Part shown: positions 1 through 64,000 of the stretch, piece by piece | Numbering within the stretch: position 1 is the first letter of the stretch | Layout: each line of letters opens with the position of its first letter | Source of the DNA: Lachnospiraceae bacterium AC2028 | GTDB lineage: Bacteria > Bacillota > Clostridia > Lachnospirales > Lachnospiraceae | Assembly: GCA_000702685.1 (NCBI GenBank) | Contig: JNJD01000010.1 | Span: forward strand, 124,001-188,000 | Direction of reading: 5' to 3' | Length of the DNA stretch: 64,000 nucleotides | Position numbers and translations under genes: made by a program | The notes under the pieces: model-generated | Database searches by the model: none | The model's input: the letters and a program-made list of their open reading frames with translations, nothing else | What the model was told of the DNA's origin: nothing

Positions 1-61
1 TAAACGTGGCTAATTATATACCTAAGAATAATGTAATTAATGTAAATGGAGGAAATGAGTG

Positions 62-301
62 ATGACACGTGCTGAAGTATTTGAAAAGTTGAATGAAGTG
101 TTTCGTGAAGTATTTGATGATGAAGATATAGTAGTATCTGATGCTACTACGGCAAACGATATCGAGGCCTGGGATAGTCTTATGCATATAACACTGGTTT
201 CTGAAGTTGAAGATGCCTTCGATATACATTTTGAAATGAAGGATGTAACAAAAATGAAGAATGTTGGTGAAATGGCGGATAAAATATTGGAGATGATGTA
301 A
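62..301 (+). CDS. Acyl carrier protein
   Basis: A 79-residue acidic protein of the size and pattern of an acyl carrier protein. The phosphopantetheine attachment motif DSL is seen in the run WDSLMH at about residues 38-43, followed by the usual acidic helix. It should carry an acyl or aminoacyl group as a thioester on Ser. GTG at 59 is in frame, but ATG at 62 sits 8 bases after the Shine-Dalgarno GGAGGA (48-53) and is preferred. The stop shares one base with the next start (TAATG), so the two genes are translationally coupled. Its place before a polysaccharide cluster suggests acyl modification of a sugar or a small secondary pathway rather than housekeeping fatty-acid synthesis (inference). 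Confidence 0.88.
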   Translation: MTRAEVFEKLNEVFREVFDDEDIVVSDATTANDIEAWDSLMHITLVSEVEDAFDIHFEMKDVTKMKNVGEMADKILEMM

Positions 302-717
302 TGAATGAAATCCGTATTCATCATATAGGTTATCTTGTAAAGAATATTGAAAAATCCATAGAACTTTTTCGAGATATGGGCTATGATGTCGAATTTGAAA
401 CGGTTTATGACGAATGGCGGGATGTGGACATCTGTTTTCTTGTAAAAGATAGTTATCGAATAGAACTTGTTGCGCCGAGAAGCAAATCATCTGCTGTGGG
501 AGAATTAAGAAAGAAGATTGGTAATTCACCATATCATATCTGCTATATTGTGGATGATCTTGATAAAGCAATAGCCAAATTTTCCGAGTTTCACTATGTG
601 ATTTGGCAGGATGCGCATGAAGCTGTTGCGTTAAACGGAAGAAGGGTTGCATTTATGATTAGCGGACAGGTTGGGATGATTGAATTGCTAGAAAACACTG
701 TTAAAAGTGATGTATGA
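301..717 (+). CDS. VOC (glyoxalase/epimerase-fold) protein
   Basis: A 138-residue protein with two beta-alpha-beta-beta-beta repeats, as in the vicinal oxygen chelate superfamily (glyoxalase I, methylmalonyl-CoA epimerase). Seen: an N-terminal HHIGYLVKNIEKS segment, an internal IELVAP strand, HICYIVDDLDKA opening the second half, and a C-terminal MIELLE strand. The two His and two Glu positions match the metal-binding pattern of the family. The start overlaps the ACP stop by one base, so the protein probably acts on the ACP-bound or a related acyl substrate (inference). Substrate and reaction cannot be told from the sequence. Confidence 0.8.
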   Translation: MNEIRIHHIGYLVKNIEKSIELFRDMGYDVEFETVYDEWRDVDICFLVKDSYRIELVAPRSKSSAVGELRKKIGNSPYHICYIVDDLDKAIAKFSEFHYVIWQDAHEAVALNGRRVAFMISGQVGMIELLENTVKSDV

Positions 718-776
718 TTACATTTTTAATGTAACAAGCTTAGAGAGCATTGTTGTGTATTTTTTGGGGAGGGTTC

Positions 777-1397
777 ATGGCTATTTTTTATAATGTGAAA
801 GGCGAACCAATTTCTAAATCGGAATTTATTGATCTATATTCTAAAATATATTATTTTCAGAATGATTATGTGGAAGAACATAAAATATCTAATATGATAA
901 TTGATTCTAAAGCTAGGAAACCTGAAGATTACGTTTCTTTTCTTAGATGGAAAGTGGGTGATAAAAGTGATGGAAGTAGCATTATTACTCAATATGGCAG
1001 TTCTATAGATGTTAAATCGATTATTGGATTAGCAAACGAAGTCGATGAGACATGGTCTAACCTCGAAACCATAGACTTATATGGTAAAATTTTGAATAAA
1101 AAAATCAAAAATTTAGGCGCTGTTTATTCTTTGGCTTTGGTTTATTTTATATCCTGTGGGACAAAACCCATATATGATAAATTTGCTGAAATAGCGCTTG
1201 ATGTTATTTCTGATGATTCCCATTCCTTCAGAGAGCCACAAATATACATAGAGCTTCCTGATAAGTGGGATAAAGACAATGTTATAAAGCGTTATGAAAA
1301 GTATGAAAATAAACTTTCTGAAGTGTTTGGCGGTTTGTGGAGAACTGAAAGAGATATTGACCGTGCTTTGTGGACTTATGGACATATGTTTAGATGA
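777..1397 (+). CDS. Hypothetical protein
   Basis: A 206-residue soluble protein that I do not recognise. A TTG at 750 is in frame, but ATG at 777 directly follows a strong GGGGAGGG (766-773) and is the better start. The protein is rich in aromatic and charged residues, has no signal peptide or membrane segment, and ends with the motif DIDRALWTYGHMF, which may mark a helical domain. Base composition is clearly more AT-rich than the genes after 1538, as for its two upstream neighbours. It is closed by a strong intrinsic terminator at 1455, so it is not co-transcribed with the capsule genes. Confidence 0.6.
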   Translation: MAIFYNVKGEPISKSEFIDLYSKIYYFQNDYVEEHKISNMIIDSKARKPEDYVSFLRWKVGDKSDGSSIITQYGSSIDVKSIIGLANEVDETWSNLETIDLYGKILNKKIKNLGAVYSLALVYFISCGTKPIYDKFAEIALDVISDDSHSFREPQIYIELPDKWDKDNVIKRYEKYENKLSEVFGGLWRTERDIDRALWTYGHMFR

Positions 1398-1454
1398 ATA
1401 ATAATTTGATGTGTCTTTATTTCTCTATTTAGAATATGATATTGCAAGATCACT

Positions 1455-1489
1455 AAACGGGCAAAAAATCGTGTTTTTTGCCCGTTTTT
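1455..1489 (+). terminator. Intrinsic terminator after the first operon
   Basis: A 14-bp perfect stem (1455-1468 with 1474-1487) around a 5-base loop; the core GGGC/GCCC is flanked by A-run and T-run, so it may work in both directions. It separates the AT-rich upstream genes from the CapE cluster. Confidence 0.9.
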
Positions 1490-1506
1490 GTTGTAAAATA
1501 TAAAAT
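1478..1506 (+). promoter_or_regulatory. Possible promoter of the polysaccharide cluster
   Basis: TTGCCC (1478-1483) and TAAAAT (1501-1506) are 17 bases apart and lie 32 bases before the capE start; AAAGGG at 1526-1531 is the ribosome binding site. The -35 overlaps the terminator and matches only 4 of 6 bases, so this is tentative. Confidence 0.35.
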
Positions 1507-1537
1507 GTATGAACTTTTTTCATAGAAAGGGTACATC

Positions 1538-2590
1538 ATGACCGCATTTAAGGACAAAACATTACTTATTACCGGAGGAACCGGTTCTTTTGGACATACC
1601 GTATTAAAGCATTTCCTTGATTCAGACATTGCTCAGATTCGTATTTTTTCGCGTGATGAGAAGAAACAGGACGATATGAGGCATGAACTTCAGGCCAATC
1701 ATCCAGAAGTTTCCGGTAAGGTTAAGTTCTATATCGGTAATGTTCGCGATGAGAGATCTGTTCGGGATGCTATGGATGGAGTTGATTACATATTTCATGC
1801 TGCAGCACTTAAGCAGGTCCCTTCTTGTGAATTCTTCCCTATGGAGGCTGTTCAGACAAATGTTGAAGGAACTAATAATGTTCTTCATGCAGCTATAGAT
1901 GCAGGAGTAAAGAGGGTTGTGTGTCTATCGACTGATAAGGCTGCATATCCCATTAATGCAATGGGTACTTCCAAAGCTATGATGGAGCATGTTGTCAGAG
2001 CAAATGCCAGAGTGGCTGCTGAACGCGGAGAGACTGTTATCTGCTGTACGAGATATGGCAATGTTATGTGTTCCAGGGGATCGGTCATCCCTCTTTTCAT
2101 TGACCAGATCAAGGCCGGAAAACCCATCACAATTACCAATCCAGATATGACCAGATTTTTGATGAATCTGGACGAAGCTGTTGATCTTGTCAAGTTCGCA
2201 TTTGAGAATGCCAATCCCGGCGATCTGTTCATTCAGAAAGCCGATGCATCGACAATTGGAGTGCTTGCCCAGGCTGTTCAGAAGCTCTTCGGAGATACGG
2301 GAACTCAGATAATTGGCACCAGACATGGTGAGAAGCTATACGAAACTCTTATGACTAAGGAAGAGAGACTTAGATCCGAGGATATGGGCAATTATTTCAG
2401 AGTGGCTGCCGATAACAGAGATCTGAACTATGATAATTATTTCGTCAAGGGACAGGTTGCCACAGAAGCAGACGAGTCATATACTTCTCATAATACTAAG
2501 CTCCTTGATGTAGACGGTACCGTTAATAAGATAATGACAACCGATTATGTGAAATATGCCCTTAAGGGTGAGGTTTACAGTGGTTTTTGA
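1538..2590 (+). CDS. capE: UDP-GlcNAc 4,6-dehydratase (CapE-type)
   Basis: A 350-residue extended short-chain dehydrogenase of the CapE/FlaA1/PseB group, which converts UDP-GlcNAc to a UDP-4-keto-6-deoxy-hexosamine. Seen: the Rossmann motif TGGTGSFG (12-19), HAAALK (87-92), STDKA (131-135), and AMGTSK (141-146), where Met142 replaces the usual catalytic Tyr before Lys146, as in CapE-type enzymes. With the CapF and CapG homologues that follow at 10- and 17-base gaps, it should start synthesis of UDP-N-acetyl-L-fucosamine, as in Staphylococcus aureus capsule types 5 and 8 and Pseudomonas WbjBCD (established for those families; assignment here from similarity and gene order). Confidence 0.9.
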   Translation: MTAFKDKTLLITGGTGSFGHTVLKHFLDSDIAQIRIFSRDEKKQDDMRHELQANHPEVSGKVKFYIGNVRDERSVRDAMDGVDYIFHAAALKQVPSCEFFPMEAVQTNVEGTNNVLHAAIDAGVKRVVCLSTDKAAYPINAMGTSKAMMEHVVRANARVAAERGETVICCTRYGNVMCSRGSVIPLFIDQIKAGKPITITNPDMTRFLMNLDEAVDLVKFAFENANPGDLFIQKADASTIGVLAQAVQKLFGDTGTQIIGTRHGEKLYETLMTKEERLRSEDMGNYFRVAADNRDLNYDNYFVKGQVATEADESYTSHNTKLLDVDGTVNKIMTTDYVKYALKGEVYSGF

Positions 2591-2599
2591 GGTCTATAG

Positions 2600-3865
2600 A
2601 TGAGAATTCTTGTAACAGGAAGTAACGGATTTATAGGTCGAAATCTCGTATGGAATTTGCGGGAGATAAGGGATGGTAAGAATCAGACCAGACCTTCTCT
2701 TAATATCACTCAGATATCGGGAATAAATGTTGATGATACCGAGGATAAATGGAGAGAATTATGTTCGCAGTGTGACTTTGTATTCCATTTCGCGGGAGTG
2801 AACAGACCTTCCGATAATTCGGAGTTTATGAAGGTTAATCGTGGTGCAGCTAAGTTGCTGCTTGACACTCTTAAGGAAGTGGGCAATACCTGCCCGGTTA
2901 TGTTCGCAAGTTCCACGCAGGCTTCTCTTATGGGAAGATTTGAAGGCTCTGAATACGGAAAGAGCAAACTTTCCGGTGAGGAGCTTTTCTTTGATTATGA
3001 GAAGGAGACGGGTGCAAAGGCGTACGTTTATCGCTTTCCCAATGTCTTTGGTAAATGGTGCAAGCCCAATTATAATTCAGCGGTTGCGACATTCTGTAAT
3101 GCTATAGCTAACGACCTTGATTACAAGGTCAATGATCGAAATACCGAACTTGAGCTGCTTTATATAGACGATCTTGTGGAGGAGATGTTTGATTGTCTGG
3201 AAGGCAAGCCCCATAGATGCGAATTTGATGGAGCAAGTGCCGTAGCTGATCCAAATGGCAGATATTGTTATGTTCCAGTTACTCATAAAGCTACTTTGGG
3301 AGATATTATTGATCTTCTCGTATCATTTAAAGCAATGCCGGAAACTCTGGTTATGCCGGAGATTCCCGGTGGATCTTTTGCCAAGAAGCTTTTCAGTACA
3401 TATCTTACTTATCTTCCGGAAAACGGAATATCATATCCTTTCAAGTCCAATGTGGATAACAGAGGTTCGTTTACGGAACTTATCAGAACCCCTTCAAGTG
3501 GCCAGATAAGTATAAATGTTGCAGGACCTGGAATAGTTCGCGGAGAACATTGGCATAATTCCAAATGGGAAATTTTCATAGTTGTATCGGGCCACGGACT
3601 TATCAGACAGAGACGAATTGGGATAGATCCCGAAACTATGCAGGGGTATCCCGTTCTTGAATTTGAAGTGACGGGTGAACAGCCCAGAGCAATACAGATG
3701 CTTCCGGGATATGCGCACAGCATAACTAACCTTTCCAAAACGGAAAATCTTGTAACGGTAATGTGGGCAAATGAGCCTTTTGATTCGAACCGCCCAGATA
3801 CTTTTTATGAGCCGGTATCACCTGAAATGAAGAGACCACAGAATCCTGAAAAAGGCAATGTATAA
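2600..3865 (+). CDS. capF: CapF: epimerase/reductase with C-terminal cupin
   Basis: A 421-residue two-domain protein. The N-terminal part is an NAD(P)-binding epimerase/reductase with GSNGFIG (7-13) and the catalytic pair Tyr119-Lys123 (YGKSK). The C-terminal part (from about 285) is a cupin with the metal-binding pattern HWH (317-319) and Glu324. This fusion is diagnostic of CapF, in which the cupin epimerises the 4-keto sugar at C3 and the reductase yields UDP-N-acetyl-L-talosamine-type product. It is the second step of UDP-L-FucNAc synthesis, between CapE and CapG. It has full family length and no sign of damage. Confidence 0.9.
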   Translation: MRILVTGSNGFIGRNLVWNLREIRDGKNQTRPSLNITQISGINVDDTEDKWRELCSQCDFVFHFAGVNRPSDNSEFMKVNRGAAKLLLDTLKEVGNTCPVMFASSTQASLMGRFEGSEYGKSKLSGEELFFDYEKETGAKAYVYRFPNVFGKWCKPNYNSAVATFCNAIANDLDYKVNDRNTELELLYIDDLVEEMFDCLEGKPHRCEFDGASAVADPNGRYCYVPVTHKATLGDIIDLLVSFKAMPETLVMPEIPGGSFAKKLFSTYLTYLPENGISYPFKSNVDNRGSFTELIRTPSSGQISINVAGPGIVRGEHWHNSKWEIFIVVSGHGLIRQRRIGIDPETMQGYPVLEFEVTGEQPRAIQMLPGYAHSITNLSKTENLVTVMWANEPFDSNRPDTFYEPVSPEMKRPQNPEKGNV

Positions 3866-3881
3866 ACAGGAGATTTAGATA

Positions 3882-5090
3882 ATGGCTGAATTAACTGCAA
3901 ATTGGAAAAATAACGGTAAGATCAGGCTTTTGATCATTGTAGGAACCAGACCGGAGATCATCAGGCTTTCTGCAGTGATAAATAAGTGCAGAGAGTATTT
4001 TGACTGTCTCCTTGCCCATACGGGTCAGAATTATGACTATAACCTCAACGGAGTCTTTTTCAAGGATCTTGGACTGGCTGATCCGGAAGTCTATCTTGAT
4101 GCAGTCGGTGATGATCTTGGAGCTACTATGGGAAATATCATTGATAAATCCTATAAGCTCATGGTTAATATCAAGCCTGAGGCAGTTCTGGTACTTGGTG
4201 ATACCAACTCATGCCTTTCTGTGATTGGAGCTAAGAGGCTTCATATTCCTATTTTCCATATGGAGGCCGGAAACAGATGCAAGGATGAATGCCTGCCCGA
4301 GGAAACTAACAGACGTATTGTAGATATCATTTCCGATGTGAATATGGCCTATTCAGAGCATGCCAGAAGATATCTTTCGGGATGTGGCCTTCCTCCTGAA
4401 AGAACCTTTGTAACAGGCTCGCCTATGGCGGAGGTCCTCTCTAATAACATAAAGTCAATAGAAAATTCGGACATTTTATCCCGGATTTCGGGGGAGATTG
4501 GAACTAAGGTGGAGAAGGGTAAGTATATCCTTCTTTCCGCTCACCGTGAGGAGAATATAGATACTGAAGCTAATTTCCTCTCTCTTTTCAATGCAGTTAA
4601 TGCAATGGCAGAGAAGTATGATATGCCTGTTCTTTATTCCTGTCATCCCAGGAGCAGAAAACGCCTTGAACAGATGACATCTGAAGGAAAGTTCACATTA
4701 GATAAGAGAGTATATGCTCATGAACCTATGGGCTTCCACGATTACAATAACCTTCAGATGAATGCATTCTGTGTAGTATCGGATTCCGGAACATTACCTG
4801 AGGAATCATCATATTACACCTCTATTGGAAAATCATTCCCTGCTGTATGTATAAGAACTTCCACTGAGCGTCCGGAGGCACTTGATAAGGCGTGCTTTGT
4901 ATTATCCGGCATTTCAACCGAAGGACTTCTTCAGTCGGTTGAACTGGCTGTTTCTATGAATAAGAACGGGGATCTGGGCATTCCTGTTCCCGATTATGTT
5001 GACACGAATGTTAGCACCAAGGTTGTAAAGATAATTCAAAGCTATACAGGGGTAGTTGATAAATTCGTTTGGAGAAAGACGGATATTTAA
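3882..5090 (+). CDS. capG: Non-hydrolysing UDP-sugar 2-epimerase (CapG/WecB family)
   Basis: A 402-residue UDP-GlcNAc 2-epimerase family protein. Seen: GTRPE (21-25) at the nucleotide-binding start, GDTNS (106-110), HMEAGNR (126-132), PEETNR (139-144), LLSAHREEN and SDSGTLPEES, all family signatures. Given its position after CapE and CapF it should perform the last step, C2 epimerisation to UDP-N-acetyl-L-fucosamine. Plain UDP-ManNAc formation (WecB) is the alternative, less likely in this context. The ribosome binding site AGGAG lies just before the ATG. Confidence 0.88.
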   Translation: MAELTANWKNNGKIRLLIIVGTRPEIIRLSAVINKCREYFDCLLAHTGQNYDYNLNGVFFKDLGLADPEVYLDAVGDDLGATMGNIIDKSYKLMVNIKPEAVLVLGDTNSCLSVIGAKRLHIPIFHMEAGNRCKDECLPEETNRRIVDIISDVNMAYSEHARRYLSGCGLPPERTFVTGSPMAEVLSNNIKSIENSDILSRISGEIGTKVEKGKYILLSAHREENIDTEANFLSLFNAVNAMAEKYDMPVLYSCHPRSRKRLEQMTSEGKFTLDKRVYAHEPMGFHDYNNLQMNAFCVVSDSGTLPEESSYYTSIGKSFPAVCIRTSTERPEALDKACFVLSGISTEGLLQSVELAVSMNKNGDLGIPVPDYVDTNVSTKVVKIIQSYTGVVDKFVWRKTDI

Positions 5091-5091
5091 T

Positions 5092-5481
5092 ATGGATATT
5101 AATGAACAGAATTATGTAGAGAAGAACAATTTGCCTAAATATGAAAAAGCAGGATTTATATTGCGGATGATTGTTGCTATATGCTCTCTTTTGACATTTC
5201 TGACTATTTTGATCGTTGCTATTATCATTGTTCCTAAGGCAGTTAACCTGATTCATACAGTCCAAAGAACTCTTGATAATATGGAAACTGTTTCGGAAGA
5301 TCTTAAGGCCTTGGAACTTGCCGAAGCTATCAAGAATATTGAAGATGATACGGCTCAGGCAATGTCAGATGTTTCAAGTGCTATGGATCAAATTGAAAAG
5401 TTGGATATCGACTCTCTGAATCAATCCATACAGGAATTAAAAGATAGTACTGAGAAATTCAGCAGTTTATTTGGTAGATGA
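5092..5481 (+). CDS. Single-pass membrane protein with coiled coil
   Basis: A 129-residue protein starting at ATG 5092, one base after the CapG stop; the longer in-frame version would overlap CapG. It has a short polar N-terminus, one hydrophobic segment at about residues 25-50, then an acidic, heptad-like helical tail (about 60-125) with many Ile/Leu/Met at a and d positions. Its stop overlaps the next start (ATGA), so it is coupled to the polymerase-like gene. Function is not recognised; such a topology would fit a small scaffold or length-control partner of a membrane polymerase (inference only). Confidence 0.6.
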   Translation: MDINEQNYVEKNNLPKYEKAGFILRMIVAICSLLTFLTILIVAIIIVPKAVNLIHTVQRTLDNMETVSEDLKALELAEAIKNIEDDTAQAMSDVSSAMDQIEKLDIDSLNQSIQELKDSTEKFSSLFGR

Positions 5482-7163
5482 ATAGGATCAGAGCGTTTTT
5501 TTGGGGAAAAATCAATAAGGTCAGGATGGCTACGATTGTCTGTTTTATAATCCTTATGTATGTTAACAGGGTTGTGGCGAATGACAGTCAGTATGTTTGG
5601 CTGATTACCAATAATTTTGTTGGACCTGCGGTTACGCTTATCATTCTGTCTGTATATCCCACACGGGATTTTAAGAAGCCTTTCTATGTTATCTGGACTG
5701 TTCTGGGATTGTTGGGAACCATAGGCGGACATTTTTTCTGGTATACTCATCAGGTCGGACATATATATTATAAGTGGGTGACTATACCTCTTAATATCTG
5801 GTTTCTTGGAGCAGCGGTCTTCAAGTTCATAGAAGAGATCAGTATCAGGAAATCTTTTAAGATAAAGCTTTCAAAATGGGAATACCCGGTTATTGCATGC
5901 ATGTTTTTGATGGTGATATCCGCAAGCAATACATTCTGGCCATTCTATTATCTGATCATCTTTCTGATGCTCTGGCATACGCCTTTTTCACGGGATGAGA
6001 GAAGACAGGTTCTTATCGGTATATTTGATGGACTTATCATTGGTTTCATCATCATGCAATGTTATGCATTTTTCAATACTCCGTATCTGACTTCGAGATA
6101 CAGGGGGTCATATTGGAATTGCAACAGAAATTCATGTTTATACCTGGTTGCCCTTGCCTCTGTTTTTGGAAAATGTCATATGAAAAAGCTTGAAGATAGA
6201 GAGTGCCGGACTTTTAGCTATGATATTGCGATATCTGTGCTGATAGCTTTTATCATTTATTCCGGCAGCAGGACCGGTATTATAGGAGCGGCATTGATAG
6301 TGGCTTTATATCTGCTTTTATGTGAAAAGCATGTTTTAAGTCAGAAATTAGGAGCCGTTATCAAAAATGGATTGATCTATGTGCTGTTTACCATAGTATG
6401 CATTCCTTTGCTATATTTCCCTATAAGGTATCTTCCTGAGATCAAGCCTTTTGCAAAGGCTGTGGCAAAGGTCGTTATTAGAGGGGATGAATTTAACCAT
6501 GAGTTTGCCGGCGGAATATCACTTCGAGAAGCATTGACAAATAATCTGCTCAGGTATTTTGGAGTATACAGATCAGCGGATGACGAAACTTCTGTATCGG
6601 ATGAGACTATTTCGGAAGATGATAAACTTTTGGTTGTATCCGATCCTTCCGGTAAATACTATACGCTTGAGTATGAATATATGTATTTTCCTGAAAGAGG
6701 AATCTTTACCATCAGAACACCAAAATGGATTTATTCCGGCCTTGGTGCATATGACTGCCGTATCAATATATATGCGGCTCTGATTGATCAGATGAATCTT
6801 GTCGGTCATATTGATGAAGAAGTTATGCTCGATATCAGATCTGATGTGCCGAGTTCGCCGGAAGTCTGCTCGTATAATGAACAGAACTTTGCCATACACT
6901 ATTTGTTCGTATATGGTATTCTCATCGGATTGCTTGTATGTGTATTAATGCTTGCCGAATTGATATATCTTATTAAGAGAAGCTGGAAAAAGTACGGGGA
7001 TGGCATCATCTTCTTAATGCTTGTTTCCGTGTATTTTATATTTGGTTTGACCGAGATAGTGTGGGTGCCCGGTCAATTGGAACAGATACTTCTTTTCTTT
7101 GCTCCGCTGTTTTTTACCACATATGATAATTGTGCTGATGAATTGGTTTCGGAGAATTCTTAA
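5478..7163 (+). CDS. O-antigen ligase/polymerase-like membrane protein
   Basis: A 561-residue protein with about 11 hydrophobic segments and one large polar region at roughly 310-470 between late segments. This is the layout of Wzy/WaaL-type O-antigen polymerases and ligases. The motif SGSRTG (262-267) within a membrane segment is typical of the family, and NxNxxCLxL (about 214-223) is shared with the second copy at 15266. It should polymerise or transfer lipid-linked glycan at the outer face of the membrane. Sequence divergence in this family means the exact reaction (polymerase or ligase) is open. Confidence 0.72.
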
Positions 7164-7180
7164 ATCGGGAGATGAATGAT

Positions 7181-8440
7181 ATGAGAGAGGGAAATTACAA
7201 AATTGCAGTAGCAGGCACGGGATATGTAGGACTTTCATTGGCAGTTCTTCTGGCACAACATAATCAAGTAACTGCTGTGGATATTCTAGAGGACAAGGTA
7301 AAGCTGATCAATGAACGGAAAAGTCCGATCAAGGATGATTATATAGAAAAATACCTGTCAGAGAAGGAACTGGATATTACCGCTACTACGGACGGTGATT
7401 CTGCTTTTTCGGATGCAGATTTTATTATTGTATCTACTCCTACCAATTATGACTCGAAGAAGAATTACTTTGATACATCCGCTGTAGAATCTGTGATTGA
7501 ACAGGTGCTTCGTGTGACAGGATCAAGAGAGGATAAGCCTCTTATTGTGATCAAATCCACTATCCCTGTCGGGTATACCCAGGCTTTGAGAGAAAGGCTG
7601 GGTGCGGATAATATTGAATTCAGCCCCGAATTTTTAAGAGAGTCTAAGGCACTTTATGACAATCTGTATCCCAGCAGGATCATTGTGTCCTGCAGTGAGA
7701 AGACGGAAGAAAGGGCTAGGGCTTTTGCAACGTTGCTACAGCAGGGAGCACTTAAAGAGAATATTGATACATTGTTTATGGGTTCCACCGAAGCTGAGGC
7801 TGTAAAGCTGTTTGCTAATACATACCTTGCACTCAGAGTATCGTATTTCAATGAACTTGATACCTACGCTGAGATGAAAGGTCTTGATACCGGCAAGATC
7901 ATTAAGGGTGTATGCCTCGATCCCAGGATCGGAGACCAGTATAATAATCCTTCATTCGGGTATGGCGGATATTGCCTCCCCAAGGATAGTAAGCAGCTTC
8001 TCGCCAACTATGCCGATGTTCCTCAGAATATGATGACTGCTATTGTGGAATCCAATCGTACCAGGAAGGATTTTATCGCCGACAGGGTATTGGAAATGGC
8101 CGGATATTACAGTTATTACGGAACCCATACCGATTATTCCGGAGAACAGGAGCATCCCGTTACGATTGGCGTATACAGACTCACTATGAAAACCGGAAGT
8201 GATAATTTCCGTCAGAGCTCCATTCAGGGCGTTATGAAGCGTATTAAGGCCAAGGGAGCCACGGTTGTAATATATGAACCTACGCTTGAGAACGGATCCA
8301 CTTTCTTCGGAAGCAGGGTTGTAAATGATCTGACCGAATTTAAGAAGATTTCCGACAGTATTATAGCGAACAGGTATGATAGTGAGCTTGATGATGTACG
8401 GGATAAGGTATATACAAGAGATCTTTTCGAAAGAGATTAA
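7181..8440 (+). CDS. UDP-glucose/UDP-hexosamine 6-dehydrogenase (Ugd family)
   Basis: About 420 residues, NAD-dependent four-electron oxidation of a UDP-sugar to the uronic acid. Seen, numbered from the in-frame ATG at 7172: Rossmann GTGYVG (15-20), the substrate loop EFLRES (153-158), the catalytic Cys268 in [12 protein letters not shown], and the C-terminal UDP-binding domain. Ugd of this length uses UDP-glucose, but UDP-HexNAc enzymes look similar. ATG 7172 immediately follows GGGAG (7167-7171), so ATG 7181, 9 bases after it, is the better start. It supplies an acidic sugar to the surface polysaccharide (inference from context). Confidence 0.9.
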
Positions 8441-8455
8441 TGGTATGGTAAGCTG

Positions 8456-10348
8456 ATGAGATCAAAAGCATTTTTTTTACTGAAAATGTTCATATTGGTA
8501 ATCGCTTCATCCGCTGTTCTGGCCTTGTTTTTAATCCTGTGCTATCTGGTGCCACTGAATGAAAGTCATTTTTATCAGTCCATAGCTGAATTAGAAGCCG
8601 AAGGCTGGTATTCGGATGTGCTGGAGCAGCGCCCGGGGTACAGTGAATACTTCTTCAGTGAAGCACCGTCCATTCATCCCGTCTTTAATGATAAGATGGA
8701 CTATATCAGAGCCGGTGGCATTTCCGATAAGAGTGCTTTATATAATGCCATGGCAATGGAGGGAGAGGGAGGATTTCCTTATCCCAGGTACTGGCATGGA
8801 TATGCCGGCATTTTAAGATTACTTCTTGTTGCCTTTGACTGTAAAGAAATTAAATTCATGAGCTTTATCTTTCAGATGCTGCTCGTTGTTTTTATTCTGA
8901 TAAAACTCAGCAGGGTGAAAGATATCAGGTATTTGTTGCTTTTTATCACCCAGTATATCCTTTTGATGCCACTTACAGTATCATTCAGTATGGTCTTTGC
9001 CTTCAGCATTGATATTGCTCTGCTTGGGATTTTGGCTTTGTTGTATTTCCACAAGCAAATTAATGAATCATACAGGATATATTATTTCTTTTGCCAAATA
9101 GGATTGCTTACCTGTTTCTTTGAAGAACTGGTATTCGGGCTGCTTACCTGGGGAATGGTTATTCTCTGGGCTGTGATTTTGTATGGGCAGGAGAATAAGG
9201 TATTACAAAACATAAAGACTGTGATCTTTACGGCGCTCTCATGGATATGGGGCTATGCCGGAGTATGGGTGATGAAGTGGGTTTATGCTTCACTTACTCT
9301 TGGAGAAAACATTCTTCTCAATGGATACGAAAGCGTTGTGGTTAGGTCTTCAAGCACCAATGAAACCGATAATGTAGGTGTAAATGCTATCGAAAAGCTA
9401 GCCGACAGATTCAGGGCGCTAAGAGAAAACTACGAGTATTATTTTTATTCCGTATTTTTCCTGATACTTCTTATCTGGGTAATATACTTTCTGTTTAAAT
9501 ATATCTCAAAAAATACCGCTAAGGATTCAAGGGTTCCTGCACTGGGATTGATAGCTTTAGCTCCTGCCACATGGTATTTTGTATTGGCCAATCATACTCT
9601 TGGACATAGATTTATGACCTGGAGAATATGGAATCCTTCCGTAATAGCCGTGTTGTTTATAGTGTTGCTCTCATCGGGTGGATCGTCACTTTTTAAGAGT
9701 GAATCTGCCATGAAGAAAAGAAATATCTCAGTCAAGGGGATTTCTCTTTTGATTTCAGGAATCCTGGCAATAGTATGTACCGGGCTTATGACCGATGAAC
9801 TTGAGACCAAGAATATCGGTATACCCGGACAGAATATAGAATTCTCTGAATTCAGTGACGGTATTGCCAGGACTACGATTGTCCCTCAGTATAAAGTGAT
9901 GAAGGATGTGGGATTTATTCTGTCTCCGATTGGATCTGAAGGGGAATATGATATAAGACTAATGCTTGGTGAGAAGATTGTTCAGGAAAAAATACTTCCA
10001 ATGGATATGTTTCATGAAGCACAGTGGAGATTTCTTGAATATGATTGGGATGTAATACCGGGAGTTGAATATACTCTTGAGATCGAGCCAAAATGCGAAA
10101 ATGGAATGGAAGGATCCGTATGTGTATGTATTCCCGGACCGGATAAGATCCCTGAAATCGGATATATTCAGGGGAATGATGCATACCCTGATGCCCAGAT
10201 CACATGCAGTATAAATTATATTACCGGGCTTCTCGGAAGGAAGCGTTTATTCTTTGGTGTGTCATGGTTTATGGTATTTATGAGTGTTTGCCTTATAATT
10301 CAGAATGTGTTTGCTGTTAAGAAAAAAGGAACTTTGGAGAATGGATAA
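8456..10348 (+). CDS. Multi-pass membrane protein, unknown (GT-C-like layout)
   Basis: A 630-residue membrane protein: one N-terminal hydrophobic segment, an acidic extracytoplasmic loop of about 75 residues (about 35-110), a block of about ten hydrophobic segments up to roughly 440, then a beta-rich soluble domain (about 450-590) and a last membrane segment. The first loop after segment one, with acidic residues, and the PRYWHGY motif (about 109-115) before the next segment are reminiscent of GT-C glycosyltransferases that use polyprenyl-phosphate sugars, but no assigned family can be named from sequence alone. It lies between the uronic-acid enzyme and the methyltransferase with 15- and -8-base spacing, so it belongs to the cluster. 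Confidence 0.6.
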   Translation: MRSKAFFLLKMFILVIASSAVLALFLILCYLVPLNESHFYQSIAELEAEGWYSDVLEQRPGYSEYFFSEAPSIHPVFNDKMDYIRAGGISDKSALYNAMAMEGEGGFPYPRYWHGYAGILRLLLVAFDCKEIKFMSFIFQMLLVVFILIKLSRVKDIRYLLLFITQYILLMPLTVSFSMVFAFSIDIALLGILALLYFHKQINESYRIYYFFCQIGLLTCFFEELVFGLLTWGMVILWAVILYGQENKVLQNIKTVIFTALSWIWGYAGVWVMKWVYASLTLGENILLNGYESVVVRSSSTNETDNVGVNAIEKLADRFRALRENYEYYFYSVFFLILLIWVIYFLFKYISKNTAKDSRVPALGLIALAPATWYFVLANHTLGHRFMTWRIWNPSVIAVLFIVLLSSGGSSLFKSESAMKKRNISVKGISLLISGILAIVCTGLMTDELETKNIGIPGQNIEFSEFSDGIARTTIVPQYKVMKDVGFILSPIGSEGEYDIRLMLGEKIVQEKILPMDMFHEAQWRFLEYDWDVIPGVEYTLEIEPKCENGMEGSVCVCIPGPDKIPEIGYIQGNDAYPDAQITCSINYITGLLGRKRLFFGVSWFMVFMSVCLIIQNVFAVKKKGTLENG

Positions 10349-10961
10349 AGAGCAGGTGTTTCAGCCCGAAGGAAATTATTACGACAAATATAATACAAAG
10401 AATCCTATAGCCAGAAAGCTGATGACCGGTTATTTTGCGGCACTGGATTCTTTACTTGATATGATCAAAGATGAAATAAATACAGCACTTGAAGCCGGAT
10501 GCGGTGAGGGTGAAGTTTCTTTTCATGTATATGATCACTTTGAAGGCAAGTTGAAACTCGAATCATTTGATATATCTGATAAGGTGATTGCGGAAGCTGC
10601 CAAAAGAAATCCTGATATAAACTTTTCTGTCGGCAATATCTATGATGAGAACAGGGGAGTACACAATCTTGTACTCTGTTGCGAAGTTCTGGAGCATATG
10701 GAAAGACCAAGGGACGTTATTGCCAGACTTTTGGAGCAAACTGACAAATATTTGATAGTCAGTGTTCCCCACGAACCTATATGGCGTATGCTGAATATGG
10801 CGAGAGGAAAGTACATTAAGGATCTCGGAAATACTCCCGGACATATTCAGCATTGGACATCCAATGCTTTTAAGAAAGAATTTAAGGATTTTGATTGTGA
10901 GATACTTGCTGTAAGAAAGCCTCTTCCCTGGACGATGCTGCTTATCAGAAAGAACTCCTGA
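10341..10961 (+). CDS. SAM-dependent class I methyltransferase
   Basis: A 206-residue protein starting at ATG 10341, overlapping the previous stop by 8 bases. Motif I, LEAGCGEGEVS (50-60), and the acidic strand end SFDISD identify a class I S-adenosylmethionine methyltransferase; CCEVLEHME is motif IV of the UbiE/type-11 group. Together with the neighbouring GT2 and UPF0104 genes it may methylate a glycan or lipid carrier intermediate; substrate unknown. Confidence 0.82.
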   Translation: MDKEQVFQPEGNYYDKYNTKNPIARKLMTGYFAALDSLLDMIKDEINTALEAGCGEGEVSFHVYDHFEGKLKLESFDISDKVIAEAAKRNPDINFSVGNIYDENRGVHNLVLCCEVLEHMERPRDVIARLLEQTDKYLIVSVPHEPIWRMLNMARGKYIKDLGNTPGHIQHWTSNAFKKEFKDFDCEILAVRKPLPWTMLLIRKNS

Positions 10962-10994
10962 GCAGTAAAGTGACAGCCTTTTCGGAGGACCGTG

Positions 10995-11954
10995 ATGAAA
11001 CTTATAATTCAGATCCCGTGCTATAACGAAGCGGAAACACTGACAATTGCATTAAATGATCTTCCGAGGCACATTGATGGTATCGATGAGATTGAATATC
11101 TGATCATCAATGACGGAAGTAAGGATGAAACCGTAGAAGTTGCACGCAATTGGGGTGTAAATTACATTGTCAATTTCAAACAGAACAAGGGCCTTGCCAA
11201 GGGATTTATGGCAGGGCTTGATGCATGCCTCAGAAACGGAGCGGATATAATAGTCAATACCGATGCAGATAATCAGTATTGCGGTGAGGATATCGAAAAG
11301 CTGGTCCGTCCGATCCTAGAAGGCAAGACGGATATCGTTATCGGTGAAAGACCCATCGATCAGACCAAGCATTTTTCGCCTCTTAAGAAGAAACTCCAGC
11401 ATCTCGGAAGCTGGGTTGTAAGGATTGCGTCCGATTCGGATATTCCGGATGCTCCGAGCGGATTCAGGGCATTCAGCCGTGAGGCTGCAATGAGACTGAA
11501 CGTTACGAATGAATACACTTATACTCTTGAGACGATTGTTCAGGCCGGCAGAGAGAAGATACCTATGACCTCTGTTCCCATAAGGACCAACGGGGAATTA
11601 AGACCTTCAAGACTTTTCCATAGTATGATGGGTTATGTAAAGAGATCGATGCTCACGATCATAAGGGCATTTATTATGTACAAGCCTTTGAAGTTCTTCA
11701 CCATACTTGGAATCATTCCTTTTTTGATCGGCGTGGGAATAGGCATAAGATATCTGGTGCTTTTGGCTTGCGGTGCTCAGGGCGGACATGTCCAGTCATT
11801 GATCTTGAGCAGCATTTTGATATTGATGGGATTTATGACCATAGTCATCGGACTGCAGGCGGATATTATAGCATCTAACAGAAAGCTCCTTGAAGATATT
11901 CAGTACAGGATAAAGAAGATCGAGTATGACAAAAACGGGGAGCAGGATAAATAA
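10995..11954 (+). CDS. GT2 glycosyltransferase, polyprenyl-phosphate type
   Basis: A 319-residue GT-A enzyme of family 2. Seen: IPCYNEAETL at the N-terminus, INDGSKDET (38-46), the DXD-type metal motif TDADNQY (89-95), PSGFRAFSREA, and two C-terminal membrane segments (about 228-285). This matches polyprenyl-phosphate mannosyl/glucosyltransferases (DPM1/GtrB-like), which load one sugar on undecaprenyl phosphate for transfer outside the cell. ATG 10995 lies 6 bases after GGAGG (10984-10988); the GTG at 10992 is less likely. It overlaps the UPF0104 gene by 29 bases. Confidence 0.86.
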   Translation: MKLIIQIPCYNEAETLTIALNDLPRHIDGIDEIEYLIINDGSKDETVEVARNWGVNYIVNFKQNKGLAKGFMAGLDACLRNGADIIVNTDADNQYCGEDIEKLVRPILEGKTDIVIGERPIDQTKHFSPLKKKLQHLGSWVVRIASDSDIPDAPSGFRAFSREAAMRLNVTNEYTYTLETIVQAGREKIPMTSVPIRTNGELRPSRLFHSMMGYVKRSMLTIIRAFIMYKPLKFFTILGIIPFLIGVGIGIRYLVLLACGAQGGHVQSLILSSILILMGFMTIVIGLQADIIASNRKLLEDIQYRIKKIEYDKNGEQDK

Positions 11955-12894
11955 TGAAAAATTGAAGAATGTGGTGAAGACGATTGGGAAGATCATTTCG
12001 ATTCTCTCAATCGTTTTTATTGGAGTTAAGATTTATAAGCTGGGCTTTGATCCGACTGTTATAGATGACATCCCTGTATTTATTGGAATATCGGCAGGCG
12101 CAGTGCTTTTGAAGATGCTGTCCGTGGTAACATCCGCATCCGGATGGGGGAGGTGGATATCCTTCCTTTCGGGCAGGAAGATACTATTCTGTGATGTGTT
12201 TCGTATATACGGAAAAGCAGGGATTGGGAAATACCTTCCGGGAAATGTTATGCATTATGTTGGCAGAAATGTTTTCGCAGCAGAGTATGGATTATCTCAG
12301 AAGAAAATTGTTGCCGGGACTGTAATTGAGACGCTGGAATTGATTATTTCAGCGGTTCTGATGGCTGTTATACTTCTTCCTAAGTCATTTATATCAGTGA
12401 TCTGTGATCTGGTAATGCAAAGAAAAGCAGTGGTTGTTGCGATTTTAGTATTTACAGGGATTGTAATGCTTGGTGCATTGTATATCCTTATAAAAAAGTG
12501 GAAAAAGATCCGGGAATGGTTTGCTATGTATAAATCAGGCGATATAATACGTGTATTTATCCTGTCACTGGTTGAATACATTCTCACTTTGGGACTTCTG
12601 GGCTTTGGGCTCGTCATTTTGTGGATGTATTGTACAGGCAGAATCCCCGGAACGGATGATCTTAAGCTTATGATATCGTCCTATTCTACCGCCTGGGTCT
12701 GCGGATTTGTTATTCCGGGAGCATCGGGAGGGATTGGGATAAGAGAAGCTATTCTGACTGTTTTACTGGATGGAATTGCTTCAGGACCTGTTATAATGTT
12801 CATAATAATTGCTCACAGGCTGATGACTATAATCGGTGATTTTGCCGTTTATATTCTGGTTTCGATAAGAGGTAAAGTGACGGATGTCGGTTAA
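11926..12894 (+). CDS. UPF0104 / LPG-synthase-type membrane protein
   Basis: A 322-residue integral membrane protein with about eight hydrophobic segments. The signature GKYLPGNVMHYVGR followed by an E-rich helix is typical of the UPF0104 family (the membrane part of MprF and AglD-like proteins), often found beside polyprenyl-phosphate GT2 genes. The start lies inside the preceding GT2 gene, so translation is coupled. A role in moving or handling a lipid-linked sugar is likely but not shown by the sequence. Confidence 0.8.
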   Translation: MTKTGSRINNEKLKNVVKTIGKIISILSIVFIGVKIYKLGFDPTVIDDIPVFIGISAGAVLLKMLSVVTSASGWGRWISFLSGRKILFCDVFRIYGKAGIGKYLPGNVMHYVGRNVFAAEYGLSQKKIVAGTVIETLELIISAVLMAVILLPKSFISVICDLVMQRKAVVVAILVFTGIVMLGALYILIKKWKKIREWFAMYKSGDIIRVFILSLVEYILTLGLLGFGLVILWMYCTGRIPGTDDLKLMISSYSTAWVCGFVIPGASGGIGIREAILTVLLDGIASGPVIMFIIIAHRLMTIIGDFAVYILVSIRGKVTDVG

Positions 12895-14299
12895 TTCTGC
12901 GGGATACCTTATTCTGTTTCCGATAATTCTAATATTGTATTATGCTTTGCCGGGGCGGCTTAGAGTTTATCTGCTTACTCTTGCAAGTGTAGCTTTATAC
13001 GCCCTTTGGGGACTTGATAGTCTGTGCATCTTATTGCTTGTTGTGACATTCACTTATTCTGGTGCTGATTTCATATCGAAGAATTTGAAAAAGCCCGTTG
13101 CCTGTAAGATAGCGTTATGGGCTAATGTGATATTCATAGCCGGCATTCTCGGCTCTCTCAGATTTTTGCCTACAGAGAACATAATTGCTCCGATAGGTAT
13201 TTCATTCTATTCTCTCTGTGCTCTCGGCTATGTTGTTGATGTGTATAAGGGCAAGGCTAAAGCAGAGAAGAATTTCATAAAATACATTCTGTTTATCTCT
13301 TTTTTTCCGATCGTTACTTCCGGACCTATACAGAGAACGGATACGTTCTTAAAGCAGATAAGTGAAGAGAAGTCTTTTTCATATGAGCAGGTCCGTTCCG
13401 GACTGCTCATGATTGCCTACGGCCTGTTTGCCAAGAATTTCGTGGCGGACAGACTGGGATATATAGTGGGCAATGCATATAACGGATATGAAACTCAGAC
13501 GGGATGTGTTCTTCTGATCGGAGTTGTTGTTTATGCTTTTCAGCTTTACTGTGATTTTATGGGCTATTCCTATATCGCTCTTGGATCTGCCAGGGCTCTT
13601 GGATTTGATCTTCCGGACAATTTCAGACAGCCTTATTTTTCCAAGTCGGTCAAGGAATTCTGGGGCAGATGGCATATTTCACTATCAACCTGGCTCAGGG
13701 ATTATATCTATTTTCCGCTTGGTGGAAGCAGAAACGGTCTTGCCAGGACGCTTATCAATATTGCGATTGTATTTGTTATAAGCGGTATATGGCATGGAAG
13801 AGGTTTGACATTTATTGTCTGGGGAGCACTTCACGGATTATTCAGGATATTCGATGAGCTTACATTGAAGAAGAGAGATGGCTTTCTTAAGAAGGCCGGA
13901 ACGGGATTGCCTGGAAAGGTACTCTCGGGTTTATCGATCGTGTGGACGTTTATCCTTGTGGATTTTGCATGGCTTTTCTTCCGGGCCGAGTCGTTTGAAA
14001 GCGCACTTGTGATAATTCGCAAAATATTTACCGAAAATGAACTGATCAGAACTCTTCGCGAAGGCCTATATACTTTCGGAAGATCCAGGAAGGAACTGTT
14101 ATTATGGTTCCTCGGATTATTGATCGTATTCATAGTTGATATAGTTCACGAAAAAGGTGTCCACATCGGAGAATGGCTGAATAAAAGAAACGTATTTCTT
14201 CGCTGGGCTCTGTATTTGATATTTATCTTATTTATCATAGGAACGGGGATATATTATTACGGATACTCAGCTTCAACATTTATCTACTCCGGTTTTTGA
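12884..14299 (+). CDS. MBOAT O-acyltransferase (AlgI/DltB family)
   Basis: A 471-residue multi-pass protein. Seen: FWGRWHISLSTWLRDY (259-274) and the catalytic His304 in SGIWHG (300-305), both diagnostic of membrane-bound O-acyltransferases such as AlgI, DltB and PatA. It should pass acyl (usually acetyl) groups across the membrane for O-acylation of an extracellular polysaccharide. The SGNH protein encoded two bases downstream is the expected partner (compare AlgI with AlgJ/AlgX). It overlaps the previous gene by 11 bases. Confidence 0.93.
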   Translation: MSVNSAGYLILFPIILILYYALPGRLRVYLLTLASVALYALWGLDSLCILLLVVTFTYSGADFISKNLKKPVACKIALWANVIFIAGILGSLRFLPTENIIAPIGISFYSLCALGYVVDVYKGKAKAEKNFIKYILFISFFPIVTSGPIQRTDTFLKQISEEKSFSYEQVRSGLLMIAYGLFAKNFVADRLGYIVGNAYNGYETQTGCVLLIGVVVYAFQLYCDFMGYSYIALGSARALGFDLPDNFRQPYFSKSVKEFWGRWHISLSTWLRDYIYFPLGGSRNGLARTLINIAIVFVISGIWHGRGLTFIVWGALHGLFRIFDELTLKKRDGFLKKAGTGLPGKVLSGLSIVWTFILVDFAWLFFRAESFESALVIIRKIFTENELIRTLREGLYTFGRSRKELLLWFLGLLIVFIVDIVHEKGVHIGEWLNKRNVFLRWALYLIFILFIIGTGIYYYGYSASTFIYSGF

Positions 14300-14301
14300 G
14301 A

Positions 14302-15228
14302 ATGAAGAAACTATTGGCTAAGTTTACAATCCTGATATCGTTTATTTTTGCTTTGGTGTTGCTACTGGAATACTTTTCCGTGAATGACAGTACCAAGGCG
14401 GTTGTGGCTGGACTGACGAACAGCTCGGATTATCTGTCCGAAGGAAGCGGAACATCGGATATTATCCCTATGATAGAATCAGTCCGCGAGAATGACGATA
14501 CAACGGTTCTTGTCATCGGTGATTCGATCGCACGGCAAATGTTCACCGCAATGAAGGATGATTGCCCCGAAGCAAGGATTGCCTGCGTGAATGCTGCAAT
14601 AAACATTTCGGGGCAGTATATGCTTGCCTGCGAATATCTGGATAATCATCCGAATGCAACAGATGTATGGCTCTTTGCACATCCCCTGACACTTACAAGG
14701 ACATATGATCTTGATCTCGGATATGGGTATGCAGTAATGCCGTTTGCTATTGAAGGAAGTCTCCATTATCTGGAAGATGAAACGATTGATCAGATGGCTT
14801 CCGTTTACGGAAGATGGTCACTTAACGCAGGCTTTGCTTCTTTGGTTGACCGGTCGCCGGTGAATAGAAAGCTCTTCTTCGGATATATGCGGATGCATAA
14901 TTCCGAATATGAGCAGGCTAATGCTTATGAGATCACTTCTCTTTATATTTTGAAACTGAAGGAATTATGTGATAGCAGGAATGTCACTTTCCATTTCTAT
15001 TCCAGTCCATCCACGGAATACTATAGAGAGAAGATTGAAGAGACGCGTGCCGACTTTGAGAATTCTTCCTTATCGGATATGTATCCGGATTACCTGGACA
15101 GTGTTTATTATTTCCCGACCGAATGGTCCAAGGACAGTACACATTTTGGTGGGGATTATGCAAGCAGAGAGGTGTATGACTGGGTTGTAAGTGAGGCATA
15201 TAATGAGTTTTTCATGGATTTGCCATGA
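14302..15228 (+). CDS. SGNH-like acetyltransferase partner of the MBOAT protein
   Basis: A 308-residue protein starting with a hydrophobic signal-anchor (about 6-25), then an extracytoplasmic domain. Seen: VIGDSIARQ with the GDS nucleophile motif (73-75) and, near the C-terminus, DSTHF with Asp278 and His281 of the catalytic triad. This is the pattern of SGNH/GDSL enzymes such as AlgJ, AlgX and DltD that receive acyl groups from an MBOAT protein and place them on a polymer. A TTG at 14296 is in frame but ATG 14302 is preferred. No clear Shine-Dalgarno is seen; coupling to the MBOAT stop (14297-14299) is likely. Confidence 0.85.
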   Translation: MKKLLAKFTILISFIFALVLLLEYFSVNDSTKAVVAGLTNSSDYLSEGSGTSDIIPMIESVRENDDTTVLVIGDSIARQMFTAMKDDCPEARIACVNAAINISGQYMLACEYLDNHPNATDVWLFAHPLTLTRTYDLDLGYGYAVMPFAIEGSLHYLEDETIDQMASVYGRWSLNAGFASLVDRSPVNRKLFFGYMRMHNSEYEQANAYEITSLYILKLKELCDSRNVTFHFYSSPSTEYYREKIEETRADFENSSLSDMYPDYLDSVYYFPTEWSKDSTHFGGDYASREVYDWVVSEAYNEFFMDLP

Positions 15229-15232
15229 ACTA

Positions 15233-15241
15233 TGGTATTAT
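15233..15241 (+). promoter_or_regulatory. Possible extended -10 promoter
   Basis: TGGTATTAT, an extended -10 element 25 bases before the 15266 start, without a clear -35. It could give the second polymerase-like gene its own transcript inside the cluster. Confidence 0.35.
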
Positions 15242-15265
15242 ATCAGTGGCAAGAGGTGAAATGAT

Positions 15266-16867
15266 ATGATGGCAGATCTGAAAAGATTTTTTTCCGAAAA
15301 ACAGAAGGTCATAGTGACCTTTTGTTTTATTCTGCTTGTCATAAATACACAGATCAAGCAGACCGCTGTATGGTATAGCCAGATCTATATTGCTACATTT
15401 CATGCAACGGAAATAATAATGTCACTGTTGATCATGTCGCATTATAAGATTGAAGAGCTCAGAAGGTTCAAGTGGGTATATATTATTTATTCCGCGATTG
15501 CTGTGATCATCGGATCTGTATATTTATACATCAGATTTAAAGATTATAAGACTTATCTGTTCTCTTCGGGAATCCTGTTGGTCCTTGGTCTGTATATGAT
15601 CGGATTCTGTGCTATATGTGCGATTATTTCGTGGGTAAAGATCGGAAGAAAGGTGACTGTCAATAAAACTGCATTTATCCTTTGGCTTTTGCTTATGCTC
15701 CTTATGTCAATCTCCGCCGGAAGTTACAATTTCTACGCTCTGAGATTTTTCCTGTGCCTTCTTGTTCTATATCTCACTCCTCAAACAGAAATTCAGCGCA
15801 AAAACGTATTTGACGGAATGATCATAGGCCTTATTATAGGATTTTTATGTGAGTTCGGATTCTGCCTTCTTTTCAGACCTTACGATATTGTCAGATATCT
15901 TGGCAATTTCTCCAATCCGAATCATAACTGCCTCTTTCTCGACTTCATATATGCTGCTGTTTTGGGCGGGTTATTGATAGCGCATAAGAATGAAAGCAGA
16001 AAGACTTTACGTATTCTGCTGTATGTCATTCTCGGGATAGTCTTATCAAATATCTATATGACTGCGAGCAGGTCCGGATGGATGGGAGCGTTTGCGGTCA
16101 CGGTGCTGTATCTGCTTTTTCACGGTAAGATCATTGGGAAAAATGTTTTAAAGCAGCTTCTAAGAATGGCTCTGGTATTTATGATAGGCCTTCCTCTCAC
16201 ATATGCCGCGATAAGGTATGTTCCGCTGACCAATCCGTATGTAAAGCTTTATTACTATGATAATCATCATTTCCATTCTGTCCTGAGGGAGAATAAATTC
16301 GATCAGAGCAATTATATTACGTTTACACAGATGTTGTTTTCGCCACTGGGGCGTTTTAGGGTTCTTTTCGGGGTGGATGCAGTGCCCGGAGACGTGGATA
16401 TACCGGAAGTCCCTGCTCAGGATGTAAGTGCCGATATGGAACCGATACTTACTGCCGAAGAAGCAGCAGATCCCATTGTGGTCAGATACACTATATATAA
16501 ATGGTACGTAGAACATTTAAGTCTTCGCGGTGTTCCATACGAGGAACAGGGATTTTTATTGACCGCCGAGCATTGGATACAGGATACCCATGATATTTTT
16601 CTCGCTTACGGAATGGACTATGGTGTGCCGGCAATGATCCTTTTTGCCTGCCTGATCATTTACAGTGTTGTTTACAGTATCCGAAAGGGAATCAGGGAGA
16701 AGGATGTATATAAAGCGCTTGCCGTCATGATCCTGATAATTCCCCCTGTTGCCGGATTGTTCGAATATGCATGGGGATACGGACTCCTTTCTATGAACTG
16801 CCTGTATTTTGTGATGAAGGATGTTGTGACCGTTAATGAAGGATCATCCGATACATCGCATTTATGA
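15266..16867 (+). CDS. Second O-antigen ligase/polymerase-like membrane protein
   Basis: A 533-residue multi-pass protein with the same layout as the 5478 gene: about 11 hydrophobic segments, NxNxNCLFL (about 216-225), the family motif ASRSG (267-271) and a polar region (about 320-440) between late segments. The two copies are diverged and not tandem duplicates. One may be the polymerase and the other the ligase that attaches the polymer to the wall or a lipid (inference). Ribosome binding site AGAGGTG at 15252-15258; ATGs at 15266 and 15269 are both possible. Confidence 0.72.
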   Translation: MMADLKRFFSEKQKVIVTFCFILLVINTQIKQTAVWYSQIYIATFHATEIIMSLLIMSHYKIEELRRFKWVYIIYSAIAVIIGSVYLYIRFKDYKTYLFSSGILLVLGLYMIGFCAICAIISWVKIGRKVTVNKTAFILWLLLMLLMSISAGSYNFYALRFFLCLLVLYLTPQTEIQRKNVFDGMIIGLIIGFLCEFGFCLLFRPYDIVRYLGNFSNPNHNCLFLDFIYAAVLGGLLIAHKNESRKTLRILLYVILGIVLSNIYMTASRSGWMGAFAVTVLYLLFHGKIIGKNVLKQLLRMALVFMIGLPLTYAAIRYVPLTNPYVKLYYYDNHHFHSVLRENKFDQSNYITFTQMLFSPLGRFRVLFGVDAVPGDVDIPEVPAQDVSADMEPILTAEEAADPIVVRYTIYKWYVEHLSLRGVPYEEQGFLLTAEHWIQDTHDIFLAYGMDYGVPAMILFACLIIYSVVYSIRKGIREKDVYKALAVMILIIPPVAGLFEYAWGYGLLSMNCLYFVMKDVVTVNEGSSDTSHL

Positions 16868-16873
16868 TATAAT
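16865..16873 (+). promoter_or_regulatory. Extended -10 promoter of the superoxide dismutase gene
   Basis: TGATATAAT, a consensus extended -10, overlaps the stop codon of the previous gene and lies 41 bases before the sod start. No good -35 is seen at 16-18 bases. Confidence 0.5.
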
Positions 16874-16914
16874 AACTATTAGTTTATGTTAACCGCATCA
16901 AAGGAGGTGCCATT

Positions 16915-17532
16915 ATGTTCGAACAGATCAAATTGTCATACGCTTCAGATGCTCTTGAACCCGTTATCGATGCAGCTACCATAGAGACTCACTATGGCAA
17001 GCATCACGCAGCATATACCAAGACCTTTAATGAACTTGTTGAAAAGGCAGGCCTTACCGGTAAGAGCGCTGAGGAGATCCTTTCAAATCTTGATTCCGTG
17101 TCCGATCTTACACTCCGTACCGGACTTCGCAACCAGGGTGGCGGATATCTGAACCACAATATCTATTTCGAACAGTTTAAGCCCGAAGCAGAGGCTAAAA
17201 AGGCTCCCGAAGGCGCACTCCTTGCACAGATAGAAAAGCAGTTCGGTTCCGTAGATAAGCTTAAGGATGAGCTGAATGCCCTTTCCGCATCCCAGTTCGG
17301 ATCCGGCTGGGGATGGCTTGCTAAGAAATCTGACGGAACTCTTGTGACCTTCAAGTCAGCAAACCAGGACAATTGCTACAGCCTCGGAATGGATGATGTG
17401 ACTCCCATCCTTACCCTGGATGTATGGGAGCATGCATACTATCTCAAATATAGAAATCTTCGTGCCGATTATCTCAAGGCTCTCTGGAGCATCATCGACT
17501 GGAAAGTTGCTGAGGAGAGATACGATAAATGA
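16915..17532 (+). CDS. sodA: Superoxide dismutase, Mn/Fe family
   Basis: A 205-residue superoxide dismutase of normal length. The four metal ligands are visible: His26 (in HYGKHH), His81 (NHNIYF), Asp169 and His173 (DVWEHAYY). RNQGGGYLNH (72-81) and the ANQD motif (149-152) resemble the Mn-type rather than the Fe-type pattern; cambialistic use is possible. The strong AAGGAGGTG site (16901-16909) and clean codon use suggest high expression. It detoxifies superoxide in the cytosol, fitting an anaerobe that meets oxygen. Its stop overlaps the next start (ATGA). Confidence 0.95.
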   Translation: MFEQIKLSYASDALEPVIDAATIETHYGKHHAAYTKTFNELVEKAGLTGKSAEEILSNLDSVSDLTLRTGLRNQGGGYLNHNIYFEQFKPEAEAKKAPEGALLAQIEKQFGSVDKLKDELNALSASQFGSGWGWLAKKSDGTLVTFKSANQDNCYSLGMDDVTPILTLDVWEHAYYLKYRNLRADYLKALWSIIDWKVAEERYDK

Positions 17533-18596
17533 GCTCCGGTAATATGAGCAAGAATAATTCGATAGTCATATGGAGGATCATTTTCACTTATGTGATAATG
17601 TTCTTCCATTTTGACAATGTTTATGTGCTGACGAACATCCTTCCTGGAAAGGACGGCTGGTATATAGGCGTAGAATTCTTTTTCGTTGTGAGCGGATTTC
17701 TTCTCTATGCCAAGCTTGAGGAAAAAACAGCTGTCTATAAGAGCGGATTATCTTATGTCGGAAGCAGGTTCAGGAAGATATATCCCTATTATCTGATTTC
17801 CTTTATACTCTGCTTTGTGTTTATCTGGATCAGATACGGATGGAGCATATCAGATGCAATAAAGCAGGTGGGATTAAATTTTTGGGAGATAATTGCTCTT
17901 CAAGGCGCAGGACTTAACATCGGTTGGAATTACATTAATAACACCGGATGGTTCATATCAATATTATTCATCTGCGAATTCCTGCTTTATCATATGCTGG
18001 CAAAATGGAAGGATACGACCGAAAACTTTGTAATTCCAATAATTATGATCGTATGCTTCTCGTTTCTTTACAGGAATATGGGCCGTATAGGCGCAGCACC
18101 GGAGACCACAGGTTTTTATGAAAACTGGGGCTTGATGAGGGGCTTGCTCGATATGGGATTTGGAATTGAGGCAGCCAGGTTGAATAAGAATATTGCTGAC
18201 ACTGGCAAGAATATCGGAATATACAGGATGTTCGGAAATCTCGGGCTGTTTGCTGTGATCGTAGTATCATTTATATTCGGTGAATCCAAGATGGATTTCA
18301 TATATCTTGTGATCATAGCTGTCTCGGTTTCATTGGCATTTCTTCCCTCTGAAAACAAATTGTTTGCAAACGGGTTTATCCGGGGCTGGAGCGCACTTAC
18401 TCTTGTGATGTATCTGATGCACGATGCATTCAGGACGTCAATATTCCCTATGATATTCGGATATCCTCAGCCTTTGATCGACAGGCTCCTGCTTCTTGCT
18501 CTATATATGGCAGTTGTCACTCTGTTTTCATTAGTACTGATAAAAACGGTTAAATGCATTAATAGCAGTCTTAAGAAAGAGAAGGTTAATGCTTAG
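17529..18596 (+). CDS. Acyltransferase family 3 membrane protein
   Basis: A 355-residue protein with about ten membrane segments, of the acyltransferase-3 (OafA/NodX) family, which O-acylates exported glycans. Seen: the early FHFDNV segment, the VEFFFVVSGF strand-helix typical of the family, and FRKIYPYY. The His-bearing first helix corresponds to the catalytic region. It is translationally coupled to sodA (4-base overlap) and overlaps the next gene by 8 bases. Confidence 0.85.
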   Translation: MSSGNMSKNNSIVIWRIIFTYVIMFFHFDNVYVLTNILPGKDGWYIGVEFFFVVSGFLLYAKLEEKTAVYKSGLSYVGSRFRKIYPYYLISFILCFVFIWIRYGWSISDAIKQVGLNFWEIIALQGAGLNIGWNYINNTGWFISILFICEFLLYHMLAKWKDTTENFVIPIIMIVCFSFLYRNMGRIGAAPETTGFYENWGLMRGLLDMGFGIEAARLNKNIADTGKNIGIYRMFGNLGLFAVIVVSFIFGESKMDFIYLVIIAVSVSLAFLPSENKLFANGFIRGWSALTLVMYLMHDAFRTSIFPMIFGYPQPLIDRLLLLALYMAVVTLFSLVLIKTVKCINSSLKKEKVNA

Positions 18597-19596
18597 TTTT
18601 GCATATCTTTTATCCTTTGCCGTCGCGGTGACCATACTTTTATATATGGTCACGTGCGGTGAAGGATATTCTATCAACCAGATACTTCTGATCACCGTAA
18701 TTGTCATCGGAAGCGGCGGTTATTATGCACTCTCGACTTCCGAAAATCTTCCGCAGGCACTTCTGGCACTTCAGCTCATCTATATCATCGGTATCTTTGC
18801 TCCGATGATGCTCTTTGTTAATGTCTGCGAGATCTACAAGGTCTCTATCCCCGGATGGCTTCTCTGCATCATGTATGCCGTGCAGTTCTGTATCTATGGC
18901 TTCGTGCTTACGATCGGACACTCGGATCTTTTTTACAGATCGGCCGAACTGAACAGGTCCGGCCAGATTGTCTATCTGACCAAAGAATACGGACCGATGC
19001 ATACCGCGTATGTAATCTCCATGTATCTGTATTTTGCACTTCTTATCTTTGTATCATCAGGTGTCATAAAGCGAAGGAGAAGGATCTCGACTCTCGATGT
19101 CAATGCGATCTTTTTCCTGGAATTTTTCACGATCGCCGTATATATCGCAGAGCGACTGGTAAATCTTAAGATAGAGCTTATGCCGTTCATCTTCGAGGGT
19201 GCGGCAATCCTTCTTTTGATCCCTATCACAAAGCTCAACACTTTCTCCCTGACTGGGCATAATGAACTGATCCGCAGCAGGATGGAGAGTGAGGGATATA
19301 TCTTCATCGATAAGAAGCTCCGCTTTATGGGATGCAATGACAGGGCTTATGAATTCTTCCCTGAGCTGAAAGAGTGGGAGCTTGAGAAAAAGCTTCCGGG
19401 CAAGGGAGGAAGGTTCAATACATATCTTCGCCAGCCTCTGTATAAATACATTGAGCAGGAAGAAGACGATCTTTTCGCAGGCACCTTTGAAATGAAGGAT
19501 GAAAAGCTTTTATACCGCATCGGTATCATAAGAAACAGATCAAACAGCAAACAGGGTTATATCATAGAGATCGACAAGATCATGGGTGGGGAATGA
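18589..19596 (+). CDS. Seven-TM sensor plus PAS, no output domain
   Basis: A 335-residue protein: about seven hydrophobic segments (1-225) and a soluble PAS-like domain (about 228-333) beginning GYIFIDKKLRFMGCN. Its N-terminal half and PAS align by eye with the HD-GYP receptor at 50576 (both carry the string KEYGP between segments, and the start of the PAS is alike), but this protein stops where the HD-GYP domain would follow. The next gene, overlapping by 4 bases, encodes an HD-GYP protein, so the two may act as a sensor and effector pair (inference). It could also be the remnant of a longer receptor. Confidence 0.68.
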   Translation: MLSFAYLLSFAVAVTILLYMVTCGEGYSINQILLITVIVIGSGGYYALSTSENLPQALLALQLIYIIGIFAPMMLFVNVCEIYKVSIPGWLLCIMYAVQFCIYGFVLTIGHSDLFYRSAELNRSGQIVYLTKEYGPMHTAYVISMYLYFALLIFVSSGVIKRRRRISTLDVNAIFFLEFFTIAVYIAERLVNLKIELMPFIFEGAAILLLIPITKLNTFSLTGHNELIRSRMESEGYIFIDKKLRFMGCNDRAYEFFPELKEWELEKKLPGKGGRFNTYLRQPLYKYIEQEEDDLFAGTFEMKDEKLLYRIGIIRNRSNSKQGYIIEIDKIMGGE

Positions 19597-21791
19597 ATAA
19601 ATACCTGAAGAGATTCAAACCGAAAAGATTCGTAGATTATTTTTCGTACTGCTTCATCATGTTCACGGCCATTATCTTTCTTATGGCCTTCTTCGAAAAT
19701 GATGAAAAGGGTGAAGCGTATACGGGTAATTTCGGATCGGCTTCATTCAATGACGGATGGACGATGGAACTGGGCGGAGAGGTCTCGGAGATCACTCTTC
19801 CCGCTTCCACGGGAGCTACGAACGGTGACTGGATAATCATCCGGAATACTCTTCCCGAAGATCTTGAAGGCGATAACACGATCCTGTTCCGTACGAGAAT
19901 GGAAGATCTGTATATCTATGTCGGAGGCGAGCTCAGGGAAAGCTATGCTTCAGAGAATTTCGACAATGTCTCTTATCACATCCCGAGTGCGTACGTTGCC
20001 TGCGATCTGACTGCGGAAGATGCGGGCAAAGAGATAGAGGCGAGATTTCTGGTCAAAAATGTCGGGACCATTGAGAGTGTTAGCATCGGAAGTGGTAACA
20101 ATGTATGGTTTGATGTGCTTAGGGATAACATCATCCTTGCCGTTGCTTCGTTCATTATCCTGATCGTCGGTATCTTCGTTGTCTTTTTTTATAAATTTGC
20201 TGCTGCAAGGTTTACGATCGACAGGTCGTTCTTTTATATGGGTCTCTTCATGTGCTCCCTTTCGATGTGGATGATCTCGGAGAGCAGGCTGCGTCAGCTT
20301 ATCTTTGTCCGCCCCTCACTGAGCAATTATTTTTCCTATTTCGCGATTGAGATAACCGGAGTGTTCGTATGCGGATACTTCGATGAGATACAGAGACGTG
20401 TTTATCACAAGCTCTATGTGTTTATTTCCTGTCTGATCACGGGACAGATAATCATTAATCTGGCGCTCAATGCACTTGGGATCGCCGATCTGTTCACTAC
20501 GATCTACATTTCGCATTTCTGGCTTGCGATAAGCATCGTGCTCGTCAACGGAACATTGATAAGGGATATCGTCTCGGGAAGCTTTAAGGAATATATTGCA
20601 AGCTTTGTTGGGACATGCATCTTCCTGTTCTTCTGTATGCTCGAGATCATCAGCTTCTTCTTTGCTGATATCTGGAGTTTCGGTGTATATATCTGCGCGG
20701 GACTCATGTGCCTGCTCGTGACCACGATCATTCAGACTGCACTGCGAACGGAAAAGAGCAACCGGGCGCATGAGCATGAGAAGGAAGAAAGCCTTCTTAT
20801 GACGATCGAAGCTATCACGAGCGCGATCGATGCGAAGGATGAATATACCGGCGGCCATTCGGAAAGAGTCGGTGAATATGCCTGTCTGATCGCGCGTGAG
20901 ATGGCGGCGGATTATGACTTTTCGGAAGAGGATATTCTGAGGATCCGTTATATCGGATTCATGCATGACATAGGCAAGATCGGGGTTGCGGATTCGGTGC
21001 TTAATAAGACGGGACGTCTGACGGATGAAGAATTCTCGCTTATGAAAAAACACGCGGAGATCGGATATGACCTCTTAAAGTCAATGGGCAATTCGATCGA
21101 AGGCCTGCTTGAAGGAATCAGACATCACCACGAGAGGTTCGACGGTGGCGGATATCCGGACGGACTGGAGGGTACAGATATCCCTCTTGTCGCGCGTATC
21201 ATATGCGTTGCCGATTCCTACGATGCAATGACTTCGAACCGTGTGTACAGAAAGAGACTTACGGACGGAGAGGTCATTGCGGAGATCAGAAAGTGCTCGG
21301 GCAAGCAGTTTGATCCTGCGATCGCTGAGATATTCATACGTATGCTTGAACGCGGAGTGATGAAGGCTGCTACGGTCGACGGAATGGAGGTCGGACTTTC
21401 CGGAAGCGTCTACAGATCGTCCATGCTTGAAAAGAAGCTTCAGAGCGATATCAGAGCGGATCATGACAGTGTGCTCAACCCTTCGCATGTAAGGATGATC
21501 TGCTATATCATGAAACTTGCCGAGAAGAATGACAGGAAATTCGATATCTTCTTTACCGGTATCGAAGTAGCAGAAGACAAGAGGGAAGATAAGGAATTCG
21601 TGGCAGGTGTGCGCAAGGCCTACAGCGAACATGTGATGAAGTACATCAATAAGCGCGATATCTACATCGAATACGGGCCTTCGTCCAATATCGTCGTTCT
21701 TTTCGACCGAGATGATGAGGGCATGAAGAAGGTCAGACGCAAATTCCTGGGCTACGAGGGCGACGGCAAGGCCTTTATCTCGGAACTTTAA
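19593..21791 (+). CDS. Membrane receptor with HD-GYP c-di-GMP phosphodiesterase
   Basis: A 732-residue protein. TM1 at about 15-35, an extracytoplasmic beta-rich domain (about 40-175, resembling the 7TMR-DISM ligand domain), seven membrane segments (about 178-385), a short coiled coil, then HD-GYP (400-585) with GHSERV (421-426), HDIGKIG (458-464), and HHERFDGGGYP (512-522). All residues expected for c-di-GMP hydrolysis are present. A further 115 residues (617-732) look like a degenerate ferredoxin-like (GGDEF-like) module. It is coupled to the sensor gene upstream and is closed by the terminator at 21794. Confidence 0.88.
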   Translation: MNKYLKRFKPKRFVDYFSYCFIMFTAIIFLMAFFENDEKGEAYTGNFGSASFNDGWTMELGGEVSEITLPASTGATNGDWIIIRNTLPEDLEGDNTILFRTRMEDLYIYVGGELRESYASENFDNVSYHIPSAYVACDLTAEDAGKEIEARFLVKNVGTIESVSIGSGNNVWFDVLRDNIILAVASFIILIVGIFVVFFYKFAAARFTIDRSFFYMGLFMCSLSMWMISESRLRQLIFVRPSLSNYFSYFAIEITGVFVCGYFDEIQRRVYHKLYVFISCLITGQIIINLALNALGIADLFTTIYISHFWLAISIVLVNGTLIRDIVSGSFKEYIASFVGTCIFLFFCMLEIISFFFADIWSFGVYICAGLMCLLVTTIIQTALRTEKSNRAHEHEKEESLLMTIEAITSAIDAKDEYTGGHSERVGEYACLIAREMAADYDFSEEDILRIRYIGFMHDIGKIGVADSVLNKTGRLTDEEFSLMKKHAEIGYDLLKSMGNSIEGLLEGIRHHHERFDGGGYPDGLEGTDIPLVARIICVADSYDAMTSNRVYRKRLTDGEVIAEIRKCSGKQFDPAIAEIFIRMLERGVMKAATVDGMEVGLSGSVYRSSMLEKKLQSDIRADHDSVLNPSHVRMICYIMKLAEKNDRKFDIFFTGIEVAEDKREDKEFVAGVRKAYSEHVMKYINKRDIYIEYGPSSNIVVLFDRDDEGMKKVRRKFLGYEGDGKAFISEL

Positions 21792-21793
21792 AG

Positions 21794-21820
21794 AAAAGAT
21801 GGCATTATGCCATCTTTTTT
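21794..21820 (+). terminator. Intrinsic terminator of the HD-GYP gene
   Basis: An 11-bp perfect stem (21794-21804 with 21808-21818) with loop TTA and a T6 tail, starting 3 bases after the stop codon. Confidence 0.93.
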
Positions 21821-21821
21821 A

Positions 21822-21851
21822 TTGACATTCTGATAGCATAAATGCTATCAT
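21822..21851 (+). promoter_or_regulatory. Promoter of the small HTH gene
   Basis: TTGACA (21822-21827, consensus) and TATCAT (21846-21851) with an 18-base spacer, just upstream of ATG 21858. The spacer and -10 are covered by the palindrome at 21831-21850. Confidence 0.75.
21831..21850 (+). promoter_or_regulatory. Operator palindrome, likely autoregulatory
   Basis: A perfect 9-bp inverted repeat (TGATAGCAT and its complement, centre AA) covering spacer and -10. An HTH protein bound here would block its own promoter, as is usual for antitoxin-type regulators (inference). Confidence 0.75.
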
Positions 21852-21857
21852 CGCATT

Positions 21858-22133
21858 ATGAGTTGGAATGATTACAAAGTCGAAATAAAGCGAACTGATC
21901 CTGTCGGGAAGGAGATCATTGAGGAGGCTGAGATTGAGGCGGCGATAATTTCCGATATGATTAGGCAACGCTCGGCTATGGGGCTTAGCCAGCGCGATCT
22001 TGCCGAAATGTGCGACATTCCGCAATCGACCATAGGCAGGATTGAAACCGGTAAGATCACCCCTCGTCTGGATACACTCCTCAAGATCCTTGGTCAGCTT
22101 GGCCTCACGCTCCGGGTTGTTAGAAACGATTAA
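21858..22133 (+). CDS. Small XRE-family HTH regulator
   Basis: A 91-residue protein with a C-terminal Cro/C1-type helix-turn-helix (about 35-88; signature GLSQRDLAEM and IGRIETG) and a short acidic N-terminal helix. It has its own consensus promoter and perfect palindromic operator, 7 bases before the start, and ends in a terminator hairpin that also contains a palindrome. Such proteins are usually antitoxins; no toxin gene is fused or overlapping, but HigB lies 91 bases downstream on a separate promoter. It may be a lone regulator or second antitoxin of the same locus. Confidence 0.8.
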   Translation: MSWNDYKVEIKRTDPVGKEIIEEAEIEAAIISDMIRQRSAMGLSQRDLAEMCDIPQSTIGRIETGKITPRLDTLLKILGQLGLTLRVVRND

Positions 22134-22154
22134 CCTCTGAGGTTAATCGTTTTT
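22124..22154 (+). terminator. Terminator that carries an operator-like palindrome
   Basis: A 14-bp perfect inverted repeat (22124-22137 and 22139-22152) and a T-run. It overlaps the end of the HTH gene. Its core ACCTC-T-GAGGT is the same as that of the palindrome at 22186-22206, which has A at the centre. Confidence 0.8.
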
Positions 22155-22155
22155 C

Positions 22156-22184
22156 TTGACTGTAAGATTTTCTTTTGCTATTAT
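22156..22184 (+). promoter_or_regulatory. Promoter of the higBA locus
   Basis: TTGACT (22156-22161) and TATTAT (22179-22184) with a 17-base spacer, right after the terminator of the HTH gene. Confidence 0.72.
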
Positions 22185-22185
22185 A

Positions 22186-22206
22186 AATTTACCTCAGAGG
22201 TAAATT
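22186..22206 (+). promoter_or_regulatory. Operator palindrome of higBA
   Basis: A perfect 10-bp inverted repeat (AATTTACCTC, centre A, complement), one base after the -10, so it should cover the transcription start. Likely target of the HigA HTH domain. Confidence 0.72.
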
Positions 22207-22223
22207 GGCAAGAGAGAAGTGAT

Positions 22224-22520
22224 TTGGAGATCAGGTACAAGAATAAGAAAATCGAAAAGATCTGTACAGAAGTCAAAACCGCTGAGAAAGCCTATGGTCG
22301 TGAGATGGCCGAGAAGATACATCAGCGAATAGATGAAATAACGGCATCTGAAACGGTAGAGATGATGATCCTGTTTCATATTGGAAGGTGCCATGCTTTA
22401 TCACAGAATAGGAAGGGGCAATTTGCGGTAGATCTGGTTCATCCTTACAGATTGGTTTTTAAGAAGGATGATGCTGAAATTCAGATTGTAAAGATCCTGG
22501 AAATAGTCGATTATCACTAG
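22224..22520 (+). CDS. higB: HigB/RelE-type toxin
   Basis: A 98-residue RelE/ParE-superfamily protein, of the HigB group of ribosome-dependent mRNA nucleases. Seen: the start EIRYKNKKIEKIC and a C-terminal hairpin with RLVFKKDD and VKILEIVDYH, typical of the family. The start is TTG at 22224, after an AGAGAGAAG site. The order toxin then antitoxin is that of HigBA, with the antitoxin gene 30 bases downstream. It should cut mRNA on the ribosome when released from HigA (family knowledge). Confidence 0.85.
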   Translation: MEIRYKNKKIEKICTEVKTAEKAYGREMAEKIHQRIDEITASETVEMMILFHIGRCHALSQNRKGQFAVDLVHPYRLVFKKDDAEIQIVKILEIVDYH

Positions 22521-22549
22521 CTTTTTTATGAAGTTTAGGAGGAAGCATT

Positions 22550-23602
22550 ATGATAAAGAGTCAAACCTATATTGCAACACCGCCCGGGGCGACTATCAAG
22601 GAACAATTGAATGACAGAGGCATGAGCCAGAAAGAGTTTGCTGCCAGAATGGATATGTCTGAAAAGCATATCAGTAAGCTGATAAATGGTGATGTTCAGC
22701 TTACTCCAGAGACCGCAGTGAAATTGGAACTTGTACTTGGTGTTCCTGCTAAGTTTTGGAATAACCTTGAAGCAATATACAGGGAGAAGATTATAAAGGC
22801 TGAGGCGGAAAATACGATGGATTATGATATTGCCATTACCAGACAGTTTCCGTATAACGAGATGGCAAAGCTGGGATGGGTCATTGAAACCCGCAGTATG
22901 GCTAACAAGGTCGAATATCTGAGAAAATATTTTGAAGTGGTTAATCTGTCACTTCTCGGCAACCGGGAAATTACCAATATAGCCTGTAGAAGATTGGCCA
23001 TTACCGATAAAAGTGACCTTGCTTTGATGGCTTGGGCACAAGAAGCAAAGCTTAAGGCGCGTGAGGTTTCCACTGCTTCCGTTAATATCAGTAAATTGAT
23101 ATCGTCTATCCCTGCCATTCGGAGCATGACGGTATTGGATCCCACGGAATTTTGCCCTGAAATAAAAAGAACTTTTGCTGAATGTGGGATAGCCTTGGTT
23201 TTTTTACCCCATCTTAAGGGATCCTTTTTGCAGGGAGCCACTTTCATGGATGGAAATAAGATAGTAGTTGGACTTACGGTCAGAGGTAAGGATGCGGATA
23301 AATTCTGGTTCAGTTTATTTCATGAATTGGCGCACATTATACTTGGACATGTCGGCAGAAATACGAATACATCCGATGAGGATGAAAGTGCAGCTGACAA
23401 GTGGGCTGAAGACACCCTTATTCCTGCGGCAGAGTATGAGGTTTTTAGGGAGAAAGGTGACTATTCGGAGAAAGGGGTTCTTGATTTTGCGAATGAGCAG
23501 GGTATAGCCCCGGGAATAGTTGTGGGCAGAATGCAAATGGAAGGACTTATAAAGTACAGCATACTGAATGATCTCAAGGAAAAATATGAGATTGCTGTAT
23601 AA
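22550..23602 (+). CDS. higA: HigA-type antitoxin fused to ImmA/IrrE peptidase domain
   Basis: A 350-residue protein with an N-terminal XRE helix-turn-helix (about 12-75; GMSQKEFAARMDMSEKHIS) as in HigA, and a C-terminal M78 ImmA/IrrE-like domain with the zinc-binding motif HELAHIILGH (about 262-271) and a downstream ESAADKWAEDTLIP helix. It neutralises HigB, represses the locus through the palindrome at 22186-22206, and the protease domain may control release (inference). AGGAGGA (about 22538-22544) before the ATG is a strong ribosome binding site, favouring antitoxin over toxin synthesis. Confidence 0.88.
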   Translation: MIKSQTYIATPPGATIKEQLNDRGMSQKEFAARMDMSEKHISKLINGDVQLTPETAVKLELVLGVPAKFWNNLEAIYREKIIKAEAENTMDYDIAITRQFPYNEMAKLGWVIETRSMANKVEYLRKYFEVVNLSLLGNREITNIACRRLAITDKSDLALMAWAQEAKLKAREVSTASVNISKLISSIPAIRSMTVLDPTEFCPEIKRTFAECGIALVFLPHLKGSFLQGATFMDGNKIVVGLTVRGKDADKFWFSLFHELAHIILGHVGRNTNTSDEDESAADKWAEDTLIPAAEYEVFREKGDYSEKGVLDFANEQGIAPGIVVGRMQMEGLIKYSILNDLKEKYEIAV

Positions 23603-23643
23603 ACAGCTCTCTTTATTCACAAAAAGTGAAAAAGATTTCGCAA

Positions 23644-23670
23644 AAGGCGGTCTGTAAGACCGCCTTCATT
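23644..23670 (+). terminator. Possible terminator of higBA
   Basis: A 10-bp perfect stem (23644-23653 with 23657-23666) and loop GTA; the downstream tract CATTTATG is only partly T-rich, so termination may be weak. Confidence 0.6.
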
Positions 23671-23672
23671 TA

Positions 23673-23681
23673 TGGTATGAT
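23673..23681 (+). promoter_or_regulatory. Extended -10 promoter of xylB
   Basis: TGGTATGAT, an extended -10 about 100 bases before the xylB start; no clear -35. Confidence 0.4.
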
Positions 23682-23718
23682 GTCTTTTGTAGCGGTTAGC
23701 GGCTCTGCATCGCATGGC

Positions 23719-23732
23719 AGAAAACGTTTTAA
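23719..23732 (+). promoter_or_regulatory. LacI/CcpA-type operator candidate
   Basis: The palindrome AAAACGTTTT (23721-23730) flanked by partial symmetry resembles LacI-family (cre-like) operators. It lies downstream of the putative xylB promoter, where a bound repressor would act as a roadblock. Confidence 0.4.
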
Positions 23733-23779
23733 CCAAGGAACGAATACTATATCGCGATTTTCGCAGAAAAGAGGAAAAC

Positions 23780-25258
23780 ATGCTTTATATCGGAATCGAT
23801 CTTGGCACTTCGGCAGTTAAGCTTCTTCTCCTTTCATCGGAAGGAAAGATCGTAAACATGGTTTCAAGGGAGTATCCCCTTTCATTCCCTCATCCCGGTT
23901 GGTCCGAGCAGAACCCCGTTGACTGGTACGAGCAGTCCATGGAGGGCGTTAAGGAGCTTCTCAAGGGACAGGATGCATCACAGGTAGCCGGAATCTCCTT
24001 CGGCGGACAGATGCACGGACTAGTTATCCTTGATGATCAGGACAACGTTATCCGTCCCGCAATTCTCTGGAACGACGGACGTACCGGAGCAGAGACCGAT
24101 TATCTCAACAACGAGATCGGCAAGGCTAAGCTCACCGAACTTACCGGCAACATCGCTTTCCCCGGATTCACCGCTCCCAAGATCCTCTGGGTTAAAAAGA
24201 ATGAGCCCGACAACTTCGCGAAGATCGCTAAGATAATGCTTCCCAAGGATTACCTTGCTTACAAGCTTACCGGCGTTCATGCAACCGATGTATCCGACGC
24301 ATCCGGAATGCTTCTCTTCGACGTCAAGAACCGCACCTGGTCCAAGGAAATGTGCGATATCTGCGGCGTAAAGGAATCACAGCTTGCCAAGGTATTCGAG
24401 TCTTACGAGTCCATCGGAACCGTTAAGTCTGACATCGCCGCTGAGCTTGGAATCCCCGCAACCACGATCGTTGCAGCGGGCGCTGGCGACAATGCGGCTG
24501 CAGCTGTAGGAACCGGAACCGTAGGCGACAACGCTTGTAACATTTCCCTCGGAACATCCGGAACCCTCTTCATCTCATCCAAGAATTACGGTGTTGATGC
24601 GAACAACGCACTTCACTCATTCGACCATGCAGACGGCACCTATCACATCATGGGATGCATGCTCAGCGCAGCTTCCTGCAACAAGTGGTGGGAGGACGGC
24701 GTTATCGGAACCAAGGATTACGCTGCAGAGCAGGCTGCCATTACCAAGCTCGGTGAGAACAACACCTACTTCCTGCCTTACCTCATGGGTGAGAGATCAC
24801 CTCACAATAACCCCGATGCAAGAGGAACCTTCATCGGTATGACCATGGACACTTCCAGAGCCGATATGACCCAGGCTGTTCTCGAAGGCGTTGCTTTTGC
24901 ATTCCGTGACATGATGGAAGCTGCAAGAAGCATCGGCATCAATCCCGAAAGATCCAAGATCTGCGGAGGCGGTGCAAAGAGCCCTCTCTGGAGAAAGATC
25001 ATGGCTAACGTTCTCAACGTCAAGATCGACATCCTTGAGGTTGAGGAAGGTCCTTCACTCGGCGGCGCTATGCTCGCATGCGTAGCAGCTGGCGAGTACG
25101 CAAATGTTGAGGAGATCGCTTCCAAGGTTGTTAAGGTGGTAGATACCGTTGAGCCCGAGGCTGATCTTGTAGCTAAGTACGAGAAGAAATACCAGGTTTA
25201 CAAGTCACTTTATCCTCAGTGCAAGCCCCTCTACGACAACATCGTAAAGGCTCAGTGA
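23780..25258 (+). CDS. xylB: Xylulokinase
   Basis: A 492-residue FGGY-family kinase that phosphorylates D-xylulose for the pentose phosphate pathway. ATG 23780 (after GAGGAAA) is chosen; the longer frame to 23714 has no ribosome binding site. Seen: the phosphate-binding DLGTSAVK (residues 7-14), the xylulose-specific GGQMHGLV, WNDGRT, the second phosphate motif SLGTSGTL, and the FGGY signature region GVAFAFRD with ICGGGAKSPLW. It stands alone as a single-gene unit between two terminators, with no xylose isomerase in the window. Confidence 0.95.
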   Translation: MLYIGIDLGTSAVKLLLLSSEGKIVNMVSREYPLSFPHPGWSEQNPVDWYEQSMEGVKELLKGQDASQVAGISFGGQMHGLVILDDQDNVIRPAILWNDGRTGAETDYLNNEIGKAKLTELTGNIAFPGFTAPKILWVKKNEPDNFAKIAKIMLPKDYLAYKLTGVHATDVSDASGMLLFDVKNRTWSKEMCDICGVKESQLAKVFESYESIGTVKSDIAAELGIPATTIVAAGAGDNAAAAVGTGTVGDNACNISLGTSGTLFISSKNYGVDANNALHSFDHADGTYHIMGCMLSAASCNKWWEDGVIGTKDYAAEQAAITKLGENNTYFLPYLMGERSPHNNPDARGTFIGMTMDTSRADMTQAVLEGVAFAFRDMMEAARSIGINPERSKICGGGAKSPLWRKIMANVLNVKIDILEVEEGPSLGGAMLACVAAGEYANVEEIASKVVKVVDTVEPEADLVAKYEKKYQVYKSLYPQCKPLYDNIVKAQ

Positions 25259-25281
25259 TACGAAAGCTTATAGCAGACATT

Positions 25282-25319
25282 GCCCCGGTTGGCGAAAGGC
25301 CTTCCGGGGCTTTATTTTT
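25282..25319 (+). terminator. Intrinsic terminator of xylB
   Basis: GCCCCGG (25282-25288) pairs with CCGGGGC (25304-25310), with a smaller inner pairing, followed by a T-rich tail. Confidence 0.9.
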
Positions 25320-25331
25320 CCTCATATTTCG

Positions 25332-25360
25332 TTGAGGAAAACGTTTGCAAATGCTATAAT
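25332..25360 (+). promoter_or_regulatory. Strong promoter of the signalling block
   Basis: TTGAGG (25332-25337), 17-base spacer, and an extended consensus -10 TGCTATAAT (25352-25360). The spacer contains AAAACGTTTGC, sharing GAAAACGTTT with the xylB upstream site. ATG of the first gene is 45 bases downstream. Confidence 0.75.
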
Positions 25361-25404
25361 AATCCAAGGTATGCCCATTTTTTATTGTATTAGGGGAAAG
25401 CAAG

Positions 25405-27783
25405 ATGGCAGATTGGATAATCATTGTTGATGATGACTCTGTGAACCTGAAAATGGCGGGCCGTATCCTCAGTGAATACGGCATGAGGGTAACCGCTTTA
25501 AAGTCAGGCTCCGCATTCTTAAAATACGTCCGTGAGAACGGAACTCCCGACATTGTGCTCCTCGATATCCGTATGCCCGAGATGGACGGCTTTGAGACAC
25601 TGACCCAGTTCAGGATGCTCGAGCAGGACCAGGGCTTCATCGAGACTCCTGTTGTCTTCCTTACCGCAGATGAGGACAAGGACAGCGAGATGCGCGGATT
25701 CAGGATGGGAGTTTCTGACTTCATCCATAAACCTTTCGATCCCGACATCCTCATTCAGAGGATCGTCAATATCATCGCATCCAGCAAGAAACTTCAGAGC
25801 GTCGAGCAGAAAGCGGCACACGATCTTCTCACCGGCTTCTACAACAAGGAGGCTACGAGGGACAAGCTGTCCATTATGTGTGCACGCAAATCCGGCGCAC
25901 TCCTTATGATCGACCTTGATTCGTTCAAGCTCGTCAATGACATCTACGGTCATGACATGGGCGACAAGGTTCTGATCTCTTTTGCCAATATCATGAAGAA
26001 CCTTTCCGAACCCAACGGCACCTGCGGCCGTATCGGCGGAGACGAGTTCATGATGTTCTTCGCAGGCCTGCAGGACGAGAGCGGTGTTGCGGACTTTTCA
26101 TCCAAGCTTAATTCAAGGCTTCTGGAATCGGCATATGAACTGATGGGAGAGGATATGCACATCCCTCTCGGAGCATCGGTCGGTGCGGTATTCGTACCCG
26201 AGCAGGGAACGGATTTCGAGAACCTTTTCAACATGGCCGACCAGGCACTTTATATCGTAAAAGACAACGGAAAGCACGGCTATTTCGTAAACCGCGGTGG
26301 CAGGACCTCCAATGAAACGGAATCCGGTTCCGATATCGATCTTAAGACGATGTCCAAGCTCCTTGAAGAGCGCGGCGCAGCCACCAACGTTATGTGGCTC
26401 GGCCAGGACGAGTTCGGAAGCGTCTACAGATACATGATGAGAATCCTTGAGCGCTACGGTATCTATGCTCACAAGGCACTTTTTACGATCCGCAGAAAGT
26501 CCGAGGACATATCCGATGAGATCAAGGACAAGATGGCGGATTCCCTCAGGGAAGTCATCCAGTCCAACCTTCGTAATTCCGACATCATGGTTCGCGTCGG
26601 AATGGACAGATTCTTTCTTTTGCTCCCCGAGCTTACTCCGGAGCATGTTGAGCGTGTAACCGCCAGGATCAAGGGCGCGTGGTCGAATCTGAAATTCGGT
26701 AATGACGCTGAGGTCATCTGTGAGTACGAATCCATCTCTCCTTCCGGAGACAAGGTCAAGGCAGCAACGGACATCGATGCGGAGAGAATAGTCATCGTCG
26801 ATGATGACGGTACCAACCTTATGGTCGCCGAGCGCATCATCCGTAAAGAGGGCATGGAGGTCAAGTGCCTTAAGTCCGGTAAGGAGCTCCTTGATTATCT
26901 GTCATCCAACTATGCCGACCTTGTTCTGCTCGATATCAAGATGCCCGAGATGGACGGCTTCGAGACTATGCAGAAGCTGACCTCGATGGGCGGCAGGGCA
27001 TCCAAGATCCCGGTTATCTTCCTTACCGCAAGCGATGACAACGAAACCGAGGCCAAGGGATTTTCACTCGGTGCGATGGACTTCATCCGCAAGCCCTTCA
27101 TCCCCGAGATCCTGATAATGAGAGTCAAGCATGCGATCCGTCTGATCAGGCTTCAGAACCGCCTGAGAAGCGAGGTCAACGATGAGGTCAAAAAGAACGA
27201 AGAGCTTTCGATCCACATCATCCAGGCACTCGCCGCCGCAGTCGACGCGAAGGATATCTATACGAGAGGCCACTCCGAGAGAGTTGCGAAATATTCGAGG
27301 ATGATTGCCGAGGAGATCGGTTACGACGAGAATGCATGCAACAATATCTACATCATGGGTCTTCTTCACGACGTGGGTAAGATCGGTATCCCCGATGAGA
27401 TCATCAACAAGAAGGGCACTCTCACCGATGAGGAATATGAGATAATCAAGACTCACACGACCAAGGGTGCGAACATCCTTGATTCGATCCCTGAGATGCC
27501 AGGACTCCGCACCGGTGCAAAGTGGCATCACGAGCGCTATGACGGAACAGGTTATCCCGACGGACTTTCCGGCAAGGACATCCCCGAGGAAGCACGTATC
27601 ATCGCGGTTGCCGATTCCTATGATGCGATGACCAGCCGCAGAAGCTACAGGGATGCACTTCCCCAGCAGGCGGTAAGGAGCGAACTTGAAAACGGAATGG
27701 GAACCCAGTTCGATCCGAGATTTGCTCAGATAATGATAGACAAGATTGATGCAGACAAAGACTACCTTATGAGGGAGGTATGA
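25405..27783 (+). CDS. REC-GGDEF-(degenerate GGDEF)-REC-HD-GYP protein
   Basis: A 792-residue cytosolic protein able in principle to make and break c-di-GMP. REC1 (1-125) with phospho-acceptor Asp54 and Lys109; GGDEF (about 140-295) with an intact GGDEF motif (211-215) and no RxxD inhibitory site just before it; a second, degenerate GGDEF-like module (about 325-450) with GMDRF (399-403) in the motif position; REC2 (461-580) with Asp510; HD-GYP (600-790) with GHSERV, HDVGKIG (655-661), and HHERYDGTGYP (708-718). Two receivers in one chain suggest two separate kinases control the opposing activities (inference). It heads the signalling block and precedes a hybrid kinase by 4 bases. Confidence 0.9.
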   Translation: MADWIIIVDDDSVNLKMAGRILSEYGMRVTALKSGSAFLKYVRENGTPDIVLLDIRMPEMDGFETLTQFRMLEQDQGFIETPVVFLTADEDKDSEMRGFRMGVSDFIHKPFDPDILIQRIVNIIASSKKLQSVEQKAAHDLLTGFYNKEATRDKLSIMCARKSGALLMIDLDSFKLVNDIYGHDMGDKVLISFANIMKNLSEPNGTCGRIGGDEFMMFFAGLQDESGVADFSSKLNSRLLESAYELMGEDMHIPLGASVGAVFVPEQGTDFENLFNMADQALYIVKDNGKHGYFVNRGGRTSNETESGSDIDLKTMSKLLEERGAATNVMWLGQDEFGSVYRYMMRILERYGIYAHKALFTIRRKSEDISDEIKDKMADSLREVIQSNLRNSDIMVRVGMDRFFLLLPELTPEHVERVTARIKGAWSNLKFGNDAEVICEYESISPSGDKVKAATDIDAERIVIVDDDGTNLMVAERIIRKEGMEVKCLKSGKELLDYLSSNYADLVLLDIKMPEMDGFETMQKLTSMGGRASKIPVIFLTASDDNETEAKGFSLGAMDFIRKPFIPEILIMRVKHAIRLIRLQNRLRSEVNDEVKKNEELSIHIIQALAAAVDAKDIYTRGHSERVAKYSRMIAEEIGYDENACNNIYIMGLLHDVGKIGIPDEIINKKGTLTDEEYEIIKTHTTKGANILDSIPEMPGLRTGAKWHHERYDGTGYPDGLSGKDIPEEARIIAVADSYDAMTSRRSYRDALPQQAVRSELENGMGTQFDPRFAQIMIDKIDADKDYLMREV

Positions 27784-27787
27784 CAAG

Positions 27788-30529
27788 GTGGACCGAAGAA
27801 ACGTCCAGAGTGAGACCTACAAGCAGTCTCATCTCATAATACTGATCGTATATACGGTTCTCAGCGTTGTTCTTATCGTTGAATCGTTCATCATGGACTG
27901 GGAAAAATGGGCGGTAATGCTCATAGTCGCCGTCCTCATAACCGCCTGGTTCATGCATATCAGGAGCATCTTAAGGGATCGTGACAGGCTCTGGCTCTAT
28001 TCCTGCCTGATGATGGCCACATACTTTTTCTACGGTGTCCACCTGACGAGTACATTCGATATGGCGCTCGTCATGTGCGTTGTCATCGCAATCTACACTA
28101 TGACGGGCGAAAAGCCTCTGGTGCGTCTGTGCCAGGTTTTCTACATCGTTACTCTTGCCTTCGACCTTGGAACCATGATATCCCAGGGCGAAGAGATCAC
28201 ACCTCTTCTTATAACAAGATCCCTTCTTCATGTGGGAATGATCATCCTTGCCGGCTGGGTCGCTTGCACGATCATCGACAAGTGGACGAAGGTCATCGGC
28301 TCGTCGAGCGAAGAGATCGAGACATTAAAAGAGCAGACGGACCGTCTGAATAATTTCCTTGCAAACGTTTCCCACGAGATCCGTACACCCGTCAATGCGG
28401 TCATGGGTCTTTCTTCCGTCCTCGAAAAAGAAACCCTTCCCGAGAATATCGAAGACAATATCAGGGCCATATCAAATGCGGGCCACAGAGTTGCCGAGCA
28501 GATAGGTGACATTCTCGATTTTACCGAGATCGATATGCAGAAGCTTTCCGTGAACAACGAGCCCTATATGATCGACTCGGTCGTCAACGACCTTCTTTCA
28601 CAGTTATCCCATATGGATAAAAATGATCTTGATCTTGTCATTGACCTTGATGCATCCGTTCCCGCGGAGCTCAGGGGCGACGGTGAGAAGATCCGCAAGA
28701 TCCTGCTTCATCTTATCAGCAACGGTTTCAAGTACACCCGCGAGGGCGGTGTGTATGTAAGGATCTATTCCGTGCCCAGAGAGTACGGTATCAATCTTCT
28801 CCTTGAAGTGCGCGATACCGGTATCGGAATGAACGCATTTGAGATCGAGCATATCTATGACAAGTTCTATCAGTCCGATTCGAGCAAGACCAGAAGCGTC
28901 GGCGGTCTCGGTATCGGTATTCCCATCGTTAACGGTTTCGTCAGTGCGATGAACGGATTCATGGATATCCAGTCGAAGCGCGGTGTCGGAACAACGGTCA
29001 AGGTAAGCATCCCTCAGGCTGTTGAGGATAATTCAAAGTGCATGTCCGTACGAAACAGGGAGAATATTTCCGTCGGCGGTTTCCTCGGATTCATGACGAC
29101 CGGCAATATCGGTGTCAGGGAATTCTATATGGATATGATCTCCAACATCGTTTCGGGATTATATGTTCCTTTCCACAGGATCCAGTCCAAGTCGGAGCTT
29201 GAAAAGCTTCTTACGGTTTCGCATATCACACACCTTTTTGTCGGAACGGGTGAGTATCTCGAGAACAGGGAATACATCGAAGAGCTCTCTAAGGATATCA
29301 AGGTTGCGGTTGTTCTTGACCGCAACAAGAGTCTCGATTCCGGAAGCAAGATCACCCAGATTCCTAAGCCCTTCTATGGTGTACAGATTGCAAACTTCCT
29401 GAACCAGACTCTCGATGACGAACTGGTTGAGGGACATGAGAAGATGATGTGTCCCGGCGTCAAGGTTCTCGTCGTTGATGATGAGCCGATGAACCTTCTC
29501 GTTGCGAGGGGAATATTCGAATCCTACGGAATGGTTGTAGATACCGTTCACAGCGGCGAAGCATCGATCGCAAAGTGTGCGGGCGAAGATTACGATATCG
29601 TCTTCATGGATCATATGATGCCTGAGATGGACGGTGTCGAGGCGATGAAGAGACTGCGCGTACAGGCTTCCCATATGAGGAGGGATATTTGCGTTGTTGC
29701 TCTAACCGCAAATGCTATCAGCTCTGCGCGTGAAATGTTCATGTCCGAAGGCTTCGACGGATTCGTGCCCAAGCCGATCGAACTTCCCGAACTCGAAAGA
29801 GTCCTCAAGCACGTATTGCCCAAGTCCGCCGTACAGTATGTCATGGATGACGGCGCGGGCAGGAAGATCGGAGGAAAGAAGGAGTCTGCAGCAAAGCTCG
29901 TTGACAGTGACGGCGTGAAGAAGCCGGTTCCTGTTACTGATGAGAAAAATTCCGGAAAGACCGGTTCGGACGGAAAGAATGCTGACGTCAAGGCGGATAA
30001 GTCTGCAAGCAGTGCCGAGAGCAAAATTTCGTCTGGTATGGGTTCTGATAAACCGGCAGTTGCAGATGCAGATTCCGAGATCTCTTTTGCTCCGCTTGAT
30101 TCTCTCGGCGTGGATACCGCCGCAGGTCTTGCTTACTGCGGAGGAGATGAGCAGTTCTATAAAGAGCTCCTTGTCGAGTACGCGGGCAATCCCGATGAAA
30201 AGCTCGGTGAGATCTTAAAATATTATGATGCGAAGAACTGGAAGGATTATTCGATCAAGGTCCATGCGATAAAGAGCACCTCCAAGATGATCGGCGCAAT
30301 GGATATTTCCGAGCGTGCAAAATTCCTTGAGGAAGCTTCCAAGGAATGTGATGAAGCCAAGGTTAACGAAAAGCATGCAAACCTTATGGGAGATTATGGA
30401 AGACTCATAAGGACTGTTTACGATACATACGGTGAGGGCAGGAATAAGGCACCCGAGCCTGAGCCCGAAGGCACTGAGACAGGTGAAAGCGATGTGCTGG
30501 AGTTTGGCCCGAAGGGTGGTGACTTATGA
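27788..30529 (+). CDS. Hybrid histidine kinase (HK-pseudoREC-REC-HPt)
   Basis: A 913-residue membrane kinase. About six membrane segments (12-165), HisKA with His196 (NVSHEIRTP), HATPase with Asn312 and DTGIGM, a receiver-like region without the acidic signature (about 430-545), a true REC with Asp608 (MDHMMPEMDG), a low-complexity charged linker (690-765), and HPt with His826 (KVHAIKSTSK). This permits a full phosphorelay in one chain, ending on a receiver such as those encoded at 25405 or 39455 (inference). Start is GTG at 27788, 7 bases after GGAGGT (27775-27780). The stop overlaps the next start. Confidence 0.88.
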   Translation: MDRRNVQSETYKQSHLIILIVYTVLSVVLIVESFIMDWEKWAVMLIVAVLITAWFMHIRSILRDRDRLWLYSCLMMATYFFYGVHLTSTFDMALVMCVVIAIYTMTGEKPLVRLCQVFYIVTLAFDLGTMISQGEEITPLLITRSLLHVGMIILAGWVACTIIDKWTKVIGSSSEEIETLKEQTDRLNNFLANVSHEIRTPVNAVMGLSSVLEKETLPENIEDNIRAISNAGHRVAEQIGDILDFTEIDMQKLSVNNEPYMIDSVVNDLLSQLSHMDKNDLDLVIDLDASVPAELRGDGEKIRKILLHLISNGFKYTREGGVYVRIYSVPREYGINLLLEVRDTGIGMNAFEIEHIYDKFYQSDSSKTRSVGGLGIGIPIVNGFVSAMNGFMDIQSKRGVGTTVKVSIPQAVEDNSKCMSVRNRENISVGGFLGFMTTGNIGVREFYMDMISNIVSGLYVPFHRIQSKSELEKLLTVSHITHLFVGTGEYLENREYIEELSKDIKVAVVLDRNKSLDSGSKITQIPKPFYGVQIANFLNQTLDDELVEGHEKMMCPGVKVLVVDDEPMNLLVARGIFESYGMVVDTVHSGEASIAKCAGEDYDIVFMDHMMPEMDGVEAMKRLRVQASHMRRDICVVALTANAISSAREMFMSEGFDGFVPKPIELPELERVLKHVLPKSAVQYVMDDGAGRKIGGKKESAAKLVDSDGVKKPVPVTDEKNSGKTGSDGKNADVKADKSASSAESKISSGMGSDKPAVADADSEISFAPLDSLGVDTAAGLAYCGGDEQFYKELLVEYAGNPDEKLGEILKYYDAKNWKDYSIKVHAIKSTSKMIGAMDISERAKFLEEASKECDEAKVNEKHANLMGDYGRLIRTVYDTYGEGRNKAPEPEPEGTETGESDVLEFGPKGGDL

Positions 30530-32883
30530 TGGAGGATAAGAACAGACGGTTTTCCGACAGATACGGAGATTCGAAAGGTGAGTTCTGGGGAAGGTTATTC
30601 CTCATTCTGACCCTGGTTTCGCTTGGATTTGTCGGCATCGTATTGATCATAGACATTTATCATTCCAAGTCCCTCTGGGAGATCATCATCAAGAGCATTG
30701 CGCTCGGCGTTGAAGTCGTTATCTTTTTCATGGTCAGATTCCTTGCCAGGCTCTTCAGGATGGAAAATGAAAAAGCACACGACAAGACCCGTGAGGTTGA
30801 GGAACTGAGCCGTTCGAAGTCCAGGTTCTTTTCCAATATGAGCCACGAGATCCGTACTCCAATCAATACGATCATAGGTCTCAATGAGATGATCCTCAGG
30901 GAAGATATCTCTCCCGAGGTTGAAGATGATGCAAGGAACATAAGATCCGCATCGGGCATGCTCCTTTCACTGATCAATGACGTTCTTGATATGTCGAAGA
31001 TCGAATCCGGAAATATGGCGCTCGTTCCCGTGACCTACAACACCGGTGACATGCTTTCCGAGATCGTAGGTATGATCTGGGGAAGAGCCAATGCCAAGGG
31101 ACTTAAGTTCACGATCGATGTCGATCCCGATATCCCCGCGCAGCTCTTTGCCGATGAAGTGAGGATCAAGCAGATCCTCATCAATCTTTTGAACAACGCG
31201 GTCAAGTACACCCAGGAAGGAAGCGTTTCCCTTTCCATCCAGTCGAGGCGTCTCGACTCCGGTAAGGTTCTGGTCATCTATACCGTTGAAGATTCCGGTA
31301 TGGGCATCAAGAAGGAAAGCATTCCCTATCTCTTCGATGCATTCAGACGTGAGGACGAAGGCAAGAACCGCTACATCGAAGGCACGGGCCTTGGTCTTTC
31401 CATAGTCAAGCAGCTCGTTGATCTTATGGGCGGTAACATCACCGTAAACAGTATTTATACAAAGGGTTCCACCTTTACCGTTTCAATCGAGCAGGAGATT
31501 GCCGATGAATCCGCACTCGGTGATTTCAGGATCTCCAGGCAGCAGATCAAGAGCCACAAGGAATCGTACAAGCCTCAGTTTGAGGCTCCCGACGCACATG
31601 TCCTGATCGTTGATGACAATACCGCCAACCTCATGGTTGAAAAGAAACTGCTCCGCTCGACCAGGGTTATCGTTGATACCGCAGAAAGCGGAAAAGAAGC
31701 CCTTGAGCTTACGCTTCTCAATCACTATGATGCGATCTTCATGGATCATATGATGCCCGAGATGGACGGCATAGAATGCCTTAAGCTCATAAGGGAACAG
31801 TCGGGCGGAAGATGTGTTGCGACTCCCGTTGTTGTGCTTACCGCCAACGTAGGAAGTGAGAATCAGGCGCTTTACAAGAACGCCGGATTCGATTCATATC
31901 TTGTCAAGCCCGTTGACGGTTCCATGCTCGAGAGGACCCTTATGTCGGTTCTTCCCAAGAGTATGGTATCCGCAGATTCGTCCGCATATACGGGCGGTGA
32001 TGCGGAAGGCATCGTTAAGAGAGGAAGAAGAAGGGTTCCCCTCCTTATCACGACCGACTCCGTATCCGATCTTCCCGAGGAAGTCGTCGACCAGCTTGAG
32101 ATCCCTATCCTTCCTTACAAGGTTCATACCGATCACGGTGTGTTCTACGACGGAATCGAAACGGACGGTGATGCCATCGTCAGATATATGGACAATGACA
32201 TCAATGCACTTGCCAGGAGTGAATCACCGAGCGTTGCGGAATACGAAGCTTTCTTCGCGGACAGGCTCTTCGAAGCACAGCACATCCTTCATATCGCGAT
32301 CGCAAAGAATGCGAGTGAAGGCTACAAGAATGCATCCGAAGCCGCAAGGTCCTTCTACAATGTCAATGTCGTCGAGGCAGGGCACCTTTCGAGCGGATCC
32401 GGTCTGATCGTTATGAAGCTAAAAGAAGCTGTCGATTCAGGTATCACTAATCCCGAGCAGCTTTCACGGATCGTTGATGATCTCAGGAAGAAGGTTGTCA
32501 CCACATTCATCGTTGACAGCACCGAATATCTCCACAGAAACGGAAGGATGTCGGACAGAGCATACAGACTCTGTAACGCATTCATGGTGCATCCGATGCT
32601 CCGCCTGAAAAAGAGTACGATGGATGTCGGCGCGATAATGGTCGGAAGCTACGAAAGGGTTGCGGATACATATATCAGGCGCATTTTGAGAAATCCCGAG
32701 ACGATAGATACGAATATTCTCTTTATCACATATGTCGGTCTCAGGCTTGAAGAAGCGGAGAAGATCCGCGACAAGGTACTCGAGAGAGTTCCGTTCAAGA
32801 AAGTATATCTCCAGAAAGCATCACCCGCTATTGCTTCTAACAGCGGTACCGGTACTTTCGGTGTGATATTTGCAAGGAAGTAG
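30526..32883 (+). CDS. Hybrid histidine kinase fused to a DegV domain
   Basis: A 785-residue single reading frame. Two membrane segments (about 23-45 and 55-78), HisKA with His107 (NMSHEIRTP), HATPase with LNNAVKYT and GTGLGLSIV, REC (about 357-475) with Asp407 (MDHMMPEMDG), a short basic linker (about 485-502), then a complete DegV fatty-acid-binding domain (503-785): TTDSVSDLP (509-517), SPSVAEY, LHRNGRMS, and SNSGTGTFGV near the end. DegV/FakB proteins bind a fatty acid and present its carboxylate to the FakA kinase. Here the domain is tied to a membrane kinase, which suggests sensing of free fatty acid or acyl phosphate (inference). Start ATG 30526 overlaps the upstream stop (ATGA). Confidence 0.85.
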   Translation: MMEDKNRRFSDRYGDSKGEFWGRLFLILTLVSLGFVGIVLIIDIYHSKSLWEIIIKSIALGVEVVIFFMVRFLARLFRMENEKAHDKTREVEELSRSKSRFFSNMSHEIRTPINTIIGLNEMILREDISPEVEDDARNIRSASGMLLSLINDVLDMSKIESGNMALVPVTYNTGDMLSEIVGMIWGRANAKGLKFTIDVDPDIPAQLFADEVRIKQILINLLNNAVKYTQEGSVSLSIQSRRLDSGKVLVIYTVEDSGMGIKKESIPYLFDAFRREDEGKNRYIEGTGLGLSIVKQLVDLMGGNITVNSIYTKGSTFTVSIEQEIADESALGDFRISRQQIKSHKESYKPQFEAPDAHVLIVDDNTANLMVEKKLLRSTRVIVDTAESGKEALELTLLNHYDAIFMDHMMPEMDGIECLKLIREQSGGRCVATPVVVLTANVGSENQALYKNAGFDSYLVKPVDGSMLERTLMSVLPKSMVSADSSAYTGGDAEGIVKRGRRRVPLLITTDSVSDLPEEVVDQLEIPILPYKVHTDHGVFYDGIETDGDAIVRYMDNDINALARSESPSVAEYEAFFADRLFEAQHILHIAIAKNASEGYKNASEAARSFYNVNVVEAGHLSSGSGLIVMKLKEAVDSGITNPEQLSRIVDDLRKKVVTTFIVDSTEYLHRNGRMSDRAYRLCNAFMVHPMLRLKKSTMDVGAIMVGSYERVADTYIRRILRNPETIDTNILFITYVGLRLEEAEKIRDKVLERVPFKKVYLQKASPAIASNSGTGTFGVIFARK

Positions 32884-32885
32884 TC

Positions 32886-35252
32886 ATGAATCTTAAGGAA
32901 CTTGAAATAGGCAGGACTGCGACCGTCAAGTCCGTCGGCGGAAGCGGAGCGCTCAGACAGCACTTTCTGGATATGGGACTCATTCCGGGAAGTGACGTTA
33001 CCGTCATAAAATATGCTCCGATGGGCGACCCGATAGAACTGATGATATCGGGCTACGAGCTAACGATCAGGCTTGCCGATGCCGAGCAGATCGAGATTGA
33101 GAATGTTCGCAAGGCCTCAGCGGATCCGCATTCGGGTGATGCATCCGAAAAGTCCCATGTGAGGGACATACCTCACCCCAATATCGGTGAAGAGGCGGAT
33201 ACTCACGACTATCAGGTAGAGCATAAGGGTAAGAAGGTCAATACGGGCAAACTTACCTTTGCACTTGTAGGAAATCAGAACTGTGGCAAGACCACACTCT
33301 TTAATCAGCTGACAGGCTCCAACCAGCATGTCGGCAATTTTCCCGGAGTTACTGTAGACAGGAAAAGCGGTTCGATCAAGGGACATCCCGAGACGGAGGT
33401 TGTGGACCTCCCCGGGATCTATTCGATGTCTCCTTATTCGAGTGAAGAGATCGTATCGAGGCAGTTCATTCTCGATGAAAAGCCGACTGCAATCATCAAT
33501 ATCGTAGATGCTACCAATATCGAAAGGAACCTGTATCTTACGATGCAGCTTCTCGAACTCGATATTCCGATGGTCATAGCTCTGAATATGATGGATGAGA
33601 TGGCGGGAAACGGCGGCTCGGTCAAGATCAATCTGTTCGAGCAATTGATAGAAGTGCCCGTTGTTCCGATCTCCGCGGCGAAGAATCAGGGTATCGATGA
33701 ACTCATAAGACACGCGATACATATCGCAAAATATGATGAGAAGCCCGGACGCAGGGATTTCTGTGACAAGGATGATCACGGCGGTGCTGTTCACCGTGCG
33801 ATGCATGCCGTGATGAGCATGATAGAAGACCATGCGGAAAGTGCGGGAGTCCCGGTCAGATTTGCCGCGAGCAAGATCATCGAGGGCGATACTCTTATTT
33901 CCAAGGCTCTCGGTCTTCACAAAAAGGATATGGATGCACTCGGCACCATCGTCTCACAGATGGAAGAAGAGCGCGGACTTGATGCTGCTGCCGCAATGGC
34001 TGATATGAGGTTTTCTTTTATCAGGAAACTATGTGACAGAGCTGTCGTAAAGCCGAAGGAAAGCAAGGAACACGCAAGAAGCCGCAAGATGGATGCTTTC
34101 TTTACGGGCAAGTGGACTGCGATCCCTGCATTCATCCTGATAATGACTCTTGTCTTCTGGCTTACGTTCGGAGTGGTCGGTGCATTCCTTCAGGGAATTC
34201 TTGAGATGGGTATCGGCTTTATCACGGACAGGGTGGATGCGCTTCTTACCGCACTGGATATCGCTCCGTCGATACATTCGCTTGTGATCGATGCGGTGTT
34301 TACAGGTGTGGGATCGGTCCTGAGCTTTCTTCCGATAATCGTTGTGCTGTACTTTTTCCTGTCGATGCTCGAAGACAGCGGATATATGGCGAGAGTTGCA
34401 TTCTTCATGGATAAGCTCTTAAGAAGGCTCGGACTTTCCGGAAGAAGTATCGTGCCGATGCTGATAGGATTCGGATGTTCCGTACCGGCACTGATGGCTA
34501 CAAGAACACTTCCTTCCGACAGGGACAGAAAGCTTACCCAGCTTCTTATTCCGTTCATGAGCTGCAGCGCGAAGATGCCGATCTATGCATTCTTTGTTGC
34601 CGCGTTTTTCCCTAAGTACGGTGCGTTTGTTATGGCGGCTCTGTATTTTACGGGGATCCTGGTTGCGATACTTGTTGCGCACATTGCAAAGGTCACGGTA
34701 TTCAAGGGCGAGGCTGTTCCCTTTGTGATGGAGCTTCCCAATTACAGAATGCCGGGTCTTAAGAACGTTCTGATGCTTATGTGGGATAAGGCGAAGGATT
34801 TCCTTCAGAGAGCTTTCACCGTCATCTTCGTGGGAACGATAGTCGTGTGGTTTTTACAGACATTCGATCTTTCCTTCAATATGGTCTCTGATTCGGAAGA
34901 CAGCATTCTGGCACTTCTCGCGGGACTTATATCTCCCATATTTGCGCCCCTCGGCTGCGGTGACTGGAGAATTGTCACATCGCTGATCTCGGGATTTCTT
35001 GCGAAGGAAAGCGTTGTATCGATGCTATCGATCCTTTACGGCGGAATGGAAGGCCTGCATGCATCAATGGATTCGCTGACAGCGTTTGTTTTCCTGATCT
35101 ACTGCCTGCTTTATACTCCCTGCGTTGCCGCCATCGCGACCGTCCGCCGCGAAGCCGGAAGGAAAGCCGCTCTCAAGATGGTCATCTTCCAATGCGTTGT
35201 CGCATGGATCGTGGCATTTATCGTAAGGCTTGTGGGAGGCCTGTTTATCTGA
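32886..35252 (+). CDS. feoB: FeoA-FeoB fusion ferrous iron transporter
   Basis: A 788-residue fusion. FeoA SH3-like domain (1-76), a 40-residue linker holding five His (82, 91, 97, 107, 113), and FeoB with G1 motif GNQNCGKT (129-136), DLPGIYS (174-180), NMMDEM, then the membrane domain with about ten segments, including the two Gate regions (GFGCSVPALMATR and SCSAKMPIY). FeoB takes up Fe2+ with GTP hydrolysis. It lies 3 bases after the DegV-kinase gene and before a flavodiiron protein, so iron uptake is transcribed with the signalling genes (inference from spacing). Confidence 0.95.
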   Translation: MNLKELEIGRTATVKSVGGSGALRQHFLDMGLIPGSDVTVIKYAPMGDPIELMISGYELTIRLADAEQIEIENVRKASADPHSGDASEKSHVRDIPHPNIGEEADTHDYQVEHKGKKVNTGKLTFALVGNQNCGKTTLFNQLTGSNQHVGNFPGVTVDRKSGSIKGHPETEVVDLPGIYSMSPYSSEEIVSRQFILDEKPTAIINIVDATNIERNLYLTMQLLELDIPMVIALNMMDEMAGNGGSVKINLFEQLIEVPVVPISAAKNQGIDELIRHAIHIAKYDEKPGRRDFCDKDDHGGAVHRAMHAVMSMIEDHAESAGVPVRFAASKIIEGDTLISKALGLHKKDMDALGTIVSQMEEERGLDAAAAMADMRFSFIRKLCDRAVVKPKESKEHARSRKMDAFFTGKWTAIPAFILIMTLVFWLTFGVVGAFLQGILEMGIGFITDRVDALLTALDIAPSIHSLVIDAVFTGVGSVLSFLPIIVVLYFFLSMLEDSGYMARVAFFMDKLLRRLGLSGRSIVPMLIGFGCSVPALMATRTLPSDRDRKLTQLLIPFMSCSAKMPIYAFFVAAFFPKYGAFVMAALYFTGILVAILVAHIAKVTVFKGEAVPFVMELPNYRMPGLKNVLMLMWDKAKDFLQRAFTVIFVGTIVVWFLQTFDLSFNMVSDSEDSILALLAGLISPIFAPLGCGDWRIVTSLISGFLAKESVVSMLSILYGGMEGLHASMDSLTAFVFLIYCLLYTPCVAAIATVRREAGRKAALKMVIFQCVVAWIVAFIVRLVGGLFI

Positions 35253-35285
35253 TCAAAATTATATGTTTGTTATTCGGAGGTTTAT

Positions 35286-36452
35286 ATGAGCTGGAAAGAC
35301 AGAGTTTTTGTATCTGATGATATACGCTTTATCGGAGCTGACGATCCCGTGCTGGAGATCTTTGAAAGCCAGTATCCGGTGGAGGGAATCTCTTATAATT
35401 CATACATCATAATGGATGACCAGATCGCCGTTATGGATACCGTCGACAAGAGGGGCACCGATGCATTCTTTGCTAATCTCGCTGCTGAGTTAGGTGATAA
35501 GAAGCCTTCATATCTTATCATCCAGCACATGGAGCCGGATCACGCTGCGAACATCGGAAAGCTCGCCGATATGTATCCCGAGATGATGCTGGTCGGCACG
35601 ATGCAGACTTCTCAGATGCTTCCCAAATATTTCGATGCCGATTATTCATCAAGATTCCGGATCGTAAAAGAAAACGACACTCTCTGCCTCGGAAAGCATA
35701 CCCTCCGGTTCATCATGGCACCTATGGTTCACTGGCCTGAGGTCATGGTTACGTATGAGCAGAGCGAGAAGGTTCTCTTTTCCGCGGACGGATTCGGAAC
35801 GTTCGGAGCTCTGGCTAATAACGAAGAGTGGATTGCAGATGCGAGCCATTACTATTTCAATATCGTCGGAAAGTACGGCGCACAGGTACAGGCACTTCTG
35901 AAGAAGGCATCTGCGCTTGATATAAATGTCATTGCACCTCTTCACGGTCCCGTGCATAAGGATGACATTGCATTTGCGGTTTCGACATATGATACATGGA
36001 GCAGTTACAAGCCTTCGAAAGAGGGAATCTTCATGCCCTATGCTTCTATCCATGGAAATACCAAGGCTGCGGTTCTTGAGTTTGCCGCAAAACTTGAGGC
36101 TGCGGGTGAGACAGTTAAGACTATGGACCTGACGGAGGAGGATGTTTCCGAAGCGGTAGAGCAGGCTTTCCTTTATGACAGGATGATAGTGGCGGCATGC
36201 ACTTACGACGGAGAGATATTCCCTCCGATGAACGATCTTCTCCATCACCTGAAGATCAAGTATTTCCAAAGCAGGAAAGTAGGTATTATTGAGAACGGAT
36301 CGTGGGCGCCCATCGCAGGCAAGAAGATGAAGGAATACTTCGAGTCGATGAAGGATATCACTGTAGCCGAACCAATCGTAACCATCAAGGGCGTTAAGAA
36401 AGCATCGGATGAGGAAGCTTTCAATGCTTTGGCCGATGCAATGAGGAAATAA
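35286..36452 (+). CDS. Flavodiiron protein (FprA family)
   Basis: A 388-residue protein: metallo-beta-lactamase-like di-iron domain (1-245) and flavodoxin domain (250-388). Di-iron ligands visible: His81, Glu83, Asp85, His86 (HMEPDH), His149, Asp168 and His220. SADGF replaces the usual SADAF, which keeps Asp168. Flavodiiron proteins reduce O2 to water or NO to N2O in anaerobes. GGAGG (35276-35280) lies 5 bases before the ATG. It follows the Feo gene, which supplies the metal it needs. Confidence 0.95.
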   Translation: MSWKDRVFVSDDIRFIGADDPVLEIFESQYPVEGISYNSYIIMDDQIAVMDTVDKRGTDAFFANLAAELGDKKPSYLIIQHMEPDHAANIGKLADMYPEMMLVGTMQTSQMLPKYFDADYSSRFRIVKENDTLCLGKHTLRFIMAPMVHWPEVMVTYEQSEKVLFSADGFGTFGALANNEEWIADASHYYFNIVGKYGAQVQALLKKASALDINVIAPLHGPVHKDDIAFAVSTYDTWSSYKPSKEGIFMPYASIHGNTKAAVLEFAAKLEAAGETVKTMDLTEEDVSEAVEQAFLYDRMIVAACTYDGEIFPPMNDLLHHLKIKYFQSRKVGIIENGSWAPIAGKKMKEYFESMKDITVAEPIVTIKGVKKASDEEAFNALADAMRK

Positions 36453-36492
36453 AAGAAAACCGGTCAAATGATTATTCAGGGGAGAGATGATC

Positions 36493-39435
36493 ATGCTTGA
36501 TTTTCTTATGAGACACCAGACGGATGTAATGCTTGCGCTGAGCAGCATCTGTGCCATGACGACTTTCTTTGTCTTTTTGTCAGGTTCATTGGCAAAAGGC
36601 AGGAAGATCGCGCTTATGATAATGGAACTGGGCGGCATGATCCTGCTCATATTCGAGATGTTTTCATACATCTACAGAGGGGATATGAGCGAGCTTGGCT
36701 ATTGGATGGTGCGCATCGGCAATTTCATGACCTTTGCGATGATGCCGGTTCTCATGGCCGGATTTTCATACTATCTTTATGATCTTCTGAAGAACGATGT
36801 CGGATTAAAAAAGCCTCCCAGACGTCTGAGATCGATCTATGTTCTTGTCATCATAAGTGAGATCCTTATAGTCGGAAACATCTTCGGCAAGTATTATTAT
36901 GTGATCGATGAGCAGAACACTTATCATCGTTCATGGGCTTTCATGATCTGTTATGTCATTCCGCTGGTTGTTCTTGTAATTCTTCTGACTGTGATCTGTC
37001 AGTATTATAAGCAGATCAACAAGGATATCAGGATCTCGCTCCTTCTGTTCACGATTGCTCCCTTTGTAGGCTCATTCATACAATTCTTTATATACGGGCT
37101 TTCCATAACCGACATATTCATTGTCGGTACATGCGTAATGCTCTATGTGTTCGTGCTGATCGATCTTAATCACGCTAAAGCGGCAAAAGAGAAAACGGAG
37201 CAGAAGAACAGGGAGCAGATGGAGATCATTTCCACCATCGCTAACATCTACAATTCGATGTATGAGCTCGACCTTGAAAAGAGTACTTGTCGAGAGATAC
37301 GTGCAGGTTATTTATCCGCTGATGAGATAATCGAGAATGACCGGATGGATCTTCAGCAGATAGTTAATGCCATGATCGATAAGACAATAGATGCATCCTG
37401 TGTGGATGAAGATCTTTTGGAGGCAATGGATCTGAGCACCATCAATGACAGGATGCGTGATACGGATATCTGGACAAGGGAGCTAATGAGTCCGGAAAAG
37501 AAATGGAGACGTGGACGTATCATCGTATCAAAAAGAGATGATGACGGAAAGATCGCACGTATTCTGTGGGTTTCGGAGGATATAGACAAGGAGAGAAGAG
37601 AGAGAGAAAGGCTTAAGGATGAATCCGAGCGCGCGGTTGCCGCAAGTGAGGCAAAATCTGCATTCCTTTCAAATATGTCCCACGAGATACGTACGCCGAT
37701 CAATGCCGTGCTCGGTATGAATGAGATGATACTGAGGGAATGTGAGGATGAGAATATCCTGACATATGCGGGGAGTATCAGGACTGCGGGAACCACCCTG
37801 CTGGGACTGATCAATGATATACTTGATTTCTCCAAGATTGAAGCCGGCAAGATGGAGATAATCCCTGTCGAATACGAGCTTTCATCGGTAATCAACGATC
37901 TTGTCAATATGATCCGGACAAAAGCGGATGACAAGGGACTTGCGCTGAAGCTCGATATAGATAAGGATATACCGAATAATCTGTTTGGTGATGAAGTAAG
38001 GATCAAGCAGGTCATTACAAATATACTTACAAATGCGGTTAAATATACCGAAAAGGGAAGCGTGACTTTTGCGGTAAGCTTTGACAAGTCCGGAGCGGGT
38101 AATGAAATGATCGGATTGAAGGTTTCGGTCAAAGACACCGGAATCGGTATTAAAGAAGAGGATATGGGCAAGCTGTTCTCGAAGTTTGACCGTATCGAAG
38201 AAGAGCGCAACCGCAGTATCGAAGGCACCGGCCTTGGAATGAGCATAACCCGGAGGCTTTTGGAAATGATGGGTTCATCCCTTGAAGTGGACAGTATCTA
38301 CGGAGAGGGTTCGGATTTTAGATTTGTCATCAAACAGAAAGTTGTCAAATGGGATCCCATCGGAGATTACGAAGCTTCATACAGGGCATCTCTGTCCGCC
38401 CGTGTAAAATACAGGGAAAAGTTTACGGCACCCGAAGCGGATATTCTTGTTGTTGATGACACCGCTACCAATCTTGATGTATTCAAGAATCTCCTTAAGC
38501 GGACCAAGGTGCGGATCGATACCGCATCAAGCGGTGAAGAATGCCTGAAGCTGTCCGAGGCAAAGAAGTATGATATTGTGTTCCTGGATCATATGATGCC
38601 TGATAAAGACGGAATACAGACATTGCATGAAATGCGGGATATGACGGATAATCCCAACAGGAGTACAGCTGCGGTATGCCTTACCGCAAACGCCATAAGC
38701 GGTGCAAGGGAAAAGTATCTTTCGGAGGGCTTTGACGATTATCTGACCAAGCCCATTGATGCGGACAAGCTTGAGGAAATGCTCATTAGATATCTTCCCG
38801 AGGAAAAGGTCGTTTTATCCGAAAGTGAAGATGAACCCGGTGAAGAGGAAAAAACCCTTCCGGAATGGCTTCTGAAATGCGAGGGGATCGATGCCGGGGA
38901 AGGAGTTAAAAACTGCGGCGGATCCGAAGAATATTTATCTGTTCTTGACCGTTTTTATTCAACTATCGGCGATAAAGCGGATGAGATAGAGACATATTAC
39001 GATAATAATGATATAAAGAATTATACGATCAAAGTTCATGCGCTCAAATCATCCGCAAGGATAATCGGAGCCATGGACCTTTCCGAAAAAGCAAGATTGC
39101 TTGAGGAAGCCGGAAACGGTAATGATATTGAATATATAAAAGAAAACACAGCGGAATTACTGAGCTCGTATCGTTCTTATGAAAAAATACTTTCCGCGGT
39201 CTCGGAGAAATCCGAAGACCTTCCGGATATACCCGGGGAGGTGCTGGCCGATGCTTACGGAGGACTGTCGGAATTCGTGCAGATGCAGGATTATGAACTT
39301 GCCTGCATGGTAATGGGTTCGGTTAAAGAATACAGACTTCCTGAAGCCGACGAAGAACGTTTTAAGCGTATCGGTTCAAAACTTGCACGGATGGACTGGA
39401 ACGGAATAAAGGATATACTTAAAGAAGTTGAATAA
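36493..39435 (+). CDS. Hybrid histidine kinase (7TM-PAS-HK-REC-HPt)
   Basis: About 980 residues, numbered from the ATG at 36487. Seven membrane segments (about 12-225), a PAS-like region (240-365), HisKA with His399 (NMSHEIRTP), HATPase with LTNAVKYT and GTGLGMSI, REC with Asp in FLDHMMPDKDG (about residue 702), and HPt with KVHALKSSARI (about 854). ATG 36487 is only 2 bases after GGGGAG, so ATG 36493, 8 bases away, is the better start. Same domain order as the 27788 kinase; the HPt sequences are alike. Confidence 0.88.
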   Translation: MLDFLMRHQTDVMLALSSICAMTTFFVFLSGSLAKGRKIALMIMELGGMILLIFEMFSYIYRGDMSELGYWMVRIGNFMTFAMMPVLMAGFSYYLYDLLKNDVGLKKPPRRLRSIYVLVIISEILIVGNIFGKYYYVIDEQNTYHRSWAFMICYVIPLVVLVILLTVICQYYKQINKDIRISLLLFTIAPFVGSFIQFFIYGLSITDIFIVGTCVMLYVFVLIDLNHAKAAKEKTEQKNREQMEIISTIANIYNSMYELDLEKSTCREIRAGYLSADEIIENDRMDLQQIVNAMIDKTIDASCVDEDLLEAMDLSTINDRMRDTDIWTRELMSPEKKWRRGRIIVSKRDDDGKIARILWVSEDIDKERRERERLKDESERAVAASEAKSAFLSNMSHEIRTPINAVLGMNEMILRECEDENILTYAGSIRTAGTTLLGLINDILDFSKIEAGKMEIIPVEYELSSVINDLVNMIRTKADDKGLALKLDIDKDIPNNLFGDEVRIKQVITNILTNAVKYTEKGSVTFAVSFDKSGAGNEMIGLKVSVKDTGIGIKEEDMGKLFSKFDRIEEERNRSIEGTGLGMSITRRLLEMMGSSLEVDSIYGEGSDFRFVIKQKVVKWDPIGDYEASYRASLSARVKYREKFTAPEADILVVDDTATNLDVFKNLLKRTKVRIDTASSGEECLKLSEAKKYDIVFLDHMMPDKDGIQTLHEMRDMTDNPNRSTAAVCLTANAISGAREKYLSEGFDDYLTKPIDADKLEEMLIRYLPEEKVVLSESEDEPGEEEKTLPEWLLKCEGIDAGEGVKNCGGSEEYLSVLDRFYSTIGDKADEIETYYDNNDIKNYTIKVHALKSSARIIGAMDLSEKARLLEEAGNGNDIEYIKENTAELLSSYRSYEKILSAVSEKSEDLPDIPGEVLADAYGGLSEFVQMQDYELACMVMGSVKEYRLPEADEERFKRIGSKLARMDWNGIKDILKEVE

Positions 39436-39454
39436 AACATGGGAGGGGAAGATC

Positions 39455-40216
39455 ATGTTTCGCAAGTTGCTGATCGTAGCTTCGACTGAGGGCTTCATCG
39501 TAAAAGGAATTGAAACCAAGCTCAAAAACATAGGGATTGAATCCGTTTATTCATCACCCAGAACGAACGATCTGGATGGAAGACTCAGCGGAACGGATCT
39601 TGTGATACTGTACACGGATGATAAAGTGGAGCAATATGCGACCGGTCTTGTGTATATTAAGGACAGGTGCGCCGAGCTCGATGAACAGGTCATAGTCATA
39701 GGAAGCAAACTGGAATTTGAAGCCGTTGGCGGATTCATTCCTGACAACTGTATATTTAAATTCTATGAAAGACCGCTTGATATGGAGACGCTGCTGACCG
39801 ATATTGAGAAGTATCTCGAAAACGAATCGCAGTATGCAAGGCGGAAAAGCATCCTGATAGTGGATGATGATGTGTCCTTTATGAGCATGGTAATGGACTG
39901 GCTTAAGGACAAATACCGTGTCTTTACCGTAAATTCCGGTATGCAGGCGATAACGTGGCTTGCCAAAAACAACGCAGACCTTATACTTCTTGACTATGAG
40001 ATGCCTGTGACAAGCGGCCCCCAGGTCCTTCAGATGCTCAGGTCCGATGTCGAAACGGCCGATCTGCCGGTAATGTTCCTGACAGGCAAAAGTGACAAGG
40101 AAAGCATTATGAATGTGCTTGCTCTTAAGCCTGCGGGGTATCAGCTCAAATCCAACAGTAAGGACCAGCTGCTTTTGAATATCGAAGCATTTTTTCTCTC
40201 ACAGAAAAAGGTATAA
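39455..40216 (+). CDS. Response regulator, pseudo-receiver plus receiver
   Basis: A 253-residue protein from ATG 39455 (GGAGGGG at 39442-39448). The N-terminal 120 residues have the receiver fold pattern but lack the phospho-acceptor; the second half is a receiver with DDD (137-139), Asp180 (LLDYEMP) and FLTGKSD. No DNA-binding or enzymatic output domain follows, so it is a stand-alone receiver or shuttle. It is the last gene of the signalling block and likely phosphoryl partner of the HPt-bearing kinases (inference). Confidence 0.82.
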   Translation: MFRKLLIVASTEGFIVKGIETKLKNIGIESVYSSPRTNDLDGRLSGTDLVILYTDDKVEQYATGLVYIKDRCAELDEQVIVIGSKLEFEAVGGFIPDNCIFKFYERPLDMETLLTDIEKYLENESQYARRKSILIVDDDVSFMSMVMDWLKDKYRVFTVNSGMQAITWLAKNNADLILLDYEMPVTSGPQVLQMLRSDVETADLPVMFLTGKSDKESIMNVLALKPAGYQLKSNSKDQLLLNIEAFFLSQKKV

Positions 40217-40264
40217 TGTCTGACCGCCCGTTTTATGTAACAGCTTTTTGAGGATTTTGATCTT

Positions 40265-42235
40265 ATGGATTTTAAATTACACAGTGAATATCAGCCTACA
40301 GGTGACCAGCCTCAGGCGATAAAGGAACTTGTCGACGGCTTTAAAGCCGGAAATCAGTTTGAGACGCTGCTCGGTGCGACGGGCTCCGGTAAGACATTCA
40401 CTATGGCAAATGTCATCGCCGCGCTCAACAAGCCGACGCTGATCATTTCACATAATAAGACACTTGCAGGACAGCTCTACGGCGAGATGAAAGAATTCTT
40501 TCCCGAAAACGCCGTTGAGTTTTTTGTTTCCTATTACGATTATTATCAGCCCGAGGCATATGTTCCGCAGTCGGATACATACATCGCCAAGGATTCATCC
40601 ATCAATGATGAAATAGATAAGCTCCGTCTTTCCGCGACCGCATCCTTAGCCGAGCGCAGGGATGTCATTGTTGTTGCGTCCGTTTCCTGCATCTACGGTC
40701 TGGGCTCTCCCGATGAATATAAGGGCATGATCCTTTCACTTCGCCCGGGGCAGCAGATCGACCGCGATGAAGTTGCCAAGTCCCTGATCGCTATGCAGTA
40801 TGAAAGGAACGATCTGGAAAAGAAACCCGGTCTTTTCAGGATAAACGGCGACATTCTCGAATATTATCCCGCTCAGGGCGGTGATTATCTTGTGCGCATC
40901 GAGTGGTTTGGTGATGAGATAGAAAGGATCCTTGAAGTGGATCCGCTGAATTCAAAACCGATCGCATCTCTCGAGCACATCGCCGTATTCCCCGCATCGC
41001 ATTATGTTGTAAGCCGTGATGCTCTTATGAAGGGATGTGATGCGATAGAGGAAGAACTCGAAGAGCGCATTAAATATTTTAAGGGTGAAGACAGGCTGAT
41101 AGAAGCGCAGCGTATTTCCGAAAGAACGAATTTTGATATCGAGATGCTGAGGGAAACCGGCATCTGCTCCGGTATCGAGAATTATTCGAGGCATCTGAAC
41201 GCACTTCCCGCAGGCGCTCCGCCTCTTACGCTGATGGATTTCTTCCCCGATGATTTCCTGATCATAATCGATGAGTCCCATATGACCATCCCCCAGATCA
41301 GGGCTATGTATGCGGGCGACAGATCAAGAAAGACAACTCTTGTGGATTATGGTTTCAGACTTCCTTCCGCGCTTGATAACAGGCCGCTGAATTTCGAGGA
41401 GTTCGAATCTCACATAGATCAGATGCTTTTTGTGTCCGCAACTCCCTCCGAGTATGAGGAACAGCATGAACTCTTAAGGGCGCAGCAGGTCATCCGTCCC
41501 ACAGGACTTCTCGATCCGAAGGTCGAAGTGCGCCCCGTTGAAGGTCAGATCGATGATCTTATTTCCGAGATAAAAAAAGAGACCGCAAAGAAACACAAAG
41601 TCCTCGTGACCACACTTACCAAAAAGATGGCGGAGGATCTTACGGATTATCTCAAGGATGCGGATATCCGCGTCAGATATATGCACTCCGATATCAAGGC
41701 ACTTGAAAGGACCAAGATCATCCGTGATATGAGAACGGATGTGTTCGACGTTCTTGTCGGAATAAACCTGCTCCGTGAAGGTCTCGATATTCCGGAGATA
41801 AGTCTTGTTGCGATAATAGATGCGGACAAGGAAGGCTTCCTTCGTTCCGAGACATCGCTTATCCAGACGATCGGAAGAGCGGCGAGAAATTCCGAGGGCC
41901 ATGTCATAATGTATGCCGATACGATAACACGCTCCATGCAGGCTGCGATGGATGAGACTGCAAGGCGCCGTGAGATACAGGAAAGCTACAACAAAGAGCA
42001 CGGCATCACTCCCAAGACCATCGAAAAGGCTGTCCGTGACCTTATCAGCATCACGAAAAAAGTCGATCCCGATGAAGTCAAGTGGAAGAAGGATCCCGAA
42101 TCGATGTCCGCGAAGGAACTGCGCGAACTTATCGCGCAGACCGAAAGCGCTATGCGCAAAGCCGCAGCGGACCTGGATTTCGAAAAGGCTGCGATGCTGC
42201 GTGACGAACTCTTTGAGCTTAAGAGCATGAAGTAA
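40265..42235 (+). CDS. uvrB: Excinuclease ABC subunit B
   Basis: A 656-residue UvrB of full length: Walker A GATGSGKT (37-44), the beta-hairpin region [17 protein letters not shown] (about 93-109) that clamps DNA, helicase motif IIDESH, GLDIPE, and QTIGRAARN, and a C-terminal UVR motif (about 616-650) that contacts UvrC. It verifies DNA damage after loading by UvrA. The gene lies 2.8 kb from uvrA, with two envelope genes between. Confidence 0.97.
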
Positions 42236-42248
42236 AGACTTTGATCCG

Positions 42249-43865
42249 ATGAAAAACGCTAAGGTCAAAATTTCAAGAGAATCCCTGATAATAGGAATGA
42301 TACTCCTTCTGGGAGCATTCATTCCCGTTTTTCTGATGAGTAAATGTTCCCCTCTTTATCCCTTCAATGACTGGTATGACATAAACCAGTATTTTTCGGT
42401 GGGCAAGGGAATCCTTTACGGCAAGGTTCCGTATCGTGATCTTATGGATCAGAAGGGTCCTTTTCTCTATTTACTCGGTTCGATTGCTTATCTGATCGAC
42501 AGGACCGGTTTCTTCGGATGGTTCGTTCTTGAGGTTCTGGATCTTTTTGTTTTTTCTGTTTTTTCGTATAAGACGCTCCGTCTGTTTTATCCGGATGCAA
42601 AGAGTGTCATCTTCGTTATGCCCTTTGTCTGCTGCCTTACCGCATTGTCGAGCGGTTTTCAGCACGGCGGAAGTGCGGAGGAACTGTCTCTCTGGATCTT
42701 TGGGGTTGCGCTGTACGGCATGATGAAGATGCTTAAGGATAATGCCGGAACGAAGCCGGGTATTGTTCTTATTAACGGCATTCTCTTCGGGATATTGTTC
42801 TGGACAAAATTTACAATGACGGGAATTTACATCATATGGGTCATCTGGCTCTGCTTCTTTGTAAAGGGAAGGAAGATCAGGGACATCATTATGTTCCCTC
42901 TCGGATTCATCTGTTCGACTCTTCCCTGGATCATTTATTTCGGATTGAATCATTCGATCCGCATCTGGCTTGATTCGTATATCTTCGATAACGTATTCGG
43001 TTACGGCAAGGTGGGATCGAAATCTTTCGCTCAGCTGCTTGCGGCGATAATCGGATGCCTCGGAAAATTTCTGCTCAGACGCACAAATCTTCCGATACTT
43101 CTTCTCTTATGCCTGGTGATCGTATTCTGCCTTATCCCGAATAAAAAGACCGGCTTAAGTATTTCGATGCGAGTCTGCATCATCCTTATGATGGTAATGA
43201 CTACGCTCGGTGTTTATGCGGGCGGATTCGATTACGGATACTACGGACTTGTACTGGTTTCATATATGCCTCTCGGATTCCTTCCGATGATAGGAGCCGC
43301 AGAGCTGATGATGTATAAAATCTCCGGGCGAAAAAGTGTGGATTCATCCGAAAGCAATGATGTTGAAAGTGATGCAAAGCCTTTAGAAAGCAAGACCAAG
43401 CCTGTTGAAAATATAATTCTTTTTGCAGTGGCTGCGCTTGCGTATCTCACCTGTGTGATCTTTTCTTTTAAGCACAGCGATAATACTTATATGATCGGCA
43501 CTCCGAAGGAGACTCTTCCCCAGTATGTTTTCGCGGATATCATAAACAGCGCTCCCGAAGATGAGAGGGTACTCCTTAATTACGGCTTCCTCGATGCGGG
43601 AGTTTATACGGTGCTGGACCAGGTGCCGCAGATGCAGTATTTTGTTTCGGTGAACAGTGATTACGATAATGTGCTTAAGATACAGAGTTCATATGTGCGC
43701 GACGGCATTCCGGATTTTGTGCTTACGTTTTATCCGGTCGACGGAAGCGAGGAAGAGATAAGTGATGTGGAAGTTTTAAAAGATGATTATCACGTAGTGA
43801 AATACGTTTACTATTACATAGAAGGCGGATACAGAACTTACGTATTATGGGAAAAGAACCGGTGA
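42249..43865 (+). CDS. GT-C family glycosyltransferase-like membrane protein
   Basis: A 538-residue protein with about eleven membrane segments. The first extracytoplasmic loop carries GKVPYRDLMDQKGPF, the pattern of ArnT/PMT-type (GT39/GT83) enzymes that transfer sugars from polyprenyl phosphate, where the Asp acts in catalysis. The C-terminal 120 residues are extracytoplasmic. It starts 13 bases after uvrB and ends in a shared terminator with the - strand acyltransferase. Target glycan is unknown. Confidence 0.72.
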   Translation: MKNAKVKISRESLIIGMILLLGAFIPVFLMSKCSPLYPFNDWYDINQYFSVGKGILYGKVPYRDLMDQKGPFLYLLGSIAYLIDRTGFFGWFVLEVLDLFVFSVFSYKTLRLFYPDAKSVIFVMPFVCCLTALSSGFQHGGSAEELSLWIFGVALYGMMKMLKDNAGTKPGIVLINGILFGILFWTKFTMTGIYIIWVIWLCFFVKGRKIRDIIMFPLGFICSTLPWIIYFGLNHSIRIWLDSYIFDNVFGYGKVGSKSFAQLLAAIIGCLGKFLLRRTNLPILLLLCLVIVFCLIPNKKTGLSISMRVCIILMMVMTTLGVYAGGFDYGYYGLVLVSYMPLGFLPMIGAAELMMYKISGRKSVDSSESNDVESDAKPLESKTKPVENIILFAVAALAYLTCVIFSFKHSDNTYMIGTPKETLPQYVFADIINSAPEDERVLLNYGFLDAGVYTVLDQVPQMQYFVSVNSDYDNVLKIQSSYVRDGIPDFVLTFYPVDGSEEEISDVEVLKDDYHVVKYVYYYIEGGYRTYVLWEKNR

Positions 43866-43886
43866 TCAGATGCCGGTTCTTTTTTT
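43852..43886. terminator. Bidirectional terminator between convergent genes
   Basis: An 11-bp stem (43852-43862 with 43873-43883) whose flanks are A-rich and T-rich, so it can end both transcripts. Its loop contains TGATCA (43863-43868), in which the two stop codons lie back to back. Confidence 0.85.
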
Positions 43887-44924
43887 CAGAAATGCTGTAA
43901 GAGGTTTGTCGATGAAGCGGTATATGATGCTTCCGATGATGAACATAACCGCAACGAAGGCAAATGCAACGATGTAACTGCTCCGGTCTATCTGCGGGAT
44001 GAAGTGCAAGAGAATTCCGAATAAAAGCAGAATCGGTCCGTGCCAGACATATACATCGTAAGTGATGCTTCCGAGTTTTTCCAATATCTTTGCATTAAGC
44101 ATGCTTCGGAGCTTTCCGAAATAAAACAGCACGAACAATCCGGGATAAACGATGAAATACAAAAGCAGTCCCTTCATCGGAATGTTCAGAGACGACAGGT
44201 GAAGTGCCAGTGCGCCCGCGGTCAGAAGCCATAAAGCGGGTTCCCATATTTTTCCGAACTTCTTTAAGAGATCTTCGTTCAGCGATTCGGACATTATGCA
44301 TCCGAGGAAGAACATGCAATAGCCTCTTCCCGTGAATACCGTAAGAAACGGAAGGTCGGTCTTTGTGATCTTGAGCACAAGCCCGAGTACGATCATCAGG
44401 GCAAAAGGAATGAAAGGCGGGAGCTTGGTCTTTTTGCAGAGCTTCACCATGAAAAAGTAAAGCAGGTGGCAGAGCAGCAGTACGCTTACAAACCACGTGG
44501 CTCCGTTGATCCAGGGATTTTCGAATATGCCGATCCCGTGAAGGCAGAGTGCAGTGATCACGGAACCGAACGCATCCACGGTGTAAGCGGATGCTCCTTC
44601 AAGCGAATTGAGGAAAAATGCTAAAAGCTCGAATGCCGGAACGCTCAGTGCGACCTGCGGAATGAGACGGATCATCCTGGGAATATAAAAATCCCCGAAT
44701 TTCATCTCGCTGCATTTTTTCACAGACACTTCGAAAAAACCTGCGGAAATGAAAAAGAATTCGACCATAGTGCTGAAGTCGAAGCGTCCGCCCGCGAAGT
44801 TCAGCCCGCCGGTCTTGAAATAGCCTCCGAATATCTGATAGTGATAAAGCACGATCAGACAGCTTGCGATGATGCGCAGGAAGTCTATGCTGTATATTCT
44901 GTTGGTTTTCTTTTCAGCTGACAT
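43866..44924 (-). CDS. Acyltransferase family 3 membrane protein
   Basis: A 352-residue acyltransferase-3 protein with about ten membrane segments; seen: LYHYQIFGGYF near the N-terminus and VEFFFISAGFF, as in OafA-like O-acetyltransferases. It is the only - strand gene in the window and lies between uvrB and uvrA with a GT-C gene, which suggests the pair was inserted as an envelope-modification unit (inference). It is related to but different from the copy at 17529. Confidence 0.86.
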   Translation of the reverse strand: MSAEKKTNRIYSIDFLRIIASCLIVLYHYQIFGGYFKTGGLNFAGGRFDFSTMVEFFFISAGFFEVSVKKCSEMKFGDFYIPRMIRLIPQVALSVPAFELLAFFLNSLEGASAYTVDAFGSVITALCLHGIGIFENPWINGATWFVSVLLLCHLLYFFMVKLCKKTKLPPFIPFALMIVLGLVLKITKTDLPFLTVFTGRGYCMFFLGCIMSESLNEDLLKKFGKIWEPALWLLTAGALALHLSSLNIPMKGLLLYFIVYPGLFVLFYFGKLRSMLNAKILEKLGSITYDVYVWHGPILLLFGILLHFIPQIDRSSYIVAFAFVAVMFIIGSIIYRFIDKPLTAFLKKRTGI

Positions 44925-44977
44925 GATTGCCTTTCTGTACCGCTATCTATTCTATCATAAGGCCCCGATATCACATA

Positions 44978-44991
44978 CAAACAAATGTTCG
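44978..44991 (+). promoter_or_regulatory. SOS box (LexA site) upstream of uvrA
   Basis: CAAACAAATGTTCG matches 13 of 14 positions of the Firmicute LexA consensus CGAACRNRYGTTYG. It lies 9 bases before the -35 of the uvrA promoter candidate, between uvrA and the divergent acyltransferase. Confidence 0.7.
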
Positions 44992-45000
44992 AAAAACCTA

Positions 45001-45029
45001 TGGACAATCCCCCTTGAAAATGTTACACT
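45001..45029 (+). promoter_or_regulatory. Promoter of uvrA
   Basis: TGGACA (45001-45006), 17-base spacer, and TACACT (45024-45029) with a TG one base before it. The ATG is 51 bases downstream. Confidence 0.55.
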
Positions 45030-45079
45030 TTTACCGTTGAAAAAGAGAACGCACAAGGCATTTAAGGCAGATCACCGAT

Positions 45080-47929
45080 ATGAAGAACGAAACAAAGATA
45101 CTTCCCCGCAACAGGATATGTGTAAGGGGAGCGAAGGAAAATAATCTCAAGAATCTCTCGGTTGAAATCCCGAGGGATTCTCTTGTTGTTATGACGGGTG
45201 TATCCGGTTCCGGAAAATCATCCCTTGCATTCGATACGATCTATGCGGAAGGACAGAGACGCTATATGGAGTCTCTTTCATCTTATGCGCGCCAGTTCCT
45301 GGGCCAGATGGAAAAGCCGAATGTCGAATCGATCGACGGACTTTCACCCGCTATATCCATAGACCAGAAATCGACGAATAAGAATCCCCGTTCCACTGTC
45401 GGAACCGTTACGGAGATCTACGACTATTTCAGACTTCTCTATGCGCGCATCGGAATTCCCCACTGTCCCGAGTGCGGAAGGGTAATCGAACGCCAGACCG
45501 TTGACCAGATCGTCGACCGCATCATGGAGCTTCCCGAGGGAACGAAGATCATGCTGATGGCGCCCGTTGTCAGAGGCCGCAAGGGAAGACACGAGAAGAC
45601 GCTTGAGTCTGCGAGAAAAGCGGGCTACGGAAGAGTACGCGTCGACGGGATCATGTACGATCTTTCCGAGGATATCGTCCTTGAAAAGAATGACAAGCAT
45701 AACATCGATATCGTAGTCGACAGACTCGTCATCAAGCCCGGCATTGAGAGAAGGCTTACCGATTCCGCAGAGAACGTGCTCAAGATCGCGGACGGCCAGC
45801 TTAATGTTGATGTTGTAGGAGGCGAGACGATTTCCTTCAGTACGTCATATGCATGTCCCTATTGCGGAGTAAGCATTTCGGAAGTCGAGCCCAGGAGCTT
45901 TTCCTTCAACAATCCCTTCGGTGCATGTCCCGTGTGTGCCGGTCTCGGATTTAAGATGGAATTCGATGCCGATCTTATGATCCCGGATCCTTCGCTTTCA
46001 ATCAATGAAGGTGCGATCATCGCGATGGGATGGCAGTCCTGCAATCAGGAGGGAAGCTTTGCAAATGCGCTTCTTCAGGCTCTTTCGAAGAGGTTCAAGT
46101 TCAGTCTTGATACTCCTTTTGAAGATTACCCTCAGAAGATCAAGGACATCCTTATAAACGGAACGGATATCAGCGTTGATGTCCACTATACGGGTCAGCG
46201 CGGATCGGGTGTATATCCCACGGAATTCGAAGGCCTCGTCAAAAGCGTTGAGAGAAGATACAGGGAGACCTATTCCGAGACTATGAAGGCGGAGTATGAA
46301 CAGTTCATGCGTATCACCCCCTGCTCGGAATGCGGCGGAAGAAGACTTAAGAAGGATTCACTTGCGGTCACCGTGGGAGATAAGAACATCTACGAGATGA
46401 CCACTATGTCGATCGTAGAGCTCAAGAGCTTTATCGGAGAGCTTAAGCTGACAAAGCAGCAGGCGTTCATCGGTGAGCAGATATTAAAAGAGATCAACGC
46501 GCGTGTCGGATTCCTTGTCGATGTTGGACTTGATTATCTTTCCCTTTCGAGAGCGACCGGAACTCTGTCAGGTGGTGAAGCACAGCGTATAAGGCTTGCC
46601 ACACAAATCGGCTCGGGCCTTGTAGGAGTGTGCTATATACTTGATGAGCCCAGTATCGGACTTCATCAGAGAGACAATGATAAGCTCCTCGGAACGCTTA
46701 AGAGACTCCGCGACCTCGGAAATACTCTTATCGTTGTCGAGCATGACGAAGATACGATGCTCGCTGCGGATTATATCGTGGATATCGGACCCGGTGCGGG
46801 TTCTCACGGTGGTGAAGTCGTTGCGTGCGGAACCGCAGAGGAGATAATGAAATGTCCCGAGTCGATAACGGGTCAGTATCTGTCGGGCAAGAAATTCATT
46901 CCCGTTCCCGCAAAGAGAAGAAAGCCTTCGGGCTTCATCACCGTAAAGGGTGCGGCGGAAAACAATCTTAAGAACATAGATGTCAAGATCCCTCTCGGGG
47001 TATTCACATGTGTCACTGGCGTATCCGGTTCGGGAAAATCATCTCTTGTAAATGAGATCCTTTATAAGACACTTGCCAGAAAGCTGAACCGTGCGCATAC
47101 GATCCCCGGAAAGTGCAAGGGCATCACGGGTACGGAGAAGCTCGATAAGGTCATCTGCATTGACCAGAGCCCCATCGGAAGAACACCCAGATCGAATCCG
47201 GCAACCTATACCGGCGTATTCGATATGATCAGAGATCTGTTCGCATCCACCGAGGATGCGCGTGCGATGGGATATGCTAAGGGGAGATTTTCGTTCAACG
47301 TAAAGGGCGGAAGATGTGAAGCCTGCTCGGGAGACGGAATCATCAAGATCGAAATGCACTTCCTTCCCGACGTGTATGTTCCCTGTGAAGTCTGCGGAGG
47401 AAAGCGTTATAACCGTGAGACACTTGAGGTTAAGTACAAGGGCAAGAGCATCTTCGATGTTCTCGATATGAGAGTTGAAGAGGCACTTAAGTTCTTCGAG
47501 AACATCCCTACGATCAGGAATAAGATCCAGACGCTCTATGATGTCGGTCTCGGATATATCAAGCTCGGACAGCCTTCAACGGAGCTTTCCGGAGGTGAGG
47601 CACAGCGCATCAAGCTTGCGACGGAGCTATCCAAGAGAGCGACCGGCAAGACAATATACATACTCGACGAGCCTACAACGGGACTTCATTTTGCGGATGT
47701 GCACAAGCTGGTTGATATACTCGCACGTCTTGCCGAAGGCGGTAATACAGTGGTTGTCATCGAGCATAATCTCGACGTCATCAAGTGTGCCGACTATATA
47801 ATTGATATGGGTCCCGAGGGCGGAAACAGAGGCGGAACGGTCATCGCCGAGGGAACTCCGGAGGAAGTTGCGAAGGTGAAGGAATCCTACACCGGACTCT
47901 ATATCAAGAAAATGCTCAAGAAGAAATAA
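45080..47929 (+). CDS. uvrA: Excinuclease ABC subunit A
   Basis: A 949-residue UvrA of normal length: first Walker [11 protein letters not shown] (about 41-50), zinc-finger CxxC pairs (CPECG, CPYCG, CPVCAG), first signature [12 protein letters not shown], second Walker [19 protein letters not shown] and CEVCGGKR, second [12 protein letters not shown] and DEPTTGLH. It finds DNA damage and loads UvrB. Likely SOS-controlled through the box at 44978. It is followed by a repeat hairpin that may terminate transcription. Confidence 0.97.
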
Positions 47930-47936
47930 ATGAAAT

Positions 47937-47982
47937 GTGAACAGGGGGACGGTTCCATCGTGTGGACCGTCCCTTTTGTTAA
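47937..47982. repeat. REP-like palindrome, copy 1 (also possible uvrA terminator)
   Basis: Contains GTGAACAGGGGGACGGTTCC, and ACAGGGGGACGGT pairs with ACCGTCCCTTTTGT. The T-rich right side means it may serve as the terminator of uvrA. Shares GGGGACGGTTCC with two other copies. Confidence 0.7.
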
Positions 47983-48009
47983 CTGTTTTCGGCCCGGGCG
48001 AACAAGGGG

Positions 48010-48052
48010 GTGAACAAGGGGACGGTTCCTCCGTTCACTCCCCTTTGTTCAC
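48010..48052. repeat. REP-like palindrome, copy 2
   Basis: GTGAACAAGGGG (48010-48021) pairs with CCCCTTTGTTCAC (48040-48052) with one bulge; inner GACGGTTCC as in copies 1 and 3. Confidence 0.75.
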
Positions 48053-48069
48053 CGACAAGGCACCGTGTG

Positions 48070-48078
48070 TGGTATAAT
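48070..48078 (+). promoter_or_regulatory. Extended -10 promoter at a leaderless start
   Basis: TGGTATAAT, consensus extended -10. The expected transcription start, about 7 bases after the -10, coincides with the GTG/ATG start at 48085/48088. Confidence 0.6.
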
Positions 48079-48087
48079 AATTAAGTG

Positions 48088-48912
48088 ATGACATTCGAAT
48101 TACTTGTTTCATGCGTGAAGAAAGATCCGCATGAACTTGCGGAAAAAATGAATATCTCCTCGGACGCAGTGATAGTTTCTCAGAAAGAAGATGAAAATTC
48201 TGAGACGGAGTTCGACTACGCCGAAAAGCGCATCAGAGTCATAAAGCAGACGGACAAGGGAGTCGGACTGTCCCGCAACACCTGCATTGATGCTTCGAGC
48301 GCGGATGTCATTCTTTTTGCGGATGAGGATATCGTATATGAGAAGGATTATGAGACTGCGGTGATGAAGGAGTTTGCCGATCATCCCGAAGCCGATATCC
48401 TTCTTTTTAATGTGAAAGTATGTGATGAAAGACGTACATACTGGAATGAGGACTTCCACAGCGTGAAGTTGTACAACTGCGGAAGGTATCCGGCATACAG
48501 CATTGCCGCAAAGGCCACGGCTCTGAAAGCATCCGGTGTGAAGTTCAGTCTTTTGTTCGGAGGCGGAGCAAAATATTCGAACGGAGAGGATTCGCTTTTC
48601 CTGAATGACTGCCTGAAGGCCGGGCTTAAGATATTTGCGACACCTGTCTGCATTGGTGAGGAGATACCGAGACCCTCGACATGGTTCGTCGGATATACGG
48701 ACAAATTCTTCTATGACAGAGGCGTGCTCTACAGCTTCCTTTACGGATCGATGGCTAAGCTCTGGGGCATAAGATGGCTGCTCAAGATGAAACCGGAATA
48801 TTCGAAAGAGATTGAATACAAGGAAGCAAAAAGACTGCTCTTTATGGGAATAGCCGACGGAGATTCCGTGGACAGAAAGTTCGACGGCGAAGGCAACATG
48901 ATCGAATCCTGA
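48088..48912 (+). CDS. GT2-type glycosyltransferase
   Basis: A 274-residue family-2-like glycosyltransferase. Seen: GLSRNTCIDAS followed by the acidic metal motif ADEDIVYE, and GGGAKYSNGED later, a common order in the family. It has no membrane segment in the N-terminal part. ATG 48088 is used (GTG 48085 also in frame); there is no Shine-Dalgarno and the promoter lies directly before the start, so it is probably leaderless. It is followed by another GT2 gene after 50 bases. Confidence 0.75.
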   Translation: MTFELLVSCVKKDPHELAEKMNISSDAVIVSQKEDENSETEFDYAEKRIRVIKQTDKGVGLSRNTCIDASSADVILFADEDIVYEKDYETAVMKEFADHPEADILLFNVKVCDERRTYWNEDFHSVKLYNCGRYPAYSIAAKATALKASGVKFSLLFGGGAKYSNGEDSLFLNDCLKAGLKIFATPVCIGEEIPRPSTWFVGYTDKFFYDRGVLYSFLYGSMAKLWGIRWLLKMKPEYSKEIEYKEAKRLLFMGIADGDSVDRKFDGEGNMIES

Positions 48913-48962
48913 TCACGTAAGACAATCCTTAATAAAGCGTTTGACTGCGAAATATTTTTAAT

Positions 48963-49781
48963 ATGAAATTTTCAATTATAACCGTATCACTCAATGCGGG
49001 CGACAAACTCATACAGACCGTAGAGAACATCCTTGCACAAAAGGATGCCGAATTTGAGATCGTCATCAAGGACGGTCTTTCTTCCGACGGATCCGTTGAT
49101 AAAGTAAAGGCTTTGAATGATCCGCACATCAGTATCTTTGAGCAGAAGGATACAGGAATATATGACGGAATGAATCAGGGTATCTCGCACGCTTCCGGAG
49201 ATTTCTATATATTCATGAACTGCGGCGATCACTTCTATGATGAGAATGTTCTGAGCAGATTTGAGGATGCCGCGAAAAAGCACATTGAAGCAAACGGTGC
49301 TCCCACAGAAAAGAAACCGCTTATTCTTTACGGCAGCAGGTATTCTTCAATCAGCGAGAGCATAGAGTATATCTCTCCGAAGATCACTCCGCTTGTCTGC
49401 TTCCGCAACATTCCCTGCCATCAGGCTATATGCTATTCAAAAGAATGCTTTTCCAAGCGTCTCTACAGACCCGAATATAAGGTTCGTGCTGATTACGAGC
49501 ATTTCCTGTGGAGCGTTCTCAAGAACAATACCGAAACCGTTTATGTCGAAGAGCCCGTCTGCAGATACGAAGGCGGAGGTTATTCGGAATCTCCGAAAGC
49601 GATCAAAAGATCTGCCGCGGAGCATAAAGAGATAACAAAGATGTATTTATCGAAGTGGCAGCTTTTCTGCTGTCACCTGTATATGATCGTAACGCTTCAG
49701 CCGCTCAGGGCGGCGCTTTCAAGCGGACCGTTGTCGGGCCTTTATAATGGGCTCGTAAAAAAGCTTTACCACAGAAAATAA
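48963..49781 (+). CDS. GT2 glycosyltransferase
   Basis: A 272-residue GT2 enzyme: SIITVSLNAGDK at the N-terminus, IKDGLSSDGSVD (nucleotide-sugar binding), a DXD-equivalent NCGD, and DYEHFLWSVL with the usual C-terminal aromatic block. It resembles enzymes that make capsular side chains. The upstream region is AT-rich without a clear Shine-Dalgarno. It is likely co-transcribed with the preceding GT. Confidence 0.85.
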   Translation: MKFSIITVSLNAGDKLIQTVENILAQKDAEFEIVIKDGLSSDGSVDKVKALNDPHISIFEQKDTGIYDGMNQGISHASGDFYIFMNCGDHFYDENVLSRFEDAAKKHIEANGAPTEKKPLILYGSRYSSISESIEYISPKITPLVCFRNIPCHQAICYSKECFSKRLYRPEYKVRADYEHFLWSVLKNNTETVYVEEPVCRYEGGGYSESPKAIKRSAAEHKEITKMYLSKWQLFCCHLYMIVTLQPLRAALSSGPLSGLYNGLVKKLYHRK

Positions 49782-49840
49782 CAGCTTTCCCCGGTCGTGT
49801 GAAGCGTTGAATTACTTTTTCTTTTGGGAGGATTTTTGTT

Positions 49841-50437
49841 TTGAAAAAGGAAGCTTTTCTGAATGAACTCAGAAGCAGACTTTCCGGATTGCCGCAGGGC
49901 GATCTGGAGGACCGTATATCGTTTTACGCCGAGATGATAGATGCTCGTATTGAAGAGGGAATGTCGGAGGAAGATGCGATCGCGGGAATGGAATCCGTCG
50001 ATCAGATCGTTTCCCAGATCATGTCTGAGATTCCCGTCTCACAGCTCGTCAAGACCAAAGTGAAGCCCGAAAAAGGACATAAAGCATGGAAGGTTGTTCT
50101 TCTCATATGTTTATTCCCTATCTGGTTTCCTCTTCTCATCGCATTCGGTGCAGTGCTTTTCTCACTCCTGATCGCGGTCTGGTCTGTCATCATCAGCTTT
50201 TATATCGTTGCGGGTTCACTCGTGATAGCATCGCTTGCATGCATCATTGCGACGGGTGCGTACTTTGCACTCGGAGATATAATTGCGGGTGTGGGTGGAT
50301 TCGGTGCGATCTTTGTGTGCATAGGACTGTCCATCCTTTTTTTCCTTTTATCGATCGTAATGTCAAAGGGTATCGTGAAGCTGTCGCATAAGATGCTGAT
50401 CGGATTCAAGACTTCATTTGTAGGTAAGGAGGCATAA
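49841..50437 (+). CDS. DUF1700 family membrane protein
   Basis: A 198-residue protein with the HAAS N-terminal helical domain (about 1-75; FLNELRSRLSGLP start, MSEEDAIAGM) and four membrane segments (about 82-185). The start is TTG at 49841, 9 bases after GGGAGG (49826-49831). DUF1700 genes normally precede a DUF4097 gene and a PadR regulator; here a 46-residue DUF4097-like start follows at 50439. Role unknown, thought to be membrane stress related. Confidence 0.85.
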   Translation: MKKEAFLNELRSRLSGLPQGDLEDRISFYAEMIDARIEEGMSEEDAIAGMESVDQIVSQIMSEIPVSQLVKTKVKPEKGHKAWKVVLLICLFPIWFPLLIAFGAVLFSLLIAVWSVIISFYIVAGSLVIASLACIIATGAYFALGDIIAGVGGFGAIFVCIGLSILFFLLSIVMSKGIVKLSHKMLIGFKTSFVGKEA

Positions 50438-50438
50438 G

Positions 50439-50579
50439 ATGAATAAAATGAAAAGCTGGCTCATCGCAGGCCTCGTGTTTTTCATCGCAGGTGCGGTCAT
50501 CTGCGCGGTGGCAGCGGCACTTATGGGATTTGATCCTTCACGTATGGAATTGTTCATGAACGGAGGCTTCATACATTGA
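50439..50579 (+). CDS. Small membrane protein, DUF4097-like remnant
   Basis: A 46-residue ORF one base after the DUF1700 stop, with GGAGG directly upstream. It has one membrane segment (about 6-30; KSWLIAGLVFFIAGAVICAV), like the N-terminus of DUF4097 proteins, the usual partner of DUF1700, and ends after the segment with GFDPSRMEL. The rest of DUF4097 is missing, so this looks like a truncated gene, or a small membrane peptide kept for its own sake. Its stop overlaps the TTG start of the HD-GYP gene. Confidence 0.55.
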   Translation: MNKMKSWLIAGLVFFIAGAVICAVAAALMGFDPSRMELFMNGGFIH

Positions 50580-52288
50580 TAGTTCTATTCTACGGCCTTG
50601 TCCTTGCGGCAGCGCTTGTCTGTACAACCATATACATGTATATGTGGCACAAGCATTTTGATACGAACTTCACGCTCATCTATACGTTCGTGCCTGTTGC
50701 CTGTATAGGATATTTCCTTTCATCCATAGCGGAAAACCTTGGCGAAGCACTTTTCGCGCAGAGGATAATTTATCTCGGCGCATGCTTCCTGCAGCTTTTC
50801 ATCGTGGAAAGTATCTTCAATCTGTGCAAGATCGAGATCGGCAAATGGGTGAGGACGGGAATGTTCCTGCTCATATCGGCTGTGTATGCACCGGTGCTCA
50901 ATGTCGGCTTCGGTACTTCTTTTTACAGAACCGCATCCTTCGAGATCATTAACGGGCGCGGAACCCTCATAAAGGAATACGGGCCTGCACATACCGCGGT
51001 ATATGCCGCATATTTTCTCTTTTTCATAGTGGGCATGTCAGCCATCTTCTATACCTGGATCAAAAAGAGACAGGTTTCGAGAACTGTCCTCAGCCTGCTG
51101 GTTCTTCCTTATGTCATCACCGTCCTTTGCTTCTTTGTCATAAGAAATTTTATTCAGGTTGTGGATTTTGTTCCGGTCGGATATGTTTTCGCGGAGATCA
51201 TTTACCTCATAATCGCGTACAGGGTGAACCTTTATAACGTAAGTGACACCGTAATCGATTCGATGCTGCGTGACCGTGAGATCGGATACTTGTCCGTCGA
51301 TTTCAGAAGAAGATTCCTCGGAAGCAATTCCACCGCAAAGAAGATAATCCCCGAACTCAAGGATAAGATCATCGACGAAGTTCTCGGCTACAAGCCCGCG
51401 GAAAGAAAGATCCGTCATTTCATCGATAAATTCGAAAAGGATGAAAAAGAAAACACATCCCTTTACACGCTCCATGCCGAATCCGGCGATCCCGATGATG
51501 ACATGATCTTCAGTGTAAATGTCGGATATCTTTATGACGGCGGAAGAAAGCGCGGATACATCATCACCTTCACCGATGATACCGCGAACAGGAAATATAT
51601 CAGACTTCTAGATACGTATAACGAAAAGCTCCAGAGTGAAGTCAAGGAAAAGACCGCGCATATCGTTGAGATGCATGATAACCTGATCATGAGTCTTGCG
51701 ATGATGGTTGAAAGCCGAGACAATTCCACGGGAGGACACATCAAGCGTACGAGCGAAGGTGTAAGGATCCTTATCGATGAGATCCTTGCGGAAAAGCTGA
51801 TAGAACTCGATCCGGAATTCTGCAATGATGTCATCAAGGCTGCTCCCATGCACGATCTCGGAAAGATCGCCGTCGATGACGCTGTCCTCAGAAAGCCCGG
51901 TAAGTTCACCGACGAAGAATATAATGAAATGAAAAAGCACGCCGCCGAGGGTGCGCGTGTTATCCATGAGATCCTTCTCAATACCGAGGACGAATCCTTT
52001 AAGGTCGTTGCGGAAAATGTCGCACATTACCATCACGAAAGATGGGACGGCTCAGGATATCCCGAAGGCCTCAAGGGAGAGAACATCCCCATCGAAGCAC
52101 GTATCATGGCCATCGCGGACGTATACGATGCACTCGTTTCCAAGCGCGTATACAAGGAAGCCTTCGATTTTGAAAGAGCCGATCGCATCATCATGGAGGG
52201 TATGGGCACCCAGTTCGATCCCGCCCTCGAGCCCGTCTATGTGAACGCCCGTCCCAAGCTCGAAGCCTACTACCAAAACCAGTCCTAA
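50576..52288 (+). CDS. Seven-TM, PAS and HD-GYP receptor
   Basis: A 570-residue protein starting at TTG 50576 (GGAGG at 50562-50566). Seven membrane segments (1-220), PAS-like (236-345), coiled coil, and HD-GYP (365-560) with GGHIKRTS, HDLGKIA (426-432), and HHERWDGSGYP, all intact. It should hydrolyse c-di-GMP in response to a membrane or ligand signal. The sensor half is a paralogue of the 18589 protein. It is closed by the terminator at 52366 after a 78-base tail. Confidence 0.88.
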   Translation: MIVLFYGLVLAAALVCTTIYMYMWHKHFDTNFTLIYTFVPVACIGYFLSSIAENLGEALFAQRIIYLGACFLQLFIVESIFNLCKIEIGKWVRTGMFLLISAVYAPVLNVGFGTSFYRTASFEIINGRGTLIKEYGPAHTAVYAAYFLFFIVGMSAIFYTWIKKRQVSRTVLSLLVLPYVITVLCFFVIRNFIQVVDFVPVGYVFAEIIYLIIAYRVNLYNVSDTVIDSMLRDREIGYLSVDFRRRFLGSNSTAKKIIPELKDKIIDEVLGYKPAERKIRHFIDKFEKDEKENTSLYTLHAESGDPDDDMIFSVNVGYLYDGGRKRGYIITFTDDTANRKYIRLLDTYNEKLQSEVKEKTAHIVEMHDNLIMSLAMMVESRDNSTGGHIKRTSEGVRILIDEILAEKLIELDPEFCNDVIKAAPMHDLGKIAVDDAVLRKPGKFTDEEYNEMKKHAAEGARVIHEILLNTEDESFKVVAENVAHYHHERWDGSGYPEGLKGENIPIEARIMAIADVYDALVSKRVYKEAFDFERADRIIMEGMGTQFDPALEPVYVNARPKLEAYYQNQS

Positions 52289-52312
52289 ACTTTTTCTCGT
52301 TTCCCCCTAAAC

Positions 52313-52328
52313 TAAATAATCAATTTAT
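52313..52328 (+). repeat. Left arm of a 16-bp inverted repeat flanking the intergenic region
   Basis: TAAATAATCAATTTAT; its perfect complement lies at 52700-52715. Beyond it, CCGATATA has a 4-base-shifted counterpart on the right side. Confidence 0.75.
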
Positions 52329-52365
52329 CCGATATACAACTTGTAAGGATAACTCTACCCATTTA

Positions 52366-52405
52366 CTGCATGGATGCATTTTTTGTACATCCATGCAGAT
52401 TTTTG
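52366..52405 (+). terminator. Intrinsic terminator of the HD-GYP gene
   Basis: An 11-bp perfect stem (52366-52376 with 52388-52398), 11-base loop and ATTTTTG tail. Confidence 0.9.
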
Positions 52406-52410
52406 TATTC

Positions 52411-52643
52411 CCGGGCGCTTGGCTCGTATATATGATTCCGCGATTTAAAGCGAGTCATAGCATTTCTTGGGAATGCAATCATAGTGCAGGTGGGATTTCA
52501 CCCGGATGGTGAAATCAGCGAGCACAAAGACAGGATGTCTTTTGCGAGCGACACCGTGACTTTGTACAGGGTATGTGCATTCCTTAGAAATGCATGACGC
52601 AGCGACCATGAGCGGAAACATATATACGAGCCAAGCGCCCCGC
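52411..52643. repeat. Nested palindromic element, about 230 bp
   Basis: A 29-bp outer arm (52413-52441 with 52612-52640, one mismatch), an inner stem (52454-52477 with 52576-52598, few mismatches), and two hairpins at the centre: 52494-52516 (9-bp perfect stem) and 52526-52542 (7-bp perfect stem). No ORF fits it. It could be a MITE-like mobile element or a structured RNA. Confidence 0.8.
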
Positions 52644-52671
52644 GTATATGACACATAGTCAACAAAAAAGT

Positions 52672-52701
52672 CTGTCATTTTTCGGTAAAATCGGATATAA
52701 T
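52672..52701 (+). promoter_or_regulatory. Promoter of mreB/mbl
   Basis: CTGTCA (52672-52677, 4 of 6) and a consensus TATAAT (52696-52701) with an 18-base spacer, 67 bases before the ATG. Confidence 0.6.
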
Positions 52702-52715
52702 AAATTGATTATTTA
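52700..52715 (+). repeat. Right arm of the 16-bp inverted repeat
   Basis: ATAAATTGATTATTTA, perfect complement of 52313-52328, overlapping the promoter -10 at its left end. Confidence 0.75.
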
Positions 52716-52742
52716 TGTGAAGAAATAATTATTTATGTAAAG
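52708..52742 (+). repeat. 15-bp direct repeat, 20-bp period, in the leader
   Basis: ATTATTTATGTGAAG (52708-52722) and ATTATTTATGTAAAG (52728-52742) differ at one base. The 20-bp period is two helical turns, as for tandem protein sites. Confidence 0.65.
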
Positions 52743-52768
52743 TTTTATCCGAAAGGGGTTTTAAAGAA

Positions 52769-53767
52769 ATGGCAGCACTGGACATCGGAATCGATCTCGG
52801 AACGGCCTCCGTTCTCGTATATATAAAGGGCAAGGGCGTAGTCCTCAAGGAGCCCTCGGTCGTAGCAATTGATAAGAACACTAAAAAGGTAAAGGCCATA
52901 GGCGAAGATGCAAGACTCATGCTCGGCCGTACACCCGCAAATATCGTGGCGGTAAGACCTCTCAAGCAGGGCGTCATCTCCGATTACCAGGTAACCGAGA
53001 AGATGATGAAGTACTTCGTACAGAAGGCGGTAGGACACAGACTTTTAAGAAAGCCCAGGATTGCTGTATGCGTACCTTCCGGTGTTACCGAAGTCGAGAA
53101 GAAGGCGGTTGAAGATGCGGCTTACCAGGTAGGCGCAAGAGAGACCCTCATCATCGAGGAGCCCATCGCGGCAGCGATCGGTGCGGGAATCGACATCTCC
53201 AAGCCCTGCGGCAATATGATCGTTGATATCGGCGGCGGAACCACGGATATCGCAGTCATTTCCCTCGGAAGCGCGGTAGAGAGCGCATCTCTCAAGGTTG
53301 CGGGCGATGACTTCAACGATGCGATCGTAAAGTACATGAGAAAAAATCACAGCCTCAGCATCGGTGAAAGAACCGCTGAGGATGTCAAGATCAAGATAGG
53401 AACATGCTTCAGAAGACCTGAAGTCGACAAGATGGAAGTCAAGGGACGTCACATCGTAAAGGGACTTCCCACATCCATCGAGGTTACAAGTGAAGAGATG
53501 GAAGAGGCACTAGAGGATTCCACCAACAGCATCGTTGAGGCTATCCACTCCGTGCTTGAGAGAACTCCTCCCGAGCTTTCCGCTGATATCGCAGACCGCG
53601 GTATCGTTCTTACCGGAGGCGGCGCGCTCTTAAGAGGCCTTGAAGATCTCATCACCGACCGTACCGGAATCACCTGCATGACCGCGGAAGATCCCATGAC
53701 CGCAGTTGCGATCGGAACCGGAAAATACGTCGAATTCATCTCAACCTTCAGAAGCTCCATCGAGTAA
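52769..53767 (+). CDS. mreB: MreB/Mbl rod-shape actin homologue
   Basis: A 332-residue bacterial actin: DLGTASVLVY (phosphate 1), VDIGGGTTDIAV (about 149-160, phosphate 2), and LTGGGALLRG near the C-terminus, all ATP-binding motifs. It guides cell-wall synthesis along the membrane. Its place before flagellar rod/hook genes matches the mbl-flhO-flhP order of Bacillus subtilis, so it is most likely the Mbl paralogue. AAAGGGG at 52752-52758 is the ribosome binding site. Confidence 0.93.
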   Translation: MAALDIGIDLGTASVLVYIKGKGVVLKEPSVVAIDKNTKKVKAIGEDARLMLGRTPANIVAVRPLKQGVISDYQVTEKMMKYFVQKAVGHRLLRKPRIAVCVPSGVTEVEKKAVEDAAYQVGARETLIIEEPIAAAIGAGIDISKPCGNMIVDIGGGTTDIAVISLGSAVESASLKVAGDDFNDAIVKYMRKNHSLSIGERTAEDVKIKIGTCFRRPEVDKMEVKGRHIVKGLPTSIEVTSEEMEEALEDSTNSIVEAIHSVLERTPPELSADIADRGIVLTGGGALLRGLEDLITDRTGITCMTAEDPMTAVAIGTGKYVEFISTFRSSIE

Positions 53768-53827
53768 ATCATCCGGCTCCGCAAAAAGAAAAAGCCGGAG
53801 CGAAACCTAAAACTCAGGAGAGGATTT

Positions 53828-54607
53828 ATGGTCAAGGGATTATATACAGCTTATACGGGAATGATCAATGAGCAGAGGCGCATGGACGTTCTCAGTAACA
53901 ATATGGCTAACGTGACCACCGTCGGATTCAAGAAGGAAGGATCGACGAGCCAGACATTCGACGAAGTGCTCGACCTTAAGATCAAGGATTCGACCGTCGG
54001 ATATAATCTCGCAACCAGGGAAGGTTATAACTCAAGAGGTGTCAAGATCGGTGAGAATTACACCGACTGGTCACAGGGATCGTTCAGGATCACCGGCAAC
54101 ACCTATGACATAGCGATCGGCGGAGACGGATTCTTCGCAATTGAATTCACGAACAAGGCGGGGCAGACCTCCACCAAATATTCGAGGGCAGGAGAGTTCC
54201 AGCTCGACAATAACGGTACCATAGTAACTCACGAAGGCGACTACCTTCTCGATACGAACGGAAGACATATCACGATCGATCCCCTCAAGGAGACGACGAT
54301 CGACAGAGCGGGACGTGTAATGCAGGACGGCAAAGTCATTGCCACCATCCAGCTTCAGGATTTCGAGAATTACGATTATCTGAAAAAATACGGCGAGACC
54401 TATTGGGAGCCGATAGAAGGCGCACAGTTCAAGAAAGCATCCGGACAGCTTTACAGCGGATACCTTGAAGCGTCGAATGTACAGACTGTCACCGAGATGG
54501 TCAATCTGATCACTACCTCAAGACAGTACGAAAGCAACCAGAAGATAATCCAGACCATTGATTCGACACTCGAAAAAGCAGTCAATCAGGTGGGCAGAGT
54601 CAAGTAA
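53828..54607 (+). CDS. Flagellar hook-basal body protein (FlhO/FlgF-like)
   Basis: A 259-residue rod/hook family protein: an N-terminal motif YTAYTGMINEQRRMDVLSNN, GDGFFAI in the middle and ASNVQTVTEMVNLITTSRQYE at the C-terminus, forming the coiled-coil ends of FlgF/FlgG proteins. It is the counterpart of B. subtilis FlhO, a distal or proximal rod protein, and is followed by the FlgG-like gene after 23 bases. Confidence 0.9.
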   Translation: MVKGLYTAYTGMINEQRRMDVLSNNMANVTTVGFKKEGSTSQTFDEVLDLKIKDSTVGYNLATREGYNSRGVKIGENYTDWSQGSFRITGNTYDIAIGGDGFFAIEFTNKAGQTSTKYSRAGEFQLDNNGTIVTHEGDYLLDTNGRHITIDPLKETTIDRAGRVMQDGKVIATIQLQDFENYDYLKKYGETYWEPIEGAQFKKASGQLYSGYLEASNVQTVTEMVNLITTSRQYESNQKIIQTIDSTLEKAVNQVGRVK

Positions 54608-54630
54608 TCTAGTTTCTTAAGGAGGACGAT

Positions 54631-55449
54631 ATGGTAAGAAGTTTATGGACCGGCGCAACCGGAATGCTCGCACAGCAGACCAGCCTCGATACTATTGCCA
54701 ATAACCTTGCCAATGTAAATACGACCGGATTCAAATCCCAGTCCGTTGAATTCAAGAACCTGCTTTATCAGACACTCCAGACCAAGACCACATCGGCCAA
54801 CGGCGACACCAAGCCCGGAAGCGCCCAGGTAGGTCTCGGAACCAGAGTATCTTCACTTAATACAAGCTTTACCCAGGGTGCATTCTTCGCATCCGAAAGC
54901 CCCACCGCATTTGCGATCGGCGGAAACGGCTTCTTCGGAGTAAAGGGTGCCGATGGAACAACCTACTATACCAGAAACGGTAATTTCGGATGGACTCTCG
55001 CTTCTAACGGCGGCAATATGCTTGCCACAAGCGACGGATATCCCGTTCTCGATACGAGCGGAAATCCCATCATCCTCGATTCGAAATACACCACCAGCAG
55101 GATCACCGTTACAAGCGACGGACAGATCTGCTATCCCGATGAAAAGAATAACCCGCAGCCCATCGGCAAGACCATCGGACTGTGGCAGTTCAATAATCCC
55201 GTAGGTCTTAACCGTGAAGGTGAGACTCTCTTCAAGGAGACCGCAGCGAGCGGAAGACCCATCAACGAAGCTACCGACAAGAACCTCAAAAAGAGTACCG
55301 TTAACCAGGGATACCTTGAAGGCTCCAACGTTCAGGTTGCGGATGAGATGGTCAACATGATCACCACCCAGAGAGCTTACGAGCTCAACTCAAAGGTCAT
55401 CACCACATCCGATACGATGCTCGAGCAGGCCAACAATCTCAGGAGATAA
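54631..55449 (+). CDS. flgG: Flagellar rod protein FlgG-like (FlhP)
   Basis: A 272-residue FlgG-family protein: SLWTGATGMLAQQ, NNLANVNTTGFK, GNGFFGV, and EGSNVQVADEMVNMITTQRAYELNSKV, the standard start, middle and end motifs. It forms the rod with its upstream neighbour. Ribosome binding site AGGAGGA (54619-54625) is strong. Confidence 0.93.
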   Translation: MVRSLWTGATGMLAQQTSLDTIANNLANVNTTGFKSQSVEFKNLLYQTLQTKTTSANGDTKPGSAQVGLGTRVSSLNTSFTQGAFFASESPTAFAIGGNGFFGVKGADGTTYYTRNGNFGWTLASNGGNMLATSDGYPVLDTSGNPIILDSKYTTSRITVTSDGQICYPDEKNNPQPIGKTIGLWQFNNPVGLNREGETLFKETAASGRPINEATDKNLKKSTVNQGYLEGSNVQVADEMVNMITTQRAYELNSKVITTSDTMLEQANNLRR

Positions 55450-55453
55450 TTAA

Positions 55454-55864
55454 ATGGATATGTCGGGTATTTCCAATCTCACAGATTATTACACTTCCGT
55501 TACGGGACAGGCTAAGGCAACGGAACTTGCAAACACGCTCTCAAGCAAGGCTGAAAATGCCAAGACGGATGACGAGCTTATGTCCGTTTGCAAGCAGTTC
55601 GAAAGCTACTTGCTCGAACAGGTTTTTAAGAATATGGATAAGACCGTTATAAGAAACGGTGATGAAAGTAAAGATTCTTCAACAGAAAATCTTGTGGATT
55701 ATTTCAGAGGTCAGGCTCTTCAGGAACTTTCTTCCCAGTCGACCGAAAAGCAGGGACTCGGGATTGCGCAGCAGCTTTACGAGCAGCTCCGCCGCAATTA
55801 CGGTCTCGATGAAAATTCCATTCCTGCAGATCAGGTTGTATCTATGAACGCTCGTAAGAATTAA
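55454..55864 (+). CDS. Rod-binding protein, FlgJ N-terminal type
   Basis: A 136-residue protein matching the N-terminal rod-capping domain of FlgJ: CKQFESYLLEQVFKNM, followed by the FRGQALQELSSQ helix. It lacks the muramidase domain seen in proteobacterial FlgJ, as usual in Firmicutes. It helps assemble the rod encoded just upstream. Confidence 0.88.
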   Translation: MDMSGISNLTDYYTSVTGQAKATELANTLSSKAENAKTDDELMSVCKQFESYLLEQVFKNMDKTVIRNGDESKDSSTENLVDYFRGQALQELSSQSTEKQGLGIAQQLYEQLRRNYGLDENSIPADQVVSMNARKN

Positions 55865-55869
55865 GGATC

Positions 55870-58104
55870 TTGGATTTTTCTGAAAAAGCAACAATAAAAG
55901 GATATGTTGACCATGTCATCTTTGAGAGCCGCGAAACCGGATTTAAAGCGCTGGCTCTCATTTCAGATGGTTTCGATGAAACCGTGGTTGGGCGTATGCC
56001 CGACGTATCCAAGGGTGACACGATCGAGGTGAGCGGTGAATATACCGATCACCCGCGTTTTGGCGTGCAGCTGAAGGTCACTTCCTACAAGATCATCCCT
56101 CCCGCCGATTCGCAGGCAATGGAAAGATATCTTGCATCCGGTGCTGTCAGCGGCGTCGGTGAAAAGCTCGCATCCCGCATCGTAAGCAAATTCGGTGACG
56201 ACACATTCCGTATCATCGAAGAAGAGCCGGAAAGGCTTGCGGAGATCAAGGGCATCAGCAAGAGAAAAGCCATGGAGATTGCTGTCGCAATGGAGGAAAA
56301 GAAAGACCTCCGCGATGCGATGGTCACCATGCAGGGCCTCGGAATCTCGCAGACCATAGCCGTCAGGATATACGACAATTACGGTCCCGAATACATAAAT
56401 GTCCTCCGAACCAATCCCTATAAGCTCGCCGAAGATATCAGGGGCATAGGCTTTAAGACCGCCGATGAGATCGCGTTCAAAGAGGGCATGGATCCCGCAA
56501 GCGAGGACAGATGCAAGGCTGCTCTGATGTATGTTCTTTCCGATGCTTCGGCGGAGGGACACTGTTATCTTCCCGAAGAACTTCTTGAAAAACTCACGAC
56601 CGAACTACTCGGTGAAGAGCACGCGGATGTAACCGCATCGCTTAAGGACATGATCCACGCCGGCAAGCTTAAGAGAGACAAGGACCGTATCTACCTGCCT
56701 GCGTTTTATTATGCGGAGCTGTCCTGCGCAAGGATGCTCGCGGAAAAGAACATCCCGATGATGAAGGATCTTCCCGGCATCGATGAAAAGATCGAAAGGG
56801 ATATCCGTAAGATCGCCGAAGCAAACGGAATGCAGACTGACCCTCTGCAGATAAGTGCCGTACGCGAATGCATCAAAAACGGATTGTTCATCCTTACCGG
56901 AGGACCCGGAACCGGTAAGACCACGACAATAAATATGATCATCAGATACTTCCTTGATCAGGGACTCGATATCGTCCTTGCCGCACCAACCGGAAGAGCG
57001 GCTAAGAGGATGACCGAGACGACCGGCTATGAAGCTGCGACGATCCACAGGCTTTTGGGCGTGGCATCCATACAGGATGAAGCTGGTAACTCTGTGATAT
57101 TCCAGAAGAACGCGGAAGAGCCGATAGAAGCGGATGTCATAATTATTGACGAAATGTCAATGGTTGACATAATGCTGTTCAAAGCACTTCTTTCCGCCGT
57201 GCCCATATCCTCAAGACTGATCCTTGTCGGGGACGCTTCCCAGCTTCCGAGCGTCGGTCCCGGAACTGTACTGAGCGATATCTGTTCATGTCCTTCTTTT
57301 CCGAAGGTGAAGCTCGAAAAGATTTTCCGTCAGGACGAGACGAGCAGCATCGTCATCAATGCGCACAAGATAGACAGAGGTGAGCATATCGAACTGTCAT
57401 CGTCGATCAGGGATTTCATTTTCCTGGAAAGGGATGATGCGTCCGTCATAAAGCAGACGATAGGATGGATGATCTCGGACAAGCTTCCCGCATATGTCGG
57501 CTGCGGCCCGTTTGACGTGCAGGTTCTTACGCCGATGAAGAAGGGAGCTCTCGGAGTCTATGAACTGAACAGATTCCTGCAGCAGGTCCTTAATCCGGCT
57601 TCGCCGCAAAAGAGTGAGTACCTCTACGGGGATACTCTTTTCCGCGAGGGCGATAAGGTCATGCAGACCAAGAACGATTATCAGCTCGAGTGGACCACCG
57701 ACGATAAGCTTACTTCGCTTGCCCAGTCGGGCAGTGGCGTGTTCAACGGCGATCTCGGACGCATCAGAAGGATCGATGAAGCTTCCAGAAACATAACCGT
57801 TCTGTTCGATGACGGAAGGATCGTAAGATATCCTTTTTCGGAGCTTGACGAGCTCGACCTTTCGTATGCTATGACGATACATAAATCCCAGGGAAGCGAA
57901 TACCCTGCGATAATAATCCCGATACTAGACCCTTCGGCTCCGCTCGTTTACAGAAATCTTCTTTACACGGGCATCACCAGGGCCAGGTCCTGTGTCGTGC
58001 TTCTCGGAAGTTCCAAAACTATCGACAGGATGATCGATAACAGAGGTACCAATGAAAGATTTTCTTCTTTTGCCGAAAGGCTTCTTCAGGCGTGTGCTGA
58101 GTAG
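55870..58104 (+). CDS. recD2: RecD2-type ATP-dependent DNA helicase
   Basis: A 744-residue SF1B helicase with an N-terminal OB/HhH region (about 1-150, typical of RecD2), Walker A TGGPGTGKTTT (about 344-354), IIDEMSMVD, GDASQLPSVGPG, and the C-terminal AMTIHKSQGSEYP signature. It unwinds DNA 5'-3' for repair and conjugation. The start is TTG 55870, 5 bases after the flgJ stop; its upstream AAGGA is very close, so the true start is uncertain. It overlaps comF by 53 bases. Confidence 0.92.
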   Translation: MDFSEKATIKGYVDHVIFESRETGFKALALISDGFDETVVGRMPDVSKGDTIEVSGEYTDHPRFGVQLKVTSYKIIPPADSQAMERYLASGAVSGVGEKLASRIVSKFGDDTFRIIEEEPERLAEIKGISKRKAMEIAVAMEEKKDLRDAMVTMQGLGISQTIAVRIYDNYGPEYINVLRTNPYKLAEDIRGIGFKTADEIAFKEGMDPASEDRCKAALMYVLSDASAEGHCYLPEELLEKLTTELLGEEHADVTASLKDMIHAGKLKRDKDRIYLPAFYYAELSCARMLAEKNIPMMKDLPGIDEKIERDIRKIAEANGMQTDPLQISAVRECIKNGLFILTGGPGTGKTTTINMIIRYFLDQGLDIVLAAPTGRAAKRMTETTGYEAATIHRLLGVASIQDEAGNSVIFQKNAEEPIEADVIIIDEMSMVDIMLFKALLSAVPISSRLILVGDASQLPSVGPGTVLSDICSCPSFPKVKLEKIFRQDETSSIVINAHKIDRGEHIELSSSIRDFIFLERDDASVIKQTIGWMISDKLPAYVGCGPFDVQVLTPMKKGALGVYELNRFLQQVLNPASPQKSEYLYGDTLFREGDKVMQTKNDYQLEWTTDDKLTSLAQSGSGVFNGDLGRIRRIDEASRNITVLFDDGRIVRYPFSELDELDLSYAMTIHKSQGSEYPAIIIPILDPSAPLVYRNLLYTGITRARSCVVLLGSSKTIDRMIDNRGTNERFSSFAERLLQACAE

Positions 58105-58795
58105 CTGCGCTTCTTTCCTTTTCCCGTCCAGGTGTCCCGTCTGTGACAGACCCGTCTGGCCGCCCTCGGAAAAGATATGCCTTTCCTGCCTTAAAACTTT
58201 AAAACCGATAAGAGAATCCTTCTGCGAAAAATGCGGAAAGAAGGTTAACGCCGGCCTCAGGCTCTGCTCAGACTGTACAAGGACAGAGCATGTCTTTACG
58301 CGCAGCAGGGGAGCGTTCGGATACAGGGAACTGAGCAAGGGTATGTACAGGTATAAATACCTCGGAAGGCGTGAATATGCGGATGTTTATGCGAAGTTGA
58401 CATATAGTCAATTGGCAGATTACATACACGGCTGCAACGCGGACATGATCGCAGCCGTTCCGGTCTCGAAAAAGAAGCTCCTGAAGAGGGGATACAACCA
58501 GGCCGCAGAGCTTGCAAAGGGCATCTCAAAGCTGTCCGGAATCCCCTTTTCCGAGGGTGCGCTTTTACGTGTCAGGGATACCGCTCCGATGAAGCTTTTG
58601 AGCCCTTCGGAAAGGCAGAAAAATCTCAAAAATGCTTTCATAAGTAATGTAAATGTAGTAAAATCAAAGCGTGTATTGTTGGTAGACGATATCTATACAA
58701 CCGGCTCGACGATGGATGAATGTTCGCGGGCTTTGCTTGAGGCGGGAGCCGAAAGTGTATACGGCCTGAGCGTGGCATCCGGCACGGGAGTATAG
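58052..58795 (+). CDS. comF: ComF-family phosphoribosyltransferase-like protein
   Basis: A 247-residue ComF protein: an N-terminal zinc finger with CPVC, CLSCL, CEKCGKK and CSDC (about 28-75), then a type I phosphoribosyltransferase domain with the PRPP motif VLLVDDIYTTGSTM (about 207-220). ComF acts in DNA uptake by competent cells. In B. subtilis comFA is upstream; here recD2 overlaps it by 53 bases. Confidence 0.92.
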   Translation: MKDFLLLPKGFFRRVLSSCASFLFPSRCPVCDRPVWPPSEKICLSCLKTLKPIRESFCEKCGKKVNAGLRLCSDCTRTEHVFTRSRGAFGYRELSKGMYRYKYLGRREYADVYAKLTYSQLADYIHGCNADMIAAVPVSKKKLLKRGYNQAAELAKGISKLSGIPFSEGALLRVRDTAPMKLLSPSERQKNLKNAFISNVNVVKSKRVLLVDDIYTTGSTMDECSRALLEAGAESVYGLSVASGTGV

Positions 58796-58809
58796 GAGGG
58801 GAGAAAAGA

Positions 58810-59217
58810 ATGAATATTAAGAATTGCAGAAACTGCGGTAAGATGTTCAACTATATCACCGGCCCCATTGTTTGCCCGAATTGCAGGGAAGCGGTCGAAG
58901 CCAAGTTCCAGGAGGTTAAGCAGTACATCAGGGATCATAAGGGCGTAGGCATTGCCGAGGTTTCCGAGGCATGCAGTGTTGACGCGGCACAGATCCGCCA
59001 GTGGCTCAGGGATGACCGTCTCGAGGTTACCGAGGATTCGGCGCTTATGCTCAACTGCGAGGGATGCGGTGCTCCGATCAGATCCGGAAGATTTTGTGAC
59101 AGATGCAAGACCAACATGGCCAATACCTTCGGCAGCATACTCAATGCCAATAAGCCTAAGACCGAATTCAAGAGACCCGAGAAGGATTCTCCCAAGATGA
59201 GATTCCTTGATCAATAA
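58810..59217 (+). CDS. yvyF: YvyF-like flagellar-operon protein
   Basis: A 135-residue protein of the YvyF (TIGR03826) family: two CxxC pairs at the N-terminus (CRNCGKMF and CPNC), a central winged-helix-like segment (about 45-85) and another CEGCG...CDRC pair. It follows comF as in B. subtilis, where flgM comes next; here flgM is absent and a repeat and terminator follow. Confidence 0.85.
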   Translation: MNIKNCRNCGKMFNYITGPIVCPNCREAVEAKFQEVKQYIRDHKGVGIAEVSEACSVDAAQIRQWLRDDRLEVTEDSALMLNCEGCGAPIRSGRFCDRCKTNMANTFGSILNANKPKTEFKRPEKDSPKMRFLDQ

Positions 59218-59224
59218 CGGTGAA

Positions 59225-59253
59225 GTGAACAAGGGGACGGTTCCTCTGTTCAC
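59225..59253. repeat. REP-like palindrome, copy 3
   Basis: GTGAACA (59225-59231) pairs with TGTTCAC (59247-59253) and encloses AGGGGACGGTTCCT, shared with copies at 47937 and 48010, 11 kb away. Confidence 0.75.
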
Positions 59254-59279
59254 CCGGCTGTTTCAAGTTTTGTAATGTG

Positions 59280-59320
59280 AAGTCACCTGCTGTCTTTCAC
59301 AAAAGCAGGTGACTTGTGTT
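59280..59320 (+). terminator. Possible terminator after yvyF
   Basis: A 12-bp perfect stem (59280-59291 with 59304-59315) and a partly T-rich tail (GTGTTTG). Confidence 0.65.
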
Positions 59321-59352
59321 TGTAAAGGAGAGCGGTTTAAACCGCACAGATC

Positions 59353-59742
59353 ATGTTAGATAAAGACAGAGTCATTCTGATGACCAGGATGGCCTCATAC
59401 GAGGAAGGTGACGGAAAAAAGCATATGAATGTCGTCAGGTTCTTTAAGGGCGACTATATCGCCGTGGGAATTCTCAAGGCGCTTATCTGTTCATCGCTTT
59501 CTTTCGCTCTCATCCTCGCTCTTTATGTATATTATAATTTTGACGTATTTATGAGCAGCATCTACGACATGGATATCCTTGAATTCGTAAAGGGCATACT
59601 CATCAAATACGCCTGGTTTGTGGGCATCTATGTAATGATCACCTACGTCGTATGCACGATCACCTATAATTCGTCGCGCAGAAAGCTCAAGAGATATTTC
59701 AAGAATCTCAGGGTGCTCAAGAAGATGTACGACAGACAGTAA
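59353..59742 (+). CDS. Two-TM membrane protein, unknown
   Basis: A 129-residue protein with two membrane segments (about 37-58 and 80-103) and basic flanks. No family is recognised. Its GGAG site (59327-59330) is 22 bases from the ATG, but a perfect 14-bp palindrome (GCGGTTTAAACCGC, 59332-59345) lies between; folding it would bring the site to 8 bases. It is followed by another membrane gene after 9 bases and belongs to the cdaA operon by spacing. Confidence 0.62.
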   Translation: MLDKDRVILMTRMASYEEGDGKKHMNVVRFFKGDYIAVGILKALICSSLSFALILALYVYYNFDVFMSSIYDMDILEFVKGILIKYAWFVGIYVMITYVVCTITYNSSRRKLKRYFKNLRVLKKMYDRQ

Positions 59743-59751
59743 GGATTTTTT

Positions 59752-60807
59752 ATGACAAGGCTTTTAGAGATCAGAGACAACATTAAAGTTCTATTTTCAA
59801 AATATGACGTTTTTGTCATTCCCGTTCTGAAATTCCTGCTCGCGCTTATCATGCTCATCATGATAAACGGCAAGCTCGGATACATGAGCAAGCTCTGTAA
59901 TCCCGGAATAGTCATTATCGTTTCCCTCGCATGTTCATTCCTTCCTGCGGGAGCGATACTTCTTTTCGGTTCACTGTTTTCGATGGGACATGTATTCGCA
60001 CTCTCTCCCGAGGTTGCGATAGTCGTTGCGGTGGTCTTCCTGCTCATCTATCTTCTTTACCTCAGATTTACACCGAGCGAATCACTCTGCATCGTTATCA
60101 CGCCGATGCTCTTCGTATTCCACGTTCCGTATGTGATCCCCGTTGTGATGGGACTCATCGGAGGACCCGCATCCGCACTTTCGGTTATATGTGGTGTCAT
60201 CATCTATTTCACACTTCACGTGGTAACACAGAATGCTGCGAACGTATCCGGCGATCTGTCCGACATCATGGGCCAGATCAAGCTGATAATCGATTCGCTG
60301 CTCGGCAATAAACAGATGATCGTTCTGATCGCGGCATTTGCGATAGTCACCATCGCCGTATATGTGATCAGGAGACTTCCCATTGAGCACTGCTGGACGA
60401 TCGCAATGGTTTCCGGCGCTGTTCTCTGCATGGTCATCACCCTCATCGGCGGACTTGTTACGAATGCGGGATTTTCGATCATCGGAATCATCTTCGGATG
60501 CATCCTCGCAGTCGGTGTCGGCAAGGTCATAGAGTTCTTCAAGTTCTGCGTCGATTACACGCGTACGGAACGCGTACAGTTTGAAGATGACGAATATTAC
60601 TACTACGTCAAGGCTGTGCCCAAGATGAATGTTGCGGCACCCGACAGGAAGGTCAAGAACATCAACAGATCGTATGCAAAGAGACCCGTCCGTCCGGTCA
60701 AGGCAGGTCCGGCTCCGATGGATACGGCACCAATGGATACGGCTGAGATGGACACCACCGAACTTGATTCATCGTATTTCGGAGATACTTCAAACCTTGA
60801 CGAATGA
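59752..60807 (+). CDS. Multi-pass membrane protein with acidic repeat tail
   Basis: A 351-residue protein with about eight membrane segments (20-270) and a cytosolic tail (280-351) that becomes basic (about 305-325) and then repeats PMDTA, PMDTA, EMDTT and ELDSS. No family is recognised. It lies 25 bases before cdaA in the same operon. A role in membrane placement or regulation of the c-di-AMP or cell-wall machinery is a guess from position. Confidence 0.65.
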   Translation: MTRLLEIRDNIKVLFSKYDVFVIPVLKFLLALIMLIMINGKLGYMSKLCNPGIVIIVSLACSFLPAGAILLFGSLFSMGHVFALSPEVAIVVAVVFLLIYLLYLRFTPSESLCIVITPMLFVFHVPYVIPVVMGLIGGPASALSVICGVIIYFTLHVVTQNAANVSGDLSDIMGQIKLIIDSLLGNKQMIVLIAAFAIVTIAVYVIRRLPIEHCWTIAMVSGAVLCMVITLIGGLVTNAGFSIIGIIFGCILAVGVGKVIEFFKFCVDYTRTERVQFEDDEYYYYVKAVPKMNVAAPDRKVKNINRSYAKRPVRPVKAGPAPMDTAPMDTAEMDTTELDSSYFGDTSNLDE

Positions 60808-60832
60808 TCATGGTTTTTGAGAGCTGAAGGAT

Positions 60833-61702
60833 ATGCAGTTTTTGGATGAGACAATAAAATATCTGAACAGCTTCAGTACCTATATGGGTACCATTGAATG
60901 GCAGGATTATGCGGAGATAGTCATTATCGCCGTACTCTTGTATTACATTTTCAAGTGGGTCCATAACACTAGGGCATGGTCTCTTCTCAAGGGACTTGCC
61001 GTCATTCTCATTTTCCTGATAATCGCGAATGTATTCCACATGGATACCATTCTGTGGATTTCCGGAAATGTTCTCCAGTTTGCGGTCATCGCATTCATCG
61101 TTGTGCTTCAGCCCGAACTCAGAAAAGCTCTCGAGGTTCTCGGAAAGAGCAACTTCTTCGGATCGTTCTCGATATTCGGCCAGCAGATCAACAGCCGGGA
61201 GATAACAGAGGACAGCATCAGGGAGATAGTAAAGGCGTGCTCCCAGATGTCCTGGGTACGCACCGGCGCACTGATAGTCATCGAGAACAAGGAATCCCTT
61301 GCGCGTATCGACGAGACCGGTATCAAAGTTGATGCGGCAATCTCATCACAGCTCCTTATCAATATCTTTGAAAAGAACACTCCGCTTCACGACGGAGCTG
61401 TTACCATACGCGGAAACAGGGTCTCGGCTGCGACCTGCTACCTTGACCTCACCAAATCCCAGTATGTAAGCAAGGAACTCGGAACGAGACACAGGGCGGG
61501 CATCGGAGTATCCGAAGAGGCTGACTGTGTAGCGATAATCGTTTCGGAGGAGACCGGTAAGATCGCCGTGGCTCATGACGGACAGCTTGAGAGAAATCTT
61601 ACCGAAGAATCGCTCAGGCAGTATCTTACTTCAACCCTCACAACACCCGAGGAGGGAGAAGATAATAATCAGGGTAAGAAGAGGAGGCGCAGAAAAGCAT
61701 GA
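60833..61702 (+). CDS. cdaA: Diadenylate cyclase CdaA
   Basis: A 289-residue diadenylate cyclase: membrane segments near the N-terminus (about 25-85), then the DAC (DisA_N) domain with DGAV (about 185-188) and GTRHRAGIGVSE (about 220-231), both catalytic. It makes c-di-AMP from ATP. The cdaA-cdaR-glmM order is conserved in Firmicutes and couples c-di-AMP to cell-wall precursor synthesis. Confidence 0.96.
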   Translation: MQFLDETIKYLNSFSTYMGTIEWQDYAEIVIIAVLLYYIFKWVHNTRAWSLLKGLAVILIFLIIANVFHMDTILWISGNVLQFAVIAFIVVLQPELRKALEVLGKSNFFGSFSIFGQQINSREITEDSIREIVKACSQMSWVRTGALIVIENKESLARIDETGIKVDAAISSQLLINIFEKNTPLHDGAVTIRGNRVSAATCYLDLTKSQYVSKELGTRHRAGIGVSEEADCVAIIVSEETGKIAVAHDGQLERNLTEESLRQYLTSTLTTPEEGEDNNQGKKRRRRKA

Positions 61703-62982
61703 TATTCCTGAAGCGTCTCGGAAAGACTCTTACCAACAATATATGGCTCAAAGTACTTGCACTTGTGCTGGCATTCGTTCTCTGGGTGCTTGTCGCACAG
61801 ATCAATAACCCCGTCAGGACCCTTACCTACAATAACGTTAAGGTTACGCTTGTAGGTACGGATGTGCTCGATGCGGAAGGCAAGGTCTACCAGGTTCTTG
61901 ATAATACGGATACCGCCAAGGTCACTGTAAGAGCTCCCGAATCGATAATAAGCTCCATCACGGCAGCCGATATTTCCGCTGTTGCGGATCTTTCCAATAT
62001 ATCCGAAGACGGCACCGTGCCCATCGTATATTCACTCGACAGGGCGGAGAGCATCATAGCCGATCACGATACTCTTTCCGTAAGTGTCGAGAACAGGATT
62101 ACCAAATACGTGAACATCACATGGAAGACGATCGGTTCCGTAGGCGAAGGCTGCGTACAGGGCAAGGTCAATCTCGAGAGGAACAGGATCGAAGTAACCG
62201 GTCCCGAATCCGCCGTGAACAGGGTTACATACGCACAGGTAACCATAGATCTCGATGATGCGGTCAAGACTATATCCGCCGATATGGAGATAGTCCTCTA
62301 TGATGCGAAGGGCAACAGGGTCGAGAGCGATATGATCGTCAAGCAGACCGATTATGTTACCACGACCGTAACCGTTCTTTCGACCAAGACCGTTCCCATC
62401 TATGCGTCGGCAACGGGCGAGCCTGCCGCAGGTTATGTATTTACCGGCGATATAAACGTAAGCCCCGAGACCGTTACCATCGCAGGCGATACGAGCGTGC
62501 TCAACAACATCATCAGGATCGAGATAACCGATCCCGTTGATATAGCTTCCGCGAAGAACAACATCACCGCAGCATATAATCTTTCGAAGTACCTGCCCGC
62601 CGGCGTAAGCTTCGAGGATCCCGATTTCGATGATGAAGTATTCGTCACCGCATATGTGGAGCGCAAAGTCGAAAAAACACTGACCGTAGCCGTCGACCAC
62701 TTTGCACTCACCGATATCCCCGAAGGATACGAAGCGGAAATAGCTGCCGAAGAGGATGTGAGCGTAAGGCTCACCGGTCTCGAGACCGAACTCAATGCGA
62801 TAAGCGCCGAATCACTCAGAGGCGTGATAGAAGTCGATTCTTACCTGGCATCCGTATACGGAGACGATTACAGCGGCATCACATTTGCCAACATCCCGGT
62901 AAGATTCAATCTCAGCGACCACGTTGAAGCGGATCCCGTTTACATACGTGTACAGCTGACCGTAAAAGAAGACGAAACTTAA
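61699..62982 (+). CDS. cdaR: CdaR (YbbR-domain) regulator of CdaA
   Basis: A 427-residue protein with an N-terminal membrane anchor (about 14-34) and four YbbR repeats outside the membrane (35-425), three of which carry the typical start such as VPIYASATGEPAAGYVF. It binds CdaA and regulates its activity. The start overlaps the cdaA stop by 4 bases. Confidence 0.93.
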   Translation: MIFLKRLGKTLTNNIWLKVLALVLAFVLWVLVAQINNPVRTLTYNNVKVTLVGTDVLDAEGKVYQVLDNTDTAKVTVRAPESIISSITAADISAVADLSNISEDGTVPIVYSLDRAESIIADHDTLSVSVENRITKYVNITWKTIGSVGEGCVQGKVNLERNRIEVTGPESAVNRVTYAQVTIDLDDAVKTISADMEIVLYDAKGNRVESDMIVKQTDYVTTTVTVLSTKTVPIYASATGEPAAGYVFTGDINVSPETVTIAGDTSVLNNIIRIEITDPVDIASAKNNITAAYNLSKYLPAGVSFEDPDFDDEVFVTAYVERKVEKTLTVAVDHFALTDIPEGYEAEIAAEEDVSVRLTGLETELNAISAESLRGVIEVDSYLASVYGDDYSGITFANIPVRFNLSDHVEADPVYIRVQLTVKEDET

Positions 62983-63000
62983 AACTGTCAGGAGATATAT

Positions 63001-64000
63001 ATGTCCAGAATGTTCGGAACAGACGGTGTAAGAGGCATTGCCAACGAAGAGCTTACTCCGGATCTTGCAATGAAATTAGGCCAGGCGGGCGCTTATGTGC
63101 TTACCAGGAAACAGAATCATAAGCCGACGATAATGGTCGGATGCGATACCAGGATCTCCGGCGACATGCTCGCCAATGCGCTTATGGCAGGTGCGTGCAG
63201 CGTCGGCGCAAACTGCGTTTACGTAGGTGTCGTACCCACTCCCGCGGTGGCATATCTTACGAGAAAGCACATGATGGATGCCGGAGTTGTCATCTCCGCT
63301 TCCCACAATCCCGTGGAATTCAACGGCATCAAATTCTTCGACAGCGACGGATTCAAGCTTCCCGATGCTCTCGAGGATGAGATAGAAGACCAGATCAGGA
63401 GAAATATGGAGGATATCAAATTCCCCATCGGACCCGGAGTCGGCAAGATCAAGCTCCGTACCGATGCGAAGGAAGAATATATCAACCATTCGGTAAGAAG
63501 CGTTCCCGTCGATCTGTCCGGACTTAAGATCGTAGCCGATTGCGCTGAGGGAGCTTCACATTATACTTCCGTCGAGGCTCTTGAAAAAGCCGGAGCTCAG
63601 GTCATAGCTATCCACAATCATCCCGACGGGACCAACATCAATGCGAACTGCGGATCCACCCATATGGAAGAGCTCTGTGCAAGGGTGGTATTCGAAAAGG
63701 CCGATGTGGGACTTGCATTCGACGGAGATGCGGACAGACTTCTGGCCGTAGATGAGAACGGTAACATTGTGGACGGTGACCAGATAATGGCGATCATCGG
63801 ACGCAATATGAAGGATAACGGAATCCTTAAAAAGGATACCATCGTTGCAACCGTAATGAGTAATCTCGGTTTCTCTCTTGCCTGCGAAAGGGAGGGCATA
63901 ACTCTCGAAAGAACCGCGGTAGGAGACAGATACGTTCTCGAGAGGATGAAGGAGATCGGGGCTTCGCTCGGAGGAGAGCAGTCCGGACACATCATCTTCC
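63001..64000 (+). CDS. glmM: Phosphoglucosamine mutase GlmM, cut by window end
   Basis: The first 333 residues of GlmM: FGTDGVRG, the active-site Ser in SASHNP (about 100-105), DGDADR (about 240-245) for Mg2+, and GEQSGH near the cut. It converts glucosamine-6-phosphate to glucosamine-1-phosphate for UDP-GlcNAc synthesis and is a known partner of CdaA. AGGAG (62990-62994) is the ribosome binding site. The reading frame is open at the window end. Confidence 0.97.
   Translation, partial: MSRMFGTDGVRGIANEELTPDLAMKLGQAGAYVLTRKQNHKPTIMVGCDTRISGDMLANALMAGACSVGANCVYVGVVPTPAVAYLTRKHMMDAGVVISASHNPVEFNGIKFFDSDGFKLPDALEDEIEDQIRRNMEDIKFPIGPGVGKIKLRTDAKEEYINHSVRSVPVDLSGLKIVADCAEGASHYTSVEALEKAGAQVIAIHNHPDGTNINANCGSTHMEELCARVVFEKADVGLAFDGDADRLLAVDENGNIVDGDQIMAIIGRNMKDNGILKKDTIVATVMSNLGFSLACEREGITLERTAVGDRYVLERMKEIGASLGGEQSGHIIF

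Follow-up and report, generated by a model that had tools for sequence, protein, structure and literature searches.

The window, the whole stretch of 64,000 nucleotides analysed here, comes from Lachnospiraceae bacterium AC2028 and carries on its forward strand a gene for a hybrid histidine kinase with a C-terminal DegV domain (HK-DegV; 30526–32883). The single open frame runs from ATG to stop without interruption and encodes 785 residues. Two hydrophobic, probably membrane-embedded segments (residues 20–48 and 49–77; 30583–30756; Kyte-Doolittle, window 19, above 1.6) are followed by a HisKA domain (residues 97–162; 30814–31011; 67.2 bits), a HATPase_c domain (residues 210–323; 31153–31494; 92.2 bits) and a receiver domain (residues 359–469; 31600–31932; 80.0 bits), all over the curated Pfam cut-offs. 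The DegV domain (residues 507–784; 32044–32877) covers positions 3–279 of the 280 in its Pfam profile and scores 129.8 bits against a cut-off of 27, and the NCBIfam DegV model TIGR00762 gives 141.7 bits against 99.7. An earlier note on this DNA had read the same frame, membrane segments and domains, and frame analysis, Pfam and hydropathy bear out each of them. The phosphoacceptor His107, the receiver Asp407 and the motifs TTDSVSDLP and SNSGTGTFG also lie where that note had placed them.

HK-DegV carries the features of a hybrid histidine kinase, namely the HisKA His, the HATPase boxes, and the Asp and Lys of the receiver. Among 85 DegV proteins longer than 700 residues, His107 is kept in 83, Asp407 in 84 and the N-box Asn in all, and each of nine catalytic positions is retained in 82–85. 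AlphaFold2 reached a mean pLDDT of 63.3 for the DegV domain alone (8 rows) and of 50.9 for the whole protein (7 rows). For the DegV-domain model, Foldseek ranks FakB1 highest (E 1.9e-17, TM 0.54, rmsd 12.8); this predicted likeness agrees with the homology, and the low-confidence model does not address the pocket.

Directly upstream on the same strand lies a second hybrid kinase, referred to as HKA (27788–30529), whose HisKA, HATPase, pseudo-receiver, receiver and HPt domains were assigned by Pfam and our own HPt HMM. The HKA frame overlaps the start of HK-DegV by 4 nt (ATGA). The pseudo-receiver segment (29075–29422), delimited by sequence comparison, serves as the HKA signature (A3); it lacks the acceptor Asp at the position inspected in 77/77 HKA proteins, and four catalytic positions of HKA are kept in all 77. 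The HPt domain (30134–30418) scores 109.4 bits with our HMM and is unlisted by Pfam at E 0.001.

The pairing of the two kinases extends through the family. An HKA homologue is the directly upstream gene in 78 of 86 cassettes, and the gap between the HKA stop codon and the earliest Met in the DegV frame falls between −20 and +60 nt in 64 of 78 pairs. Starting from HKA (E ≤ 1e-20), a DegV gene follows 0.8–4.5 kb downstream on the same strand at 84 of 97 places; among the remaining 13, four proved on inspection to have a DegV gene and nine sit so close to the end of a contig that no more than 1.7 kb remains. Across 396 Lachnospiraceae genomes, the DegV type occurs in 73 (E ≤ 1e-60), HKA in 82 (E ≤ 1e-10) and both in 70. 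Sixteen of 100 DegV places have no upstream HKA match in the list. We did not find DegV beside three of the weaker HKA relatives (L144, L145 and L146; E 3e-19 to 2e-14) within the downstream sequence inspected, which spans 1.8 kb in L144 and about 5.5 kb in the other two. Judged by gene order and homology, HK-DegV and HKA form a conserved two-kinase cassette, a unit larger than the DegV kinase alone.

Upstream of HKA, a response regulator (25405–27783, forward strand) contains two receivers, a GGDEF domain matched in two stretches and an HD-GYP domain (Pfam Response_reg twice, GGDEF, HD_5). We regard it as the probable output of the cassette. A promoter-like site precedes it (25332–25360, forward strand; 10/12, with TG before the second hexamer), a consensus match only, in a region where 15 such sites were found and 13.2 are expected by chance. 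A receiver protein without a kinase lies within three genes of the cassette in 71 of 86 cases, divided into REC-HD-GYP (28), REC-GGDEF (11), REC alone (17) and other REC proteins (15). Eleven of the 86 cassettes have no regulator in that range and four more have a chemoreceptor only. This neighbour table leaves out L001–L005, L052–L058, L008, L024 and L039. A Pfam search of the neighbours examined beside the cassette of this genome found no lipid-metabolism genes.

We also notice FeoA-FeoB downstream of the cassette in the near relatives L007, L009 and L010; in L008 it starts after the gene. A link to iron was considered and is taken as incidental, because none of the remaining cassettes tabulated with their neighbours matches these genes.

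The earlier note knew of no sensor with this domain order and named a sequencing error joining two genes as a danger. Close relatives of HK-DegV are found in 73 of the 396 Lachnospiraceae genomes, and 92 of the 100 matched DegV places in these genomes, counted from the table, lie in frames longer than 450 aa. Whole-protein identity to HK-DegV is 92–93% in L007, L009 and L010, and falls to 59% in L011, 55% in L012 and 48% in L013. Since the same fusion recurs in these and many other assemblies, an artefact of sequencing or assembly is ruled out, and the search for the architecture across Lachnospiraceae, suggested at the time, has found it well represented.

Within the order, 14 of 295 genomes have a match, one of which is a fusion outside the family (G620). 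At the phylum level (398 genomes, 17 with a match), no kinase fusion beyond the family was found at E ≤ 1e-55, a threshold below which weaker fusions may fall; the 14 matches outside the family are frames of 286–397 aa. L013 belongs to a Spirochaetaceae assembly with one match (E ≤ 1e-20). Its DegV domain groups inside the Lachnospiraceae rows of the tree, which may reflect either transfer or a misbinned contig. In the plasmid collection 13 records have a match, with identity below 60% among the matches listed (10 of the 13).

The place of DegV in these proteins varies. Besides the C-terminal position, it is found before an HPt domain, at the N-terminus before the membrane segments and kinase (L094, L099), together with HPt in a protein without a kinase (L104), and as a free gene beside HKA (L133, L157, L158, L160). 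In the counts below, "fused" means a frame longer than 450 aa, a set that includes a few members lacking kinase domains (L104) or truncated where a contig ends (L008, L024). L039, which has an in-frame stop, was left out of the residue tables. The counts retain the near copies (HK-DegV of this genome and L007–L010), which do not represent independent cases.

The distribution of HPt domains is in keeping with a functional link between the two kinases. Among 84 cassettes, the HPt lies in HKA in 64 and in the DegV protein in 19; no cassette has it in both, and the one with neither is a cut contig. The first 77 cassettes gave 58 with HKA only, 18 with DegV only and 1 with neither, and seven more gave 6 and 1. 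Cassettes with a fragmented or cut HKA (e.g. L060, L066, L089, L137) were left out of this count. One HPt per cassette is as expected of one phosphorelay. Of the ten segments behind the HMM, eight came from cassette proteins later scored by the same HMM, and two HKA matches are weak, those of L135 (13.4 bits) and L098 (20.1 bits). The pattern reflects a small number of independent events. On the tree, it needs three changes; the two well-supported independent pairs are both concordant, too few for a test.

We then compared the DegV domain with FakB1. In FakB1 numbering, Thr62 corresponds to Ser565 of HK-DegV, Ser95 to Ser597 (placed by a numbered FakB1 alignment), Ser171 to Asn672, Arg173 to Arg674, Arg205 to Val706 and His270 to Asn772. 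The fused domain thus keeps a full-length DegV profile, the hydroxyls at Thr62 and Ser95 and the latch residue Arg173, which is needed for catalysis. It has lost His270 of the carboxylate network and Arg205. The change at Ser171 says little, as all but one of the 29 ordinary stand-alone DegV proteins of the family have Gly here (28 of 29). The earlier note had asked whether the pocket residues are replaced: His270 is indeed changed to Asn772, whereas the hydroxyls of Ser565 and Ser597 and Arg674 are kept.

The same pattern, with some variation, holds in the relatives. Arg205, reported to be a residue for FakA binding and membrane contact in FakB1 (PMC8892158), is present in 2 of 92 fused domains and in 29 of 29 ordinary DegV proteins. 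Position 270 is Asn in 86 and His in 2 of the 92, against His in 28 of 29 ordinary proteins. The hydroxyls contacting the carboxylate occur at both the Thr62 and Ser95 positions in 66/92 fused domains, and position 62 by itself has a hydroxyl in 80/92. Position 173 is Arg or Lys in only 51/92, and Arg in only 40/88 of a wider set. Because His270 is changed and Arg173 is variable, some members may bind nothing or another ligand. The free DegV proteins of L133, L157, L158 and L160 also have Asn270 and lack Arg205. In these alignments, the signature tracks linkage to HKA rather than fusion. HK-DegV falls in a clade (100/99 support) that stands apart from the other stand-alone DegV proteins and the PDB rows used, and the rows are divergent, with a median end branch of 0.38. 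The genome itself retains a separate Fak system, with one FakA and four stand-alone DegV proteins carrying Thr62, Ser95, Arg173, Arg205 and His270.

On this basis we propose that HK-DegV and HKA would be the two halves of a membrane-located phosphorelay. As the two have one HPt in common, we assume that they exchange phosphate, which would then go to the neighbouring response regulator, here a c-di-GMP turnover protein. The DegV domain, presumably on the cytoplasmic side, would act as a FakB-related ligand-binding module that no longer supplies fatty acid to FakA. On binding, its ligand would alter the activity of the kinase pair; a fatty acid or some other acyl lipid from the inner leaflet is the likeliest candidate. 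That the domain binds lipid, and that binding is an input, are suggested by homology and residue patterns; the sense in which c-di-GMP would change is likewise something we infer. With slightly better than even confidence, we favor a two-kinase relay acting on a c-di-GMP regulator, in which DegV is a ligand sensor, probably for lipid, and not a FakA feeder. The more specific version is tentative, and we put it a little short of even: an intracellular fatty-acid-sensing phosphorelay of Lachnospiraceae, built on a FakB fold without Arg205 and retuned by Asn270, with two kinases and one HPt, that sets c-di-GMP and is convergent with RpfC/RpfG. The earlier proposal of fatty-acid control of the kinase survives in part, as the HK-REC-DegV fusion is real and its DegV domain may control signalling; the two-kinase unit had gone unnoticed, as had the varying place of DegV and the spread of the fusion through the family, which make it more than an isolated curiosity.

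The order of domains can also be read in the opposite direction. DegV directly follows the receiver in the usual architecture, and FakB1 exchanges fatty acid at membranes, according to PMC8892158, so a phosphorylated receiver in a protein with hydrophobic segments might switch fatty-acid loading or release and let the kinase control lipid traffic. We consider this quite unlikely, since DegV is also found N-terminal to the kinase, without a kinase or as a free gene, the FakA-binding and membrane-contact residue Arg205 is lost in 90/92 domains, and 71/86 cassettes have a distinct regulator gene available as output. The earlier suggestion that the domain presents fatty acid at the membrane could be taken in terms of the Fak pathway, with the domain as a FakB that feeds the FakA of the cell and is merely positioned there by the fusion. 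DegV homology and the single FakA of the genome speak for such a role. The loss of Arg205 disfavors it, as does that of His270, each being absent in 90/92 fused domains, whereas all 29 ordinary proteins have Arg205 and 28 have His270, and four stand-alone DegV proteins with both residues are at hand in the same genome; we regard it as very improbable.

The domain may instead have kept the DegV fold without binding lipid, and serve to keep HKA and HK-DegV in one complex, as a scaffold or a module for protein contacts. Its close association with HKA across several architectures fits this idea, as do the failure to keep Arg173 and His270 and the divergence of the rows. Asn270 in 86/92 and the hydroxyl that 80/92 have at position 62 indicate a constraint on the pocket region beyond what a mere scaffold needs, and we judge this reading rather unlikely. 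A small non-lipid ligand would agree with the uniform change of the head-group site to Asn270, with Lys at position 92 in 38/92 and with Thr or Ser at tunnel position 158 in 70/92. However, most rows have aliphatic residues at tunnel positions 121 and 162, and the titles of solved DegV structures repeatedly name fatty-acid or lipid binding, which leaves a non-lipid ligand with very little probability.

To our knowledge, few sensor kinases have been shown to bind fatty acids. A DegV kinase beside a second kinase in many related genomes suggests an undescribed way of sensing an intracellular lipid-like molecule. If our preferred reading of DegV as a ligand sensor is true, a fold of lipid carriers, linked until now with phospholipid synthesis, would have a signalling role, c-di-GMP signalling in a large family of gut and rumen bacteria would gain a concrete input in membrane or dietary fatty acid, and annotators could separate signalling DegV from FakB proteins by Asn270 and the lack of Arg205. 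The single HPt in either partner says directly, and in a form open to test, which two kinases belong to the same relay. Among the matches listed, whose titles and abstract openings were covered (subscription papers and preprints being outside the scope), no fusion of HisKA and DegV type appears; PMC3146951 deals with a DegV gene beside hemolysin III, and PMC12594616 with ordinary FakB. A literature search for cyclic di-GMP and HD-GYP in Lachnospiraceae found nothing.

Three known systems resemble parts of the cassette. The DegV domain is a full-length homologue of the FakB/DegV family (PF02645; S. aureus FakB1, PDB 6mh9 and 5uto), with which it shares the two hydroxyls and Arg173, and from which it differs in its fusion to a kinase, in Val706 at the FakA-docking Arg205, in Asn772 at His270 and in its separate clade. 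The HisKA-HATPase-REC core is common to the hybrid kinases BarA, ArcB and TorS. BarA and TorS are the best partial NCBIfam matches, and HK-DegV scores far under their curated cut-offs; among the best 25 of 142 families, only the DegV domain model covers the DegV part. The third is RpfC/RpfG of DSF quorum sensing in Xanthomonas, described in PMC5391125 as a hybrid kinase in the membrane that carries a receiver and an HPt, with a cognate HD-GYP regulator and a fatty-acid signal. HKA has the same make-up of membrane hybrid kinase, receiver and HPt, and the adjacent regulator resembles RpfG, a REC-HD-GYP protein of the kind found near 28/86 cassettes; a match to the fatty-acid signal is one that we infer only. 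RpfC, a protein with five membrane helices, binds DSF by an N-terminal sensor of 22 aa, in contrast to the DegV domain and two kinases here, where we see no sign of a diffusible signal. The likeness to RpfC/RpfG is one of logic.

The open frame of the hybrid histidine kinase with a C-terminal DegV domain (HK-DegV; window 30526–32883, + strand) codes for 785 residues. Four domains score over their Pfam cut-offs, namely HisKA, HATPase_c, Response_reg and DegV, the last of them almost full-length, and two hydrophobic segments lie N-terminal to HisKA, as the earlier note had read them. The upstream gene on the same strand, HKA (27788–30529), stops within the ATGA that begins HK-DegV. HKA is a second hybrid kinase, in which Pfam recognizes HisKA, HATPase_c and a receiver, and its end scores 109.4 bits against an HPt model built in this analysis from ten HPt segments located by Pfam. 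Upstream of this two-gene cassette, Pfam identifies a response regulator that combines two receivers with GGDEF and HD-GYP. Directly after HK-DegV, FeoA and FeoB form a single protein (32886–35252), with the FeoA domain at residues 1–72 of the 788-residue FeoB; among the loci examined, this gene adjoins HK-DegV only in the near relatives L007–L010. Another hybrid kinase, containing REC and HPt, is encoded three genes downstream on the same strand (36487–39435).

The kinase-DegV architecture, which the earlier note had proposed to trace across Lachnospiraceae, recurs widely there: a profile of the fused DegV domains matches 73 of 396 family genomes (E ≤ 1e-60). The matched DegV places number 100, and 92 of them are in frames over 450 residues (hereafter fused DegV), one of which, in G341, has an internal TAG. 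Scanning a genome collection with the DegV part returned seven loci, six from Lachnospiraceae and one from a Spirochaetaceae assembly; the kinase-DegV frame is full in six of the seven, and L008 is cut by the contig. The near copies (the window and L007 to L010) are included in these counts and are not independent, and the named relatives are metagenome-assembled. Beyond the family, the fusion is uncommon: an order sample of 295 genomes contains one case, and a phylum sample of 398 genomes has none at E ≤ 1e-55. The Spirochaetaceae contig (L013) has both HKA and HK-DegV, and its DegV clusters with Lachnospiraceae rows on the tree; either transfer or misbinning may be its origin. In its HK-DegV, about 240 residues lie between two hydrophobic segments before the kinase part, perhaps a candidate sensor domain.

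For 80 DegV places, we surveyed the surrounding DNA in 80 segments of at most 16.5 kb. The gene directly upstream is an HKA homologue in 78 of the 86 cassettes that have a directly upstream gene. Between its HATPase and receiver, HKA has a pseudo-receiver without the acceptor Asp, whose profile matches 82 of the 396 family genomes (E ≤ 1e-10). Seventy of these 82 also have the DegV type, which occurs without HKA in three genomes. At E ≤ 1e-20, a DegV gene lies 0.8 to 4.5 kb downstream of HKA in 84 of 97 places. In DNA fetched for the other 13, four have a DegV that had missed the first threshold or is truncated by its contig; in nine, the contig stops inside HKA or within 1.7 kb past it. Eleven HKA places are weaker than E ≤ 1e-20; three of them were fetched (L144, L145 and L146, with HPt), and the fetched DNA contains no DegV, so distant HKA relatives can be without it. 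These three may represent a separate or more ancient kinase branch.

The converse linkage is looser, since 16 of the 100 DegV places have no upstream HKA match in the list, some of them at contig edges. The real exceptions are a tandem pair in L063 and the degenerate kinases of L128 and L138. The tandem HK-DegV genes (L063:5995–8661 and 8697–11384) have no adjoining HKA, and an HKA of that genome lies on a different contig, at its end (G384:C5). The DegV proteins at L128:7240–9834 and L138:7204–9831 have a kinase part without HisKA, altered receiver residues and no HKA neighbor. In L128 (G103), the HKA pseudo-receiver profile matches just before DegV; the two are perhaps a merged, degenerate form of the cassette.

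In the usual cassette, HKA has 810–1150 residues (718 in L096) with HPt at its end, and the DegV protein has no HPt. In the alternative, HKA, where its sequence is available, has about 680–720 residues without HPt, and the HPt is found in the DegV protein; this arrangement occurs in one clade (16 rows, 100/100 support) and a few other rows. The HPt-bearing DegV proteins are arranged as HK-REC-DegV-HPt, DegV-dCache-HK-REC-HPt or kinase-less DegV-HPt, and the HPt of L104, under the Pfam cut-off, scores 88.9 bits by our model. In the 77 cassettes whose HKA exceeds 640 residues, HPt is in HKA only in 58, in the DegV protein only in 18, in both in none and in neither in one; eight of the ten model seeds come from cassette proteins scored here, which match by construction. 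The HPt-less cassette is L094, whose DegV frame runs off the contig. Seven further cassettes are concordant (six with HPt in HKA only, one in the DegV protein only). The tree holds three HPt changes and two independent supported pairs, both concordant. On these sequences, the single HPt per cassette is a strict pattern from a small number of events, not statistical proof; it would be expected if HKA and the DegV protein are parts of one relay needing one HPt. All 77 HKA sequences are unaltered at the four kinase and receiver positions inspected. At each of nine HK-DegV positions, between 82 and 85 of the 85 proteins conform; the exceptions are L128, L138 and, at the receiver Thr, L124. HK-DegV behaves as a hybrid kinase in the sequence tests made.

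According to a study on S. aureus FakB1 (PMC8892158), a network of Thr62, Ser95, Ser171 and His270 binds the fatty-acid carboxylate, Arg173 is required for catalysis, and Arg205 serves binding of the fatty-acid kinase FakA and membrane contact. Numbering was checked against the deposited chain. The window equivalents are Ser565 (62), Ser597 (95), Asn672 (171), Asn772 (270), Arg674 (173) and Val706 (205). The earlier note had considered that pocket residues might be replaced so that no lipid could bind; this holds in part, as Asn772 stands for His270, but hydroxyls are kept at Thr62 and Ser95 and Arg674 is kept. Across the 92 fused domains, position 270 is Asn in 86 and His in two, and position 205 is Arg in two. 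Ser or Thr occupies position 62 in 80, position 95 in 67 and both in 66; position 173 is Arg or Lys in 51. One of the two tandem L063 domains retains His270. Unfused DegV proteins adjoining HKA (L133, L157, L158, L160), and also L080, have the signature of the fused domains. For control, PF02645 was searched in 40 same-family genomes, 38 of which matched, and 29 of the 38 best matches, all stand-alone frames, were analyzed. They have Arg205 and Arg173 in 29, His270, Thr62 and Ser95 in 28 each and Gly at 171 in 28, in a set biased to canonical members by taking the best-scoring match per genome. On the tree, the fused rows with L133 and L080 separate from other stand-alone and PDB rows (100/99 support). 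All these assignments derive from sequence; the structure models were poor, and the pocket is not visible in them.

A ligand of the DegV domain would probably be a fatty acid, judged by homology and the kept hydroxyls, and the uniformity of Asn270 suggests retuning of the head-group site rather than its abandonment. Service to FakA is unlikely because Arg205 is lost. The own genome encodes one FakA and four stand-alone DegV proteins retaining Thr62, Ser95, Arg173, Arg205 and His270; therefore, its Fak pathway need not depend on HK-DegV. A fifth stand-alone DegV (L005, C6:392536–393342), the weakest of the five against the fused-DegV profile, has no Arg205 and nothing aligned at His270, and is perhaps another non-Fak DegV. 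We rejected the name FakB for the fused domain, which fails in two tested features, Arg205 and His270. Because DegV accompanies HKA whether C-terminal, N-terminal or free, a role as regulatory ligand-binding part appears to suit it better than that of an output tied to one receiver.

By our own profiles, 71 of 86 cassettes have a regulator within three genes (REC-HD-GYP 28, REC-GGDEF 11, REC alone 17, other REC 15); within the same distance, 11 have no regulator and four a chemoreceptor only. Among ten neighbors classified with Pfam, REC-HD-GYP, REC-GGDEF and chemoreceptor genes occur twice each and a REC gene once; the other three genes are unrelated. In L127 and L134, of one clade, a chemoreceptor signaling domain gene (MCPsignal) precedes HKA where others have a response regulator. 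The likely chain is that a ligand would act on the kinase pair of HKA and HK-DegV, which would signal to the single HPt of the cassette, and that the HPt would pass the signal to the neighboring regulator and so to c-di-GMP.

As far as we know, the nearest logic is that of RpfC/RpfG. There, the fatty acid DSF is reported to bind to a 22-residue sensor in a hybrid kinase that also has a receiver and an HPt, and an HD-GYP regulator receives the signal of this kinase (PMC5391125). The likeness is one of logic and would lie in the hybrid kinase with receiver and HPt and in the HD-GYP regulator, whereas the cassette has two kinases and a putative sensor of a different kind, the DegV domain.
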